Part shown: positions 1 to 64,000 of the stretch, in pieces
Position numbering within the stretch: position 1 is the first letter of the stretch
Layout: each line of letters opens with the position of its first letter
Source: Planctomycetota bacterium
Lineage (GTDB): Bacteria; Planctomycetota; UBA11346
Direction: 5' to 3'
Assembly: GCA_014193115.1 (NCBI GenBank)
Contig: BJHQ01000005.1
Span: 264,598-328,597, forward strand
DNA: 64,000 nt
The notes under the pieces: model-generated
Told to the model about the DNA's origin: nothing
The model's input: only the letters and a program-made list of their open reading frames with translations
Database searches by the model: none
Made by a program: the position numbers and the translations under genes

Positions 1-78
1 CTGGCGCGAAACAGGTCGTGCTGGTGTGCCTGGCGCGGACGCAGCGGCGGCGGGAACGCTGAGAAAGCCTGCGCCGGC

Positions 79-106
79 ACCGCAGGATTCACCTTCATCC
101 TGCGGT
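79..106. repeat. Perfect 10-bp hairpin
   Basis: Arms ACCGCAGGAT (79-88) and ATCCTGCGGT (97-106) are exact reverse complements around an 8-nt loop. No T tract follows on either strand, so it is not a standard intrinsic terminator. It lies downstream of the minus-strand gene that ends at 238 and could be part of an mRNA 3' structure. Confidence 0.55.
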
Positions 107-111
107 TGGGG

Positions 112-221
112 AACCGCCACAACGCCAAAGCGCCAAGGGTCGGAGATAGTCCCAGCTGCCCCCGGTGGTTTTTCCAGGCAGCGGAGAAACTTCTCCGTTT
201 TTCCTTGGCGTCTTGGCGGTT
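112..221. repeat. Imperfect inverted repeat of the CGCCAA / TTGGCG type
   Basis: The left arm at 112-138 begins AACCGCCA and ends GCGCCAAGG. The right arm at 203-221 reads CCTTGGCGTCTTGGCGGTT, whose reverse complement matches the left arm apart from a small insertion and substitutions. The arms enclose about 65 nt. I recall similar CCAAGACGCCAAGG-type sequences as dispersed repeats in Planctomycetota and Verrucomicrobiota genomes, but only one copy is visible here. Confidence 0.45.
182..202 (+). terminator. Possible intrinsic terminator
   Basis: The arms CGGAGA (182-187) and TCTCCG (192-197) pair around AACT and are followed directly by five T residues. The orientation would stop a plus-strand transcript entering from outside the left edge. 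It sits inside the inverted repeat at 112-221, so it may simply be part of that element. Confidence 0.35.
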
Positions 222-237
222 TATCTGTTGGATTGGT

Positions 238-2067
238 TCACCGTTTGATCGTGACGCCCTTGTCGTCCACGGTCACGGCTTGGCCGCCGACAGTCAGCGC
301 AGCCTGCTTGGCCGAGCCGCTGCCGGTGACCGCAGGGGCCGTCTGCCCCTTGGGCTGCAACGTGAACACCACCAGGGTCTGCTGATCGCAGGGGAACTCG
401 ATCCACGAATTGTTGATGTATTTCTTGTCGCCGAACGGGAACCCGACGTGGCCGGCGCCACCGCCGCGTTCGAAACTGCCGGTTTTGAACTGGAGTTTCG
501 CCGGTTCGATCACCGTCGCCACGAGGGTCGCGCCGTTGGGCGCGGTGATCGTGAAGCCGTGTTCGCTGGTGGCGATGGTGTTGAATTCCGGGGTGTTCAA
601 CCGCCAGAGCGTGGCATTGGTGCTGGTCTCGGCCATCACCACCACTGCCGGGGCGCCTGATTTGCCGCTGAAATCGATGGCGGCGAGTCGTTTCTGATTG
701 GCGACGCCCATGCACGATCCGCTGGTGGTGGCGGTGCCGCCGCCATCTCCGGTAAAATCCGTGGCATCGAGCTTGCCGAGCCCGTTGGCGCCTTTGGCTG
801 GGGGCGGACCGATGAACAGGTTGGTCTGGCCGTTGGCGTCGCCGGTTCGTCCGCTGCCCACGACCCAGCAGCTGCCAAGGCCGAGCAGGCGCCAGGTGTT
901 GGTGTCGCAGCCGCCGTGGGCTCCAGGCGGCTGGCGGGCATGGCCGTTGACCGCCAGCACGATGTCGTCGGCATCCTGGAAACGATTGCGGAAGATGGCG
1001 ATGCCCGCGGACGGATCGGTGTAGTTCCGGCCCAGGCCGGGCACCGTGGTCGGATCCTGGGCTGGAATCTTGTCAGGATAAAAGAGCAGCGAGAAGATGC
1101 CCAGGCCGCCTTCGGCATCATAGGTGCCGTCGCCTTGGGCGCCGCACAGGTGGTCGTACATGAAGCGGAATCCAGGAAGGTGTTCCGCGGGCACGAAGCG
1201 GAAAGCCATGCCGCCGCAGCCGCCGCCGCCGACCGGATGGTCGTCGCCGAAGTCGGCGCGCAGGCCGAGCCCACCCGGCCGCGGGATCGCAGCCGTTCCG
1301 GCGAACAGGGTCCAGAATGTCTTTTGCGCTTTCTTCACTTCCTTGATCAGATCGCCGGCACCGGCGCGTTCCGCAGCGATGGCGAATGGTCCAGTGAATT
1401 GCCAGGGATATCCGGTGTAGCCGATGCCTTCGGGATTCCAGCCGTTTTCACCGAGATTGGCGGTGATGTGGGCCTTGAGCTTGGCGAAGGCGCCCTTCGC
1501 CTTGTCGACGCCGTCCGGCTGATCGCTGGCCAAAAAGGCGATACCGGCGGAGCAGTAGCGCACCGCCTGCCAGTTGTTGGCGATGCCGTTGTTCGCCCCG
1601 GCGCCCATCGAAGCGATGATGCCATCGGCGGCAGCGTGTAATTTGGTGTTCACCAGGCTGCGGGTGGATTCGGGCCAGGCATCATAGCAGGCGTCAAACG
1701 CGATAGCGACGGTCAGGGCTCCGGCAGCGCGGGTCAGGCCTTTGCTCTGGGGGCTGTTCCAGTACTCCGCATCGTTGACTTGTTTCAGAACGATTTCCTC
1801 GGCGGCCGCCGCGTACTGCTTATCGCCAGTCACCAGATAGAGCGCAGCCAGATCGCGCGGCCTGATGTCGTACAGCAATTTTCCAGCCGGATCAGGCACG
1901 ATGGCCGCCTGGGCCTTGATCTTCGCCACCATGGCGGTGTACGGCGCCTGATTCGCCTTGGCGCGAACCGCAGCGACGTCAGTCGCCGAAAGCAGCAAGC
2001 GGGGATGATCGGCAGCGGACAGAAGTCCTCCGGCGGCGAGGATGAGGAGCGTGGTGGAACGGGTCAT
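238..2067 (-). CDS. Secreted heparinase II/III-like protein (putative polysaccharide lyase)
   Basis: A 609-residue protein probably exported to the periplasm or surface and acting on an anionic polysaccharide. The start at 2067 is chosen because an AGGA site lies 7 nt upstream and a clean signal peptide follows (MTRSTTLLILAAGGLLSAA). The mature N-terminus has the HPRLLLS motif and alpha-helical segments typical of the (alpha/alpha) toroid of heparinase II/III-like lyases. The motif NNWQAVRYCSAGIAF (about residues 160-175) fits the toroid core of that superfamily. A beta-rich C-terminal half of about 300 residues follows. It is a distant relative of the gene at 60885-63755, which also carries HPRL and a similar C-terminus. 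The next upstream gene on the strand is the sigma fusion. The polymer substrate cannot be told from sequence. Confidence 0.7.
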   Translation of the reverse strand: MTRSTTLLILAAGGLLSAADHPRLLLSATDVAAVRAKANQAPYTAMVAKIKAQAAIVPDPAGKLLYDIRPRDLAALYLVTGDKQYAAAAEEIVLKQVNDAEYWNSPQSKGLTRAAGALTVAIAFDACYDAWPESTRSLVNTKLHAAADGIIASMGAGANNGIANNWQAVRYCSAGIAFLASDQPDGVDKAKGAFAKLKAHITANLGENGWNPEGIGYTGYPWQFTGPFAIAAERAGAGDLIKEVKKAQKTFWTLFAGTAAIPRPGGLGLRADFGDDHPVGGGGCGGMAFRFVPAEHLPGFRFMYDHLCGAQGDGTYDAEGGLGIFSLLFYPDKIPAQDPTTVPGLGRNYTDPSAGIAIFRNRFQDADDIVLAVNGHARQPPGAHGGCDTNTWRLLGLGSCWVVGSGRTGDANGQTNLFIGPPPAKGANGLGKLDATDFTGDGGGTATTSGSCMGVANQKRLAAIDFSGKSGAPAVVVMAETSTNATLWRLNTPEFNTIATSEHGFTITAPNGATLVATVIEPAKLQFKTGSFERGGGAGHVGFPFGDKKYINNSWIEFPCDQQTLVVFTLQPKGQTAPAVTGSGSAKQAALTVGGQAVTVDDKGVTIKR

Positions 2068-2208
2068 GGCGGATCCTGGTGACGAGATACCGGGGGTGAG
2101 CCGCGGCGTTGGCGGACAACTGGGGAATTTCTGGGACTGGTCGCGAACCACGGTGGCCTCCTGCGAGTTCCAGGGAAGGCTGGATCACGCTGACCGATGG
2201 ACGCCGGT

Positions 2209-5200
2209 TCAGAAATCATTGGCTCCACCGGTGGGCAAGGATGGCGGCGCTGGCTTGTCCGGTGTGGGAACCGCCTTGGGAGTCGATGGTTTTTCATTCG
2301 ACACGGCGAGGATGGACGATGCCTGGTTGATCACGGCATCGTCGTCCCAGCATCCGGCGAACAGCGTCTGTTCGAAGGTCAAATCCATGGAACTCATCGC
2401 TGGGCCGAGCCGGCGCCAAACCGCCAAGGCCCGTTGCGCTGCGGGCGCGGCGGCTGGATCGCTGACAGCAGCGGCGAAATGCAGGCCCCGCTCATCGACG
2501 AGGCAGGTCTGTTGGCCGAGCCTGACCAGGTATTCCAAAGCCGGACCGAGCCGCATCGTGACCACTTTGAGCGTGATCGGTACGACCGGCGGGTTGACCT
2601 GCGGCTCGATGGAGACCGGCATGCCGCAGATCTTGCCGATCTGGGCCGCCGCATCCTGAAAGGGCATGTCTTGGATATCGAAGGTGATCCGTTGAGCGAG
2701 CGCCGGCGCATTGCCGATCACGACGCAGGCTCCGGTCGCCCGGATCGCAGTCTTGACTGCGGCAAGGCGTTCATCGCCTGGTCCGAGCTGGGCGTGCTCG
2801 GCCAGCCAGCCCCAGGCGGCGTTGCGCAGCGCCGCGGATTCGGCGCCAGCCCAGCCGGTGACCAGGGACACCAAGCCCGGCGGGACCGACGCGAAAAAAC
2901 GCAGGCCGCCGCCAAAGGTCGGGTGGCGCAGGCCCGCACGCAGCCACATCGGATCGATCTTGCCCAGGGGTTGCTTGGCCAACCAGCCGATCATGGCCGG
3001 GGCGGTATCGGGATACCAGACCAGGCTGAGCCGGGCGGCGATCTCGGTCTTAGCCAGGTCATCCAAACCGCTCGCCAGCAGCCGCCGCAGGTCCGGATCG
3101 CCGAGATCGGCGAAACGCAGATTCGCCGCCAGGGCCACCGCGGCGCTCCGCGATTCCGGCCGGCGGTCGCGGGCCAGACCCTGGGCGCGCAACACCGGAC
3201 TGGTCGGAGCGATTGGCGCGTCGCCACGCTGTGCATACGTCAGCCAGAATCCAGCATCCTTGGCGAAGATCCGGCTGCGCAGTCCGGAATCTGGACCGAG
3301 GCGCGCCCCGAGCCATCGCGCCAGGACTTCGCTGAGCGCTGCCGGATCGGCGAAGATCCGGTCGCGGGCCGGGGCATCGCCCTGCACCGCAAGCATGGCA
3401 TCGACGACGGCCGCCCGGCGGGCATTGGCCACCGGATCGACCTCGGACTTGATCTTCTGGGCGAGGTCGGCCGCGACGCTGCGGAGCTGGACGAGGGTGG
3501 CCTCGGGGTCGCCGCGACCGATGCCGCCGGTGATCGCCTCGTTGATCCACCACCGATCAGGACGGACATCGCCGTTGAGCAGGTGCTCGGTCAGGATCGG
3601 GTGCGGCGCGCTGATCGCGGCATCCTGCCAACCGTTCACCACCGGTACTTTCACCAGGCGATCCAAGGCATCACCGCCGGCCAGGGCGCAGGCCAGGTAG
3701 TGTCGGCAGGCCACGATCCATTCGCCGGTCGGTTTCAGCTCGGCAATCAGCTTGCGGTCGGCGTCGGTGGCGACCCGGGCCAGGGTCAGGGCCTGGGCAG
3801 TGAGCCGGGCATGTCGCGATTCCGGGGTCATGACGGTTCGCAATTCCCCAGCGATCGATGCGGGATCGATGCGGGATATCGCCCACAGTGCTGCCCCAGC
3901 CAGACGTTCATGGACGAATCCGCTCCACGGATGTGCCGGATCGAGGGCCGGTCGGCAGGCCGTTGGCGCTGTGGCGGCCAGGCGCAGCCAGGGCAGGCTG
4001 GATCGGCTGCGGCAGGCTCCGGCGAGCAGGGCCAGGGTCGGGGTCGCGACCAGCCGGGTCGGCCGATCGTCGGCGAGGCCCACGGCCAGCCAGCTCGGAT
4101 CGTTGCCGCCGGCGACTGCCAATTGGGCCAGTGGAACGCTGGCGATCAGACGTGATGTATTGTCGGGTTCGGCCCGGATCGACACCAGGTCGACGCCCAC
4201 CGCGCCGAGCAGCGAGCGGTGGACATAGCCCAGGGTCGGCTTGGCCTGATCCCACAACCGGGCGATGGCGGCATCGACTGCCGGATCGTCGGCCAGCCAA
4301 TCCAGCGGCCTGGCCTCGGGCAACCAATCCTCAAACGTCGCGTCACGGCACAGGCCGGCAAGGAATGCCGACCACCAAGAGCGCGGCAAATCCTTGGCAG
4401 CTGCCGCGATCAGCAGGTCACGACGCAGATCGACATCGTCGAAGGCCGACCTGGCAATCGGATCGCCGCGCTCGATCGCAGCCAGAGCCGCGGCGCGTTC
4501 ATCGCCGGTAGCTGCCCGGTCGACCAGCACCAATCCTGAGCGTTCCCGCCAGCGCAGTCCGGTCTGGGTCGCCAGCTGATCGAGGGCGACCCGCAAAGGC
4601 GCACGACCGACCATCAGATCGGCGGCGAAGGCATCGCCATCCACCGCGACGGCGAATCGTTGGTTCGCCAAGGGGCGGAACTGCTCGGCGAGCAAGGCCA
4701 CGATGGCACCGACCGGCCAGCGGATGACGCTGATCGCGACTGGCTGATCGAGCACGCTGGGTACTGGCACCGGCTCCGGCGCTGGCGGGTCGGCCGGGAG
4801 CACCTGGGGGCGAGGCACCGCTTCCGAGCTGGTCTGGATCGGCGCGGGCGGCACCGCAGTCCACGCGGCCAGGACGAACATGGCAGCGCCAAGGGCCAGC
4901 CCGGCAGCCAGAATGGATGCAGGCGCGGTGGTCAGTCCAAACCAGGCCAGGCCGGTCGCTGCGGCCGAGTGGCTCGCCGGCGCGGCGACCAAAGCGACCT
5001 TCCCCAGCTGGGCCAGCAGGCCAGGTGGAGGAACGACCAGGGCTGCGCCCAAGGCGGCACCGAGCACCGCTGAACGCGGCTCATCGACGTTGAGCCGCCG
5101 GCGGAGCTCGGTCAGTCCGCGGTCGATCCTCCGGTGGATGGTCGGCTGGCTGCACCCGAGGCGAAGGGCGATCTGCTCCTGGGTTTGCCCCTCCAGGAAA

Positions 5201-5589
5201 CGAAGGACCACGACTTCGCGATGGTCGTCCGGCAGTTCGGCAAGCGCCTGGTCGAGGCGGTCGAGCAGTTCGCGCTGTTCGCGATCGGTTTCCGCCGCTG
5301 GAACGTCCGTTGCCTGTTCCAGCGTGACCCGCACATCGGCCCGTCTGCGCAGCGCCGCACGCAGGGCCGTGGTGTGCAGCCAGCCGGCCAGATTGCCACG
5401 GACCTGACGCGCATGTCTGGCCAGGGCCAGGAAGCAGTCCTGGGCCGCATCTTCGGCGGCGTGGGTATCGCGCAGCACCCGCTGACAGGTGCCATAGACC
5501 AGACCGGCATGCCTGACCACCAGGTCGGCAAAAGCCTCAGCATCGCGGCTTTCCGCATAGCGACCGAGCAGGACGGCATCTGGCGGCAT
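2209..5589 (-). CDS. ECF-type sigma-70 factor fused to a membrane anchor and long sensor-like tail
   Basis: About 1126 residues, five to six times the length of a normal ECF sigma factor. The start at 5589 (MPPDAVLLGR) has AAGGAG 8 nt upstream. An in-frame ATG 6 nt earlier is possible. Sigma region 2 covers roughly residues 8-75 (AEDAAQDCFLALARHA). Region 4 covers about 112-166, with the helix-turn-helix TQEQIALRLGCSQPTIHRRI. A single hydrophobic segment at about 222-245 predicts a membrane anchor. After it come an STN/secretin-like segment (about 275-350), several hundred residues of repeated Leu/Ala-rich helical pairs resembling HEAT repeats, and a second STN-like segment near the C-terminus (RITFDIQDMPFQDAAAQIGK). 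PVC bacteria are known for ECF factors with C-terminal extensions. I infer that the tail senses something outside the cytoplasm and that the protein is a candidate regulator of this locus. No separate anti-sigma gene lies beside it. Confidence 0.85.
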   Translation of the reverse strand: MPPDAVLLGRYAESRDAEAFADLVVRHAGLVYGTCQRVLRDTHAAEDAAQDCFLALARHARQVRGNLAGWLHTTALRAALRRRADVRVTLEQATDVPAAETDREQRELLDRLDQALAELPDDHREVVVLRFLEGQTQEQIALRLGCSQPTIHRRIDRGLTELRRRLNVDEPRSAVLGAALGAALVVPPPGLLAQLGKVALVAAPASHSAAATGLAWFGLTTAPASILAAGLALGAAMFVLAAWTAVPPAPIQTSSEAVPRPQVLPADPPAPEPVPVPSVLDQPVAISVIRWPVGAIVALLAEQFRPLANQRFAVAVDGDAFAADLMVGRAPLRVALDQLATQTGLRWRERSGLVLVDRAATGDERAAALAAIERGDPIARSAFDDVDLRRDLLIAAAAKDLPRSWWSAFLAGLCRDATFEDWLPEARPLDWLADDPAVDAAIARLWDQAKPTLGYVHRSLLGAVGVDLVSIRAEPDNTSRLIASVPLAQLAVAGGNDPSWLAVGLADDRPTRLVATPTLALLAGACRSRSSLPWLRLAATAPTACRPALDPAHPWSGFVHERLAGAALWAISRIDPASIAGELRTVMTPESRHARLTAQALTLARVATDADRKLIAELKPTGEWIVACRHYLACALAGGDALDRLVKVPVVNGWQDAAISAPHPILTEHLLNGDVRPDRWWINEAITGGIGRGDPEATLVQLRSVAADLAQKIKSEVDPVANARRAAVVDAMLAVQGDAPARDRIFADPAALSEVLARWLGARLGPDSGLRSRIFAKDAGFWLTYAQRGDAPIAPTSPVLRAQGLARDRRPESRSAAVALAANLRFADLGDPDLRRLLASGLDDLAKTEIAARLSLVWYPDTAPAMIGWLAKQPLGKIDPMWLRAGLRHPTFGGGLRFFASVPPGLVSLVTGWAGAESAALRNAAWGWLAEHAQLGPGDERLAAVKTAIRATGACVVIGNAPALAQRITFDIQDMPFQDAAAQIGKICGMPVSIEPQVNPPVVPITLKVVTMRLGPALEYLVRLGQQTCLVDERGLHFAAAVSDPAAAPAAQRALAVWRRLGPAMSSMDLTFEQTLFAGCWDDDAVINQASSILAVSNEKPSTPKAVPTPDKPAPPSLPTGGANDF

Positions 5590-5761
5590 GGACATGGCTC
5601 CTTCAACGCGGTTCGGACGGCTCATCCGGCATGAAGTATGAGGCGCGAAGTCAGCAGAGTATTCACCAAAGATCGGGCCGTTGGCTGGAGGATGTTGCCG
5701 GATAGGTGAATAGCATTGTTTTTCGCTCAGCTGAGCGACCTGCGCCACTTTGGCGATCGAT

Positions 5762-6664
5762 TCATGCCCCAGGCGGAGCCGGTTCACCTGATGTGCCAGC
5801 CCCACGCGCCAGGTGGGATCGGCGCTGGCGCAACCAGCGTTTGGGCGGCTGGCCGTGATGCCTGGCAAAGGCGTGGACGAAGCCGGCCATGGTCCGGTAG
5901 CCGCAACGCTGGGCGATGTCGTGCAGATTCAGGGCTGGGTCGGTCTCCAGCAGGTAGGCGGCGTGATCGAGTCGCACGTGGCGGTGGTAAACGGTGGGCG
6001 CCATGCCGTAAGCGCTGCGGAATTGCCGGCGGAGGGTGCGCGGTGGAACACCGACGGTTTGGGCGAGGTGGTTGGCCATTGCCGGGGCCCTCAGATCACG
6101 GCGCATGGACATGGCCGCAGCCCGAGCCGGGCTCGGTTCGCGCGCCAACGGTCCGCCACGTCGCATGGCCACCAACGAGGACAGATAGGCGGTCAGCAGG
6201 CGGTCGAACAAGGGACGCATGGCCAGCCGGCGCTGGAGCACGCCCAGACGGTCCAACGACGGATCGCTGAGATCGCAGGTGGCAGCACAGGCATCACGCA
6301 GGCTGTCGGAATCCGGTAACGGCACGACGATCGGAAGGGCCAATCGGCCCCACGGTGAAGGTCCCGCAACCGGCGCGAAGCCCGCCAGGAAAGCAAGAAA
6401 GTCTGGGATGCCTTCCGAGCGCATCCGGTACATCGGCTGCGGTGGCAGGACCAAGGCGCTGCCGGCCGGCACCACCGCGTCGGTCTCGACCGTGCCCATC
6501 TTCAGGACACCACGGAACACCAGGATGATGGTGAAATGATCCCTGAGTCCGTTGGTGTTGGCGTCCTTCCCCCGGTGCCAGCAGGTCCAACGCGGAACCA
6601 CGGTGGTCTGGGACCAGGCGTCGAGCAGGGCTTCGCCGTCCGTTTGGGACAATATCGTGGCCAT
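5762..6664 (-). CDS. AraC-family transcriptional regulator
   Basis: A 300-residue cytoplasmic DNA-binding protein with an N-terminal cupin-like sensing half (LVFRGVLKMG, VVPAGSALVLPP) and a C-terminal pair of AraC helix-turn-helix motifs at about 195-285. The second motif is recognisable as LNLHDIAQRCGYRTMAGFVHAF. The start at 6664 (MATILSQTDGEALL) is supported by a related fragment at 29692-29764 that shares these first residues but has lost the ATG. The longer in-frame extension upstream overlaps the divergent control region and has no domain character. It is divergent from the large secreted-protein array that begins at 6815/7099 and is therefore its likely local regulator. Confidence 0.85.
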   Translation of the reverse strand: MATILSQTDGEALLDAWSQTTVVPRWTCWHRGKDANTNGLRDHFTIILVFRGVLKMGTVETDAVVPAGSALVLPPQPMYRMRSEGIPDFLAFLAGFAPVAGPSPWGRLALPIVVPLPDSDSLRDACAATCDLSDPSLDRLGVLQRRLAMRPLFDRLLTAYLSSLVAMRRGGPLAREPSPARAAAMSMRRDLRAPAMANHLAQTVGVPPRTLRRQFRSAYGMAPTVYHRHVRLDHAAYLLETDPALNLHDIAQRCGYRTMAGFVHAFARHHGQPPKRWLRQRRSHLARGAGTSGEPAPPGA

Positions 6665-6814
6665 TGCAGACAACCCTGGACCGGTGCAGAGGAGTACAAG
6701 CACCATGCCTCGTCTCCACTGGTCGCATGCCGGCAGGCGAGCCGCACCCGAGGACCTCGGAAACGCCGTCGTTGCCAACGGCCGTCTCTCGCGCCAACAC
6801 AAGGCCAAAAAAAC
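6665..6814. promoter_or_regulatory. Divergent control region between the AraC gene and the secreted-protein array
   Basis: A 150-bp intergenic region between the minus-strand AraC start and the plus-strand array. The part from 6665 to 6750 is repeated in diverged form at 29765-29860, upstream of the GH10 gene. Shared blocks include TTGCAGACAAC just beside the AraC start and GGAGTACAAG about 35 nt further on. Conservation of non-coding sequence in two places that both precede glycan genes suggests an operator or promoter. No single consensus site can be fixed by eye. Confidence 0.45.
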
Positions 6815-7102
6815 ATGACCGATCTGACCGCATCCCTTCGCGTCGTGCTGCTGACGATCGTGCTCGCAGTTTTTCTGACGACCGGTGCGGCAGAACCGCT
6901 CCCGGCTCCCGCCCAACCCATCCGCTTCGATATCCAACTCGGCCCCGCCCAGTTCCCGGCCGGCAAGCCCAAGGCGGGTGCACCTCAGCCCGCCGTCCTC
7001 GGAGGTTACATCGAAGTGTGGTCGGCTCTGTGGGCACGAGTCGTTCAGCATGACTTCCGCGCCCATCTGCATCTAAAACTCCATGCCGGAGGGATACTAT
7101 GA
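6815..7102 (+). pseudogene. N-terminal relic of the array protein family
   Basis: An open frame of 95 codons. It starts with a signal-peptide-like stretch (MTDLTASLRVVLLTIVLAVF) and then matches the N-terminus of the gene at 10526 almost exactly through RFDIQLGPAQFPAGKPKAGA to GGYIE. After that point it leaves the family and ends at 7102 in about 28 unrelated residues. Full-length members are 1100-1200 residues, so more than 90 per cent is missing. Its stop overlaps the start of the next gene as ATGA, so it may still be translated and coupled. I read it as the stump of a duplicated copy. Confidence 0.7.
6917..7016 (+). repeat. 100-bp direct repeat, second copy at 10619-10718
   Basis: The two 100-nt blocks align without gaps and differ at about six positions, three of them in one adjacent cluster. 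Both encode the same N-terminal stretch of the array family. This is far closer than the intact paralogs are to one another, which points to recent duplication or gene conversion between the relic and the gene at 10526. Confidence 0.85.
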
Positions 7103-10100
7103 AAACCACCCTTGCCCTGATCCTTACAACCGGGATTTTGACATGTTTATCCCCGCTTGCCGCCGCCGACCTGCCCCAGGTCGATCGGTCCAAACCCTTC
7201 CACATCGACCTGTGGATGGGAGTGCCGAGCAAAGATGCCCTGGCCAAAATCGGCATCGATGGTTCGAAGAATAAACTTCCTTCCGATCCTTCCAGCGGCT
7301 GGACCTTCCCCTGGTTCATCGGCGCCGTGCAGGTGGGGACCGAGATCCGGCAACCATATGCACTGCCCTACGAATCCTGGTACACCCCGCACAACCAGTT
7401 GCAGGAAAATGACGGGAACTGTCCCTACGCCTTCTTCAACTTCCGCCAGGCCAAGGAGGACCTGCAGGCTTTCTCGTGCACGATCACGGATGCAAAGATC
7501 AGCGGCAACGCACGGGTCGATCTGGGCGGAACCCAAGCCCTGTCCGTGGCCTGGGAAGGGACCATCAGCGGCAATTCGATCCGCGGCAAGGCGACCATGT
7601 CCCTGGCGGAAGACCGGGTTCTGGAACGACCGCTGGTCGGCGTCCTGCGCCCCACCGAACCGCTCGATCTGCGCAACGCCGTGTATCAGATCAGGTTCAA
7701 GGGCCAGGTCCTGGTCTTCGAGGTGCGCGATGGCAAAGCCGGGCAGGGTTCCGGTCGCCCGTGGGATCCCATTGGACGTCCCGTCGCCTTTGGCCGGCTG
7801 CTGCCGGTCGACGCCTCCCAACTGACGGTCACCGCCCTGCCCCCCGAGGTGCGTGGCGTTTCGGTGGCCCTCGCCGGGATCGTGCAGGTGGATGGAAAAC
7901 CGCTGGAGATTCCCACGACCGTGGTCCTGGCCAACGGTCTGGCCGTCGGACAGGCCACTCGGGGCAAGATGCCTGGGGTCGAGGTCCAGGCCTATCCCCT
8001 GACCGATCCGGTTGCCGCCCGCTGGCGCGACTGGATGGGCGCGATCCATGCCGAGGGCAAACCGGTGGATCCGGCCCTGGTTCAGCAGGCCCAGGACGAG
8101 GCTGCCACCATTCCCGCCCTGCCGGCACCCAGTCCCGCCACGACCTTCACCCATCAGCACCTGGAAGGCCGCTTTATTTACGCACCCTGGCTGCCCCTGT
8201 CGGCAACCGCTGGCGCCGTCAAATATCGGATTGAACTGACCCCATCGCATCCGCCACACTCCAAGCCCCTGGTTCTGGAGGTCGCCGCTGCGCAAAGTGT
8301 CGATCTGCGGCCGGTCTGGGCAGGCATGGCCCCTGGCAACTACGCCCTGGCGATCACCGCCCTGGATGCTGGCGGCGCAGCGATCGGCACGGCGCAGCGA
8401 TCCAAACTGATCAAGAAGGTGCCCTTCGGTTCCCATCCCTTGACGGTCATTCCTGATCCCATCGCCATGGACCTTGCCCTGCGCTTTCCGCGCTACCTGG
8501 CCGATCACCAGTATGCGTTCCATACCCTTTTTCGGGAAATCGATGCCGCCGGCGAGAATGCCGTCATCAGCAAAACCATCGCCTCCATCTGCCATTCGCC
8601 CTGGCATCTTCTGACTCGCTGGGGGACGCCCGCCGAGCAGGTCCGGGGCCGGGTGCTGGCGGACTATTTCACCAAGGTGCTCCAATGGGATGCCGACCAG
8701 CCCCTGGGCATCCAGCAGGGCTACAAGGCCATGTACTTCGGCGCGGCCCAGGACTGGGGCCGGGCCGTGCTGGATGATTTTGCGGCCACCAAGGCCGAGG
8801 ACCGCTTGGCCCTGGTGCGGACGGCCTTCGACCGCCTGTACCGCCTGCAGCAACCCAGCGGTTCGTGGGCACTGATGTGGGACCGGACTCCATGGCCCAA
8901 GTGGTCGGGCGCCTTCACCATGTGGAATACCGCCTGGCTTGACCACAATGGCGCCGCATACGCCCTGCCCTTCGGGCGCTACCGCAATCTGAGCGGCGAC
9001 CACCGCTATCTGGATGCCGAACTCAAGGCCGTGCGCTGGGTGCTGCGCAACTCTCTGCGCACCGGTTATTGGGAGACGCAGGCGCAGCAGGGCGACTCCA
9101 ACTACAACCGGCCCACGGCGCACACCATGGCCTTGGATTTCCTGCTCTACCTGCTGGAGCAGGCTCCGGCCGATCAGGCCGATTCCGTGCTGGCCGAGGA
9201 CATCATGCGCTACCTGGAAGACCAGTTCATCACCTGGGACCGCGTCCCGGCGGTCAGCGGTGGCACCATGACCGACAACGGCGTCCTGCGCCTGGCCATC
9301 GTCTCGCTGCTGCTGCACCAGCGCACCGGCAAGCCCATGCACCTGGCCAAGGCCGAAGCGCTGTTCAACGCCTACATGATCAACCGCGACCCGGTCAGCG
9401 GCCTGACCGACATGCGCTGGAACCGCTATATGTCGGAAGTTGACGATCCGGTGTACGCGCTGCGTTATGTTGAACTGCGCCGCCAGGTACTGGCTGAACC
9501 AACTTCGTCTGCCGTTCTTGGCACCACGCCGCTGACCCTGACCCTGGACCGCGCCGCCGCCGGCAGCGAACGGGTCCGTCTGCATCTGGACAGCCGTGAC
9601 GGGAAGGTCGTACAGGCCATCGCCACCACCCCCACCTGGCAGACCCTCGACATCCCCTTCACCACCGTTTCCCGGCGCCACCAGCAGGACGGTGAAACCC
9701 TGTTCCATGCCGTCGATGCCAGTGGCCTCAAGGTCGGCCCCCACGGCATCGAAGGCTCGGTGAGCGTGGCCCTGGCCGCACCCGGCGGCACGCCGGTGCC
9801 CACCGTGTTCAACCTCACCGCCGCACCTGGACAGCGGACGCTGGTCGGCACCTGGTCGCAGGGCACCGCCACCGGTCGCGTCGCCGGCGAAGGTCTGCGC
9901 CCAAGCGTGGCCAAGCCCAAGCACCTGCACCTCCAGATCGCCCAGGCCGTGGCCGGCGGCGAATCCTGGCAGAACTGGGCGCTGCTGCGCACCAATTTCC
10001 AGGACGGTACCGCAACCGGTGCAGTCATCTGTAACACCAACGCCGGCTGGCGCGCGACCACCACCGCCTGCGACCTGCGCCTGGGGACGGATGGAACCAT

Positions 10101-10485
10101 CAGCGGCAGTCTGGCCACCGACGTGCGCTGGATCGGCTTCATGGACAACAACGCCAGCGATGAGGCCAAGACCAAGGAATGGAAGACCGGCACCCTGGAT
10201 TGGCTGGCCTATTGGAAACTCGGCGGCCCCGGCACCGGACGCGGCAACGAATACGAACCCGGCTTCCGGCCCCTGCCTTGGCCCGAGCACACCAGGATCC
10301 CCGGCAAGGACGACAAGTCCACCGGCCAGCTCGAATATAGCACCACGTCAAAGCCAGTGACCCCAGGAACCTACCGGATCGTCTTCGCCAGCCGACGCAT
10401 CGGCGATCTGGTCGCCGGCACGGCCACGGTGGAAACACCGGATGGCAAAAAGCAGGTCAGCCAGTGTTTCGGCAGTGTCGAATGA
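7099..10485 (+). CDS. Large secreted protein of unknown family, divergent type I member
   Basis: 1128 residues. The start has GGAGG 6 nt upstream and overlaps the relic's stop as ATGA. A signal peptide covers about residues 1-23. A beta-rich N-terminal region reaches about residue 350. A fibronectin-III-like segment follows (FIYAPWLPLSATAGAVKYRI, from about 358). A helical region of about 455-800 looks like an (alpha/alpha) toroid, with LQQPSGSW near residue 582. The C-terminal beta module runs from about 810 to the end and finishes in a PDGK motif and SQCFGSVE. It aligns with the genes at 10526, 14858, 26140 and 34746 but lacks their conserved PYHYN block and has a different N-terminal region. 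No described enzyme family was recognised. The toroid and the neighbours suggest a glycan-active protein. Confidence 0.75.
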   Translation: MKTTLALILTTGILTCLSPLAAADLPQVDRSKPFHIDLWMGVPSKDALAKIGIDGSKNKLPSDPSSGWTFPWFIGAVQVGTEIRQPYALPYESWYTPHNQLQENDGNCPYAFFNFRQAKEDLQAFSCTITDAKISGNARVDLGGTQALSVAWEGTISGNSIRGKATMSLAEDRVLERPLVGVLRPTEPLDLRNAVYQIRFKGQVLVFEVRDGKAGQGSGRPWDPIGRPVAFGRLLPVDASQLTVTALPPEVRGVSVALAGIVQVDGKPLEIPTTVVLANGLAVGQATRGKMPGVEVQAYPLTDPVAARWRDWMGAIHAEGKPVDPALVQQAQDEAATIPALPAPSPATTFTHQHLEGRFIYAPWLPLSATAGAVKYRIELTPSHPPHSKPLVLEVAAAQSVDLRPVWAGMAPGNYALAITALDAGGAAIGTAQRSKLIKKVPFGSHPLTVIPDPIAMDLALRFPRYLADHQYAFHTLFREIDAAGENAVISKTIASICHSPWHLLTRWGTPAEQVRGRVLADYFTKVLQWDADQPLGIQQGYKAMYFGAAQDWGRAVLDDFAATKAEDRLALVRTAFDRLYRLQQPSGSWALMWDRTPWPKWSGAFTMWNTAWLDHNGAAYALPFGRYRNLSGDHRYLDAELKAVRWVLRNSLRTGYWETQAQQGDSNYNRPTAHTMALDFLLYLLEQAPADQADSVLAEDIMRYLEDQFITWDRVPAVSGGTMTDNGVLRLAIVSLLLHQRTGKPMHLAKAEALFNAYMINRDPVSGLTDMRWNRYMSEVDDPVYALRYVELRRQVLAEPTSSAVLGTTPLTLTLDRAAAGSERVRLHLDSRDGKVVQAIATTPTWQTLDIPFTTVSRRHQQDGETLFHAVDASGLKVGPHGIEGSVSVALAAPGGTPVPTVFNLTAAPGQRTLVGTWSQGTATGRVAGEGLRPSVAKPKHLHLQIAQAVAGGESWQNWALLRTNFQDGTATGAVICNTNAGWRATTTACDLRLGTDGTISGSLATDVRWIGFMDNNASDEAKTKEWKTGTLDWLAYWKLGGPGTGRGNEYEPGFRPLPWPEHTRIPGKDDKSTGQLEYSTTSKPVTPGTYRIVFASRRIGDLVAGTATVETPDGKKQVSQCFGSVE

Positions 10486-10525
10486 AACTTCCTGCAACCG
10501 ATGATCTACGGAGAAACAACAAACC

Positions 10526-13500
10526 ATGACCAAGTCCATCCACCTGGTCCTGCTGGCGGGTTTGCTCGTGGGAATTCATTCACTCAGTGCAGCGGAAACC
10601 CCGCTGGATACCTCGAAACCCATCCGCTTCGACATCCAACTCGGCCCCGCCCAGTTCCCGGCCGGAAAACCCAAGGCGGGTGCCTTTCAGCCCGCCGTCC
10701 TCGGAGGTTACATCGAAGGCGGCAAGGTCACCGGGGCCTATGCGCCAAACATGACCGCAGTCTATGCGGCCGGGCAATCGCCTGATGACAACTATTGGGA
10801 TCTCTGCCCGTACGGGCCGCGTGCACCGATCGAAGGCGAGGCCGCCTGGAGCAGCCGCATCCGCGAGGTTTCAGCGTCCATCGGCCCGGATGGTTTCCAT
10901 GGCACCTGGAGCGTCAGTTTCGGCAAGGGCGATCCGGCCAAGAGCCCGGCCATCACCCCTGAATTGAAGATCCGCATCAAGGCGCATGCGGGTGTGGTCG
11001 GCTATGTGGGCACGTATGAAGGCACGGTGGGCGATGCGGCGGTGCAGGGTCCCTGCGTGGTCCGCGCCCGCAATGTCGCCGCCGGTATGATTGATCCCGC
11101 CAATGCCTTTTACCAGATCATCGGTGGCGGCTTCCGGGTCTTCGTCGAGGTCCGCGCCGGCAAGCCGGTGCAGGCCTGGGCGGTCGCCAATGGCGTGGGC
11201 AATCAGGGTTGGGTCTACCGGCGTCCGGACGCACCGGCGGCTGCCACCCGATTGTCCCCGGCCGATGCCACGGTGCTCACCATCGCCATTGCTGATGAAG
11301 GTCTGGCCGGAACGGCCGCCACCTTGCATGGCACCATCACCATCGCCCCGTCCACCACCCTCAAACTGAATGAAGTGGTCGTCAGTGGCGCCGGAAAAAT
11401 GCGGGTTTCCGGTAAGGATTCCACGGTCGAGGCGGTGCGCAGTTATCCGCTCAACGATCCGCAGATGGCTCGCTGTCTGGATCTGCTCAAGGAGACGCAT
11501 CGTGGCACCAAACCAGTCCCCGAGGCCCTGCTGGCCCAGGTCCGGCAGGAATCCGTGCGCGACGATGTCCAACCGGCGCCCAGCGAGGCGATGCGTTATA
11601 CCCACCGCCTTTGGAAATCGAGCAGTTTCATCTATGCGCCCTGGTTCGACTTCGAAACCGTGCCTGGCGCGGTGAAGTATCGCTTCGCCATCCACACCTC
11701 GAACGTCCACAACCAATTAGTTGAACCGCCGGTCATCAGTTTCGAGGCCGCTTCACCACGCGCCTCGTTGGCTCCGATCTGGGACAAAATGCCGGTCGCG
11801 GACGGTCCACGGGCGTTTCTGTCGCTCAAGGTGACCGGCCTGGATGCCGCCGGCAAGCCGGTTGGTGAACCGCAGTCCCGTGGCATCCAACGCCGGTCAC
11901 CCTTCAACCCCGAAATGATCGTCACCCCCGACGCAAAAGTGCTGATGGAACTGGCCCTGCGCCAACCACGCTTCCTGTTTGATCAGTATCATTCCCATCT
12001 GTATCTGACGGAAGCCGTGCGTGCGGCGGGCAACGGCGTTCAACCATTGGGCTACGGTCCCAGCCACTGGCATAACACGCAGCAATGGCTGGCCATGGAG
12101 GAGACCGACCCCGGGCGTCGCATCCAGCAGTTGCGCCTGCTGGATACCTTCAACAAGCAGCGCCTGCTCGACGTCAATGGCGCCTTCAAGACCCCGTACC
12201 ATTACAACGCCGTCGTCAGTGGCGTCGTGCAGGAGACCGGTCGCAACTATCTCAATGCCCTCGATATCCAGTTCGATGCCGAGGTGGTCGACCGGTTGCG
12301 GTTGTGGCTCCGGTATTTCGGTCGCTTGCAGCAACCCAGCGGCTCGTGGTGCATCTCGGAGCGGGCCGCGCTTGGCTGCTCTGGCGGGTATAGCCTGTGG
12401 GGCAGCCGGCACCTGGAGAATACCAGTGCGCCGTGGCTGCCTTTTATGGCGCGGCTGCGCCGGTTCGATGACCAAATCGAAACCCGCTCCCTCGCCCGCG
12501 CCATCGAGGAGCGAGCGTCATCGTGGGTTCGCAACAATACCCTGCGCACCGGTTTCGGCGAACAGATGCATCAGCAGACCGATCCCACCGACATGGCGCA
12601 TTCGGCCCAGAACCAGATCGAATACGTGCTCTACGTCCTCCGGCACGCACCGCCATCGCAACGCGATTTGGTCATGGCCAGCGACCTGATGCGCCGCATC
12701 GAAGATCTCTTCATCACCTGGGATGCGCTGCCGTTGACCGGGGGCGGTGCTTTCACCTTCGGACCATCGCTGCCTGCCGTCGAGGCGCTGTGCCTGCTGG
12801 AACTCTACACCCTGGATGGCGACCCAGCGCTGCTCGCCAAGAGTGAGGCCTTGGCCGCATCGTACCTGCAACGCGCTGATCCCTGGAACGGAAGCGGGGC
12901 CGATCCGATGACCGGCGGTTTCAGTTTATCCTACAACCGATTCCTGCAAGAAACCGATGACCCGGAATGGATCGTGCGCTGGGTGCAACTCCATCGCGCT
13001 CTCACCAAGGCTCCGCCTGCCGCCATCCCGGAACGTCATCTCACCCTCACCTGCGATCGGCTCATCGACGGCGTCGATCGCGTGGTTCTCGACCTGGCCA
13101 TCGCCGACGGCAAGATCACCCAGGCCCTGGCCCGCACTCCGACCTGGGATGGACCAGGAGCGAACTTTCATCAGCCCGGACGCCTGCACACCCGCCCCGG
13201 AAAGAAGCTGTTCCACACCGTGGATGCCACTGGTCTCGCCATCACGCCGGACGGCATCAGCGGGCAAGTCATGCTGACTTTGCACGATCCGCAGGGTGGG
13301 GAGGCGCGCCGCCTGACCGTCGAAGTTACGGCGAAAAGACAGCATGTCCGCGGCTGGCTGGGAACCTGGAAGCAGGGTCCATCAGGAGGTCGGGTCGAAG
13401 GCCGTACCGTTGCCGACGCGCCAGCCACCGGGGCTCAGCAGATCTTCGTTCAGGTGCATGAAGCCCTGGCTGGTGGCGAGGCATGGCAGACCTGGTCCCT

Positions 13501-13996
13501 GGCTGGCGCGGTACTGCCTGCGGTCGGCACGGCGACCGCCGCCACTTTCATCAATCCCAATGCCGGCTGGACCGCCCAGTCGACCGTGAGCGCGTGCTCC
13601 CTGAATGACGCGGATTTCTCCATGACCATGGATGCCGAGGTGACCTGGCAGGGCGTCGCGGAACTGGAGTACGTCAAGGGTGAATTGCCGAAGGCAACCG
13701 CCAACTATAAAACCACACCGGAATCCGCGCAGGCGCTGCTGGCCAATTGGGAGATTCCCGGCAAGGGATTTACCCTCGAATTCCCACTGCAACCAACCAA
13801 AGGGGATTGGGATCCGGCCAAGCCGGTGGCGTACACCACCACCTGGAAACCAGTCACTGCAGGCAAATACCGACTGAAATGTGATGGCAAACGCCTGGGC
13901 CATATTCTGTATGGCACGGCGATCGTCACCGGACCAGACGGCAAGGAAACTGCGCGGCAGTTTCTGGGTGATGTCGAATCAATCGTAAAACCGTGA
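10526..13996 (+). CDS. Large secreted protein of unknown family, type I
   Basis: 1156 residues with a signal peptide (about 1-23). The N-terminal beta region contains GGYIEGGKVTGAYAP and CPYGPR. A fibronectin-III-like segment begins near 366 (SSFIYAPWFDFETVPGAVKY). The toroid-like region spans about 470-826 and carries HLYLTEAV, KTPYHYN, LQQPSGSW (about 601), NQIEYVLYVLRHAP and DPEWIVRW. The C-terminal module from about 837 has LIDGVDRVVLDLAI and TPTWDGPG and ends PDGKETARQFLGDVES. The invariant Tyr/His of PYHYN, and the Asp/Glu/Gln residues in the QETGRN, NQIEY and RRIEDLF blocks, are candidates for ligand or catalytic contact. This is inference, since no characterised homolog is known to me. 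It follows the 7099 gene after 40 nt and precedes the GH42 fragment by 22 nt, so it is probably in one transcript with them. Confidence 0.75.
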   Translation: MTKSIHLVLLAGLLVGIHSLSAAETPLDTSKPIRFDIQLGPAQFPAGKPKAGAFQPAVLGGYIEGGKVTGAYAPNMTAVYAAGQSPDDNYWDLCPYGPRAPIEGEAAWSSRIREVSASIGPDGFHGTWSVSFGKGDPAKSPAITPELKIRIKAHAGVVGYVGTYEGTVGDAAVQGPCVVRARNVAAGMIDPANAFYQIIGGGFRVFVEVRAGKPVQAWAVANGVGNQGWVYRRPDAPAAATRLSPADATVLTIAIADEGLAGTAATLHGTITIAPSTTLKLNEVVVSGAGKMRVSGKDSTVEAVRSYPLNDPQMARCLDLLKETHRGTKPVPEALLAQVRQESVRDDVQPAPSEAMRYTHRLWKSSSFIYAPWFDFETVPGAVKYRFAIHTSNVHNQLVEPPVISFEAASPRASLAPIWDKMPVADGPRAFLSLKVTGLDAAGKPVGEPQSRGIQRRSPFNPEMIVTPDAKVLMELALRQPRFLFDQYHSHLYLTEAVRAAGNGVQPLGYGPSHWHNTQQWLAMEETDPGRRIQQLRLLDTFNKQRLLDVNGAFKTPYHYNAVVSGVVQETGRNYLNALDIQFDAEVVDRLRLWLRYFGRLQQPSGSWCISERAALGCSGGYSLWGSRHLENTSAPWLPFMARLRRFDDQIETRSLARAIEERASSWVRNNTLRTGFGEQMHQQTDPTDMAHSAQNQIEYVLYVLRHAPPSQRDLVMASDLMRRIEDLFITWDALPLTGGGAFTFGPSLPAVEALCLLELYTLDGDPALLAKSEALAASYLQRADPWNGSGADPMTGGFSLSYNRFLQETDDPEWIVRWVQLHRALTKAPPAAIPERHLTLTCDRLIDGVDRVVLDLAIADGKITQALARTPTWDGPGANFHQPGRLHTRPGKKLFHTVDATGLAITPDGISGQVMLTLHDPQGGEARRLTVEVTAKRQHVRGWLGTWKQGPSGGRVEGRTVADAPATGAQQIFVQVHEALAGGEAWQTWSLAGAVLPAVGTATAATFINPNAGWTAQSTVSACSLNDADFSMTMDAEVTWQGVAELEYVKGELPKATANYKTTPESAQALLANWEIPGKGFTLEFPLQPTKGDWDPAKPVAYTTTWKPVTAGKYRLKCDGKRLGHILYGTAIVTGPDGKETARQFLGDVESIVKP

Positions 13997-14018
13997 CCAA
14001 ATCGGACGGGGAGGAGCC

Positions 14019-14822
14019 ATGACCAAATTCACCCATTTCAATCTTGGTCGGGAGGCGCCTGATCAGCAACGTCCGCTGTGGGAACGCGGGGTCGGGGTGG
14101 ATGTACTCGGACGGCACGATGATCGGATCACGTATCGGTTGCTTGTACTGCCCATGTTGTTCCTCATTGAACCAGCCGTTGCGGCGCGGGTAGGTGCGTA
14201 TGCGGAAAATGGTGGCACGGTGTTGGCGACCTGGTTGACCGGCATCGTGGACGAGAACAACCTGTGCCATCCTGGTTGGCCAGGTGGCGGCCCGCGCGAA
14301 TTATTTGGGATCTGGGCGGAGGAAATCGATGTGCTCCACGAAAGCGACCGGCAGGAAATTCACTTCAAGCCCGATACTTCGTTGAACCTGACCGGCCGGC
14401 ATCGCGTCCGAGCTTACGCCGATCTTCAGCATCTTGAAGGCGCAACGGCAATAGCAGAATATGGAAGCGATTTCTATGCCGGAAGACCTGCCTTGACCTG
14501 TCATCGCGTCGGTCGGGGCGAAGCCTGGTATCTCGCCGCCGAACTCGACCACGTCGGACTCCATGCCGTGGTTGGCGCATTGGCCAAACGAACCGGGATC
14601 CGCCAACTCCTGCCCACGCCGCATCCCGGTCTCACGGTTCAATCGCGTACCGACGGCAAGACCGAATGGCTCTTCGTCCTGAACTTCTCGGGTCAAACCC
14701 ATTCCGTGGACCCGGGACCAGTGACCGATCAGGAAACCGATGCCACCATACATGAACCTGTGCTGGTCACAGGATGGGGATCCAAAGTGGTATTTCGGAA
14801 AGCGAGGAATGCACTGTCATGA
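14019..14822 (+). CDS. Orphan C-terminal part of a GH42 beta-galactosidase (trimerisation domain)
   Basis: 267 residues matching the part of family GH42 beta-galactosidases that follows the catalytic barrel. The motifs YRLLVLPMLFLI, GGTVLATWLTGIVDENN and ELFGIWAEEIDVL belong to the Rossmann-like trimerisation domain, and the remainder to the small C-terminal beta domain. Full GH42 enzymes are about 650-700 residues with two catalytic Glu residues in the barrel. Both are absent here, and only 22 nt separate it from the preceding gene. It has a good ribosome site (GGGGAGGAG before ATG) and its stop overlaps an ATG of the next frame as ATGA. It is either a decayed remnant kept in frame or a stand-alone binding or assembly domain. 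It is unlikely to be an active galactosidase. Confidence 0.75.
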   Translation: MTKFTHFNLGREAPDQQRPLWERGVGVDVLGRHDDRITYRLLVLPMLFLIEPAVAARVGAYAENGGTVLATWLTGIVDENNLCHPGWPGGGPRELFGIWAEEIDVLHESDRQEIHFKPDTSLNLTGRHRVRAYADLQHLEGATAIAEYGSDFYAGRPALTCHRVGRGEAWYLAAELDHVGLHAVVGALAKRTGIRQLLPTPHPGLTVQSRTDGKTEWLFVLNFSGQTHSVDPGPVTDQETDATIHEPVLVTGWGSKVVFRKARNALS

Positions 14823-14857
14823 ATGCACAACCAGGGATCAAGAAAGAGAGCGTGGAC

Positions 14858-17800
14858 ATGCGCCGCGAACTCATCCTGCTGGCGTATCTCGCCAGCGCAT
14901 CCTTCACCCTGATGGCGGCAGATGCCCTCCCGCTAGGAAAACTTCCGCCGCCGAAACTGGATTATTCCAAACCGATACAGTTTGATGTGCAATTTTCCCC
15001 TGTGGTATTTCCTCAAGATACCCCGAAAGAGGTTCGCGGTAATCCATTGCCGGCCATCATTGGCGGCTACCTGGAGGGTGGGAAGGTGACCGGCGCCTAT
15101 GCGCCGGATATCAGCCACATCTATCATGCGGGTGCAAGTCCGGATCAGTTCGAGTGGGATCTGTGTCCGTATGGGCCCCGTCATGGTACAGGATCGCGTG
15201 ATGCTCAACGTGAAAAATTCACCAGTTCCACGCTGCGGATGACTGATGCTCAGGTTGAGGGAACCTGGCGTTTCAACTACATTTCCACCAAGGATTCCGG
15301 AAAAACAACCTCGCCAGTCTATGAAATCAGCATCCAGGCCACCGCGACCAGTTGCGGGTATGCCGGAACCTATACCGGAAAAATAGCGGATGTGCCGGTC
15401 AGTGGCGATTGCGTGCTGGCCGCTCATAACATCCCGGCGGGGGTGATCGATCCAGCCAATGCCATTTACCAGATTCTTGGCGGGAACTACGCTGTCTTGG
15501 TCGAAGTCCAAGCGGGAAAAGCAGTCCAGGCCTGGGCGGTTGCGGGGGTGGTTAGTGCTGAACGAACCTGGAGGTATCGTTACCCCGGTGATGCGGTGGC
15601 CGCCACGTTCCTGTTTCCTGCCGATGCATCCGGCATGAGCCTGAAAATCACCGATGAGGGTCTGGATGGCAAGGCGGTCACGCTGGGTGGTCAGATTACC
15701 ATCACGCCGGAACCCAAAACCGCTTCAAGGATGTTTGGACCAACGACCCTCGATCTCAGCGGAACGGTCATCAGCGGCGCAGGAAAAATACGAGGGAATG
15801 GCAAGGAATCCAAGGTGGAACAGGCCAGAAGTTATCCGCTCACCGATCCGTTGATGGCCCGCAGTCTGGCGCTGCTCAAGGAAACTCATCGCGGTAGCAA
15901 ACCAACCGCTCCAGAACTGCTGGCGCAGGCCGATCAGGAATCGCTGCGCACGGATGTCCAACCGGGTCCGAGCGAACAGACCCGTTACATGCAGCGCCTT
16001 TGGAATGGTGGCACGAGTGGGGAATATAACTACCATCGTTCCTACATTTATGCACCCTGGCTCGATCTTGAGGTTGTACCCAGCGCCGTCCGTTATCGGT
16101 TTGACTTGATCGACGCTTCGCATGAAAATACCGGAATCCGGCCCTTGATCGATTTCTTCGAAGCGTCCTCTCCACGGGTCTCGCTTCTTCCGATCTGGGC
16201 CAAGGTGCCCAAGAACCTTGGTCGGAACCCCATCAGTTCACTTCGTGTCACTGCTTTCGATGCTGATGGTAAAGCGCTGGGAAAACCGCAGGAATGCGGT
16301 ATCACTCGTAGGCCGGCTTTTTCCCAGGATCAGATCGTGACCCCTGATCCCAAGGTGCTGATGGAACTAGCGATGCGCCAACCATACCATCTGACCACGC
16401 GATATTATTCACACCTGTATCTGACCGAGGCGGTACTGGCAGCCAAGAACGGGGTGAAGCCCCTGAGTTATGAATCTCCGCATCACCATTTGCCACAGAC
16501 CCTGATGGTCGAGCATGAGGATAATCCGGTCCAACGGGATCAGTACATGCGGTTGTTGAATACCTATGTGGATCGACGAATGAAGGAACAGAATGAACCC
16601 TACTTCAAGCTGCCCTACCACTACAACGTCGGCCTGAATGGCGTGGTCCAGGAAACCGGGCGAAATTTCCTGAACGTCCTGGATCTTCAGCCGAATACCG
16701 AATTATTGGATCGTATGCGTCTGTGGACTCGCTTTTTTTCGCGCATGCAGCAACCCAGTGGTTCATGGACGATTTCCTATCGAGGTATGTTGGGGTGCAC
16801 TGGCGGCTATTCCCTTGGTGGCAGTTTTTTCCTGGATCAACCGAGTACACCCTGGTTGCCATTTCTGGCCCGAATGCGCCAGCATGACAATGATCCGACC
16901 TTTCGCGCCATGGAACGCGCCATCGAGGAAAAGGCGGCGTCCTGGGTTTTGAACAATACGCTTCGTACTGGTTTTTCGGAAAACGTGCAGCAGCAGACCC
17001 TCAGCAACGACAATGGCCACACGGTGCCCAACCAGATTGAGTATGTGTTATATGTGCTGCGCCACGCACCGCCCGTCCAGCGCGATGTCGTCATGGCCAC
17101 CGATCTCATGCGTCGGATCGAGGATCTCTTCATTTCCTGGGAGGCGCACGCGAAAACGAGAGGAGGGAATTTCACCTTCGAGCGTTCGCTCTATCCGATC
17201 GAAGCCCTTTGCTTTCTGGAATTGTATGCGCTGACCGGTGATCCGTTGATGCGGGCCAAGAGTGAAGCCCTGGTCAGCACCTACTTGCAAGACAGCGATC
17301 CCTGGAATGGCAGCAATGGTCTTTCCGGATTGACGAGTAAAATGAATTATGACCGATTCATCCAAGAAACTGACGATCCCGACTGGATCGTGCGTTGGGT
17401 GCATCGTGACCGTGAACTTCGCGCCACCCCGCCCTCTGCCGCACCCGAGCAACACCTGACGGTAACCCTGGATCAACTGATCGATGGCATCGACCGGGTT
17501 GTGCTGGATTTGGCCCTGGCCGATGGCAGGGTGACCCAGGCCCTGGCGCGCACCCCAACCTGGGATGGACCTGGAATCAATTTCTATCAACCCGGCACTG
17601 TCCACACCCGTCCTGGCAAGGCTTTCTTCCACAGCGTGGATGCATCCGGCCTGAAGCTCAGCGCCGAAGGACTCAGTGGTACGGTGAAACTCACCCTAAA
17701 ACCGCCCCAAAGCGATACCTTGATCTCCATGATCGCTGAAATCAGCGCCAAACGCCACGCTCTACGCGGCTGGCGTGGAACCTGGAAACAAGATAATAAT

Positions 17801-18418
17801 CAGGGACGGGTCGAAGGCGTCACCCTGGTCGATGCGGTTGTCAAAGGCCCGCAACAGATTTTTGTCAAAGTCAACGACGCCCTGAGCGGCGGCGAAGCCT
17901 GGCAAAACTGGACTCTGGCCGGCGCGGTCCTCCCAAGCACAGGAAGTGCAACCGGCGCGACCCTCATCAACCCCAATGCCGGTTGGACCGCTCAAGCCAC
18001 GGGTCTCAAGGATTGCATCCTGAACGGCGACACCTTTACCATGTCCATGGATGGCGAAGTCACCTGGCACGGTGTCGCCGAGCGGATCCCAAAGGACGAA
18101 ACACAGACAACCTACACCTACAAGACCACCCCAGAATCCAATCAGGCGCTCTTGGCCCATTGGGAACTTTCCATCAACAAAAATAACAGCTCCCTGTACT
18201 GCCCATTCCTCAAACCAGGGACCGGAGATTTATCCGCAGACGGAAAGCTGATCTACCAGACCGATTCCAAACCCGTCACCCCCGGCAAATACCGATTGAA
18301 ACTAGATGGCAAACGCCTGGGCAATATTCTATTTGGCATGGCCACCATCACCGGCCCGGACGGCAGGGAATCCGTCCGACAGTTTCTGGGCGATGTGGAA
18401 AGCATCGGTAAACCATGA
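14858..18418 (+). CDS. Large secreted protein of unknown family, type I
   Basis: 1186 residues from the ATG at 14858, chosen for the AAGAGAG site upstream and the immediate signal peptide (MRRELILLAYLASASFTLMA). An upstream ATG at 14819 overlaps the previous stop and is a possible alternative start. Modules follow the type I order: an N-terminal beta region with GGYLEGGKVTGAYAPDIS and YTGKIADVPVSGDCVLAA; a fibronectin-III-like segment near 394; a toroid-like region with LPYHYN, MQQPSGSW (about 630), NTLRTGFSENVQQQT, QIEYVLYVLRHAP and ETDDPDWIVRW; and a C-terminal module from about 865 ending PDGRESVRQFLGDVES. The gene at 26140 is its closest relative, and long DNA stretches of the C-terminal module are nearly the same in both. 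Its stop overlaps an in-frame ATG at 18415. Confidence 0.75.
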   Translation: MRRELILLAYLASASFTLMAADALPLGKLPPPKLDYSKPIQFDVQFSPVVFPQDTPKEVRGNPLPAIIGGYLEGGKVTGAYAPDISHIYHAGASPDQFEWDLCPYGPRHGTGSRDAQREKFTSSTLRMTDAQVEGTWRFNYISTKDSGKTTSPVYEISIQATATSCGYAGTYTGKIADVPVSGDCVLAAHNIPAGVIDPANAIYQILGGNYAVLVEVQAGKAVQAWAVAGVVSAERTWRYRYPGDAVAATFLFPADASGMSLKITDEGLDGKAVTLGGQITITPEPKTASRMFGPTTLDLSGTVISGAGKIRGNGKESKVEQARSYPLTDPLMARSLALLKETHRGSKPTAPELLAQADQESLRTDVQPGPSEQTRYMQRLWNGGTSGEYNYHRSYIYAPWLDLEVVPSAVRYRFDLIDASHENTGIRPLIDFFEASSPRVSLLPIWAKVPKNLGRNPISSLRVTAFDADGKALGKPQECGITRRPAFSQDQIVTPDPKVLMELAMRQPYHLTTRYYSHLYLTEAVLAAKNGVKPLSYESPHHHLPQTLMVEHEDNPVQRDQYMRLLNTYVDRRMKEQNEPYFKLPYHYNVGLNGVVQETGRNFLNVLDLQPNTELLDRMRLWTRFFSRMQQPSGSWTISYRGMLGCTGGYSLGGSFFLDQPSTPWLPFLARMRQHDNDPTFRAMERAIEEKAASWVLNNTLRTGFSENVQQQTLSNDNGHTVPNQIEYVLYVLRHAPPVQRDVVMATDLMRRIEDLFISWEAHAKTRGGNFTFERSLYPIEALCFLELYALTGDPLMRAKSEALVSTYLQDSDPWNGSNGLSGLTSKMNYDRFIQETDDPDWIVRWVHRDRELRATPPSAAPEQHLTVTLDQLIDGIDRVVLDLALADGRVTQALARTPTWDGPGINFYQPGTVHTRPGKAFFHSVDASGLKLSAEGLSGTVKLTLKPPQSDTLISMIAEISAKRHALRGWRGTWKQDNNQGRVEGVTLVDAVVKGPQQIFVKVNDALSGGEAWQNWTLAGAVLPSTGSATGATLINPNAGWTAQATGLKDCILNGDTFTMSMDGEVTWHGVAERIPKDETQTTYTYKTTPESNQALLAHWELSINKNNSSLYCPFLKPGTGDLSADGKLIYQTDSKPVTPGKYRLKLDGKRLGNILFGMATITGPDGRESVRQFLGDVESIGKP

Positions 18419-18441
18419 CCAAATCCAACAAAGTAGTCACC

Positions 18442-21189
18442 ATGAAGTCCATCCAACTCAGCCTGCTGGCGAGTTTGCTCGTCGCACAAGTCTCCCTCCA
18501 CGCTGCGGACACCCCGCAAATCGACCCGAACGGATCGATCTGCCTGCGGCTGGAGAATCCTGCGCAGAAGGAGGATCCGCTTTGGGTGCCGCTGCACCTC
18601 GACATCGCTTTGAAGGACGGCCGTCCGTCGGTCGGCACTGCTTTTGCCACCCGGTTCAACTTTGCCAGCCATCCGGTGGATGTCACCAAGCTGACGCTCG
18701 CCTCCGGACGCTTGTCCGGCGAGGTGACCGTGGCGTTCTCGTGGGACGATGCCCAGCGGCAGGCCGCCGAAAACTTCAAACAGAAATTGCAGGAACGGGA
18801 TACATCGCCCCAGTGGAAGAGTGGTACAACCCAGGTGTTGCAGGTGGATTGTCCGATCACCGATCTGCTGTCATCCGCGTCGGGAACGATGTCGTGGACG
18901 GCGGTGAGCGTCCCGGTGTCCAACAAACCAGGATCCGCTCCCGCCCGTGCCTGGATCGATGCGTCAGTGGAATTGGCCAAACCAGTCCATTTCGAATTCA
19001 TGCTGGGCTCCTGGTCTCCGACCGGGGCCAGGAATGCATCCATGGACAGCATGCCGGGTGCGTCAACCGTGCTCGTGCGGGGTGTGGCCCGAGCTGGCAA
19101 AGTGTCGGAGCTCATCTGCCTGCAAGGGGTGGAACGCTATATGATGCACAGCGCCGACCTGGTCTGGTCGGTGACGGAGTCGGCGCTGACCTTGGAACGC
19201 GGAGCCCTGACCGGTCGGATGACGATCACGGCGAACAAGGCGACCAAGGTGCGTGCCATGATCGGCGAATCGACCATCGCCAGCATTATTGAATCAGGCA
19301 AAAAAGGTGCGCCGCTGCCGGATGCACCGGTATCGCTCAATCTTGCCGGCACCTTGGTCGGGAGGCGCCTGATCGGCAGCGCAGAAGTGACGGTGGGGGG
19401 AGCGACCCACAGCAGCAGCATCCTTGGCCAGGTGCGTTCGTATCCATTCACGGCCCACGCCGACCGGACCGCACGGGAATGGAAGTTCACCAAACAAGCC
19501 GACGCAGATTTGGTCGAGGCCGCTCGCAAGGAAGCGCTGCTCCCGATCCGTCCCGGTGAACCGGGAAAGCGCGATTTCTGGACCGAGTACGCCATCCAGG
19601 GCGGCGTTTGCGTCTTTTACAAGGACGGCCAGAAAATGGTACAGAAACATAAAGAAGTGATGCCGTATGACGAGTACCGGCAAAAGGCCAAGGTGAGCAA
19701 TTGGGGTTCAGGCGGCCCTTTCAGCTGCATCGCTGCGCCGTCGTTCAACATCGCACCCATCGCCGGGGCGGAGCGGTATCGTGTGAGTATCCGCACCGCC
19801 GATCACACGGGTAAAATCCAGCAGGACTACTCGTTTGAGGCGCCGCAACCGTGGGTGCCTCCCGCTCCGGTCTGGGCGAAGGTGGAATTCAGGCCCAACG
19901 ACCACGAACAGAATCGCCGTTGGTCTTTGACCGTGGTCGGTCTGGATCCAGCCGGCAAGGATATCGGGACGCCGGTGACCCAGGGGTTCACCTTGCGTAC
20001 CACTTTCGCCGGTCCCTATCACGAACTGCCACGCAGTTACCGGCAGGCAGCGCTGATGCACGGGCGCTGGTTGCGCGACAACCCGCGCAACGCCGACGCA
20101 CGCCAGGTGATCGGCGCCGGGGACTACACCGGTTCAGGCGGCGATGGTCAACTGTGGTACATCACTTTCAGCGCGTTCTATGGGGCCCAGATCATCTATG
20201 AAATCAGCGATCACGCCGAGGAACGCAGCGACGCCTTGCGCATGATGCGCGAAGTCGGCGACTGGTGGGAGAAGAATTTCAAACACAATTACCTGCCCGA
20301 CACCTATCAGGGCTGGGTTTTCGACCACCATGTCTATGGTAATGCCTGGCTCGATCTCTTCCGAATCACCGGTGACAAAAAATACGCCGAAGCGGCGCAA
20401 TTGCTGGCCCAGCGGCTCGTGGCCAAGCAGATGCCCAACGGCAACTGGACGGAAGTCGAACCCGGTGATGGTCGCATGGCCCATGACCCGGACACCGGAC
20501 TTTACTTCTGGTACGGCAAATACGCAGCGTCGTGGCCGGCAGACATCGATCCGTCCAGCCTGCTGCATTTCCTCGGCCAGGTTCGGGCGGAACTGAAGAC
20601 GGATGAATTTAAGACCAACGAGGAGAAATGCTGGCGGTGGCTGGTGGACAACAGCATCGCCCGCTTCGACTGGCGCAAACAGGGGCCTGGGGAGTCGTCG
20701 AACGTCAAGATGCCCTGGGCCACGATCCCTGACTACGCCCTGCACTGCTTCGAATACCTGGCCCTCGACCTGCCTGGCCGCGAAAAGGATGTGGCATTGA
20801 TGACGGATCTGGTGCGGTGGTGCGAGGACCGCGCCGTGGATTGGCAACGCAAGGAGGATAAACTCCTGGTGTATCCACGATTCGTCCCGCCGTCTGACCG
20901 CATGTCCCCGAGCCAGAACGGTGCGTTCGGGCGCCTCGCCCTGGCCTATGCGCGCCTGGCTGCACTGACCGGTGACAAACTCCACCGGGCCAAGGCGGAA
21001 GCCCTCGCCAGCGCCCTCGCCGTCGCCCAGAATCCGGTCACCGGCCAGATCTATGACAACAACCTCACCATCGACCCGGCGAACTCCGGCAGCGGCGACG
21101 GCGGCAACCGCGGCGAATTCACGGGCAAGGCCCTGATGCGCCTGGCGCAACTGTGGGAAGGGACCGTGCCGGCGGACAAGAAGCCCTGA
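18442..21189 (+). CDS. Large secreted protein of unknown family, type II (short form)
   Basis: 915 residues. The start at 18442 is preferred over the ATG at 18415 because the DNA around it aligns with the start of the gene at 10526 (ACCATG, then AAGTCCATCCA). A signal peptide leads into a beta-rich region whose sequence differs from type I. A fibronectin-III-like segment lies near 426 (PSFNIAPIAGAERYRVSI). A toroid-like helical region runs from about 530 (RSYRQAALMHGRWLRDNPR) to the end and carries KQMPNGNWTE in the place where type I has LQQPSGSW. The C-terminal module of about 320 residues that ends type I proteins is absent. The pair FDWRKQGPGES and VRWCEDRAVDW is shared with the other type II gene at 22928. 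The enzymatic role is unknown. Confidence 0.7.
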   Translation: MKSIQLSLLASLLVAQVSLHAADTPQIDPNGSICLRLENPAQKEDPLWVPLHLDIALKDGRPSVGTAFATRFNFASHPVDVTKLTLASGRLSGEVTVAFSWDDAQRQAAENFKQKLQERDTSPQWKSGTTQVLQVDCPITDLLSSASGTMSWTAVSVPVSNKPGSAPARAWIDASVELAKPVHFEFMLGSWSPTGARNASMDSMPGASTVLVRGVARAGKVSELICLQGVERYMMHSADLVWSVTESALTLERGALTGRMTITANKATKVRAMIGESTIASIIESGKKGAPLPDAPVSLNLAGTLVGRRLIGSAEVTVGGATHSSSILGQVRSYPFTAHADRTAREWKFTKQADADLVEAARKEALLPIRPGEPGKRDFWTEYAIQGGVCVFYKDGQKMVQKHKEVMPYDEYRQKAKVSNWGSGGPFSCIAAPSFNIAPIAGAERYRVSIRTADHTGKIQQDYSFEAPQPWVPPAPVWAKVEFRPNDHEQNRRWSLTVVGLDPAGKDIGTPVTQGFTLRTTFAGPYHELPRSYRQAALMHGRWLRDNPRNADARQVIGAGDYTGSGGDGQLWYITFSAFYGAQIIYEISDHAEERSDALRMMREVGDWWEKNFKHNYLPDTYQGWVFDHHVYGNAWLDLFRITGDKKYAEAAQLLAQRLVAKQMPNGNWTEVEPGDGRMAHDPDTGLYFWYGKYAASWPADIDPSSLLHFLGQVRAELKTDEFKTNEEKCWRWLVDNSIARFDWRKQGPGESSNVKMPWATIPDYALHCFEYLALDLPGREKDVALMTDLVRWCEDRAVDWQRKEDKLLVYPRFVPPSDRMSPSQNGAFGRLALAYARLAALTGDKLHRAKAEALASALAVAQNPVTGQIYDNNLTIDPANSGSGDGGNRGEFTGKALMRLAQLWEGTVPADKKP

Positions 21190-21236
21190 GCGCCACATGC
21201 TGTTCGTACCCAGTGTTCATTGATCATGGAGCCATC

Positions 21237-22880
21237 ATGAATCGCACCATCTCCTTCATCTGCGGTTGCCTTGCCATCGCCACGTCGTCCGGCGCCGATC
21301 CGACCAAGGTCTATTCCGAGGCCGAGGCGATCCAGATCGGCTGGCCGGCGCTGGCCGGACCGTTCAGCAACTTCTCGCCGGTGAAGACGGAAGTCCGGTT
21401 GGTCGATGACCTGGCGACCGTCACTGTGGCCTGGACCTGCGAGGGTTTGGGGTTGGGCATCGGCAAGCAAAGCACGGACTTCGGCAAGTCGATGGTGACC
21501 TCGCGGATCGAAAACTATCTGGGACCGAATTCCAAGGCGGCACCCGGATCGTGGGCCGGAGCCATCGTCGCCGAGGGCAAGGTTTTCGCGTCCTCGATGC
21601 GTCCGGCTGGGGAGTTTGTCGAGGTCGAATATCCGGACAGGAAAGCGAAGGTCCGGGTCGATGCCGAAGATTTGGTCGTGGCGGTGGATTTCCTGACCGG
21701 CAAGAAACTGTGGGAAGCGGCCGAACCCGGCAGCGTTCTATGGGGTGGCGGCAAGCGGGTGTGCTTCCAGGTCGCGCCGGTGTACAGCGATGGCAAAGTA
21801 TTCAGCATGGGTGCGACCGGGCGAGTGTTCGCCTATGATGCTGCCAGCGGCAAGAAGCTGTGGCAGACCGACATCGGCGATAAGCACAAGATGGCCTCGG
21901 CGGAACGGACCAAGGTCCTCGAATCCCTCGCCAAGGGGAAGTTCGCCTTCCCGAAGATCGATAGTTGGAGCAGCGCCCTGGTGGTCGCGGACGGGGTGCT
22001 GGCGGTGCCGACCTTCACTGGCAACTCCATCCGCGGCCTCAATCTGGCCGATGGCGGCACCTTGTGGGAGGCCTCCGGCGTGCTCTCGACGCGCAACGCC
22101 CCCAGCGTCTTCACCAGCGGTGGCCGTGAATATTTCCTCACCGCGAATGAACGCGGCGAGATGCGGTTGATCAATCCGAAGGATGGCAAGGAGTTGTGGA
22201 AGGTCGCCGATCTCGGTCCCAACCATTTCACCCTGGCCCCCAGCCAGACCCACGTTCTGGTCAATGTGAGCAAAGGCAAATCCCGCGCAGAAAAAGATGC
22301 CCCACGCGAACCAGGGTCATGGGGTGGCTACCGGATCAGTCCCGAAAAGGCGGAGCTGGCCTGGAGAAAGGACGGCAAGACCGATGGCTGCGGCATGCCG
22401 ATCTGGCCTGATACCTACGCCAACCATCAGCAGACGATCCGCGACGGCATCGGCTATTTCACCACGATCGATGGTGCGGAATCCAGCGGAGCAAGCGGAA
22501 GTGGAAGCAAAGGAAGCCGGTTCGTCCTGGTCCGCATGGACACCGGGGACATCGTCCGCGAGCATCAGAATTCCATGGGGAACTTGCCCCAGGCGGAACT
22601 GAGCCTGCTGGGCGGTCAATTGTGGTACCTGGTCGGTGAAAAAGTCATCTGCCGACCCAATTCCACCCACGGCCCGCGTCATGGTGGACGCCATCCCTGG
22701 TCGCTGTGGCAGGTTACCGACAAGGAAATCAAACAAATGCCCGGCCACCTTGACAAGAATGAATTCATCACCGGTTACGAGGTGCTCACCCAGGTGCCGA
22801 TCGTCGCCGGGCGAATGATCGAGCGCACCGAGACCGGAGGCATCCTGTGTTATGACCTGCGCGCCGAACCAAAGCCGTGA
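21237..22880 (+). CDS. Secreted PQQ-type beta-propeller protein
   Basis: 547 residues. The start at 21237 has GGAG 6 nt upstream and is followed by a short signal peptide (MNRTISFICGCLAIATSSG). The rest is a set of beta-propeller blades of the pyrrolo-quinoline-quinone or BamB-like type, seen as repeats such as FAYDAASGKKLWQTDIG, LNLADGGTLWEAS and LINPKDGKELWKV. Such proteins bind ligands or act as scaffolds. The residues needed for a true quinoprotein dehydrogenase cannot be claimed here. It sits between the two type II array genes and its stop overlaps a GTG, so it is probably in the same operon. It lacks the methyltransferase-like head of the propellers at 31538, 38237 and 41374. Confidence 0.75.
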   Translation: MNRTISFICGCLAIATSSGADPTKVYSEAEAIQIGWPALAGPFSNFSPVKTEVRLVDDLATVTVAWTCEGLGLGIGKQSTDFGKSMVTSRIENYLGPNSKAAPGSWAGAIVAEGKVFASSMRPAGEFVEVEYPDRKAKVRVDAEDLVVAVDFLTGKKLWEAAEPGSVLWGGGKRVCFQVAPVYSDGKVFSMGATGRVFAYDAASGKKLWQTDIGDKHKMASAERTKVLESLAKGKFAFPKIDSWSSALVVADGVLAVPTFTGNSIRGLNLADGGTLWEASGVLSTRNAPSVFTSGGREYFLTANERGEMRLINPKDGKELWKVADLGPNHFTLAPSQTHVLVNVSKGKSRAEKDAPREPGSWGGYRISPEKAELAWRKDGKTDGCGMPIWPDTYANHQQTIRDGIGYFTTIDGAESSGASGSGSKGSRFVLVRMDTGDIVREHQNSMGNLPQAELSLLGGQLWYLVGEKVICRPNSTHGPRHGGRHPWSLWQVTDKEIKQMPGHLDKNEFITGYEVLTQVPIVAGRMIERTETGGILCYDLRAEPKP

Positions 22881-22927
22881 AGAATCCTGAAAAAGTTGCA
22901 AAACCCGTGGATCCGAAGAGGAACCCT

Positions 22928-25696
22928 ATGCATCGATCGATGCTGCAAATCGCCTTGATCGCCGGTTTGCTTTCCATTCCCATGACCATGTTTGCTCAGG
23001 AGACCGCCATCATCCGGGAATCGACCGTCGTCAAGATCGAGCGGCCGGAAGCGATGGGCACGACCACCACCTGCCGTGGTTTCAACGATCTGCCGCCTGC
23101 GTGGCTGCCGCTACGGATCGCTGTGGCTCTGGACCAGGGTCGGCCGGTGACGGGCGTCGCCTTTGCGGCGCAGTTCAATGCATCGGGACATGAGGTGAAT
23201 GTTGATGCATTGCGGATCGAACAGGGCCGGCTCAAGGGCGAGGTCGTCGTCTCACTCCGATGGGGTGAACTCCAGTCGGCAATGGCTGTTTCCGAGGATA
23301 AACGGGTGCAGGAAGGAGCGCCGAAGTGGGCAGATGGAACCCGCCAGACGATTCGGTTGGATACACCCATTGCCCAACACATCGGGGCGCCCAATGGCAC
23401 GGCCTCTTGGCCGAGCGATGTGACCAATCCACGTGGAAAGATATTAAACGCCCCGGCCCAGGCCTGGCGTGATCCGGGCATTGTCCCGGGACTGGCGGTC
23501 AACGTTGAACTCCACTTGGGAACCTATGTGGGACCCAAGGAGCGCAAACTGACGCGATGCAACCACTATGACGGTATGCATGGCAGCGGGTGCCTGCTTT
23601 TGCGAACCACCTTCCAAGATGGCAAAACCGGTGCGTGGACGGTTTTGCAGGCGCCGGAGCGTTACAACGCAGACACCGCCGACCTTTTGTGGAAGGTCGA
23701 GGCGTCCGAGGTTTCGTTGTCAGAAGGTAAGTTGTATGGAAAGTTGACCCTGAAGAGCCTGGTTGATCAGCACATGCTGGGGCGCTTGAAGTCACCGATT
23801 CAGCAATTGAAGTATGAGCCATTCCCTGAAGGCCTCGTGTCGCTGGATCTTTCCTGCGTCGTGGCTGGCCGGTCTATCGCCGGATCTGCAACCGTGGCGG
23901 TGGCCGGAGCGACCCATTCGTCCAGAATAACAGGCGCTGCACGGGGTTACCCGTTCGCCATTTTCGCTGATCGGACGTCAGCCAATGCCGTTTGGAAACT
24001 CGATCGTCAATCCGATCCCGCCTTGGTGGCACAGGCGGTGGAGGAGTCATTGGTATCCATCCGACCCGGCGAACCGGGAAAGCGGGAGTTCTGGAGCGAC
24101 TATGCGGACAAGGGCGCCTGTTCGATCTATCCGGTGGATGGGAAGAATATGGTGTGGTTTACCAAAGCGATCCCAGGCGTCGGCTGGTCGTTCCACGAGA
24201 TGCCGCTTGAGGATTTCTGGAATGCACACCCTTTGCCCAGGTCCGGACCGTCCGCCTTCATCGCGGCACCGAGTCTCAACCTCGCACCGATCCCCGGCGC
24301 CGAGCGGTATCGTCTGACGGCCTATCCCAACGAAGGCCAGAAGTCCAAGGCCATAGCGAGTGTTGAAGTGGAACAACCTTGGAAACCCCTGGTGGAGTTG
24401 TGGAGGGCGTTACCGGCCGGGGATCAACGATGGGATCTGGCGATCGAAGGTCTGAACGCCCAGGGATCGGCAGTCCCCGGCAGTGGCGTCGTTCGCCTGG
24501 CGATCAAAAGGAAATTACCATTCCAGGGGCCCTACTCGACCTCACCACGATCCTATCGCGAAGGCGCCTTGAAGTTGGCCCGATGGATCCGCGACAATCC
24601 ACGTTTTACTGATATGCGGGGCCTCGCGGGCGAGCCGGTCGATGCGGGACCCGGCGATGCCCAAACCTGGCTCATTTCCTTCGGCGCATTGTACGCAGGT
24701 CAGGTCCTGTATCAATTATCACCGGATCCCGTCGAGCGGGCAGATGCCTTGGAACTGTCGCTGAACGTCGCCGATGTCTGGCGAGAGTGCTGCCGGCTAA
24801 ATGTCATGCCGGATGTTTATCAGACAGCCACTGGTGATATGTTCCACTATGGCATCGCCTGGATGGATATGTATCGGCTCAGTGGTGATCCGGTCTTCCG
24901 CGATCTGGCGCTGCACTTGGCACAGAAGTTTGCCCAACGTCAGGAAGCCAATGGGGTGTGGGGGCCGATATACCCGGCGACCGGGAAAGTATCACGTGAT
25001 GAGAAAACCGGACGCCCGGTGGTCATTACCGCTCACTTGCCGGGGCTGATGGAATACGACCCCTCATCCACCCTGTATTTCCTGGGGCGATTGCGCAAGG
25101 AACTCAAGGTGGATGACTTCGTGCCGACCGAGGCCAGGGCGTGGGCGTGGATGGAGGCCAACAGCATCGCCCGCTTCGATTGGCGGAGGGAAGGACCAGG
25201 CGAATCGACCCAGCACAGAATGCCCTCTCCCACGGTTGCTGATTGCGCGCTACGTTGTTTCGACTACCTGGACCTCGATCTACCGGACCGACCGGCCGAT
25301 GTCGCGCTTATGACCGATCTGTTGCGCTGGTGCGAGGATCGTCACGTGGATTGGAGCCGGAAGGACGGCAGCTCGCTGGTGTATCCTCGGATGTTCGGTC
25401 GAAAGGATGAACACATGCGTCTTGCGGATGCATACGCACGTCTGGCGGATCGCACCAAGAACGCGCTGCACCGCGCTAAAGCGGAGGCCCTCGCCACCGC
25501 CGCCTTGGTGGCCCAGAACGCCGTAAGCGGCCAACTCGGCGTGGGGATCTACCCTTCGCCGCAACTTCTGAACAAGTCGGCAGACCTCCAGGGTACCGGC
25601 GATGGCGGCCTGCGCGGTGAATACAGTGTTCTATCACTGATGCGCTTGGCGCAGATGTGGGAACAGGAAAAGACCGATCCGGCGGTGAAGCCGTGA
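22928..25696 (+). CDS. Large secreted protein of unknown family, type II (short form)
   Basis: 922 residues. The ATG at 22928 has GAAGAGG just upstream and a signal peptide (MHRSMLQIALIAGLLSIPMT). A GTG at 22877 overlapping the previous stop is a weaker alternative. Its architecture equals that of the gene at 18442: a distinct beta-rich N-terminal region with LDTPIAQHIGAPNGTASW, a fibronectin-III-like segment near 443 (PSLNLAPIPGAERYRL), and a toroid-like region from about 540 (RSYREGALKLARWIRDNPR). The motif IRPGEPGKREFWSDYA is shared with the other type II protein. There is no type I C-terminal module. The role is unknown, and a carbohydrate target is inferred from the locus. Confidence 0.7.
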   Translation: MHRSMLQIALIAGLLSIPMTMFAQETAIIRESTVVKIERPEAMGTTTTCRGFNDLPPAWLPLRIAVALDQGRPVTGVAFAAQFNASGHEVNVDALRIEQGRLKGEVVVSLRWGELQSAMAVSEDKRVQEGAPKWADGTRQTIRLDTPIAQHIGAPNGTASWPSDVTNPRGKILNAPAQAWRDPGIVPGLAVNVELHLGTYVGPKERKLTRCNHYDGMHGSGCLLLRTTFQDGKTGAWTVLQAPERYNADTADLLWKVEASEVSLSEGKLYGKLTLKSLVDQHMLGRLKSPIQQLKYEPFPEGLVSLDLSCVVAGRSIAGSATVAVAGATHSSRITGAARGYPFAIFADRTSANAVWKLDRQSDPALVAQAVEESLVSIRPGEPGKREFWSDYADKGACSIYPVDGKNMVWFTKAIPGVGWSFHEMPLEDFWNAHPLPRSGPSAFIAAPSLNLAPIPGAERYRLTAYPNEGQKSKAIASVEVEQPWKPLVELWRALPAGDQRWDLAIEGLNAQGSAVPGSGVVRLAIKRKLPFQGPYSTSPRSYREGALKLARWIRDNPRFTDMRGLAGEPVDAGPGDAQTWLISFGALYAGQVLYQLSPDPVERADALELSLNVADVWRECCRLNVMPDVYQTATGDMFHYGIAWMDMYRLSGDPVFRDLALHLAQKFAQRQEANGVWGPIYPATGKVSRDEKTGRPVVITAHLPGLMEYDPSSTLYFLGRLRKELKVDDFVPTEARAWAWMEANSIARFDWRREGPGESTQHRMPSPTVADCALRCFDYLDLDLPDRPADVALMTDLLRWCEDRHVDWSRKDGSSLVYPRMFGRKDEHMRLADAYARLADRTKNALHRAKAEALATAALVAQNAVSGQLGVGIYPSPQLLNKSADLQGTGDGGLRGEYSVLSLMRLAQMWEQEKTDPAVKP

Positions 25697-25708
25697 TATC
25701 CAAATCCG

Positions 25709-26104
25709 ATGCGCAACCATCGTATCAGCGATGACAATCCAATGATTCACTGTTTACACCCGCATCGGTCACGATCCCTGGTGGTGGACTGCAAGCCTCT
25801 GACTCTGGATCCGGTCGAGATAAGACCGAATGGCTGGGTGGCCAAGGAGACCGAGGACAACAAAACTTGGTATGGCCTTGGTGGCATTCGTACCCGTGCC
25901 TATCACCACACCGGTCCGGTCGCCAAACACTGGAAGGAATGGATGACGGCGACCTATACGGGTACGCAGACGCTTTCGTCCGAACTGAGGCAACAGGTGG
26001 CCCGGGAGACTGCGGAACTTCGGCGACGTGCTCGCGGGGACGGTTGCCGTGAAAGCCCGGATGGCAAAGAGGTCGTGTGCCAGTGTTTCGGAAGCCTTGA
26101 ATGA
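25709..26104 (+). pseudogene. Internally deleted and frameshifted relic of a 7099-like array gene
   Basis: An open frame of 131 codons with family similarity only in pieces. The stretch VAKHWKEWMTATYTG and its flanks match residues around 270-345 of the gene at 7099 (VAARWRDWMGAIHAEG). The end, SPDGKEVVCQCFGSLE, matches that gene's last 16 residues. The intervening 750 or so residues are missing. Just before the end, a second frame at 26017-26060 reads RNFGDVLAGTVAVKA, matching RRIGDLVAGTATVET of the 7099 protein, so a frameshift lies near 26055. Deletion plus frameshift show that this is a pseudogene. Its stop overlaps the in-frame ATG at 26101 as ATGA. Confidence 0.75.
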
Positions 26105-26139
26105 ATAATCCGTCAATGATCACCACCAAGGAGCTTCTC

Positions 26140-29100
26140 ATGATCAAACCCATCATCTTCCTGACTGGCCTGCTCGGCGCATTCCTGCCCCTGATGGCGG
26201 CAGACTCCGCACCGCTGGGAAAACTCCCGCCACCAAAACTGGATTATTCCAAACCGATCCAGTTTGATGTGCAATTCGCTCCTGCGACCTTCCCCAAGGA
26301 TGCCCCGAAGGAGGTCCGCAACAATCCCATGCCGGCCATTATCGGCGGGTATCTGGAAGGTGGGAAAGTTACCGGTGCCTATGCGCCGGTTATGAGTCAT
26401 GTTTATCATGCTGGTTTAAGTCCGGATCAATACGAGTGGGATCTGTGTCCCTATGGTCCCCGTCCCAGTGAAGGGCAACCAGAAAAATTCAACAGTGCCA
26501 CGCTGCGGTTGACGGATACTCAGGTCGAGGGTACCTGGAGTTTTCACTACATTTCCGCCAAGGATCCCAGCCAAACAACTTCACCTGTCTATGAACTCAG
26601 CATCAAGGCCACCGCAAATGGTTGCGGATATGCCGGAACTTATACAGGGAAAATCGCGGATGTGCCGGTCAGTGGCGACTGCGTTCTGGCCGCCCACAAC
26701 ATTCCGGCGGGGATGATCGATCCGGCCAATGCTTTTTACCAGATTATTGGTGGTAATTATGATGTTATTGTTGAAGTCCAAGCGGGCAAAGCGGTCCAGG
26801 CCTGGGCGGTTGCAGGGGTGATTGGTGCCCACGGGTGGGTGTATCGTCAAACGAATGATTCGGTGGCTGCCACCTTTCTTTTTCCTGCCGATGCGTCGGG
26901 CATGACCCTGATAATCACCGACGAGGGTCTGGATGGCAAAGCCGTCACGCTGGGCGGTCAAATCACCATCACGCCGGATCCGAAAATTGCGTCGAAGATG
27001 TTCGGACCAATGTCGCTTGATCTCAGCGGTACCGTCATCAGTGGCGCAGGAAAATTGCGTGGGAAAGCCAAAGAATCCAAGATCGTGCAGGCCAGAAATT
27101 ATCCGCTCACCGATTCCCTGATGGCCCGGAGCCTGGCCCTTCTCAAGGAAAGCTTTCGTGGCTGCAAACCAACCGCGCCAGAACTACTGGCCCAGGCCGA
27201 ACAGGAATCGCTGCGCACGGATGTTCAACCGGCCCCGAGCGAACAGACCCGTTATATGCAACGTCTTTGGAAGTATGGCGCAGATTCCTACTCTTGTTCC
27301 TACATCTATGCTCCCTGGCTCGATCTTGATGTTGTCCCCAACGCTGTCCGGTATCGATTCGAATTGATCGACGCAACCATCCAGAACCGGCCAGTGATCG
27401 ACTCATTCGAGGCGTCCTCGCCCCGGGCCTCGCTCAGTCCTTTCTGGGCAAAGGTGCCCAAGAACCCTGGAAAGGTTTTTGATCGCAACCCCCTCAGTTC
27501 GCTGCGCGTCACCGCTCTGGATGCTGAAGGGAAAGCGCTGGGAAAACCGCAGGAATGCGGTATCACCCGCCGGCCGGCTTTTGCCCAGGATCAGATCGTG
27601 ACCCCTGATCCCAAGGTGCTGATGGAACTGGCGCTGCGCCAAGCATACCATTTGACGAATCGTTATTATTCCCACCTGTATCTGACCGAGGCGGTATTGG
27701 CGGCCAAGAATGGGGTAAAACCACTGGAGTATTACTCTCCGCATCACCATTATCCACAGACTTTGATGGTTCAGCAGGAGGAAAATCCAGTTCGCCGGGA
27801 TCAGTACATGCGGCTGTTGAACACCTATGTAGAACAACGGAACAAGGAGCAATTCGGTTTCTTCAAGACGCCGTACCACTACAACGTTGCCCTGGGTGGC
27901 GTGGCCCAGGAAACCGGACGCAATCTTCTGAACGTCCTGGATCTGCAACCAAACTCCGAAATACTGGATCGCCTTCGCCTGTGGACACGTTTCTTTGCTC
28001 GCCTGCAGCAACCCAGCGGTTCGTGGACGATTTCGCATCGGGACATGCTCGGGTGCATCGGCGCTTATGCCCTCAGTGGATCTTTCTTTTTGGATCAACC
28101 GAGCACGCCCTGGTTGCCATTTCTGGCCCGTCTGCGCCAGCACGACCACGATCCGACCTTTCGCGCTCTGGAGCGTGGTCTTGAGGAAAAAGCCGTGTCC
28201 TGGGTCTGTAACAACATGCTGCGCACCGGTTTTTCGGAGAACGTACAACAGCAGACCCTCAGCAACGATAACGGTCACACGGCAGTCAATCAAATCGAAT
28301 ATGCATTGTACGTACTGCGCCATGCCCCGCCCGCCCAACGTGATGTGGTCATGGCCACCGATCTCATGCGCCGGATCGAGGATCTCTTCATCACCTGGGA
28401 TACACATCCTCTGACCAGGGGAATGAATTTAACCTTTGACCGTTCGTTGTATGCGGTTGAAGCCCTTTGCTTCCTGGAATTGTATGCCTTGACCGGTGAT
28501 CAGTTGATGCGGACCAAGAGTGAGGCCCTGGTCAGCACCTATTTGCAGGACAGCGATCCGTGGCACGGTAGCAAAGGTGGATTCTTGAGCAAAACCGGCT
28601 ATGATCGATTCCTACAGGAAACAGACGATCCCGACTGGATCGTGCGCTGGGTGGAGCGTGACCGCGAACTGCGCACCACACCGATTGCTGCCGTGCCCGA
28701 AAAACACCTGACGGTAACCCTGGATCAATTGATCGATGGAATCGACCGGGTGGTGATCGATCTGGCCCTGTCTGATGGCAAGGTGACCCAGGCACTGGCG
28801 CGCACCCCGACCTGGGATGGTCCCGGGATCAATTTTTATCAACCCGGCACCGTCCACACCCGTCTTGGCAAGGCTTTCTATCACAGCGTGGACGCGTCCG
28901 GTCTGAAACTGAGCGCCGAAGGGCTCAGTGGCCTGGTGAAACTTACCCTGAAACCGCCCCAAGGCGAGCAATTGATCTCTCTGACAGCTGAAATCAGCGC
29001 CAAGCGACATGCCCTGCGCGGCTGGCGCGGAACCTGGAAACAGGACAATAATCAGGGCCGGGTCGAAGGCGTCACCCTGGTCGATGCCGTTGTCAAAGGT

Positions 29101-29685
29101 CCGCAGCAGATCTTCGTCAAAGTGAACGAGGCCCTGAGCGGTGGAGAAGCCTGGCAGAACTGGGCCTTGGCCGGGGCAGTCCTCTCAAGCACAGGAAGTG
29201 CAACCGGCGCGACCCTCATCAATCCGAACGCTGGCTGGACCGCCCAGTCCACGGGCCTGAATGACTGCGCTCTCAACGGTGATACGTTCACCATGACCCT
29301 GGATAGCGAGGTCACCTGGCATGGCGTCGCCGAGCGCACCCCGCCAGACAACTACCAACGGTCTCTTTACAAGACCACCCCGGAATCCAAGGAGGCGCTC
29401 TTGGCGCACTGGGAGATCCCCGTCAATGGAACTCCTCCATACAACAAGGGAGAAGTTTCTCTGAGTTGCCGATTCCTCAAAGCCGGAACCGGTGATTTCC
29501 CCGCCGACGGAAAACTGATCTACCAGACCGATTCCAAACCCATCGTCCCCGGAAAATACCGACTGAAACTTGAGGGCAAACGCCTGGGCAACATTCTCTA
29601 CGGTAAGGCCACCATCACCGGACCAGACGGCAAGGAAACTGCCCGGCAGTTTCTGGGTGATGTGGAGGCGGTCGGAAAATCTTGA
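26140..29685 (+). CDS. Large secreted protein of unknown family, type I
   Basis: 1181 residues. The start at 26140 has AAGGAG 6 nt upstream and a signal peptide (MIKPIIFLTGLLGAFLPLMA). The upstream ATG at 26101 overlaps the relic's stop. Modules are the same as in the 14858 gene, its nearest paralog: an N-terminal beta region with GGYLEGGKVTGAYAPVM, a fibronectin-III-like segment near 386, and a toroid-like region carrying KTPYHYN, LQQPSGSW (about 622), NNMLRTGFSENVQQQT and ETDDPDWIVRW. The C-terminal module starts near 855, with LIDGIDRVVIDLAL, and ends PDGKETARQFLGDVEA. This is the last member of the first array, and 7 nt after its stop the AraC-derived scar begins. Confidence 0.75.
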   Translation: MIKPIIFLTGLLGAFLPLMAADSAPLGKLPPPKLDYSKPIQFDVQFAPATFPKDAPKEVRNNPMPAIIGGYLEGGKVTGAYAPVMSHVYHAGLSPDQYEWDLCPYGPRPSEGQPEKFNSATLRLTDTQVEGTWSFHYISAKDPSQTTSPVYELSIKATANGCGYAGTYTGKIADVPVSGDCVLAAHNIPAGMIDPANAFYQIIGGNYDVIVEVQAGKAVQAWAVAGVIGAHGWVYRQTNDSVAATFLFPADASGMTLIITDEGLDGKAVTLGGQITITPDPKIASKMFGPMSLDLSGTVISGAGKLRGKAKESKIVQARNYPLTDSLMARSLALLKESFRGCKPTAPELLAQAEQESLRTDVQPAPSEQTRYMQRLWKYGADSYSCSYIYAPWLDLDVVPNAVRYRFELIDATIQNRPVIDSFEASSPRASLSPFWAKVPKNPGKVFDRNPLSSLRVTALDAEGKALGKPQECGITRRPAFAQDQIVTPDPKVLMELALRQAYHLTNRYYSHLYLTEAVLAAKNGVKPLEYYSPHHHYPQTLMVQQEENPVRRDQYMRLLNTYVEQRNKEQFGFFKTPYHYNVALGGVAQETGRNLLNVLDLQPNSEILDRLRLWTRFFARLQQPSGSWTISHRDMLGCIGAYALSGSFFLDQPSTPWLPFLARLRQHDHDPTFRALERGLEEKAVSWVCNNMLRTGFSENVQQQTLSNDNGHTAVNQIEYALYVLRHAPPAQRDVVMATDLMRRIEDLFITWDTHPLTRGMNLTFDRSLYAVEALCFLELYALTGDQLMRTKSEALVSTYLQDSDPWHGSKGGFLSKTGYDRFLQETDDPDWIVRWVERDRELRTTPIAAVPEKHLTVTLDQLIDGIDRVVIDLALSDGKVTQALARTPTWDGPGINFYQPGTVHTRLGKAFYHSVDASGLKLSAEGLSGLVKLTLKPPQGEQLISLTAEISAKRHALRGWRGTWKQDNNQGRVEGVTLVDAVVKGPQQIFVKVNEALSGGEAWQNWALAGAVLSSTGSATGATLINPNAGWTAQSTGLNDCALNGDTFTMTLDSEVTWHGVAERTPPDNYQRSLYKTTPESKEALLAHWEIPVNGTPPYNKGEVSLSCRFLKAGTGDFPADGKLIYQTDSKPIVPGKYRLKLEGKRLGNILYGKATITGPDGKETARQFLGDVEAVGKS

Positions 29686-29691
29686 TCGCCA

Positions 29692-29764
29692 GCGCGGTAC
29701 GAGGGTGGCCTGGGATCAAGCGACGCCAGGCTTCGTCGTCCATTTGGGACAATAGAGTGGCCGT
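29692..29764 (-). pseudogene. 5' fragment of a duplicated AraC regulator gene
   Basis: The segment aligns with 6592-6664, the 5' end of the AraC gene. On the minus strand it would read TATLLSQMDDEA against MATILSQTDGEA, but the start codon is changed from ATG to ACG and only about 24 codons remain before the junction with the array gene that ends at 29685. It is a non-functional scar. The matching non-coding part continues at 29765-29860. Confidence 0.75.
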
Positions 29765-29860
29765 TGCAGACAACACTGGCCAGGTGCACGGGAGTACAAG
29801 GATTATGCCCGTCTCAACTGGTCGATTGTCGGCACCGCTCCGGCAGGTGAGCCGCCCCCG
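29765..29860. promoter_or_regulatory. Diverged copy of the AraC/array control region, upstream of the GH10 gene
   Basis: Aligns with 6665-6750. Shared blocks include TTGCAGACAAC, GGAGTACAAG and CGGCAGGTGAGCCGC, with one insertion of about 13 nt. It ends 131 nt before the GH10 start, so it could act as a promoter or operator for GH10 and the genes beyond. The remaining intergenic stretch 29861-29991 holds no gene. AGGATAGG precedes the GH10 ATG and serves as its ribosome site. Confidence 0.45.
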
Positions 29861-29991
29861 ATCTGCTGCGAACGAAGGAGAATGAATCCCTTGGACGCTC
29901 TCGGTACGCTTGCGATGCGCTCAATACCACCGTCCTCCGCCATCCTGGCTGGGGCGAATCGCGATCACCTCCGCTTTAGGATAGGTGCCCC

Positions 29992-31386
29992 ATGACCACC
30001 ACCCCGATCATCCTTGAGAACGGCCAAGAATGGAAAATCCTCGAATCAGCAACTGCTTTTTCCACGGATAAATACAAAGATCTGATTGAGGACAGCCATG
30101 CCCGCATCGATCAGCGGCGGCGGCGCTGGTTGGCCCTGCGGCTGAGCGACCGGGACGGCAAAGCCCTTGCCCATCGGACCGTGCGCCTGCGGCAGTTGCG
30201 CAGTGATTTTCTCTGGGGATTTTGCGGTGCCGGAGTGATGGACGCCTGTCACGAACCGCAAAGACTCGAAAATGATGTGGTCAGACGCAACCTGCTGCAC
30301 CTGGGTCGCCTGTTCAACGCGGTGAATCTGTTGAACTATTGGCAGGAGTGGTCTTGGAAGGAGACGCAAAAAGGCGAAGAGTTCATGGGGTACCAGAACT
30401 ACGACACCCTTGACCGGGCGGTGCAGTGGGCCTGTGGCCATGGTCTGGTGGCCAAGTGCCATCCGCTGTGGTGGGGCGTCCCCAAGGCCATCCCCGCTTG
30501 GATGGACCGTTTTGATGCGAAGAAACGCTCCATGTTCCGTGAGGTCCGTCTGCGTCAGATCGTCAACCGGTTCAAGGGACGCGTCAGTGTTTATGACGCA
30601 GTCAACGAGGCCATCTGGGAACCGACCCTGGCCAAGACCGCCACCCGCCACTGGCCTCACAACACACCGATCCCCGAGTTGGCACAGGACCTCGCCGAAG
30701 TCATGGCCATCGTTCGTGATGAGGATCCAAATGCGACGATGGTCATCAATGATTACGGCCAATGGGTCGGCGATACGACCAAGATTCCGGTTGCCTGCAG
30801 CGATGGCACCTTTATCAGCAATCAGGACCAGGCCCAGCGTTACCGGGACCTGATGATGGCCCTCAAGGATCTGGGTGCTGCCCCCGATGCCATGGGTTTT
30901 CAGGGATTTTCAGCCATCGGGAAACTGGAACAGCACGTGGCCACGTATGATTTCCTGGCCAAGACCGGCCTGCCCATCCACGTCACCGAATTCCATGCCG
31001 GAGGAGCCCATGCTGCAAACTTGGTGAAGGCCGGTGTGCCCCGACCTGAAATCATCGACCGGATCGCCGAATATGCCGATGCCTCGATGGTTTTGGCTTT
31101 CGCCCATCCGGCTCTTGAGGCATTCTTCTTCTGGTATGACCAGGACTATCTGTTCGATGGACGCGGTCTGCCCAGCGCCTGGTACAACCGGATCTACCAG
31201 CGCATCCACAAAGACTGGACCACCGATGTGGTTATGACCACTGACGCGGATGGACTCCTGCGTACTCGCGCCTTTACCGGCAGTTATCGCCTGTCCTTCG
31301 AAGAGCCAGGCGTATCGCCCACCGGAATCAATCTCAGCATCCCGGCCGCCAGTCGCGGGGAAATCGCGATGCAGGTCATCATATGA
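29992..31386 (+). CDS. GH10 endo-beta-1,4-xylanase-like enzyme
   Basis: 464 residues of family GH10, which hydrolyses beta-1,4-xylan or xylo-oligosaccharides by a retaining mechanism. The TIM-barrel signatures are clear: KCHPLWWG, then VYDAVNEAIW with the predicted acid/base Glu at about residue 206, NDYG in the following strand, and PIHVTEFHAGG with the predicted nucleophile Glu at about residue 333. An N-terminal stretch of about 60 residues (SDRDGKALAHRTVRLRQL) resembles the small beta domain seen before some planctomycetal GH10 barrels. There is no signal peptide, so a cytoplasmic location on imported oligosaccharides is likely. It follows the AraC-derived scar and precedes a secreted PQQ propeller. 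Confidence 0.9.
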   Translation: MTTTPIILENGQEWKILESATAFSTDKYKDLIEDSHARIDQRRRRWLALRLSDRDGKALAHRTVRLRQLRSDFLWGFCGAGVMDACHEPQRLENDVVRRNLLHLGRLFNAVNLLNYWQEWSWKETQKGEEFMGYQNYDTLDRAVQWACGHGLVAKCHPLWWGVPKAIPAWMDRFDAKKRSMFREVRLRQIVNRFKGRVSVYDAVNEAIWEPTLAKTATRHWPHNTPIPELAQDLAEVMAIVRDEDPNATMVINDYGQWVGDTTKIPVACSDGTFISNQDQAQRYRDLMMALKDLGAAPDAMGFQGFSAIGKLEQHVATYDFLAKTGLPIHVTEFHAGGAHAANLVKAGVPRPEIIDRIAEYADASMVLAFAHPALEAFFFWYDQDYLFDGRGLPSAWYNRIYQRIHKDWTTDVVMTTDADGLLRTRAFTGSYRLSFEEPGVSPTGINLSIPAASRGEIAMQVII

Positions 31387-31537
31387 TCGGCTGGCAACAA
31401 GCCGCGCAGGACACTCATCCTGGAATGAGATGTCAACAAACGCGAGATATTCCGACCATGCAGAAGGGAACCAGATGACCCAATGCGCTGGACGGGCATC
31501 GTGGTGCATCATGAACCAACCGCAGGAGAATATTCCT

Positions 31538-34500
31538 ATGTGCTGCCAGCCCGTTACTGATCGTCTCGCCTCTTTCCCTCCGGCACCGTCCTGGCCACAC
31601 GGCGCAGCATCAGTCTGGGGCAGGCGGTTGGCGGTTTTCCTAGCGGTGCTGTCCGTGGCCGTGGCCGCCGATCCGGCCCTCGCCGGCCTCACCATCGATC
31701 GCGGTGTCGCCCTGAGCGTGCCCGGTTCCAAGACCACCATCGAACTCGCCAGCAGCGGGCGGTTCGTGGTCCATGCCCTGGTGGTGGATGAGGCCGCCCG
31801 TGCGTCCCTGGCGGCGCAGCTGGCGGCGGCGGAGAGCTCCGCCGGTATCGTTCAGTCGGATGCACTGCCCCGCCTGCCGTATGGCGACCGAATCGCCAAC
31901 CTGGTGGTGTGTGATGCCGACGCCCTCGGCGGCAAGGCTCCGACCCAGGCTGAGGTGCAGCGGGTGTTGGCTCCAGGCGGTGTCCTGCGCTGGCACCAGG
32001 GCGGGACCTGGACGACCATCGCCGCCTCGGCCACCGCCTCAGGCATCTGGCCAAGTTTCGATGGCGGCCGAGGCAGCATGGCCAGCACCGATGATCCGCT
32101 GATCACCCTGCCTCTGGCGGCGCGCTGGCTGGATGGGCCGGTGATCGGCCAGACCCCGGCCGGGGTCGACATCTGGTGCAGCGTGGTCAATGGCGGCCGA
32201 TATGTCCAGGTCACCAACATCGACGAGGCCAATGTCCATGCGCCGGCCCGACAACGGCCGTTGTGGATCGTCGCCCGGGACGCCAGCAATGGCACCCGGC
32301 TGTGGCGGCAGCGCTATCCAACCGATCTGTCGGCCCAGAAGGCTCTGCCCTGGGGCGGCTACATTGCCGCCAGCCCGCGCTGCATCTTCGCTTTCGCTGG
32401 CAGCGATCAGGTTGCGGCCTTCGACGGTGCCACCGGGGCAGAGATTCGCCGCTTCGCCCTTGGCGGTCCCCGGCGGATTCCCGGGCACCTGGTGTGGCAG
32501 GGCGACCGGCTGCTGGCTCAGACCACCGCCGGCTGGAGCGCCTTCGCCGAGGACGGCACACCGGCCTGGTCCATCGTCACGAAGGACCTGTGGCCAGGCT
32601 GGGGAGCGGCGATGATCACCCATCTTGCCGACCATCAGGTCCTGGTGCTCCAGGAAGGCGATCGCATGCGGGCGTTCAACCTCGCCGACGGCACTGAACG
32701 CTGGTCGGTGGCCATGTCCGCTCCCGGCGACCGCGGCGTGCGAACCTGGCAGCTGCAGGCGCTGTCCGGGGGCAGCGTGGCGGTCCGGACCCAAGGCGAA
32801 CTCACCGCGTATTCCCTGGTGGATGGCCTCAAGCGCTGGACGGTGGCAGCGACCGGCAACCTTCCTTTCACTGGCCGGCCTGACACCTACGCCTGGAACG
32901 GTGGATTCGCCCGTGCCGGGAAGAAATTTGATGCGGTGACCGGGGCCGACCTGGGCGGAGCGCCGAACGCCAGCGTCGATCGCTGCACCCTGCCTCTGCT
33001 GACTTCTACCTTCCACATCAGCAGCCACAGCAGCCATGTCGGCAGCGCTGATCCCAAACAGCGCCTGCCTGGTTACGCAGCCCTGCGCCTGTCCTGCAAC
33101 AGCGCCAACGCGGTGGGTTCGGGGCTGATCTTCGGCATCGCCTCGGACTGCATGTGCAATGCCAGCCATCTGCGCGGCATCACCGCCCATGGTTCGGCCC
33201 CGGCTGCGCTCATCCAGGCCGATCCGCAGACGCCCCGGCCCACGGTGCGCGGTGCCGGGAAGCCGGCGCCAGCTGCCAGCTCAGCGCCGGCAGCAGCCTC
33301 TGGCAAGGAATGGCCGATGTTCCGGCAGAATATCCAGCGATCTGCTGGTCTCGACGCCGCGCCGCTGCGGTCGCCAGCTCAGCTCTGGAGCGTGGCCGCA
33401 TCACCGTCGTTGGTCCCTGGCCCGGTGGCCGTGTCCCGGGCGGCTGGCGGACAGGCGGGCATCCGCGGGCTGACCTGTGCCGAGGGACTGGTCTGCGTCG
33501 CCGATGCCGGCCATCAGCGGGTCCTTGGCCTGGACGTTGGCGACGGTCGGCGGCGCTGGGCGGTGCAACTGGGCGCTGGCCTGGACACACCGCCAACCAT
33601 TCACGCCGGGCGGGTGCTGTTCGGCGCCCTCGACGGCTGGGTGTGGTGTCTTGCGGCGACGGACGGAGCGCTGATCTGGCGTACCCGGCTGGCCCCCGCC
33701 GAGGATTTCCTGCCCGCATACGGCCAGGTGGCGTCGCGTTGGCCGGTGGTGGGGGCGGTGACGGTGGCGGATGGCCTGGTCCTGGCCAGCGTCGGGCGCA
33801 GCACCGCGGTGGATGGCGGGGTGCTGTTGGCTGCTCTCGATCTCGATACCGGCGCAGTGCGCTGGATCCGTCCGATCAATCCGGTTGGAGGCCGGGAAAG
33901 CCGCTCGTTCAACGACGTGCTCATCGCCGGCGGCCGCGGTCTGCGCTTCCTCGGTCAGCCGGCGACGCCGGTACCGGCGCCTGCTGCTCAGGAAAAGGAA
34001 TCACCTTCCGACACCCTGGTCCCAGCGGTGGAGGGCCTGGCCAACTTCGTGCGCAATGACCAGGACGCGGCTCTGCACGGCTATACCTGGGCCCCGATGT
34101 TGTACGGCGGTATTCGTGGCCGGTTGCTGGCCTGGCGCGATCAGCGGATCTTCGGCTTCGCCCGGCACAGCTACGCGTGGATCAACAACAGCACCACCCA
34201 GCTCAAGGATCCCCTGGCCGTTTTCATGGCCCCGGCCGACCTCGTCAGCTCGGCCGCCAGCAACCTGCCGGCCAAGAATGCGCCCGCGGACTACGGTCCA
34301 CCGACGGCGTGGAGCCGGCCCCTGGGTGCGACCAGCGATCGCCTGCAGGCCTGCCTGGTGGTGGGCGACACCGCCTGGGCCGCCTGGACGGTTGCTCCGG
34401 CGGCGTCTGGCGCTGCGGATGCTGCGGCTGCGGCTGCGCCAGCCGCGGTCCGGGAGACCGGCCGCATCGCCAGTTGGAAACTCGCGGATGGCACGCCCGG

Positions 34501-34612
34501 TCCGATCATCGACCTCGATGCCGGCCTGATGCGCGACGGCCTGATCGCCACCGACGGCCGGCTGTATGCGGCCTGCTCCGATGGTTCCGTGCGCTGCTTC
34601 CATGATCGCTGA
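31538..34612 (+). CDS. Secreted PQQ-type beta-propeller with degenerate methyltransferase-like head
   Basis: 1024 residues from the ATG at 31538, which has AGGAG 9 nt upstream. In-frame ATGs at 31475 and 31511 are alternatives. A hydrophobic segment (LAVFLAVLSVAVAADPALA) at about 30-48 is the export signal. Residues of about 50-150 follow the order of a class I methyltransferase fold (SSGRFVVHALVVDEAARASL, IVQSDALPRLPYGDRIANLV, RVLAPGGVLRW) but without the glycine-rich SAM loop. The rest contains propeller blades such as VAAFDGATGAEIRRFALG and LDLDTGAVRWIRPI, with an Ala/Pro-rich linker near 34400-34450. It is the diverged cousin of the two tandem genes at 38237 and 41374. The function is unknown, with surface binding or scaffolding the likely role. 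Confidence 0.7.
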   Translation: MCCQPVTDRLASFPPAPSWPHGAASVWGRRLAVFLAVLSVAVAADPALAGLTIDRGVALSVPGSKTTIELASSGRFVVHALVVDEAARASLAAQLAAAESSAGIVQSDALPRLPYGDRIANLVVCDADALGGKAPTQAEVQRVLAPGGVLRWHQGGTWTTIAASATASGIWPSFDGGRGSMASTDDPLITLPLAARWLDGPVIGQTPAGVDIWCSVVNGGRYVQVTNIDEANVHAPARQRPLWIVARDASNGTRLWRQRYPTDLSAQKALPWGGYIAASPRCIFAFAGSDQVAAFDGATGAEIRRFALGGPRRIPGHLVWQGDRLLAQTTAGWSAFAEDGTPAWSIVTKDLWPGWGAAMITHLADHQVLVLQEGDRMRAFNLADGTERWSVAMSAPGDRGVRTWQLQALSGGSVAVRTQGELTAYSLVDGLKRWTVAATGNLPFTGRPDTYAWNGGFARAGKKFDAVTGADLGGAPNASVDRCTLPLLTSTFHISSHSSHVGSADPKQRLPGYAALRLSCNSANAVGSGLIFGIASDCMCNASHLRGITAHGSAPAALIQADPQTPRPTVRGAGKPAPAASSAPAAASGKEWPMFRQNIQRSAGLDAAPLRSPAQLWSVAASPSLVPGPVAVSRAAGGQAGIRGLTCAEGLVCVADAGHQRVLGLDVGDGRRRWAVQLGAGLDTPPTIHAGRVLFGALDGWVWCLAATDGALIWRTRLAPAEDFLPAYGQVASRWPVVGAVTVADGLVLASVGRSTAVDGGVLLAALDLDTGAVRWIRPINPVGGRESRSFNDVLIAGGRGLRFLGQPATPVPAPAAQEKESPSDTLVPAVEGLANFVRNDQDAALHGYTWAPMLYGGIRGRLLAWRDQRIFGFARHSYAWINNSTTQLKDPLAVFMAPADLVSSAASNLPAKNAPADYGPPTAWSRPLGATSDRLQACLVVGDTAWAAWTVAPAASGAADAAAAAAPAAVRETGRIASWKLADGTPGPIIDLDAGLMRDGLIATDGRLYAACSDGSVRCFHDR

Positions 34613-34745
34613 ACCAGACCAGGCGAGCATCCAAAGTATTCACCAGGCATGTCAGTGCCTGCATCAGCATCACCGCTTGACCTCGGAGCCGCCATCGGAG
34701 CGGCCAGAGTTCCAACATGCCAAGCACAATCACCAGAAGATAACC

Positions 34746-37700
34746 ATGATTAGGTCCATCCAGATTATCCTGCTGACGACTCTCGTCGGCCTATCATGCA
34801 CATTGGCGGCTGCAGACGCCGCCAGCACTCCGCCGTCGCCAAGACTGGATTTGACCAAACCGGTTATCTTCGATGTCCAATTCGCTCCGGCGACGATTCC
34901 AAAGGATGCTCCGAACGAGGTTCGCAGCAATCCCATGCCGCTGATCATCGGCGGCTATCTGGAAGGCGGCAAGGTCACCGGGGCCTATGCACCGGATATC
35001 AGTTATGTGTATTTTCCTGGCGGAAGTCCGGATGAGGTCGCATGGGCGCTGTATCCCTATGGCCCATGTCGGGAAACGGGGAATCGTGGTGGACGTTATG
35101 CACAACAAGAGAAGTTCGCTCGTGCATCCCTGCGATTGAACGGGAATCAGGCTGAGGGGGCCTGGACCTTTCGTTTCGTATCCAGCAAGGATCCCAGCAA
35201 GGCGCTCTCTCCAGATTATGCCCTGAGTATCAAGGCTGTCGTGAAGGGCAGCGGATTTGCCGGAACCTATTCGGGGAAGATTGCTGACTATCCGGTCAGC
35301 GGCGAGTGCGTCCTGTTCGCCCGCAATGTTCCGGCGGGGATGATCGATCCCCTCAATGCGTTCTACCAGATCATCGCCAGCAATTACCGAGTAGTGGTGG
35401 AAGTCCGGGCGGGCAAGGCGGTCCAGGCCCTGGCAATAGCCAGCGGCAATGACGCACATGCCACCGCTGTGCATCCCGCCGATGCGTCAGGCATGACATT
35501 CACGCCGATGGATCAGGGCCTCGACGGGACTGCGGTGACGCTGGGCGGACAGATCATAGTCACGCCATCGGTTTCAGCAGGTGCCAAGGCGATCCCCCCG
35601 GTCAGCATTTCCCTCGACGGCACGGTCATCAGTGGCGCCGGGAAGCTTCAGGTGAAATCCACGGTCAATTCCGCGCGCAATTACCCGCTGGGCGAACCCT
35701 TGATGGCCAAGAGCTTCGATGTGCTGAAGGCGAGTTTCCGCGGGGCAAAACCAGTTTCACCAGAACTTTTGGCGCAGGCCGAGGCGGAGTCTCAGTGGAA
35801 CGTTCAGCCGGCCCCAAGCGAGTCGACGCGTTATTCCCATCGTCTGTGGCGCACCACGAGTTTCATCTATGCCCCTTGGCTGGATTTCGATGCGGTGCCC
35901 AATGCCGTGCGCTACCGCTATACCATCGATCCGGCAGAACCGAGCAAGGACGTGAAAACCGCCAGTTTCGAGTCCCTGTCGCCCAAGGCGTCGCTCGCTC
36001 CGGTGTGGAAGGATCTTCCCACCAATACGGGGCTCAGACTGCAAGTGACCGCCCTTGATGCCCAAGGTGCGCCCATCGGCAAACCCCAGGAAAAGCTGAT
36101 CACGAAACGCGCCCCCTTCGGTCCTGAGATGGCGGTGACCCCTGAGGCCAGGGTGCTCATGGATCTGGCCATGCGCCAACCCTATCACCTGACCGAACGC
36201 CTCCATTCCCACCTGTACCTGACCGAGGCGGTGATCGCCGCAAATACCTCGGTCAAACCGATGGAGTATCACAATGCCCATTTTCATTTCTCACAGCAAC
36301 TGATGGCTGAACAGGAGCAGGATCAGGCGGGGCGGGATCAGTACCTGCGTCTCCTGGACACCTTCGTTCAGAGACGCCTGGAGGAAACCTTCGGGGAATT
36401 CAAGATCCCGTACCACTACAATGTGGTCCTGAGCGGCGTGGTGCAGGAAAACGGCCGCAATTTCCTCAATGCCTATGAGCAACTCCCGAATGCAACCGTA
36501 CTGGATCGTTTCCGGCTTTGGGTGCGTTACTTCGCCCGTTTGCAGCAACCGAGCGGTTCTTGGACCATTTCCTCGCGTGCGGCATTCAGTAGTACCGGCG
36601 GGTTCAGTCTGTGGGGAAACCGTTTTCTGGATGCAACCAGCATTCCGTGGCCGCCGTTTCTCGCGCGCCTGCGCCAGATCGACTCTGATCCTGGCACGCG
36701 TGCGCTCGAACGTGCCATCGAGGAACGTGCCATCGCCTGGTTTTCCAACAACACCTTGCGGACGGGTTTCGGAGAATTGCTGCACCAGCAGACCGATCCT
36801 GGTGATATGCAGCACTCCGCCGGGAACCAGATTGAATACGCCTTATATGTTCTGCTCCACGCGCCGCCTGCGCAGCGCGATGTGCTCATGGCCTCGGACC
36901 TCATGCGGCGCATCGAGGATCTCTTCATTTCTTGGCATGCTGTCCCCACCACCGGGGGTTGGAATCTGACCTTTGGCAATTCTCTGTATGCGGTCGAAGC
37001 CCTGTGCCTCATGGAATTATACGCCCTCACCGGCGATCCGCTGCTGCGCGCCAAGTCGGAGGCCCTGGCAACCGCCTATTTGCAACGGAATGATTCGTGG
37101 CATGGCACCAATCCCAATTCCAACGCCTATGTCGGTGGCGATGCCCTCGGCTATAATCGCTATATCCAAGAGCAGGATGATCCCGACTGGATCGTCCGCT
37201 GGGTGAAACGGGACCGTGAACTGCGCGCCTCACCGCCAGTCGCGATTGCTGAAAAGCATATCTCGTTGTCGTTGGATCGGCTGATCGATCAGACCGATCG
37301 GGTGGTTTTGGATCTCCAGGTGGCGGATGGCCAAGTGACCCAGGCCCTGGCGCGCACGCCGACCTGGGACGGCCCAGGAATCAATTTTTACCAGCCTGGC
37401 AGGCTTCACACCAGGTCCGGCAAGGCACTGTTTCATGGTGTTGATGCCTCGGCCTTGAAACTCAGCGCCCAGGGGCTGAGCGGCACGGTCAAACTTGCCC
37501 TCAAACCGCCACAGGGCGAAGAGATCCGCAATATCACCGTGGAAATCAACGCCAAACGCCACGCGCAACGCGCCTGGCGCGGCGCCTGGAAACTCGCCCA
37601 GGAAAATGGTCGGACCGAAGGCATCACCCTGCTTGATCCGGAGATCACCGGATCGCAGCAGGTCTTTGTCAAAGTCCACGAAGCCCTGGACGGTGGCGAA

Positions 37701-38240
37701 GCCTGGCAGACCTGGGCCTTGGCCGGTACCGTCATCCCGAAAAACGGCAGTGCGAGCGGTGCCATGCTGGTCAATCCCAATGCCGGTTGGACCGCCCAGA
37801 CTTCGGTGAGCGACTGTGAACTGAAATCCGAATCCTTCGCCATGACCATGAACACCGAAGTCGCCTGGCACGGTGTGGCAGAACGATCCAAGCCCGATGC
37901 CTGGCAGTGTTACACCTACAAGACCACTCCTGAAGCGAAGGAGGCGCTGCTGGGGTATTGGCAGATCCCCATCACCCGAGGCGGCGGCGGCGAAAAGAAC
38001 GGTGAGTTATACCTCAATCTCGGCTTCCCCCTGCGCCCGGAAATCGGGGATCTGCCACCAGATGGAAAACTGACCTATGAAACCAGCTGGAAACCGGTCA
38101 CCCCGGGAAAATACCTGTTGAAGCTCACAGGCCAGCGCCTGGGCAACATCCTGTACGGCACAGCCACCGTGACCGGGCCGGACGGAAAAAACGTTGTTCG
38201 TCAGTTCCTTGGCGATGCCGAAAGCATCGGAAAGCCGTGA
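34746..38240 (+). CDS. Large secreted protein of unknown family, type I
   Basis: 1164 residues. The ATG at 34746 is chosen because the signal peptide begins there (MIRSIQIILLTTLVGLSCTL). The open frame extends upstream without domain character. Type I order: an N-terminal beta region with GGYLEGGKVTGAYAPDIS, a fibronectin-III-like segment near 372 (SFIYAPWLDFDAVPNAVRYR), a toroid-like region with KIPYHYN, LQQPSGSW (about 598), NTLRTGFGELLHQQT and DDPDWIVRWVKRDREL, then the C-terminal module from about 837 ending PDGKNVVRQFLGDAES. It lies 5 kb from the other members, between PQQ propeller genes, and its stop overlaps the GTG start of the next gene (GTGA), which links the two families in one transcript. 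Confidence 0.75.
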   Translation: MIRSIQIILLTTLVGLSCTLAAADAASTPPSPRLDLTKPVIFDVQFAPATIPKDAPNEVRSNPMPLIIGGYLEGGKVTGAYAPDISYVYFPGGSPDEVAWALYPYGPCRETGNRGGRYAQQEKFARASLRLNGNQAEGAWTFRFVSSKDPSKALSPDYALSIKAVVKGSGFAGTYSGKIADYPVSGECVLFARNVPAGMIDPLNAFYQIIASNYRVVVEVRAGKAVQALAIASGNDAHATAVHPADASGMTFTPMDQGLDGTAVTLGGQIIVTPSVSAGAKAIPPVSISLDGTVISGAGKLQVKSTVNSARNYPLGEPLMAKSFDVLKASFRGAKPVSPELLAQAEAESQWNVQPAPSESTRYSHRLWRTTSFIYAPWLDFDAVPNAVRYRYTIDPAEPSKDVKTASFESLSPKASLAPVWKDLPTNTGLRLQVTALDAQGAPIGKPQEKLITKRAPFGPEMAVTPEARVLMDLAMRQPYHLTERLHSHLYLTEAVIAANTSVKPMEYHNAHFHFSQQLMAEQEQDQAGRDQYLRLLDTFVQRRLEETFGEFKIPYHYNVVLSGVVQENGRNFLNAYEQLPNATVLDRFRLWVRYFARLQQPSGSWTISSRAAFSSTGGFSLWGNRFLDATSIPWPPFLARLRQIDSDPGTRALERAIEERAIAWFSNNTLRTGFGELLHQQTDPGDMQHSAGNQIEYALYVLLHAPPAQRDVLMASDLMRRIEDLFISWHAVPTTGGWNLTFGNSLYAVEALCLMELYALTGDPLLRAKSEALATAYLQRNDSWHGTNPNSNAYVGGDALGYNRYIQEQDDPDWIVRWVKRDRELRASPPVAIAEKHISLSLDRLIDQTDRVVLDLQVADGQVTQALARTPTWDGPGINFYQPGRLHTRSGKALFHGVDASALKLSAQGLSGTVKLALKPPQGEEIRNITVEINAKRHAQRAWRGAWKLAQENGRTEGITLLDPEITGSQQVFVKVHEALDGGEAWQTWALAGTVIPKNGSASGAMLVNPNAGWTAQTSVSDCELKSESFAMTMNTEVAWHGVAERSKPDAWQCYTYKTTPEAKEALLGYWQIPITRGGGGEKNGELYLNLGFPLRPEIGDLPPDGKLTYETSWKPVTPGKYLLKLTGQRLGNILYGTATVTGPDGKNVVRQFLGDAESIGKP

Positions 38241-41200
38241 TCACCATTCCCCAGAACCAGCTCCTCATCGCCACCGCCTGCCTGGTGGCCACCATCGGCG
38301 CCGCTGAACCCCTGCCCGATCCCGGACCTGGCTCCGGCCTGGCGGTGGTGGTTGGCCAGGACGATCTGGAACAGACCGGCAAGCTCGCGGCCACCGGCCG
38401 GTTCCTGGTCCACCAGCTGGTTCCGGCGGCCCGGGTCGATGCCCTGCGCAACGCGGCGCTGAACCAAGGCATCCATGGCGCCGTGGTCATCGATGCCCTG
38501 CCCACCGGTCAGCTGCCCCATCCCAGCCGATTCGCCGATCTGGTGATGGCTGATCTGGCAGCGCCCGGTTGTCCGGCTCAGGCCGAACTGGAACGCATCG
38601 CCAATGTCGGGGCGACGCTCCACCTGCGGGTCTCCGGGACCTGGCAGGCCAAGCCCCGTCCGCCCGAGACCGGCATCGCCGATTGGACCCACAAGTGGTA
38701 CGACGCGGGCGGCAACAATGTTTCGGCCGACCGCAAAGCCGGGCCGCCCCAGCTCATCCAGTGGCAAGCCGGGCCGGCGTTCGCCGATGGTGCGGGCAAC
38801 GGACAGCATCCCGTCATCGGCAAGGGCGCGTTCGCCTGCATCAGCGCTGTTGATGGGAGCCTGGTGGTGCGCTCCGCCGGGAATGGCCTGGGCCGGTGGC
38901 GGAGCCAACCGACCTTGGCGTATCTCACGGAACTGCTGATCGCCGGGGATCGGGTGCTGACCCGGGCGGATCCGACCGTCAAGAACACGAAGCTCCTCGG
39001 CAAATTCGAATACGGTCCGCTGATCGCCTTCGACCTGGCCAGCGGTGCGGCCTCGGTGCTGCCCGACGCGCCGGAGCTGCCCCTCGATCCCAAGTACCAG
39101 ATGCCGATGGGCGGCGTTGGTTTCCCTAGTGCCATCTCGGCTGGTTCGGACCTGGTGGTCGTCGCCGCCGGTGACCTGGCGGTCATGGACGCGGCCAGCG
39201 GCAAGCGGCGATGGGCGGTCTCGAACCCTGATGGCCTGTGGTTCTCGCCCCGGATCCTCGAGGATCAGATCATCGTCGCCGAATGCCCGAAAGGCGACAA
39301 GTCGATGGGACGCGGTCGGGTCGACAGCGCCTATGCCGTGCGGGCGATCTGCGCCTTCGCCTTGGCAGACGGCACGCCGCGGTGGCGGAGCGAGGTCACG
39401 ATCCCGACCCCGCAGCCTGATCCGCTGCCGCTCGGCAGGGATGGCAAACCGGTCACCCGCGTGCCGAAAGCCTCGTTGAAACCCATGACCTGCGCTGCCG
39501 GCAAGGTGTTCCTCCACACCTGCGCGTACCAGGCCGCGGCGGCGGATTCGGGCATTACGGCCCTGGACGCGAAGACCGGGAAACAGCTCTGGCGGTTCGC
39601 CCTTCCGGGACGGAAATGGGCGGCGACCGACTCGGCGAGCTGCATCCTGTACCGCGATGGCGAGCTGATCTACATCGGCGGACACGGCAGCGGCGGCATT
39701 GCCCGGTTCGATCCCGAGACCGGCGCCCAGCGGGGCGAGTTCAAGGACGGTCTGCGGCATTATGCCTATGCGGGCGAGTGCAGCATGTCGCGCGGCACCA
39801 CCGACTGGCTGATCAAGGCGGCGGTGACCTGGTACGATAAGGACCTGACCGCGATCAGCCGGCCGGCGAACCGCGGCTCCTGCGGGGCCGGCGTCTTCCC
39901 GGCCCAGGGCATGGTCTTCTCAACACCCATCGGTTGCGACTGCACCGACTATGCGCGCGGCTATCAGGGCCTGTCGTGCGAGCCCGCCTTGCCGGTGGCC
40001 GACGAGCAGCGGCTGACCAGCGGACCCGGCAAGCCCGGGAAGTCGCTGCCGGTCGCCGGCGACTGGCCGATGTTCATGGCCGACGCCCGGCGGTCGGTGA
40101 GTTCCACCGTGGCGCTGCCCCCTGAACTGGCGGTGCGCTGGACGGTGGCGGGCGCGCCCCGGCCGATCGCCGGCAGGTTGATCGATGATCGCCGCCGCGA
40201 CGAATACTGGATCGGTGCGTTGACCGCCCCGGTGATCGTCGGCGGCACGGTCTATGCCGGCCTGCCCGAGGCCCACGCCGTCACCGCCCACGACGCGACC
40301 ACGGGAAAATTGCGCTGGCGCACGCCGGTGGGCGGTCCGGTGGACACTCCGCCAACCATTGCCGGCGGGCTGTGCGTCTTCGGCTGCCAGGATGGCACCA
40401 TCTCTGCGCTCAGCACCACCGATGGCGCGCTGGTGTGGCGTTTCGACGGTGCCCCCGGTCGGCGGCTGGCGATGCTCAATGGCCGTCTGGCCAGTGCATT
40501 CCCAGCGCCGGGCTCGGTGGTGGTGGTCGGCGACAAGGTCCACGCCACCGTCGGCCATCACACCTACCTGGGCGGGCTGACCACCTGGATGCTGGACCTG
40601 GCCAGCGGCAAGCCCCTGGCCACCAATCGGGTCGGTGGCGATCCCAAGGTGTCGGTCCCGGACAAGGAAACCGTTCCCAACCTGCTCAACGACATCCTGG
40701 TGGCGGCGGATGATGGCGGATTGTGGATCGGCAAATCCCTGCGCATCCCGCCTGATGGAAAGCTGGAAAAAACCAAGACCAGTGTGCTGCCGCCCATCGC
40801 CATGTCCCGTCGCGTCTCGGTGGTCGGCTTTACGCAACCCCAGCGCGGCGGCTCGACTCATCAATGGGTGTCACCGACGTGGCTGCCCGCACGCTGGCTC
40901 ATGCGCGCTTGGACGATGGTCCAGGACGGCGACCGGATCTATGGGCTGATGGGCGACCAGCGCAATGCCTCGCTGGAAGCAGGAACCTTGAGTGAGGATC
41001 TGCGCGCCCGGGCGATTCCGCTGTGGAGCCTGACCAACGCCAAGGATTTCACTGATCTGGAGGTCAACACCGCGCTGATCAAGGCCGGTGACCGGCTGTT
41101 CATGGGCGGCGGCAGCTACGACGGCGCCAAGGGCAGCCTCTATGCCATCAGTCTCGACGGCAAGATCCTCCAGCGCTTCGATCTGCCCAGCCGGCTGGTG

Positions 41201-41281
41201 CCGAACGGCCTCGCGGCCGCCGGCGGCCAGATCGTCGCCACCTGCGTCGATGGCTCGCTGATCGCCATCGCCGGCAAGTGA
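38237..41281 (+). CDS. Secreted PQQ-type beta-propeller with methyltransferase-like head, tandem copy 1
   Basis: 1014 residues starting at a GTG that overlaps the preceding stop as GTGA. The signal peptide (MITIPQNQLLIATACLVATI) leads into a degenerate Rossmann-like head at about 28-140 (DDLEQTGKLAATGRFLVHQL, GAVVIDALPTG, FADLVMADLAA). The linker DWTHKWYDAGGNNVSAD is of a kind I associate with PVC PQQ proteins. Propeller blades follow (IAFDLASGAASVL, ALDAKTGKQLWRFALPG, AHDATTGKLRWRTPVGG). It is strongly similar, including at DNA level over the first 400 nt, to the gene that follows. Its role in glycan use is unproven, and ligand binding or surface display is plausible. Confidence 0.75.
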   Translation: MITIPQNQLLIATACLVATIGAAEPLPDPGPGSGLAVVVGQDDLEQTGKLAATGRFLVHQLVPAARVDALRNAALNQGIHGAVVIDALPTGQLPHPSRFADLVMADLAAPGCPAQAELERIANVGATLHLRVSGTWQAKPRPPETGIADWTHKWYDAGGNNVSADRKAGPPQLIQWQAGPAFADGAGNGQHPVIGKGAFACISAVDGSLVVRSAGNGLGRWRSQPTLAYLTELLIAGDRVLTRADPTVKNTKLLGKFEYGPLIAFDLASGAASVLPDAPELPLDPKYQMPMGGVGFPSAISAGSDLVVVAAGDLAVMDAASGKRRWAVSNPDGLWFSPRILEDQIIVAECPKGDKSMGRGRVDSAYAVRAICAFALADGTPRWRSEVTIPTPQPDPLPLGRDGKPVTRVPKASLKPMTCAAGKVFLHTCAYQAAAADSGITALDAKTGKQLWRFALPGRKWAATDSASCILYRDGELIYIGGHGSGGIARFDPETGAQRGEFKDGLRHYAYAGECSMSRGTTDWLIKAAVTWYDKDLTAISRPANRGSCGAGVFPAQGMVFSTPIGCDCTDYARGYQGLSCEPALPVADEQRLTSGPGKPGKSLPVAGDWPMFMADARRSVSSTVALPPELAVRWTVAGAPRPIAGRLIDDRRRDEYWIGALTAPVIVGGTVYAGLPEAHAVTAHDATTGKLRWRTPVGGPVDTPPTIAGGLCVFGCQDGTISALSTTDGALVWRFDGAPGRRLAMLNGRLASAFPAPGSVVVVGDKVHATVGHHTYLGGLTTWMLDLASGKPLATNRVGGDPKVSVPDKETVPNLLNDILVAADDGGLWIGKSLRIPPDGKLEKTKTSVLPPIAMSRRVSVVGFTQPQRGGSTHQWVSPTWLPARWLMRAWTMVQDGDRIYGLMGDQRNASLEAGTLSEDLRARAIPLWSLTNAKDFTDLEVNTALIKAGDRLFMGGGSYDGAKGSLYAISLDGKILQRFDLPSRLVPNGLAAAGGQIVATCVDGSLIAIAGK

Positions 41282-41373
41282 TCACCACGCGCCATTCCAA
41301 CTGTTCAATAAGCAGAAAGCCGCTCGCGATGACGATCGCCAAACCAGACCAAGACAACCATCCAGGTTCTGCC

Positions 41374-44300
41374 ATGCATACCTGCCAACGCTTCCTCACC
41401 ACCGTCTGCCTGGTGGCCGCCATCGGCGCCGCCGAACCCTTGCCCGATCCCGGATCAGGCTCCGGACTGGTGGTGGTGGTGGGTCAGGACGACCTCGAAC
41501 AAACCAGCAAGCTCGCCGCCAGCGGCCGGTTCCTGGTGCACCAGTTGGTGCCGGCAGCCCGGGTCGATGCCCTGCGCAGCGCGGCGCTGAACCAGGGCAT
41601 CCATGGCGCCGTGGTCATTGATGCCCTGCCCACCGCTGGGCCATTGCCCCATCCCAGCCGGTTCGCCGACCTGGTGATGGCTGATCTGGCCGCGCCGGGC
41701 TGTCCGGCCCGGGCTGAACTGGAGCGCATCGCCAATGTCGGGGCGATACTCCACCTGCGGGTCGCCGGGACCTGGCAGGCCAAGCCCCGCCCGCCCGAGG
41801 CCGGCATCGCCGCCTGGACCCACAAGTGGTACGACGCCACTGGCAACGGGGTCTCGGCCGATGCCAAGGTGGGGCCACCGGAAACGGTGCAGTGGCAGGC
41901 TGGGCCGGCCTTCTCCTCCAGCGGGCTGCATGTGGCGGTGGATTCCGGTGCCTTCGTCGCCACCGATGACAGCACCCTCATGGTGCGCTCGTCCGGCAGC
42001 GGTCTGCCGCGTTGGCGCAGCCAGGCCACCATCCATTATAATGATGAATTCCTCATCGATGGCGACCGCATCCTGGCCCGGGGCGATCCTTCCACCGGCC
42101 ATGGCGGCAAGATCTGGGGCCGCTCTGAATGTGGTGCGCTGATCGCCTACGACCTGGCTGGGGGCGCGACCACGGCGCTCACCGAAGCCCCGGTCATGCC
42201 TCTCAATCAATGGCGCCTGCCCACCCACGGCCATGGCTTTCCCAGCACCGTGGTGGCGGGGAACTCCCTGGTGGCCTCCGCCGGTGCCGACCTGGCGGTG
42301 CTCGAACGGGTCAGCGGCAAGCGCAGGTGGGCGGTCACCTTGCCCGATGGTCTGTGGTTCTCGCCCCGGGTGCTCGACGATGCGGTGATTGCCGTGGAAT
42401 GCCCGGTGGGCGAAAAAGCCGTGTATCGGGGTCGGGTGGACAGCGCCTATCAGGTGCGGGCCGTCCACGCCTATGGCCTGGCCGATGGCAAGCTGCGCTG
42501 GAAGACCGCGTTCGTCGTGCCGGATCCAACCCAGCCTGTTCCGATCGATCCCAAGACCGGCAAGCCCGCTACCAATCCTTCTCGGGCCTCGTTGAAACCG
42601 CTGACCTGCGCTGCCGGTACTGTTTTCCTGTTCACCAGCAGCTATCAATGCGTCGCCAACGATGCGAGCATCTCCGCGATCGATGCCAAAGACGGAACAC
42701 TGCGCTGGAAGAGCTACACCCCGGAAGGTGGCCGCGAAAAGCTCAACTGGTCGCGTACCGATTCATCCGGGAACATCTTCTACCGCGATGATCGCCTGTA
42801 TTTCGTGGCCGGTTTCGGGATGGTGAATGGCTATGGCGCAGGCCCGGTCGCGATCTTCGATCCGGCCACCGGCAATCGCCTATCGATCACCTCGGCGCAG
42901 GGCCAGGGCTATGGCGCCTGCGGCATGTCCAGGGCGACGGTGAACTGGTTCATCAAATCGGCCCAGACCTGGAATGACAAAGAACTGAAGCAGGTCGAGC
43001 GACCGGCGGCGCGTGGGCCGTGCGGCTCGGGCGGATTCCCCGCCCAAGGCATGTTCTACGTCCAGCCATCGGTGTGCGATTGCCGCGAACAGTCCCGCGG
43101 GTTCCTCGGCATGGGCAGCGAACCGCCTCTGGCTATCACGGATTCGGACCGGCTTTCAACGGGATCGGGCACGGCCGGCAGCCAGCGTCCGACGGCCGGC
43201 GATTGGGTGTCTTTTCTCGGCAATCCCCAGCGCACCGCGAGCACCACCGCCGCCTTGCCGACGACGCTGACCGCTGGCTGGAGCCAGGCAGCAGCGCCGA
43301 AACCGATCGCTGGCCTGCTCACCGATGACCGTCGCCGCGATGAGTACTGGGTGGGTTCCGTCACCGCCCCGGTGGCGGCCGCCGGGCTGGTCGTGGTGGG
43401 GTGCCCAGACGCCCGGTCGGTGGTCGCCCTGGACGCCGCCACCGGCGTTCGGCGTTGGGCCAGCCCGCTGCCGGGATCCATCGACACGCCGCCGACCATC
43501 GCGGACGGCCTGTGCGTGGCCGGCTGCCAGGATGGCTCCATCGTTGCGCTCAGCCTCGACGACGGTCGCCTGGTCTGGCGCTTCGACGCCGCTCCAGGCC
43601 GCCGACTGGCGATGCTCAACGGCCGCCTGACCAGCGCCTTCCCTGCGCCTGGCTCGGTCCTGGTGGTGGACGGAAAGGTCCACGTCAACGCTGGATTCCA
43701 CACGTATCTGGGTGGAATCGCGTTTTGGACCCTCGACCTGGCGAGCGGTCGGCCCCTGGCCCAGCGCCGGTTGAGCGGTCAGGCCGACCCGACCGTCACC
43801 AGCTTGAGCAACGATATGCTCTGCCAGGCCAAGGATGGCAGTCTGTGGATCGGCCAATCCTTGCGCCTGATGCCGGACTTGACCCTGGCCAGCGGCATCC
43901 GCTATCCCAAGTCGGAGCAGATCTCCCAGGTCGCCCAGGTCGCCTTCACGAGGCGGTCGGCCATCGTTTCCTTCACCAATGGTGGCCGTGGCGGCTCGAC
44001 CCATGATTGGACCGGCAAGATCGGTGTGCCCCGGGCCCCCCAGCTGCATGCATGGCGCCAGGCGGTGGACGGCGACACAGTGGTCTCGCTCAGCGATGGT
44101 GGGGCCGTCACCTGCATCAACCTGGCATTCGACCCCAAGCCGGCGGTGGCCTGGAAGAACTTCAACACGACCGAGGCCTGGAAAATCCCAGCCAAGGACC
44201 TGCCCGCCATGGAATCGCCCACTTCCCTGATCCGGGCCGGCGGGCGCACCATCATCGCAGGCGGGAATTATGCCGGGACCGCCGGGGTGGTCACCGTCCT

Positions 44301-44433
44301 CAGCGCCGAAGGCAAAGTCGAGTCCAGCTTTGCTCTGCCGGCGCGGGTGGTGGCCAATGGCTTGGCGGTGGCCGGCGGCCGTCTGGTGGCGACCTGCGTC
44401 GACGGAACGGTGGCGACTTTTGCCGGGCCGTGA
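41374..44433 (+). CDS. Secreted PQQ-type beta-propeller with methyltransferase-like head, tandem copy 2
   Basis: 1019 residues from the ATG at 41374, where a signal peptide begins (MHTCQRFLTTVCLVAAIG). A GTG at 41278 overlapping the previous stop opens the same frame. The head (LAASGRFLVHQLVPAARVDA, GAVVIDALPTAG), the linker AAWTHKWYDATGNGVSAD and the blades (VALDAATGVRRWASPLPG, FWTLDLASGRPLAQR) repeat the order of the previous gene, so this is a tandem duplicate. Sequence conservation is highest in the head and in the blade near 43580-43700 (APGRRLAMLNGRLTSAFPAP). The short gap of 37 nt before the GH95 gene suggests co-transcription. Confidence 0.75.
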   Translation: MHTCQRFLTTVCLVAAIGAAEPLPDPGSGSGLVVVVGQDDLEQTSKLAASGRFLVHQLVPAARVDALRSAALNQGIHGAVVIDALPTAGPLPHPSRFADLVMADLAAPGCPARAELERIANVGAILHLRVAGTWQAKPRPPEAGIAAWTHKWYDATGNGVSADAKVGPPETVQWQAGPAFSSSGLHVAVDSGAFVATDDSTLMVRSSGSGLPRWRSQATIHYNDEFLIDGDRILARGDPSTGHGGKIWGRSECGALIAYDLAGGATTALTEAPVMPLNQWRLPTHGHGFPSTVVAGNSLVASAGADLAVLERVSGKRRWAVTLPDGLWFSPRVLDDAVIAVECPVGEKAVYRGRVDSAYQVRAVHAYGLADGKLRWKTAFVVPDPTQPVPIDPKTGKPATNPSRASLKPLTCAAGTVFLFTSSYQCVANDASISAIDAKDGTLRWKSYTPEGGREKLNWSRTDSSGNIFYRDDRLYFVAGFGMVNGYGAGPVAIFDPATGNRLSITSAQGQGYGACGMSRATVNWFIKSAQTWNDKELKQVERPAARGPCGSGGFPAQGMFYVQPSVCDCREQSRGFLGMGSEPPLAITDSDRLSTGSGTAGSQRPTAGDWVSFLGNPQRTASTTAALPTTLTAGWSQAAAPKPIAGLLTDDRRRDEYWVGSVTAPVAAAGLVVVGCPDARSVVALDAATGVRRWASPLPGSIDTPPTIADGLCVAGCQDGSIVALSLDDGRLVWRFDAAPGRRLAMLNGRLTSAFPAPGSVLVVDGKVHVNAGFHTYLGGIAFWTLDLASGRPLAQRRLSGQADPTVTSLSNDMLCQAKDGSLWIGQSLRLMPDLTLASGIRYPKSEQISQVAQVAFTRRSAIVSFTNGGRGGSTHDWTGKIGVPRAPQLHAWRQAVDGDTVVSLSDGGAVTCINLAFDPKPAVAWKNFNTTEAWKIPAKDLPAMESPTSLIRAGGRTIIAGGNYAGTAGVVTVLSAEGKVESSFALPARVVANGLAVAGGRLVATCVDGTVATFAGP

Positions 44434-44470
44434 GATGCTGGTCTGACCTTCTGAAAACAGACGAATTCCC

Positions 44471-46873
44471 ATGACCGACCACGGCCCCCAGACGATCCAT
44501 TTCCGGTCCCATGCCCTGGCCTGGCAAGATGCCCTGCCACTGGGGAATGGACTCAGCAGCCTGCTCTTGTTGGGCGGCATCGCCCAGGAGCGGCTGATCC
44601 TCGGTCATGGCGGCTGCTGGTTGCCGCGGGAGGAACGCCGGCCGATGGTGTGCAGCTTGGCCGACGAGCTTCCTGCGATCCGCAGCCTGCTGCGCGGTAG
44701 CCAGCCTCAGGAAGCCGAGCGAGCCTGGCTGCTCCGCTGCAAAGCCGCTGGCATCCGCTATGTCGGCACCGATTCCTGCCATCCGGCTGCCGGCGTGCGC
44801 ATCGCCCTGAGCGATCCGGGCGAGGCTCTGGGCTATCGACGCTGGCTCGATCCGCGTGCCGGACTGGCTGGTGCATCCTGGCACGAGGCGGATGGGCAGA
44901 CCTGGGAACGCCAGGCGTGGGTCGATCGCGAGCAGGATCTGGTGGTGTGGCGGCAGACCGCGCCGCGCCCCCTGGTCCTGAAAGTGACGTTGGACGATGT
45001 CGGCGCGGATCGTGAAAGCACCTGGATCGCCAGTACCTATCCTGGCATCGATGCCTCAGGCTGGGCCGGACATACGGTCCCGATCCGCGATCTGGTGCGC
45101 ATTGAGAGTTGGTATGAAGGCGACACCGCCTGGCTTTCAGGCACGTATAAACATGGACCGGGGGGATGGCTGGTGGCGCTGCGCGTACCGGGCGCGACCT
45201 GGGTCGACGGCACGGCGGTGACTCCGGCCCGGCTGAACCATGATCTTGTGGCGGTGGTTGCGGCTGATCCGACAACGCCGCCTACGGTCGATAGCGTGCG
45301 TGACCGGCTGCATCGGCAGATCAATCCAGCCGCTCAGGCCAGGGCCCATGCCGGCTGGTTCGACCGCTGCCGGCTGCACCTGGTGAATCCGGACGAGGAC
45401 CGCGACACGCCGGTGGAGGATCTCCTGGCCCGGGCCAGCGATGGCGCGGTGCCTGCCCGCTTGTGGCAGCATCTCTGGGCCATGGGCCGCACCACCTTCA
45501 TCGCCAGCACCAGTCCGGATGGCCAGTACCCGCCGCACCTGCAAGGCATCTGGAGCGGGGGATGGCGGGTGCCGTGGTTCGGCTGCTATACCAACGATGA
45601 GAATGTCCAGATGATGCACTGGCAGGCGGTGTCCGGGAACCTGGCTCCGCTGCTGCGGCCGCTTCGCCGGCTGATCGCAGCCAGCCGTCCAGCCTGGCGG
45701 ACCAATGCCCAGGCTTTGTTCGGTTGCCGGGGAGTCCTGGCACCGTTGCAGCAGGGCGGCACCAATGCGGAGCACCAGCAGGCGGAATGGCAGGGTTGGA
45801 CCGGCGGCGCCGGCTGGCTCGCCAGACATGTCTGGGATGCCTGGCTGATGGATCGCGACGACGCCCTGTTGCGCGATGAGTTGCTCCCCTTGCTGCGTGA
45901 GGTCTTGGAATTCTACGAGGATTTCCTCGAACACGGAACCGACGGCCGGCGCCACGCCCTGCCTTCGGTCTCGGTTGAGAACCATCCCGTGGGCTGGCCC
46001 AGCCGCTGGACCATCGATGCCACCATGGAGATCTCCATCGTCCGCGAAGTGGCCCGCCATGCGATCGCCGCCGCCACGGCCGCCGGTGAGTCCGTGCCCG
46101 AATCCTGGCCCAGGCTCTTAGCGACCCTGCCCGAATATCGCATCAATGCCGACGGCGAATTGGCCGAATGGATCCATGCCGAGCACCACGATGAGCACCA
46201 GCATCGGCATTTGTCCCACATCTATCCCTTGTTTCCCGGCGATGAGTTCGCTCCGGGCGAGACCGCTTTGCGGGAGGCGACTGCCCGCGCCGTGGCCGCC
46301 CGGGCCAGGCTCGGACTGCGCAGCCAGACCAGTTGGAGCTGGGTCCACCTGGCCAACATCCATGCTCGCCTGGGCAATGGCCGTGAAGCCCAACGCTGCC
46401 TGGAGCGGGTCGTGCGGACCTGCCTGCAAAACAATCTGCTGACCGCGTCCGATGATTGGCGTGGTCAGGGACTGACCATGGGCGGCGGCGAACGCGAACG
46501 CAGCGTCATGCAATTGGACGCCCTGTACGGTGCGGCCAACGCCATGCAGGAATGCTTGATCCAAAGCGAGGCCGACCACCTGTGGTTGCTGCCGGCCTTG
46601 CCGCCGGCCTGGAACCACGGAGAGGCCCGCGGCCTGGGCACGCGCTGCGCCGTGGTTGTGGATTTGACCTGGAATGGGACGGACGCCACGGCCACCATCA
46701 CCGCCATCCGAGCCGGCACTTTGCAACTGCTCCTTGGTTCGGGTCGAGCTACTCAGGACCTGCGCCTGGAACCCGGACAAGTCCACCAGGTGCGCTGGGA
46801 ACTCGATCGGGCCCACCGAATTGATCCAGCCGCCGAGGCAGCCGGGCAGAGCGTTTCCGGGATTTCTACCTGA
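44471..46873 (+). CDS. GH95-like alpha-L-fucosidase or related alpha-L-glycosidase
   Basis: 800 residues. The N-terminal beta-sandwich signature of family GH95 is present (AWQDALPLGNGLSSLLLLGG), followed by an (alpha/alpha)6 barrel in the second half. The motif HHDEHQHRHLSHIYPLFPG at about 572-590 is the typical GH95 barrel signature, and QTSWSWVHLANIHARLGNG follows. Family enzymes cleave alpha-1,2-L-fucose or alpha-L-galactose by inversion, so the natural role here may be removal of fucosyl branches. No signal peptide is seen, pointing to a cytoplasmic enzyme. It is 37 nt after the PQQ gene and belongs to a run of glycosidase genes with GH78-like and GH127-like members. Confidence 0.85.
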   Translation: MTDHGPQTIHFRSHALAWQDALPLGNGLSSLLLLGGIAQERLILGHGGCWLPREERRPMVCSLADELPAIRSLLRGSQPQEAERAWLLRCKAAGIRYVGTDSCHPAAGVRIALSDPGEALGYRRWLDPRAGLAGASWHEADGQTWERQAWVDREQDLVVWRQTAPRPLVLKVTLDDVGADRESTWIASTYPGIDASGWAGHTVPIRDLVRIESWYEGDTAWLSGTYKHGPGGWLVALRVPGATWVDGTAVTPARLNHDLVAVVAADPTTPPTVDSVRDRLHRQINPAAQARAHAGWFDRCRLHLVNPDEDRDTPVEDLLARASDGAVPARLWQHLWAMGRTTFIASTSPDGQYPPHLQGIWSGGWRVPWFGCYTNDENVQMMHWQAVSGNLAPLLRPLRRLIAASRPAWRTNAQALFGCRGVLAPLQQGGTNAEHQQAEWQGWTGGAGWLARHVWDAWLMDRDDALLRDELLPLLREVLEFYEDFLEHGTDGRRHALPSVSVENHPVGWPSRWTIDATMEISIVREVARHAIAAATAAGESVPESWPRLLATLPEYRINADGELAEWIHAEHHDEHQHRHLSHIYPLFPGDEFAPGETALREATARAVAARARLGLRSQTSWSWVHLANIHARLGNGREAQRCLERVVRTCLQNNLLTASDDWRGQGLTMGGGERERSVMQLDALYGAANAMQECLIQSEADHLWLLPALPPAWNHGEARGLGTRCAVVVDLTWNGTDATATITAIRAGTLQLLLGSGRATQDLRLEPGQVHQVRWELDRAHRIDPAAEAAGQSVSGIST

Positions 46874-47090
46874 TCCATCGATCATTGGCTGGAGCACGGA
46901 CCGATGCACCAGCCATCGACCAAGGGCAAGGCGGTAGTCGAAGCCATCGGCACCGTGCTGCTGGGACCATCGGTACCACGAGGCAATCGATTGAACGACT
47001 TCGAAGTGGAGGCGTTCCCTTGCCAGATGTGCTCATAAGAACGAGATGAAACATCCATCGATCGCGCCCCGCGCCAGCTCTGGAGTCCCC

Positions 47091-49391
47091 ATGCCCACCG
47101 CCGCCTTCCATGCCGCCCGTCCGGTGTGGCCCGCTGCCGCTCGCGGCGCCATCAACCGCCTGGCCGGATTCCGGGCGGTGATTCCGCCGGGTGCGGCGGT
47201 GACGGTGCGCTTGGCGGCGGCGTCGCTGTACCGCCTGCGGATCGACGGGCGGTGGATCGGCCATGGGCCGGCGCGCACTGCCCACGGCCACGCCCAGGTG
47301 GATACCTATGAACTGTCGTCGGCGGAACAGCCGCGGGTGCTGGCGGTGGAGGTCTGCGGCTATCACGCCAACGGCTATTGGCTGATCGAGCAGCCGGCTT
47401 TTTTGTGCGCTGAGATTTTGCACGGCGAATCCGTGATCGCCGCCACCGCCGCCGAGGGTCGTAGCGGCTTCGCCGGCCGGATCCTCGACCACCGGGTCGC
47501 GGCGGTGCAGCGCTATTCGTTTATGCGCAGCTTCGTCGAGGTCTATCGCCTGGGCGCCGGCTTCGACGCCTGGGCCAGCGATCCGTCTGCTGGTTTCCCA
47601 GGAGAAACGCTGGCCGAGCAGCCCAGCCCGGTGTGGCTGCCGCGGGCGGTGCCCTATCTGGCTGGCACGGTGTTGCGGCCGTCGGCCGTGGCCGGCAGCG
47701 GCCGGCTGGTGCCAACGGTTCCGGAAACTCCGTGGAGCGACCGCAGCCTGGAGCGCACCGGGCCGCGCTGGGCTGGGCCGCCGGAAGCGCCCAACGAGAT
47801 CATCGTCGGCTTCCCGTCCACCGCGCTGGAGGAACGGCTTTCGGATGCGCTGGCCGCGACCGCCGAGATCGCCGACCCGGCCGTGGGTGCCGACGATCTG
47901 CCGGCCGACGCCTGGGCGCTGCACGATTTCGCTGCGGTGCAGACCGGCTTCATCGGAGTCGAGCTGACCTGCGCCGGAGCGGTCGTGCTCGACCTGACCT
48001 TCGACGAGGTGCTGACCGAGGGGCGGATCGCGCCGCTGCGCAAAGACCACGTCAATGGCGTCCGTCTGCACCTTGGTCCTGGTCGTCATCGCATCGAGAC
48101 CCTGGAACCGTACACCCTGCGCTGGTTGCGCCTGGCCGCCCACGGCGGCGCGGTGCGCGTTCACGACCGCTGGCTGCGCGAATGCTGCGGCCCTGCCGAG
48201 CGGCTGCGCCTGGAGCAGGGCGACGGTGATCTGGCCGCAGTGCTCGCTGCTGGCCGCGCCACCTTCCGCCAAAACGTCGTCGATCTGCCCATGGACTGCC
48301 CCTCGCGTGAGCGCGCCGCGTGGTTCGGTGACACCTTCTTCACTTGCCGGGTCGAACCCTGGCTGACCGGGGCCAGCCTGGTCGAACGCGCCCACCTCGA
48401 CGCCCTGCTGCGCGGCGGCCAGCGGCCGAAGCTGCCCCCGGGCATGATCCCGATGGTCTATCCCGGCGATCACCCGGGTGGGCGCTTCATCCCCAACTGG
48501 GCGCTGTTCGCCGTCCTGCAGTTGGCGGAATACCGCGAGCGCAGCGGCGACGACGCCCTGGTCGCCGCCTTCGCTCCGCGCCTGGAGCAGTTATTCGCGT
48601 GGTTCGCTGGTTTCCACGGCCCGCACGGATTGCTGACCCGGCTGCCGGGGTGGATCTTCGTCGAGTGGTCCAAGGCCAACGACCTGGTGCAGGACGTCAA
48701 CGCGCCCACCAACATGCTCTACGCCGCGGCCCTGGCTGCCGCCGGCCGGTTGTACGGCCGCGCCGACTGGACGGCCCGGGCCGCCGCGATCCACGCCGCG
48801 GTGCGCGCCCAGTCCTGGGACGGCCGCTGGTTCCGCGACCGCGCCCAGGTGGTGGACGGCGGCCTGGTGTGGAGCGACGACCGCACCGAGGTCTGCCAAT
48901 ATTACGCTTTTGTGTGCGGCACCGCCGATGGCCAGCGCGATGCCGGATTGGCCGCACGACTGGCCGACGACTGCCGGCCGGGTCGTCCGCTGCCGGAGGG
49001 CCTCCATCCCTGCAACGCCTTCATCGGGTTTTACCTGCGCCTAGAGATGCTGTCGGCCCTGGGCCGGCGGGTCCAGATTGCCGAAGAAATGAAGGCGCTG
49101 TTCCTGCCCATGGCCCGGGCCACCGGCACCCTGTGGGAGAACGACACCACCAGGGCTTCGGCCTGCCACGGTTTCGCCAGCCACGTCTGGCATGTCGCCT
49201 TGCGCGACCTGTGCGCGGTGACTCTGGACCGCGTCGCCCGCACCATCGACCTGGGCACACCGGTGCTGCCGTGGCTGGAATTGGACCTGCCCCTGGGTCC
49301 AGCCATGGCCCGCCTGGTCTGGCGCGACAAAGCCTGGCAGACCGTCGCGCTGCCGCCGGGATGGACCAGATCGAACCCCAAATCCCCCTGA
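47091..49391 (+). CDS. GH78-like alpha-L-rhamnosidase
   Basis: 766 residues from the ATG at 47091, which has CTGGAG 5 nt upstream. An ATG 45 nt earlier is possible. N-terminal beta domains include LYRLRIDGRWIGHGPART, a motif common to bacterial alpha-L-rhamnosidases. The barrel opens with VVDLPMDCPSRERAAWFGD at about residue 394, matching the DCPQRDE..W.GD signature that holds the acidic residues of GH78. A small C-terminal beta domain follows the helical barrel. It has no signal peptide. The substrate would be alpha-L-rhamnosyl ends on pectin- or ulvan-type fragments. The match to the barrel motif is good, but the overall sequence is divergent, so another alpha-L-glycosidase specificity is possible. 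Confidence 0.75.
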   Translation: MPTAAFHAARPVWPAAARGAINRLAGFRAVIPPGAAVTVRLAAASLYRLRIDGRWIGHGPARTAHGHAQVDTYELSSAEQPRVLAVEVCGYHANGYWLIEQPAFLCAEILHGESVIAATAAEGRSGFAGRILDHRVAAVQRYSFMRSFVEVYRLGAGFDAWASDPSAGFPGETLAEQPSPVWLPRAVPYLAGTVLRPSAVAGSGRLVPTVPETPWSDRSLERTGPRWAGPPEAPNEIIVGFPSTALEERLSDALAATAEIADPAVGADDLPADAWALHDFAAVQTGFIGVELTCAGAVVLDLTFDEVLTEGRIAPLRKDHVNGVRLHLGPGRHRIETLEPYTLRWLRLAAHGGAVRVHDRWLRECCGPAERLRLEQGDGDLAAVLAAGRATFRQNVVDLPMDCPSRERAAWFGDTFFTCRVEPWLTGASLVERAHLDALLRGGQRPKLPPGMIPMVYPGDHPGGRFIPNWALFAVLQLAEYRERSGDDALVAAFAPRLEQLFAWFAGFHGPHGLLTRLPGWIFVEWSKANDLVQDVNAPTNMLYAAALAAAGRLYGRADWTARAAAIHAAVRAQSWDGRWFRDRAQVVDGGLVWSDDRTEVCQYYAFVCGTADGQRDAGLAARLADDCRPGRPLPEGLHPCNAFIGFYLRLEMLSALGRRVQIAEEMKALFLPMARATGTLWENDTTRASACHGFASHVWHVALRDLCAVTLDRVARTIDLGTPVLPWLELDLPLGPAMARLVWRDKAWQTVALPPGWTRSNPKSP

Positions 49392-49438
49392 TGGGACAAC
49401 GGAGGATTTCCGTCCTGGACGCGGTCCAGGCATCAGAC

Positions 49439-50278
49439 TCAGCGTTCGATCTGCCGGGCCCAGGTCCCTGGTGGCTGGCCGAATCGCTGACGGAAAGCAG
49501 CAGAAAACGCAGCCCGGTCACGCCAGCCGCAGGCCGGGCCGACCGCCTTCAGCGGTTCGCCCCGACGCAGGGCCTCGGCGGCCCGGTCCAGGCGCAGGTC
49601 GCGCAGCAGGCGCTGCGGACTGGTGCCGGTCTCGGCCTGGAAAAGACGCAGGAAGCGACCCAGGGAGAGTCCGGCCGCACGGGCCAGCGCGGCGTTGTCC
49701 CAGGCGGTGCAGGGATCAGCCTGCATGCGGTCGATGGCGCTGCGGATCCGCACGTCGGCAGGTCCGACCTGCCAGCTGGCTGCGGGTAGAGACGTGCATA
49801 CCAGGGCCACCAGGGCGGTGGTGGCGACGGCCTCGACGGCAGTGGGTGGCTGCCGTGCGATCTGGGCGCCGGCGCAGGTGCGCACCAAGGCGGCCTCGGT
49901 CGGTCCCAAGGGATGCAGCAACGGCCGGTCGGGCCGGCAAGCCAGACTCAGACGCAGGGCCAGATAGAACTGGATGCAGGCTCCCGATATCCGCCGTTCC
50001 ACCACCAGGCCGGGCGGGAACAGCACGATGACGTCGGCGTTCTGGCGCGCCTGGTGACGGCGACCGCCTGCGGTCCATCTCAATGTTGCCTCCGGGCGGT
50101 CGATCCAGGACAGACCCCAATGTGGTGACGCGCCCACACCCATTTCGTTCGGCTGGACCCAGCGGCAGCCGCCGTGCAGCACCGTCCAGGATGGTAGGGC
50201 GATGGGCCGATGCCGGGGCGGCCGCTGGCGTGGCACCGGTTCGAGGCCGGCGAGGAGATCCGCAGGAGACGCATCCAT
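49439..50278 (-). CDS. AraC-family transcriptional regulator
   Basis: 279 residues from the ATG at 50278, with AGGAG 10 nt upstream. A GTG at 50293 is an alternative. The N-terminal half looks like a cupin sensor (WTVLHGGCRWVQPNEMGVG). The C-terminal AraC DNA-binding domain shows AALARAAGLSLGRFLRLFQA and GWRDRAAFSAAFRQRFGQPP. It is divergent from the GH127 gene at 50483 with 204 nt between, the usual arrangement for a regulator and its target. It is convergent with the GH78-like gene and ends 47 nt from it. Confidence 0.85.
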   Translation of the reverse strand: MDASPADLLAGLEPVPRQRPPRHRPIALPSWTVLHGGCRWVQPNEMGVGASPHWGLSWIDRPEATLRWTAGGRRHQARQNADVIVLFPPGLVVERRISGACIQFYLALRLSLACRPDRPLLHPLGPTEAALVRTCAGAQIARQPPTAVEAVATTALVALVCTSLPAASWQVGPADVRIRSAIDRMQADPCTAWDNAALARAAGLSLGRFLRLFQAETGTSPQRLLRDLRLDRAAEALRRGEPLKAVGPACGWRDRAAFSAAFRQRFGQPPGTWARQIER

Positions 50279-50482
50279 GGCCGGCAGGGTCACTCCTGCC
50301 TACATCAGGGGAACCCTTCCTCCAATCCAGGGCTGGGAACGTGACACTGATGGTCATCATCGGCCACGGGAGTTGACCATGACCGACCTTCCTCCGTGCT
50401 GGCTTGACCGAAGCCCCACACGCACCTTCGGCGAGCTCTCCGGCGTCGCTCGAAAAACCGTGAGTAAGTTGGGGCGATTCCA
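50279..50482. promoter_or_regulatory. Divergent control region, AraC regulator / GH127
   Basis: 204 nt separating an AraC gene from the GH127 gene. A 35-codon frame (MTDLPPCWLDRSPTRTFGEL onwards, start 50379) ends in ATGA overlap with GH127 and could be a leader peptide, but it has no other support. No clear palindrome was found by eye. Confidence 0.35.
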
Positions 50483-52186
50483 ATGAACGACAAGCTGTTG
50501 AATACGATTGCCGCCCGCGATGTGAAAGTGGGCGGGCTGATCGGGCGACGCATCGAATTGACCTGGCAGAACAACCTGCTGGCGATCAATTGGGAACGAG
50601 ATTTCCTGGCGCCGTTTCTCGCAAAGAACAGCGATGCTGGTGCCTACATCGGTCTGGGGAAATCATTGGATGGTCTGGTGCGCTTGGCGGCGCATACCGG
50701 GGATGGACGCCTCCTGGCCCGGCGCCAGCAGGTCCTGGACACGCTCCTGCCGGCCCAGGAAGCAGACGGCTACCTCGGCATCTACCGGCCGGCCGACCGG
50801 GCGATTCCCACCTGGGATGCCCACGAGCAGGCGTATGTGCTGATGGCCTTGGTGGTGGACTGGCAGTTGTTCCGCCAAGAACGATCCCTGGCATCTGCCC
50901 AGCGTCTTGGTCGCTGGCTGGTATCGCGGATTCCGTCCACGGCGCTCCATCTCGTCGGCAAACGGACCTGGCAGGGCCAGGTTTCTTTCCTTTCCCGTCA
51001 ACTCGTCCTGACCGGATTGGATCGGGCATTGCTGGCGCTGTATAGAGCGACCGGCGAGCCGTCGTTGCTTGACTACTGCGTGGAGACCTTGCGGGTGGCA
51101 GAGTGGGATCAGCCGATCGTCGAGGGCCGGTTTGGGCCGATCGAAGGACACGTGTACTGCTTCTTATCGCATTGCCTGGCCCAGTTGGATCTGTTCGAGA
51201 TCACGGGCGACCGCCGCCTGCTCGCCCAGACTCGACGTGCCCTCGAATACCTCCGCGACGGACGGGCGCTGGTCATCAGCGGCACCAACGGCATCACGGA
51301 ATGCTGGCATTCCGATCAGACCGGAACTGGCGACATAGGCGAGACCTGCTCCGTGGCCTACCTGATCCGGTTGCTCTCCCACCAGCTCCAGATCGAAGGC
51401 GACGGCTGGTATGGCGACTGGATGGAACGCTCCATCTACAACGCGCTCTTTGCCGCCCAGTCGCCCGACGGTCGTCGTTTGAGTTACTACGTGCCGTTGG
51501 AGGGCGAACGCCACTATTGGGACCGTGACACCTATTGCTGTCCTGGCAACTTCCGCCGCATCATCGGCGAACTTCCAGAGATGATCGCCTACCGGCAGGC
51601 CGATGGTGTCATGGTGAACCTGTACACCGAATCCGACATCACCACCGCCCTGGCCAACGGCACCCCGCTGGTCCTGCGCCAGCACACGGACTATCCGCAC
51701 TCCGGCCAGGTCCGCCTGGACGTCGAACCGGCCAGGCCGGCGCGATTCGCCGTGCGCCTGCGCCGACCGGCCTGGTGCACGGAATTCGTAGTGGCCGTCA
51801 ACGGCGAAACTGTTTCTCCGATCGGCGGCCCGCATTTCCTGGCGATTTCCAGCGAATGGCGTCCCGGCGACCGGGTGACGCTCGCCATGCCGATGCCGTG
51901 GCGACTCGTCCGTGGTTTCCGCAAACAAGTTGGCAAGGTCGCAGCCATGCGCGGACCCCAGCTCTTTTGCCGGGCGACCCCGTCGGATTCGGCAACCGAG
52001 TTCCGGGCAGATGACATCGCGGCGAATCTGAGCCTAATGGAATTCCCCGATCCCGGTGGCCGGGCCACCTACTTCGCCTGTGCCGACTCGCCACTGATGA
52101 CCGACGACGAGCTTTTCCCGCAAGGCATTGGCCTCAGCCAAGGTCTCCGGCGAAGTGATTCGGAAGGCGAGGACCACCGGCATTGA
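50483..52186 (+). CDS. GH127-like beta-L-arabinofuranosidase
   Basis: 567 residues of the DUF1680/GH127 type, which removes beta-L-arabinofuranose by a cysteine nucleophile held by zinc. The start KLLNTIAARDVKVGG and the motif DAHEQAYVLMALV fit the (alpha/alpha)6 barrel. The zinc and nucleophile residues are visible: E287 and C289 in GETCSVAY, and C352/C353 in DTYCCPGNFRR. The C-terminal beta-sandwich includes RLDVEPARPARFAVRLRRP. There is no signal peptide. The protein is shorter than usual (about 600-650 residues), and the last residues after MTDDELFP look non-homologous. A different frame continues open to 52250, which could reflect a frameshift. It is controlled presumably by the divergent AraC gene. 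Confidence 0.85.
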   Translation: MNDKLLNTIAARDVKVGGLIGRRIELTWQNNLLAINWERDFLAPFLAKNSDAGAYIGLGKSLDGLVRLAAHTGDGRLLARRQQVLDTLLPAQEADGYLGIYRPADRAIPTWDAHEQAYVLMALVVDWQLFRQERSLASAQRLGRWLVSRIPSTALHLVGKRTWQGQVSFLSRQLVLTGLDRALLALYRATGEPSLLDYCVETLRVAEWDQPIVEGRFGPIEGHVYCFLSHCLAQLDLFEITGDRRLLAQTRRALEYLRDGRALVISGTNGITECWHSDQTGTGDIGETCSVAYLIRLLSHQLQIEGDGWYGDWMERSIYNALFAAQSPDGRRLSYYVPLEGERHYWDRDTYCCPGNFRRIIGELPEMIAYRQADGVMVNLYTESDITTALANGTPLVLRQHTDYPHSGQVRLDVEPARPARFAVRLRRPAWCTEFVVAVNGETVSPIGGPHFLAISSEWRPGDRVTLAMPMPWRLVRGFRKQVGKVAAMRGPQLFCRATPSDSATEFRADDIAANLSLMEFPDPGGRATYFACADSPLMTDDELFPQGIGLSQGLRRSDSEGEDHRH

Positions 52187-52294
52187 CCAGGCCTACTTCG
52201 ACCTGGTCATGGTCCGCCTGCTGTCCTGGCAGGTGTGGCGGACCGGATAGATCCGAGAACAGTCCCTGCACGAAGCCGTCCTGTTGGGACCGGA

Positions 52295-53806
52295 TCACCG
52301 TCCGCCGAGTGCGCGGCCGACGAGCATGCCGCTGGTGATGGCCCAGGCGATGTGCAGGCCGTGGCCGAAGAGAATCTGGCCCCCCAAGCCGTTCTGGCCG
52401 ATGGCGTAGAGCCCAGGGATGGGTGTGCCGTCAGGGCGGAGCACGCGGCAGGTCAGGTCGATGCTGGCGCCGCCTTCGGTGATGGTGATGTAGGGGTAGG
52501 CTGGCCCGAGGATGAGCCACGGTCCGGTCAAGGCCGGGCCGCTGGCGCTGCGCCCGACATCGTCGATAGAACCCGCGGCCAGCGCCCGATTGCGCGCAGC
52601 CACCGCGGCGATCACCGCTGATCCTGGCAAGCCGGCGGCAGTGGCGACTCGGGCGAGATCGGAACCGGCCCGGCACAGGTCGGGACGCAGCCGGAGGTAG
52701 TCCCGGACATAGGCGTAGGCGATGCTGGGAGCGGTGCTGATGAAGTTCGGCCAGGCCGAGAACATCTGCTGGATCCGGGCGTCGAGGATGATCCAGCCGG
52801 ATGCACCGGGCTGCCGCGCCAGGGCCAGCTCGCGCGCGCCGGGGTCGGTCTCGTCGGCGAAGCGCTCTCCCTTGGCGTTGACCAGGATGGCACCTTGGGT
52901 GAACAGGTTGTGCTCCGGGTGCTGCCACGCGACGACCCGGCGCATGGCGACCGCGCGTACCACCGCCCCGGGCAGGGCGGGGATCAGCGCTCGCGCCAGC
53001 CAGGCCGCCGGCCCGCGGGTCGGCCAGCGGTCGAGCAGGCCCTGCGGCGCCGGTGCGAAGCGCAGTTCCGGCCCATAGGTGATGTCCATGTTGACCAGCG
53101 CGCCGCCGGCGCTCTCGACCATGCGCTGCCCGTCGCCGGTGGCCTGGGGATTGACGTGGCGCATGCCGGTGAATTCCGCCCCCTTGAAGCGGGCGATGAG
53201 ATCATCGGCAGCGGCGTAGTCGCCTGCCGCCAGCACCACTCCGCGCCGGGCGTGGAAGGTCCGCCGGCCCGCGGGAGTCTCGGCGACCACGCCGGTGACC
53301 CGGCCGTGTCTCGTCTCCAGACCGACCACACGGGTGCGGCACTGCACCTCCACCCCGTGCCGCGCCAGGTGGCGAACGAAGGTGCTGATGTAGGCGTGGG
53401 CGCGGGGTACCGCGTTGTGCATGCGCGGAGCGCGGTTGGGCGGCTCGGGCATGGGTCCCTGGAAGAGCACGCCGAGATCTTCGAGCCAATTGCAGGCGGC
53501 GGCGGCATGGCGCAGGAAATACGCCCGCAGCTCGGCGTGGTTGCGCGCTTCGCATGCCGGCGGGGCGAAGCCGGCAACGTCCTCGATGTGGTGCGCCGGA
53601 TCGTCGACCACGCCGCTTCGTGCCTGGAGCGTCGTGCCGGCGGCGGTGAATGATCCTACTGCAAGGCCGGTGGTGCCGCCGGGCTGGTCAGCCTTGTCGA
53701 TGATGATCACCGAGCCGCCCGCCCGGCAGGTCGCCAGCGCCGCGGCCAGGCCGCTGCCGCCGGCACCGACCACCACCACGTCGGCCTGGTCTCGGGCTGC
53801 GTTCAT
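52295..53806 (-). CDS. FAD-dependent dehydrogenase (fumarate reductase / ketosteroid dehydrogenase superfamily)
   Basis: 503 residues. The start at 53806 overlaps the stop of the upstream gene as ATGA, showing translational coupling. The N-terminus is a dinucleotide-binding fold (DVVVVGAGGSGLAAALATCR) followed by IIDKADQPGGTTGLAVG. The C-terminal end has the second FAD contact (GLYAIGQNGLGGQILFGHG). The middle contains a substrate domain inserted in the FAD fold, as in fumarate reductase flavoproteins and 3-ketosteroid dehydrogenases. There is no signal peptide. In this locus it probably oxidises or reduces a sugar-derived acid or keto compound together with the hydroxyacid dehydrogenase, but the substrate cannot be read from sequence. 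Confidence 0.8.
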   Translation of the reverse strand: MNAARDQADVVVVGAGGSGLAAALATCRAGGSVIIIDKADQPGGTTGLAVGSFTAAGTTLQARSGVVDDPAHHIEDVAGFAPPACEARNHAELRAYFLRHAAAACNWLEDLGVLFQGPMPEPPNRAPRMHNAVPRAHAYISTFVRHLARHGVEVQCRTRVVGLETRHGRVTGVVAETPAGRRTFHARRGVVLAAGDYAAADDLIARFKGAEFTGMRHVNPQATGDGQRMVESAGGALVNMDITYGPELRFAPAPQGLLDRWPTRGPAAWLARALIPALPGAVVRAVAMRRVVAWQHPEHNLFTQGAILVNAKGERFADETDPGARELALARQPGASGWIILDARIQQMFSAWPNFISTAPSIAYAYVRDYLRLRPDLCRAGSDLARVATAAGLPGSAVIAAVAARNRALAAGSIDDVGRSASGPALTGPWLILGPAYPYITITEGGASIDLTCRVLRPDGTPIPGLYAIGQNGLGGQILFGHGLHIAWAITSGMLVGRALGGR

Positions 53807-54789
53807 GCCAAGCGCTCCAGGTCGCCCAGGGTCACCTCGTGGCGCAGGTTCCGGCCGTCGAGCCAAGCCGAGAACTCCTCGGTCAAGAGGTCGACCAGGC
53901 GCAGACATTCGGTTCCGATGGATCCGGCGATGTGCGGCGTGGCGTGGATATTGGGGCAGGCGCGCAGAGCCGGATCCAGGGCCGGGCCGCGGTGGACGTC
54001 CAACAGTATGGTCAGATCACTGCGTTCGCGGCAGACCGCCAGGAGATCCGTCTCGACCACCGTGGATCCCCGGCCGGTATTGATGAAGGTCGCGCCCGGC
54101 CGCAGGCGGCGCAGCAGGGTCCCGTCCACCGCGTCGGCGGTCGCGGGCAGGGACGGCAGGTGGTTGCTGACCACATCGGCCCGGGCGAAGGCCTCGGCCA
54201 TGGACACCAGCTCGACCTGCTCGCTCGCCGCCGTCGCAGCATCCAGGTAGGGGTCCACCACCAGCACGCTCAGGTCGTGGGACCTCAGCAGGCGGCGCAG
54301 GTGGCGCGCGACCTGGCCGTAGCCGAGCAGAGCGATGGTCGCCTCGAAGGTCCCGCGCACCAATGGTCGCGGTCCGCCACTGCCGGCGCGGACCCAGGCG
54401 GCGCAGGCAAAGTAGCCCTTGAGGGCGAGAAGGACCTGGGCGAGGGCGAATTCCGCGACCGGGAAGGCGTTGGCTGACCAGGCGCTGACCACCCGGATGC
54501 CGCGGCGCAGCATCGGCTCGGCGAACTGCTTGACGCTGGAAGCAGCATAGAAGACCGCCCGCAACCGGGGCAAGGCATCGAGCTGACGGTCGTCCAGCCG
54601 AGCCAGGCCCCAGGTGGCGAACAACGCATCGATGCGGTCGAGCCCGGGCGAACCGGGCACCAGATCGCGGCTGGCCAGCGCCACCGGATGCCAGGTGGCG
54701 CGGCGGGCGAGAGCGTCCAGCCGGTCGGCGCTGTAGACCTGCTCGATCACATCAGGTCGTTCGCCGAGCAGGGCGATGGTCGTGGGCAT
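53803..54789 (-). CDS. D-isomer-specific 2-hydroxyacid dehydrogenase
   Basis: 328 residues with GGAAGGA 5 nt before the ATG. The NAD(P)-binding motif ALLGYGQVARHLRRLL, the NTGRGSTVVETDLL segment and the catalytic His in ATPHIAGS mark the D-2-hydroxyacid dehydrogenase family. The catalytic Arg is expected in the NTGRG region. The family reduces 2-keto acids or oxidises D-2-hydroxyacids in the cytoplasm. Its stop overlaps the start of the flavin dehydrogenase, so the two are made together. Upstream lies a 442-nt gap and then the sugar isomerase gene on the same strand. Confidence 0.85.
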   Translation of the reverse strand: MPTTIALLGERPDVIEQVYSADRLDALARRATWHPVALASRDLVPGSPGLDRIDALFATWGLARLDDRQLDALPRLRAVFYAASSVKQFAEPMLRRGIRVVSAWSANAFPVAEFALAQVLLALKGYFACAAWVRAGSGGPRPLVRGTFEATIALLGYGQVARHLRRLLRSHDLSVLVVDPYLDAATAASEQVELVSMAEAFARADVVSNHLPSLPATADAVDGTLLRRLRPGATFINTGRGSTVVETDLLAVCRERSDLTILLDVHRGPALDPALRACPNIHATPHIAGSIGTECLRLVDLLTEEFSAWLDGRNLRHEVTLGDLERLA

Positions 54790-55231
54790 GGCGTCCTTCC
54801 GGGACTGCGGTTCTGGAGTTGGCCATGATGGTCGGCGAGCGCTCTGCGCAGTGGCAGGATCACGGTCGGCGCAGGGACGATCGACGGATCCCGTTGCTGG
54901 AACCGACGCACCAGTCGCAGGGCGTCAAGCATTCCCCAAACTGACGAGGCTAGTCCAGTCAGGGCTCACGCAACAAAACAAAAAGATGCGCGTTTCGGAG
55001 CGGCGATGCCCTCATCGCCGGCGCGATGCTGGTTCCGATGGCAGTATGGTCTGACCGCCGCCGGTTTGAAAACGGGAATGGTTCCGCGGCTCTGCGCAAT
55101 TCGTTCGATGGGGGCACTCCGCACCGGATCCGAGCAAGTTCTTCTTGCGGGAGCTCTTTGGACTGCCCGGCGCGCTTCCTGGCGCACCGCAGGATTACGC
55201 CGATCCCCGGGATGTGCTGGACGTCGGTGTC
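54790..55231. other. 442-nt gap without a confident gene
   Basis: Located between two minus-strand genes. The plus-strand frame around 55073-55225 reads like protein (REWFRGSAQFVRWG, then FFLRELFGLPGALPG and YADPRDVLDVG) but has no start with a ribosome site and no recognised family. It could be a gene remnant. An A-rich run at 54973-54983 (AACAAAACAAAAAG) may belong to the promoter of the hydroxyacid dehydrogenase operon. No strong hairpin terminator was seen. Confidence 0.4.
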
Positions 55232-56128
55232 TCAGCCCAACCCGGCGCGCCAGCGCGCTTCGGCGTTTTGCATGAAGCTGACGAAGGCGGGAAAGGCGGT
55301 GTCCGGTTCGTCCAGGTAGGGATGCCAGCGTTTTTCCGATTCCAGCGTGTACCAGCCCGAATAACCGTGGCCAAGGAGCAGATCCAAGGCATCGAGCGCG
55401 GGCATGACTCCTTCGCCCAAGTTGCCGAGGCGGCCGGTGGAGCGGACCTGCTTGGTGGTCCGCTCGTCGACGAAGGTCCCTGACCACCAGCGGCGGGCAT
55501 CCTTCCAGTGGGTGTTTCGGACCCAGGCGGACAGGTTCGCCCAGGAGGTCGCCGGGACCTCGCCGGCGGCCCACCAGGTGTGCTTGATGTCCCAGCAGCA
55601 AACCACGTCGGTGCGGCCGATGGCGGCGAGGACGCGTCCCATCTCGGCGCTGGCGGTCCAGCTGTCGTGGGTCTCGATGAGCAGGTCCACCGCCGCGAGC
55701 TGCCTGGCTCTTGCCGCCAGTTCCGCCGCCCGCTCCACCAGGCGCCGGGCCGCCTCCGGGCGGTCCGGTTCTCCGGCGCCGTCGCGCAAGCCGCCGAGAC
55801 CGCCGCCGAAAATCCGGATCTGGCCGCAGCCCAGCGCAGCGCAGAGTTCAGCGGTGCGGACCAGCTCCTCGTCGATGGCGGACACCTGGGCTGGCCTGCT
55901 TTCCACAAGTGAAATTCCTGAAGAAATGCACGAGACTGCCAGTCCGGCAGCGGCGAGGCGGCGGGCGGTGGCAACCACACCGGTGGAGAATTCCGGCAAG
56001 GTCCAGAGCTTCATCTCGCCGCGCAGACCGCGGAAATCCACTGCCTGATAGCCAAAACCCGGTAGCCGGGCCAGGACCGTGTCCAGGTCCCAGTCCGGAC
56101 AGCCGAGGGTGGAAGTGGAGAGTTTCAT
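55232..56128 (-). CDS. Sugar phosphate isomerase/epimerase (xylose-isomerase-like TIM barrel)
   Basis: 298 residues. The start at 56128 has AGGA 8 nt upstream. The sequence begins MKLSTSTLGCPDWDLDTVL and continues with GYQAVDFRGLRGE and the metal-site strands IDEELVRTAELCAALGCGQ, DLLIETHDSW and CCWDIKHTWW. This is the order of the AP-endonuclease-2/xylose-isomerase-like superfamily with its Glu, His and Asp ligands. Members interconvert keto- and aldo-sugars or inositols in the cytoplasm. It is divergent from the AraC gene at 56353 and has an operator-like palindrome at 56228-56253. The exact sugar is unknown. Confidence 0.85.
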   Translation of the reverse strand: MKLSTSTLGCPDWDLDTVLARLPGFGYQAVDFRGLRGEMKLWTLPEFSTGVVATARRLAAAGLAVSCISSGISLVESRPAQVSAIDEELVRTAELCAALGCGQIRIFGGGLGGLRDGAGEPDRPEAARRLVERAAELAARARQLAAVDLLIETHDSWTASAEMGRVLAAIGRTDVVCCWDIKHTWWAAGEVPATSWANLSAWVRNTHWKDARRWWSGTFVDERTTKQVRSTGRLGNLGEGVMPALDALDLLLGHGYSGWYTLESEKRWHPYLDEPDTAFPAFVSFMQNAEARWRAGLG

Positions 56129-56227
56129 GATGGATTTCCTGCGGTTTCGCTGCCGCGACCTGATGGTGGTTCGCTTCGCCGGCAATGGGCCGGACACGGT
56201 CGCGGTTGGTGGAATTCACTGGTCCCT

Positions 56228-56253
56228 TTCCCGGCACCGTGGTGCGCCGGGAA
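56228..56253. promoter_or_regulatory. Candidate operator palindrome midway between divergent genes
   Basis: Outer arms TTCCCGGC (56228-56235) and GCCGGGAA (56246-56253) are exact reverse complements. Inside them CACC and GGTG extend the dyad with a 2-nt asymmetry. It lies 99 nt from both the isomerase start (56128) and the AraC start (56353). A tandem GGCCA run follows at about 56263-56280. The position suggests a regulator site. Confidence 0.45.
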
Positions 56254-56352
56254 CGCGGCGTCCGGCCAGGCCAGGCCAGGCCTGAGCTGTGCTGGGCTGC
56301 GCTTGTCTGGCCTGGGCCTGGCAACCCCGCGCAGGCAATCAGCATCCAAACC

Positions 56353-57168
56353 ATGGTGGAGCGCGACCGTTGGCTCACCCGCGGACACCACGTCCAGGCC
56401 ATGCCGGGACTCGGCCTGCGGATTGAACTGGTCGGAATCGCCCGCTTCGCTCCGGGCGAGACCGGATGCGAACACGACCATGCCTTCCACGAGGCCCTGC
56501 TCGTCATGGATGGACCGATCGATGTCCTGACCCAGGTTGGCGATCGGCGTCTCGACCGGGGCAGGATGCTTCTGGTCCCGCCCGGCCTGCGCCACGCCAT
56601 CCGGGCCGGAGACCGGCCTGCGCGCCTGGCCTATCTCGGCGCAAGCATGCACGGCGTGGCCGACATGGCGATGCCGATCGAGATCCCTCCGGGCCTGACT
56701 GCGGAGCTGACCGCGCTGATCGTCGGCGCCGAGGTGCAAGACGATCAACTTGTCCTGCCCGATCCCATGGCCCTGCTCGTGGCCCTGGTCCAGGTGGTGC
56801 GCAACACCGGCCTGGTCGCCGCGGCGCTGGCCCAGGACCCCGCCCCGCGCATCGTCCAGGCAGTGCGCGATCTGGTCGCGGCACGCCTGGACCAGGTCGT
56901 CTCAGTCCGCCAGATCGCGCGCAGCCTGTACCTGACTCCGAACCACGTCGGCGAGGTCTTCCGCCGCACGACGGGCATGACCATCAAGGCCTATCACCGC
57001 AGCCTGCGCCTCCAGGAAGCCGCAGCGCGGCTGCTGTCGCCCGGAGCCAGTCCCGGCACCATCGCCCAGGACCTGGGCTATCCGAACATCCAGGAGTTCT
57101 CCAAGGCCTTCCGCGCCCACCATGGAATGACGCCGAGCGCCTGGCGGCTCTGCGGTGGCATCCGCTGA
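56353..57168 (+). CDS. AraC-family transcriptional regulator
   Basis: 271 residues from the ATG at 56353 (MVERDRWLTRGHHVQAM). The open frame runs further upstream but crosses the operator-like palindrome, so the shorter start is preferred. No strong ribosome site is visible. It has an N-terminal cupin with CEHDHAFHEALLVMDG and GRMLLVPPGLRHAI, then the AraC domain with SVRQIARSLYLTPNHVGEVF and IAQDLGYPNIQEFSKAFRAH. Divergent orientation from the sugar isomerase gene points to control of the isomerase and possibly of the coupled dehydrogenases. Confidence 0.85.
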   Translation: MVERDRWLTRGHHVQAMPGLGLRIELVGIARFAPGETGCEHDHAFHEALLVMDGPIDVLTQVGDRRLDRGRMLLVPPGLRHAIRAGDRPARLAYLGASMHGVADMAMPIEIPPGLTAELTALIVGAEVQDDQLVLPDPMALLVALVQVVRNTGLVAAALAQDPAPRIVQAVRDLVAARLDQVVSVRQIARSLYLTPNHVGEVFRRTTGMTIKAYHRSLRLQEAAARLLSPGASPGTIAQDLGYPNIQEFSKAFRAHHGMTPSAWRLCGGIR

Positions 57169-57369
57169 TCGTCCCTGGCCTGCATGGCCAGTGCCGACAG
57201 GTACCGAGACCTCGGCGGGCAGTCCGTCCGGCCACCGCTGGGTCGTCAACCGCACCACATGGCCATGGTTTGCAGGGACTCCAGCCGCCAGCATCTGTCC
57301 GACTGCGATTCCCAGGCGCTCCCAGGCCTGTGACGCAGCGGCGACTTCCGCAGTCGATTCTTCAGCGGC

Positions 57370-58332
57370 TCAGCCGCGCAGATCCAACCAGGCGGCCTCT
57401 TGCGCCGTTAGCGGGATGTCCAGCGCTCCAGCATTGGCGATGGCTTCGGCCTCGTTGTAGGCCGCGACCAGGGCGACCGTGGGAAAATCCTGGCGTAGCA
57501 CGAAAGCGAGGGCGAGCTGGGCGACGGTGCACTGCTTTTTTGCAGCCAAATCGTGCAGGCGGTCGAGCCGGGTGAAATTGGCCTCGGTGGCATAACAGCG
57601 GAAGACGTGCTCTTCGACCTGGCCGCGCATCGCTTCAGCGTTGGCCCGGGTGATCCGGCCCGACAGGAATCCCCGGGCCAGGCTCGACCAGGTGAAGGCG
57701 GTCAGGCCGGTCTTGCTCAGCCAGGCCCGATCCGCGGCGTGATCAGGGCCTGAGATGGTCAGGCAGTCGGGCCACGGTTCGGCAACCTGCTCGGCCAGGG
57801 AGAAATTCGGACTGGTACAGACGAATCCGGTCAGGCCATGGGCCTGCGCAAAAGCCTGGGCCTCGGCCAGGCGGGCGGTGGTCCAGTTCGAGGCCCCGAA
57901 AGCGTTGATCCGTCCGGCATCGCGTTGGCGGTTGAGTTCTTCAATCAGTGGCCCGACCGGCTGCGATGGATCATCGCGGTGGAAGCACCACAGATCGATG
58001 GAGGATACCTTGAGCCGGGCCAGGCTGTCGGCGATGTCGTGGGCGATGTCGAATGGCGTCACGCGCTTGCGGTCGCCGTTGTGGTGGCAGCCCTTGTCGA
58101 GGATCACGATCCGATCGCGGTTGCCGCGGGTGGACAGCCATTTGCCAAAGGCCCGTTCGCAGGCGCCGCCGCCATAGACGTACGAATGGTCGTAGCAGGT
58201 GACGCCCTGGGCGAACGCCGCATCAAGCATCGCAAAGCTGGCAGCCAAGCCATCGCCGTCCTTCAGCATCATGCATCCTTGGCCAAGGCGCGAGATCGGT
58301 TTGGTGATGCCGGGAATGCTGGTGTAATGCAT
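57370..58332 (-). CDS. Aldo/keto reductase
   Basis: 320 residues. N-terminal YTSIPGITKPISRLGQGCMM, then the catalytic set of the aldo/keto reductase superfamily: Asp and Tyr in CYDHSYVYGGG, Lys in IVILDKGCH and His in LWCFHRDDP. INAFGASNW and SLARGFLSG line the NADP site as in the family. It is a cytoplasmic oxidoreductase that probably interconverts a sugar and its alcohol or keto form. It lies 130 nt upstream of nothing on its own strand but directly follows the Gfo/Idh gene in transcription order. It converges with the AraC gene ending at 57168, and the 201-nt gap between them holds no gene. Confidence 0.85.
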   Translation of the reverse strand: MHYTSIPGITKPISRLGQGCMMLKDGDGLAASFAMLDAAFAQGVTCYDHSYVYGGGACERAFGKWLSTRGNRDRIVILDKGCHHNGDRKRVTPFDIAHDIADSLARLKVSSIDLWCFHRDDPSQPVGPLIEELNRQRDAGRINAFGASNWTTARLAEAQAFAQAHGLTGFVCTSPNFSLAEQVAEPWPDCLTISGPDHAADRAWLSKTGLTAFTWSSLARGFLSGRITRANAEAMRGQVEEHVFRCYATEANFTRLDRLHDLAAKKQCTVAQLALAFVLRQDFPTVALVAAYNEAEAIANAGALDIPLTAQEAAWLDLRG

Positions 58333-58462
58333 GGGTTTCTAGCGGTGGAGGTGAGCCGCGACCTGGTCGCAGCGGATCGAGATGGACGACATGAGCCCCG
58401 GTCTGCCGAGCGGTGCTGCGCCTGTCACGCGGGGCTCCCTGGCTCCGGCCACGGCCGGCAGG

Positions 58463-59452
58463 TCACTCGCAGGGATAAGACACGCCGATCTGGCGCCTGG
58501 CCTGATCGAGGACCGCCATGACCGCCCGGGAATCGGCGTGGGTCATGGCCGGGCTTTCGAGCCATCCGGCGCGGATGCAGCGGGCGGCCTCTTCAATTTC
58601 ATATTCGAAACCGCTGGCGCGGAGCGGGCAGACCCGTTCCTCTTTGGCGCCGCCGGCATCGATGGTGGCGGTGGTGGATTTGTAGAACGGCGGCGCGATG
58701 GTGATCATGCCTTCTTCGCCATAGATCCGCACCGCGACCTCGGTCCGGGTGCGCACCGCGCAATCGAGCAAGGCGACGCCGCCGTCGCTGAAACCGAGCA
58801 CCAAGGCGGCCTGTTCATCGACCCCGGTGAGGCCCCGGTGGCCCGCTGCCTGCACCGAGAGCGGCGCCCGTCCCATCGCCCACAGCGCAACGCTGACCAC
58901 ATAGACGCCGACATCGAGCAGACCGCCACCGGCCAAGGCCGGATCGAACAGCCGGCTGGCGGGATCCAGCCCGGCGCGGAAGCCGAAGCTCGCCTGGACC
59001 ATCCGCACCCGACCGATCCGACCCTGATCGATCCACTCCTTGACCACGCCATGGATCGGAATGCAGCGCGTCCACATGGCTTCCATCAAAAACGTCTTCT
59101 TCGCGGCGCTGGCGGACAGAATGCGTTCGACCTGGGCGCTGTTCACCGCCAACGGTTTTTCGCACAGCACCGGACGACCGGCGTTGAGGCAGGCCACCGC
59201 CTGATCGACATGGGACGGATGCGGGGTGGCGATGTAGATCGCGTCCACGTTCGGATCGGCGATCAGCGCTTCATAGCTGCCGTGGACGGCGACCTGATCG
59301 CTGCGGACATGATCCCGGGCGAAGTCCTGAGCCCGGGACAGCTCGCGGCTGCCCACGGCCGAGATCCGCTGGCCGGGACTGGCGGCGATGCCAAGGGCGA
59401 ATTGTCGGGCGATGCGGCCTGGGCCGAGGATGCCCCAACGAAAGTCGTTCAT
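58463..59452 (-). CDS. Gfo/Idh/MocA-family NAD(P)-dependent sugar oxidoreductase
   Basis: 329 residues from the ATG at 59452 (MNDFRWGILGPGRIA). An ATG 12 nt earlier is possible. The Rossmann motif GILGPGRIARQF is at the N-terminus, and the EKPLAVN motif, with the usual Lys of the active site, is near residue 95. The C-terminal alpha/beta domain has VQAAGHRGLTGVDEQAALVL. Family members oxidise sugars, inositols or sugar acids at the cost of NAD(P). It is divergent from the AraC gene at 59529 with only 76 nt between, and in transcription order is followed by the aldo/keto reductase. Confidence 0.85.
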   Translation of the reverse strand: MNDFRWGILGPGRIARQFALGIAASPGQRISAVGSRELSRAQDFARDHVRSDQVAVHGSYEALIADPNVDAIYIATPHPSHVDQAVACLNAGRPVLCEKPLAVNSAQVERILSASAAKKTFLMEAMWTRCIPIHGVVKEWIDQGRIGRVRMVQASFGFRAGLDPASRLFDPALAGGGLLDVGVYVVSVALWAMGRAPLSVQAAGHRGLTGVDEQAALVLGFSDGGVALLDCAVRTRTEVAVRIYGEEGMITIAPPFYKSTTATIDAGGAKEERVCPLRASGFEYEIEEAARCIRAGWLESPAMTHADSRAVMAVLDQARRQIGVSYPCE

Positions 59453-59528
59453 GGTCGGCAGCATAGCTGGAATTGTACCCGTCAAACCGCTGGAACTGTC
59501 ACCAACTAGGACGAAACTGCCACGCACC
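59453..59528. promoter_or_regulatory. Short divergent control region, Gfo/Idh / AraC
   Basis: 76 nt between two divergent starts, so both promoters must overlap. The sequence is relatively A-rich (AATTGTACCC, ACTAGGACGAAACTG) compared with its surroundings. No clear palindrome is visible. Confidence 0.35.
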
Positions 59529-60350
59529 ATGGTACGCGCGGTAACCTCGTTCGCCTTCACTGGACGGATTTCGGCCGGGCGCACCGAAATCACCGATCAT
59601 CGTCACGATATCTACCGGCCCGAGGGCCTGCCGGCCTGGACGCTGAACTGGACCGATGCCGGGGTCGGCCGGGTAGAGGTCGGCGGCCAGCGACGCCTGA
59701 CCCAGGCCGGTGATTTGCTGCTGTTCGCACCGCAGGTCTTCAACGATTACGGCTGCGATGACGCCACTCGGCACTGGGTCCACCTGTGGAGCGTGTTCCA
59801 GCCCGGACCCGATTGGATGCCGTTGCTCGCCTGGCCTGAGGTCTTACCCGGCGTCTTTGGCCTGACCGTCGCCGATCCGGTGGTCCAGCAGCGGATCGTC
59901 GCCGGATTCACCGACCTGATCGCCGCGGTGCGCGGACCGTGGCCGAACCGGACCGACATCGCTGTAAGCGCCCTGCGGACGATCCTGCTGTGGGGGGCCA
60001 CCGCCCATCCCCACGACCGGATCCGCAGCCTCGACCCGCGCATCGCCGAGGCGGTGCGTTTGTGCTGTTCCGAACCGGAACGGATCCGCTCAGTGACGGG
60101 GCTGGCCAGGCGGGTCGGCATGTCGTCGTCACGCCTCGCCCACCGGTTCCGTGCCGAGGTCGGTCTCAGTCCGATGGCCTATGCCGAGCAGCAGCGGGTG
60201 CTGCGTGCCTGCGATCTGCTACGCATGACCGGACGCCCGATCGCGGCCATCGCCGGGGAATGCGGTTTCAGCGATCCCGCGTATTTCGCCCGACGGTTCC
60301 GGATCCACACCCACCTGACACCGCGTGCCTACCGCCTGGGACGGAGGTGA
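59529..60350 (+). CDS. AraC-family transcriptional regulator
   Basis: 273 residues from the ATG at 59529 (MVRAVTSFAFTGRI). The N-terminal cupin includes AGDLLLFAPQVFNDYG. The C-terminal AraC domain shows SVTGLARRVGMSSSRLAHRF and IAGECGFSDPAYFARRFRIH. It is divergent from the Gfo/Idh gene, which it probably controls. Its last 132 nt overlap the 3' end of the GrpB-family gene on the other strand. Confidence 0.85.
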   Translation: MVRAVTSFAFTGRISAGRTEITDHRHDIYRPEGLPAWTLNWTDAGVGRVEVGGQRRLTQAGDLLLFAPQVFNDYGCDDATRHWVHLWSVFQPGPDWMPLLAWPEVLPGVFGLTVADPVVQQRIVAGFTDLIAAVRGPWPNRTDIAVSALRTILLWGATAHPHDRIRSLDPRIAEAVRLCCSEPERIRSVTGLARRVGMSSSRLAHRFRAEVGLSPMAYAEQQRVLRACDLLRMTGRPIAAIAGECGFSDPAYFARRFRIHTHLTPRAYRLGRR

Positions 60351-60866
60351 ACCGGAGTTGCCCAGTCGGGCGTATTTTTCTGCCCCATGACGAACAATGA
60401 ATGCGGTCTTCCCTGAACTATAGCCATTGATGTCGTCCGGAAACTGTTTCGCCAACTGCTTTTTCAGAACAACGTACTCATCGCGCAGAGCATGGGACCT
60501 GCGGAGTTCGTCACGGAAGGTCAGATTGTGATGAATCTGCCAGTGTCCCACCGGGAAGCAGGAAAGATGAAACTTGGGCGTTTTATGATAGGCAATGAAC
60601 ATGTCCCGATCAGGAACACCGGCCATTCCAACAGCGTCATAGCCCAGGCTTGAAAGTGGGCCAGCAGCGGCAAGCAGACTATTCCGATCGGTGAACTCCA
60701 TCAAAATATCCACGATAGGCTTCGCCGAGCAGCCAGGAATGGACGTGCTTCCAAAATGATGAAGCGAACAAGAAGGCAGCACTTGTGCAATGGACCGCAT
60801 CTCGCGTTCTGCTATGACCGGCCAATCGGGATCATAAGAGACCAGGTAGACGTGCTTGGTAAACAT
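60219..60866 (-). CDS. GrpB-family (UPF0157) protein
   Basis: 215 residues. The motif HFGSTSIPGCSAKPIVDILM and the end segment DEYVVLKKQLAKQFPDDING with GKTAFI identify the GrpB family, a nucleotidyltransferase-like fold of unclear function. The family usually ends soon after GKTAFI. Here about 50 further residues continue into DNA antisense to the AraC gene, so the natural stop may have been lost. The stretch 60400-60870 is visibly richer in A and T than its neighbours, which suggests a recent arrival. It has no link to glycan use. Confidence 0.85.
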   Translation of the reverse strand: MFTKHVYLVSYDPDWPVIAEREMRSIAQVLPSCSLHHFGSTSIPGCSAKPIVDILMEFTDRNSLLAAAGPLSSLGYDAVGMAGVPDRDMFIAYHKTPKFHLSCFPVGHWQIHHNLTFRDELRRSHALRDEYVVLKKQLAKQFPDDINGYSSGKTAFIVRHGAEKYARLGNSGSPPSQAVGTRCQVGVDPEPSGEIRGIAETAFPGDGRDRASGHA

Positions 60867-60884
60867 GTGATGTCCAACGTTGTT

Positions 60885-63755
60885 TCATCTGGACTCCAAC
60901 CGGATGCCATTTGGACCGAAGTTCAATCGCGCATTGCCCACCGTCCACGCGTTTTCGCCATCGGCGGCCACTGACGGCGCCGGTCCGCGCTGGACGGTGA
61001 GCACCGCAAGGTACGAGTCGCCGCCAGCGGCATCGACGATGGTCGTGGTGAATTTCTTTTGGGCGTGGTCGCCGTGATAATTGATCTCGTGGGTGTTGGT
61101 GTGCTGATAGGTGGTAAAGGTGGCACCGGCAGGTCGCAGCAGGCTGATCTTCAGCGTGGCCCCGTCGCTGGCGGTGGCGGTGCAGGTCGAACCGTCAGCG
61201 GCGACTTTCAAACTGCCGTCCAAGGCCAGCTGCCAGTGGGTTTCCTTGGGCGTTCCGACCACAAGGTCCGCAATCGCCACAGTGACCGTGGATCCGCTGG
61301 CGAAGGCCACTGCCACGTCTCGGCGCCATTCACCATTGGCCTGGGATGTGGTGGCGCTCGCGCTGGCAGAACCTCCGTTGTCGTCGCTGGACGCTGATGT
61401 CTGTGCGGGCTTCATGCCGATGCGCATCCCGAACCGGCCGCCCAGGGCCGTCGCTTCTGGCGCGACCAGTTCGGCTTGGCGTTTGAGGTCCGCGCTCCAG
61501 CCCGGGATTTGGACCAGATTCTGGTGGAGGCGGCCGTTCGGCTGTTTCCGTCCACTGGAGCCATTGCCCCAACCGCTGCCCCTGACCAGCCAGTCGTAGC
61601 CGAGGGCAGTCAGGCGGAGATCCCCGTTGTCTTCCGCGCTCCATGACGGTGCGCGCACTCCGAGCCAGGCAGAGAACACCGCATCGTCGCCATCCTGGAA
61701 ACGGTCGCGGAAGGATACCGCTTTCATCTGCGGATCGACCTGCATGCGCTGGATGCTGGGCTTCGGTGCGACATCGCCGGGACCGTCCACGGCCAGCAGC
61801 AGTCCGGAGAGTCCATCGATACCGTCGATGATCGCGTGGGGATCCTTGAATTTTCCTGCCTTGGCCAGAGTCAGGCATTGCTGGAAGGTCAACGCGACCT
61901 GAGGCCGGTCCTCGGCTGAAACGAACGGGAAACCACGGGCGAAACTGTCGAGGCCGGTCGGACCGCCACCTGGGCCGAAGGCCGGAGCGCTGGCGTGGCT
62001 GGCATCGACCACCGCGGTGAACGCCGATCGCGACAGGAAAGCGCCGAGATGTCCGCTCCAGATCATCGGCAGACCGCGGCAATGCTGATAGGCCCGAGCG
62101 AAGGGATAGACCAGGCGCAGGCTGTGCTGGGAATACGCTTGGCCTTCGCTCGGCCAGCCGCCAGCGCCGATGGCCTGGGTCGACCACGCTTCGACCCGTT
62201 GACGGGCTACGGCCAGCCAGCGCTCGGCGACCGGATTGCTGTCAGGGGCCTGGGCGACAGCGGCGATGGCGCCTTCGTGCATGGCCAATGCCCGCTGGAA
62301 CCTGACCGTGGCCTTGGCCAGTTCCACCTCGGCTGCCGCTTGGTCGAGGGGCACCAGGCGCAGGCCGAACGGGACGCCTTCCCAGTTGCCGCAGGGCATC
62401 CGGGTGCCGCTGACCGACACGACATGGCGGCCGGCGGCGAGCCGTACTACATCGCCATCCGCTAGGGAAACACCGTCGATTCCGGCACGCATGCCGATCA
62501 GCCGCGGGCGTCTGGGATCACGACGGATATCGACTCGGCAGAGCCCGCCTGGATGGTCGATCGCCGCCGCCAGCACGCAGGTCTGGTGGAACGTTCCCGG
62601 GGCGGCCTTGGCCAGATTGGCGACCCCGGCGAGTTCGGGCATCTTCCATTTCGCTGCGGTTTCAGCGGAAAGTACCGCGGTCTCAGGAATCGCTGTGGCG
62701 CTGGTCGGGATCCCGGCAGGAACCTGGTCGGGCGGGTACGATCCGGCCAAGGCCAGGCCGGTCACCACGCCTGCGGCATCGACGGTTGCGACCGGCAGGG
62801 TGGTCGACGAAGCGACCGCGAAGTCGCGGATCGCCGGCGCGATCGGAGCCGGCGGCGCCGTCCACGGCAGGTCGAGAGCGAGCAAGGCGCACATGCCCAT
62901 GCCGCTGCGGTACATCGCGCTCCAGTTGCTCGCATCATTGTTGTTATACAGGCTGCTCCAGGCGCCCACGTCGTAATAGGGCAGGATGATCGGCAGCTGG
63001 GTTGCGAACCAGGATTTCAGCTCGGCGTCGGCCTGATCGAAGGCCAGATCATAGGCGAGGCAGCTCGGCAGGGCAGAGTGGGCCGGACCGTGGGCGATGC
63101 TGGTGGCGTACCATTCCGGGCTTAGTGATTTCACGGACTGGATGGCCGCAGCCCGGGCCTGGGCATCGCCGCTGACCCATCCGTTGAACGCCTGCCAGGC
63201 AGCCGCATCGGAAGGCGACGAGGTTTTCACCAGTGTCGCCAGATCCTTCCTCCAACCGTCAGCCATCTTTGCGGCAAGTCCCTGGCGATCGGCTTCGCTC
63301 ACGACCAGGCGAGGGTGCCCAGCATGACCGGCTCCAAGCGCCGGAGCGGCCCGCCAGGTGCCTTGGGCGATACCGACGACGCTGCCGAACGTGCCCGAGC
63401 CATTGTACCGGCCACCGCAGATCTCTCCGCGATGACGCAGCTCGATCCGCAGCCGCACCAAACCTTCCTCGCCATCGGTCACCGACCATGGATCGCGCTC
63501 GATCGCGAGCACCAGCTCAAGCACGTCATCTTCGACCTTGGTGATGAATCCATAATGGTCGCCCCGATTGAAACCCCGGGCTGAGCCGACGACATAGGGC
63601 CACCATTTCCCATCGCGGCGTTGGATCACCAGCTGGAGTTCCGATTTGCCCTGCCCACTGACGAAGAGGTTGGGGATTGCCAGACGGATTTCCTCCCAGC
63701 GCTCGCTTGGGAATGCCGCTGCCACGAGCAGGAGACTGAGGAAGACGGACCGCAT
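60885..63755 (-). CDS. Secreted heparinase II/III-like protein with an N-terminal beta domain
   Basis: 956 residues from the ATG at 63755, with GGAG 6 nt upstream. A signal peptide (MRSVFLSLLLVAAAFPS) precedes a beta domain of about 130 residues (YVVGSARGFNRGDHYGFITK). The toroid then begins with GHPRLVVSEADRQGLAAKM, continues with DVGAWSSLYNNNDASNWSAM, and is followed by a beta-sandwich C-terminal half. The HPRL motif and the order match heparinase II/III-like lyases and the gene at 238-2067, although this one is 350 residues longer. It is exported, and an anionic polysaccharide is the likely target. It is the last gene before the right edge. 63756-64000 holds no confident gene. Confidence 0.65.
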   Translation of the reverse strand: MRSVFLSLLLVAAAFPSERWEEIRLAIPNLFVSGQGKSELQLVIQRRDGKWWPYVVGSARGFNRGDHYGFITKVEDDVLELVLAIERDPWSVTDGEEGLVRLRIELRHRGEICGGRYNGSGTFGSVVGIAQGTWRAAPALGAGHAGHPRLVVSEADRQGLAAKMADGWRKDLATLVKTSSPSDAAAWQAFNGWVSGDAQARAAAIQSVKSLSPEWYATSIAHGPAHSALPSCLAYDLAFDQADAELKSWFATQLPIILPYYDVGAWSSLYNNNDASNWSAMYRSGMGMCALLALDLPWTAPPAPIAPAIRDFAVASSTTLPVATVDAAGVVTGLALAGSYPPDQVPAGIPTSATAIPETAVLSAETAAKWKMPELAGVANLAKAAPGTFHQTCVLAAAIDHPGGLCRVDIRRDPRRPRLIGMRAGIDGVSLADGDVVRLAAGRHVVSVSGTRMPCGNWEGVPFGLRLVPLDQAAAEVELAKATVRFQRALAMHEGAIAAVAQAPDSNPVAERWLAVARQRVEAWSTQAIGAGGWPSEGQAYSQHSLRLVYPFARAYQHCRGLPMIWSGHLGAFLSRSAFTAVVDASHASAPAFGPGGGPTGLDSFARGFPFVSAEDRPQVALTFQQCLTLAKAGKFKDPHAIIDGIDGLSGLLLAVDGPGDVAPKPSIQRMQVDPQMKAVSFRDRFQDGDDAVFSAWLGVRAPSWSAEDNGDLRLTALGYDWLVRGSGWGNGSSGRKQPNGRLHQNLVQIPGWSADLKRQAELVAPEATALGGRFGMRIGMKPAQTSASSDDNGGSASASATTSQANGEWRRDVAVAFASGSTVTVAIADLVVGTPKETHWQLALDGSLKVAADGSTCTATASDGATLKISLLRPAGATFTTYQHTNTHEINYHGDHAQKKFTTTIVDAAGGDSYLAVLTVQRGPAPSVAADGENAWTVGNARLNFGPNGIRLESR

Positions 63756-64000
63756 GAGGGCTCCAGTGGTGCTGGTGGCGATACCGTCAGCGTCCCCGCG
63801 TCGTTGACCAGCGATGGGCCAGGTCGCGTCGCTCAGCTGAACCGGGTCGTCATCCACGGCAACCGCCGTCGGTAAATGAGGACACCTGTCCGCCATCCGG
63901 ACGTTGGCCCTGCTGGGCGTATGGGTTTCGGCTTATCGGGTGGCGGTTGAGTCTTTCAAGAGTTGGTCGAATTTGCTGCTGGTCACGGCATACTCCTCGA

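Follow-up and report, generated by a model that had tools for sequence, protein, structure and literature searches.

Partial segmental duplication that leaves a pseudogene fragment of a regulator gene behind is part of general bacterial genome evolution, and promoter capture by duplication or rearrangement is known from experimental evolution. Also relevant here is the arrangement in which an AraC-type regulator gene stands divergent from a carbohydrate-degradation operon. The term "promoter capture" occurs, for example, in a passage of PMC8370652. In the window, which is the whole stretch of 64,000 nucleotides of planctomycete DNA that was analysed, a segment in front of a GH10 gene repeats the 5' end and the upstream DNA of an AraC-type gene. 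This scar resembles a partial segmental duplication in its truncated regulator 5' end, its lost start codon, its frameshifts and its breakpoint beside a multicopy gene family. Nothing in it is clearly different from such duplications; it happens to include a divergent upstream region and to precede another gene. With promoter capture it shares the copying of putative control DNA to a place before a different gene, but any promoter, operator or change of expression is putative here. The intact regulator, with its HTH_18 domain, is divergent from a large glycosidase-rich run, as in AraC-type carbohydrate operons, and the same divergent arrangement is found with a relative of the gene at 7099-10485 (g7099) on C19. 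A search of 58 related genomes gave no close relative of this regulator (best match 36%, mainly in the helix-turn-helix part). No paper on such a situation was found in the literature searched. As a phenomenon, the scar is ordinary.

Structure and copy number of the duplicated segment

As seen in Table 1, two copies of the repeat are present in the window. The segment 29689-29862 aligns with 6587-6752 at 76.7% identity over 176 columns with 14 gap positions (blastn, E ~1.3e-31), and the Smith-Waterman score is 149, whereas 300 dinucleotide shuffles averaged 20.8 and never exceeded 30. The preliminary description had placed a repeat of about 170 bp at 29692-29860 and 6592-6750 and judged it by eye to be about 75% identical; both its coordinates and its estimate were accurate, and the pairwise alignment places the identity far above a random level. 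Chance similarity, which these values contradict, is practically inconceivable, and 29689-29862 is a duplicated segment, a paralogous DNA copy. Searches of the 5.25-Mb genome with either copy returned only these 2 copies, the next-best matches having E = 0.2-0.7. Additionally, the repeat was absent from 58 related genomes, with the sole exception of a 27-bp stretch in one distant genome, and a search of phages with the repeat gave no match. With only these copies, both a mobile element and a dispersed repeat were ruled out. Apart from itself, the query 29686-29991 found significant matching in the genome for its bases 4-149 only.

Table 1. Position and character of the two repeat copies and of the features around them
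Feature	Position	Strand	Description
Copy 1 of the repeat	6587..6752		AraC codons 1-26 (6587-6664) and 88 bp of upstream DNA (6665-6752); blastn and Smith-Waterman
Dead AraC 5' remnant, copy 2	29689..29764	-	61/75 aligned bases same as copy 1
Copied non-coding (putative control) DNA, copy 2	29765..29862		71/87 aligned bases same as copy 1; indels of 1 bp and 11 bp
Intact AraC-type regulator gene, 300 aa	5762..6664	-	Pfam HTH_18 PF12833, 73.6 bits against a cut-off of 33.6, residues 200-280
A-family gene, 1194 aa	26101..29685	+	No Pfam match; stop codon abuts the scar
Spacer between copied segment and GH10	29863..29991		129 bp, no relative elsewhere in the genome
GH10 gene	29992..31386	+	Pfam PF00331, 52.3 bits against a cut-off of 22.1; downstream of the scar
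Broken A-family 5' fragment, 95 aa	6815..7102	+	Immediately 3' of the copy-1 control region

The coding part of copy 2 is a disabled, truncated pseudogene fragment of the AraC-type gene. On the minus strand, copy 1 begins at 6664 with ATG GCC ACG ATA TTG TCC, and the corresponding place in copy 2, at 29764, reads ACG GCC ACT CTA TTG TCC, so the change of start codon from ATG to ACG had been read correctly. Two 1-base gaps shift the frame of the remnant, which ends after about 25 of 300 codons. The truncation that had been proposed was likewise verified: copy 2 begins 4 bp past the stop of the upstream A-family gene, and the homology stops at 29689, just past that TGA (29683-29685). Copy 1 has an in-frame TTG 3 codons 5' of the AraC ATG, and in copy 2 a frame of 53 aa that begins at a GTG close by (29776-29615) is still open. 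Therefore, the missing ATG by itself is no proof of non-translation.

Divergence and regulatory sites

The searches of relatives yielded no third copy for a conservation test. With one copy pair, comparison of the coding with the non-coding part is the only internal test, and it is a weak one, as the coding part of copy 1 is itself constrained. Substitution identity between the copies is 81% in the coding and 82% in the non-coding part, with Jukes-Cantor K values of 0.215 and 0.211, respectively. The ratio of the two mismatch rates is 1.02, with low power (95% interval 0.53-1.94). Mismatches in the coding part fall on codon positions 1, 2, and 3 in the numbers 3, 5, and 6, showing little bias, and for clustering of conserved columns no stretch of 20-50 columns exceeded the permutations (p 0.79-1.0). 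Equal divergence and the lack of clustering thus give no sign of selective retention of the control part. In the preliminary description, the non-coding part was said to be kept and to lie upstream of GH10; its location is as described, and its being kept finds no support in the near-equal identities and the unclustered conserved bases. Conservation of the non-coding part beyond that of the dead coding part, by which a functional captured control region would be recognised, was not seen at the low power of this ratio. Were the non-coding part strictly neutral in both copies, less difference would be expected in the coding part, where copy 1 is constrained, so the equality is a weak hint that the non-coding part may be under some constraint, for which the interval is too wide to tell.

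No sigma-70-type promoter match was found in either copy, and this may not be the promoter type of the lineage. A direct repeat, GACAAT-N15-GACAAC, is present in both copies (6648-6674 and 29748-29774) with a spacing of 21 bp, which is familiar from AraC half-sites. Its first GACAA half falls within AraC coding or former coding DNA, and the pair in the two copies is one site by descent. The pattern GACAAYN15GACAAY occurs 7 times in the whole genome, 2 of these being the copies. Direct repeats at 20-22 bp spacing were ordinary in comparison with shuffles (p 0.21 in copy 1 and 0.52 in copy 2), and the best score at this spacing in copy 1 belongs to a repeat other than the GACAA pair. The GACAA repeat, which is the only AraC-like one and scores no better than shuffles, is a putative AraC-type site at best. 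One inverted repeat reached p 0.03, in copy 1 only. The motif search that had been proposed for a shared site thus ended with no significant repeat common to both copies. Also, no Rfam match was found within the window.

Genomic context of the two copies

The PF12833 match of the intact regulator spans profile positions 1-80 of 80, which identifies the C-terminal helix-turn-helix of the AraC/XylS family. Residues 1-199 have no Pfam match; the N-terminal sugar-binding cupin of this family is not present in all members. The same genome also has AraC-type genes next to or in the vicinity of g7099-family genes, on C19 (in divergent orientation, as at this locus) and on C7, so such a regulator and a g7099-type gene apparently form a module that recurs. 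At L046, an AraC-type regulator with a LacI-type Peripla_BP_3 sensor (7383-8516, minus strand) is divergent from a g7099-family gene (8845-12396, plus strand), and this pair is a second such module in the genome. No region resembling the control DNA of either copy was found at the C7, C19, and C2 loci. On the minus strand of the window, a long open reading frame at 2209-5868 has ECF sigma-factor regions 2 and 4 within its N-terminal quarter, and another 960 residues or so are devoid of Pfam matches.

No gap in the co-directional run 7099-46873 is wider than the 306 bp before GH10; most genes of this run overlap or are spaced by less than 50 bp. These gap widths rest on mechanical starts of open reading frames. 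Judging by signal-peptide-like stretches, the genes listed as 31250 and 34566 probably start about 290 and 180 bp inside these frames, in which case gaps of about 130-150 bp would appear before them. A promoter before GH10 would fit this location, the widest gap in a long run of co-directional genes. Relatives of GH10 in other genomes (31-40% identity) were accompanied by no match to other genes of the locus, so they are silent on ancestral gene order.

The run contains four tandem A-family paralogues, 10526-13996, 14774-18418, 26101-29685, and 34566-38240, of about 1150-1220 aa and 54-79% protein identity, and g7099 is a distant fifth member with about 31% identity. A pair of PQQ-type genes in the locus shares 55% identity. 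The A-family genes scanned (10526, 26101, 34566, and 7099) had no Pfam match. The A-family profile found no relative outside the source genome in 294 genomes of the phylum (E<=1e-20), the 7099 protein found none in 23 genomes of the family (E<=1e-5), and contig scans with GH10 and with the A family gave no relative.

Besides the scar, this locus of tandem duplicates contains other broken gene pieces. Within the A-family fragment 6815-7102, positions 6915-7016 are 94% identical to 10617-10718, followed by a short match to 10992-11014. The stop of this fragment overlaps the ATG of 7099. A 131-aa open reading frame at 25709-26104 looks like an internally deleted g7099-type remnant and is closest to the C7 relative (L045), with 52% identity over 82 residues and 88% over the last 17. 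Moreover, the gene at 14019-14822 has only the middle and C-terminal domains of GH42, without the catalytic domain.

For relative dating, the youngest gene pair, 14774/26101, has a dS of 0.69, and the other compared pairs have dS of 0.9-1.8. The divergence of the scar (K ~0.21) is well under the former value, and this indicates that the scar is probably a later, separate event. Provided that the scar is not under constraint in both halves, and the dead coding half makes such constraint unlikely, it is probably younger than the gene duplications and a short event of its own.

Origin of the scar

An ordinary short local duplication is, in our judgement, the likely origin of the scar, with the coding part dead, the copy evenly diverged, and the whole being one of several recombination leftovers. 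A piece of about 170 bp, with the 5' end of AraC and the DNA upstream of it, would have been copied from 6587-6752 into the gap between 26101-29685 and GH10. The homology, the copy number, the break beside the stop codon, the lost reading frame and the even divergence are directly observed. We infer the direction of copying because the intact AraC gene sits at copy 1, and we also infer that the scar postdates the youngest gene duplication. The junction lying exactly between the A-family stop and the AraC fragment would also suit another origin, in which a large tandem duplication of old date, reaching from AraC to the A-family gene, has the scar as its left edge, its second unit having later lost most genes and gained GH10. 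An additional A-family gene (34566-38240) and PQQ-type genes do lie in the second half of the locus. However, that A-family gene is far more diverged (dS ~1.45, identity 60%) than the scar, and nothing 3' of 29862 matches the sequence following copy 1, so such an origin is unlikely.

Against a plain scar stands the fact that the copy sits at the expected location of a promoter. If the copied control region were functional, the regulator would bind both copies and drive the run 7099-29685 as well as the GH10 run. The position of the copy in the widest gap of the run, the GACAA pair kept in both copies, and the AraC-type genes on C19 and C7 are in its favour; the non-coding part, however, has diverged as much as the dead coding part, the direct repeats are non-significant, the inverted repeat is confined to copy 1, and the GACAA pair is shared by descent and lies partly inside the AraC coding sequence. 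Neither copy has a promoter-like match, and the control regions are without similarity to the C7, C19, and C2 loci. A functional control region is therefore doubtful, and a promoter or operator role of copy 2 at GH10 with shared regulation, to which the position of the copy points, may be entertained only tentatively. It is decidedly improbable that the duplicated regulator piece and putative operator split a polysaccharide locus into two co-regulated operons, the dead 5' end being retained in the operator with half-sites in former coding DNA. The scar reading of the preliminary description, a duplication carrying the AraC 5' end and upstream DNA before GH10, is thus well supported, and its further step to a shared regulator gained nothing positive from the sequence.

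Significance

If the copy is inert, the scar is a marker of the instability of tandem glycosidase loci. Should it instead be active, it would give a clean natural example of a regulon that grew through the copying of a control region and not through newly evolved sites, and the switching on of the second half of the locus would then also be explained.
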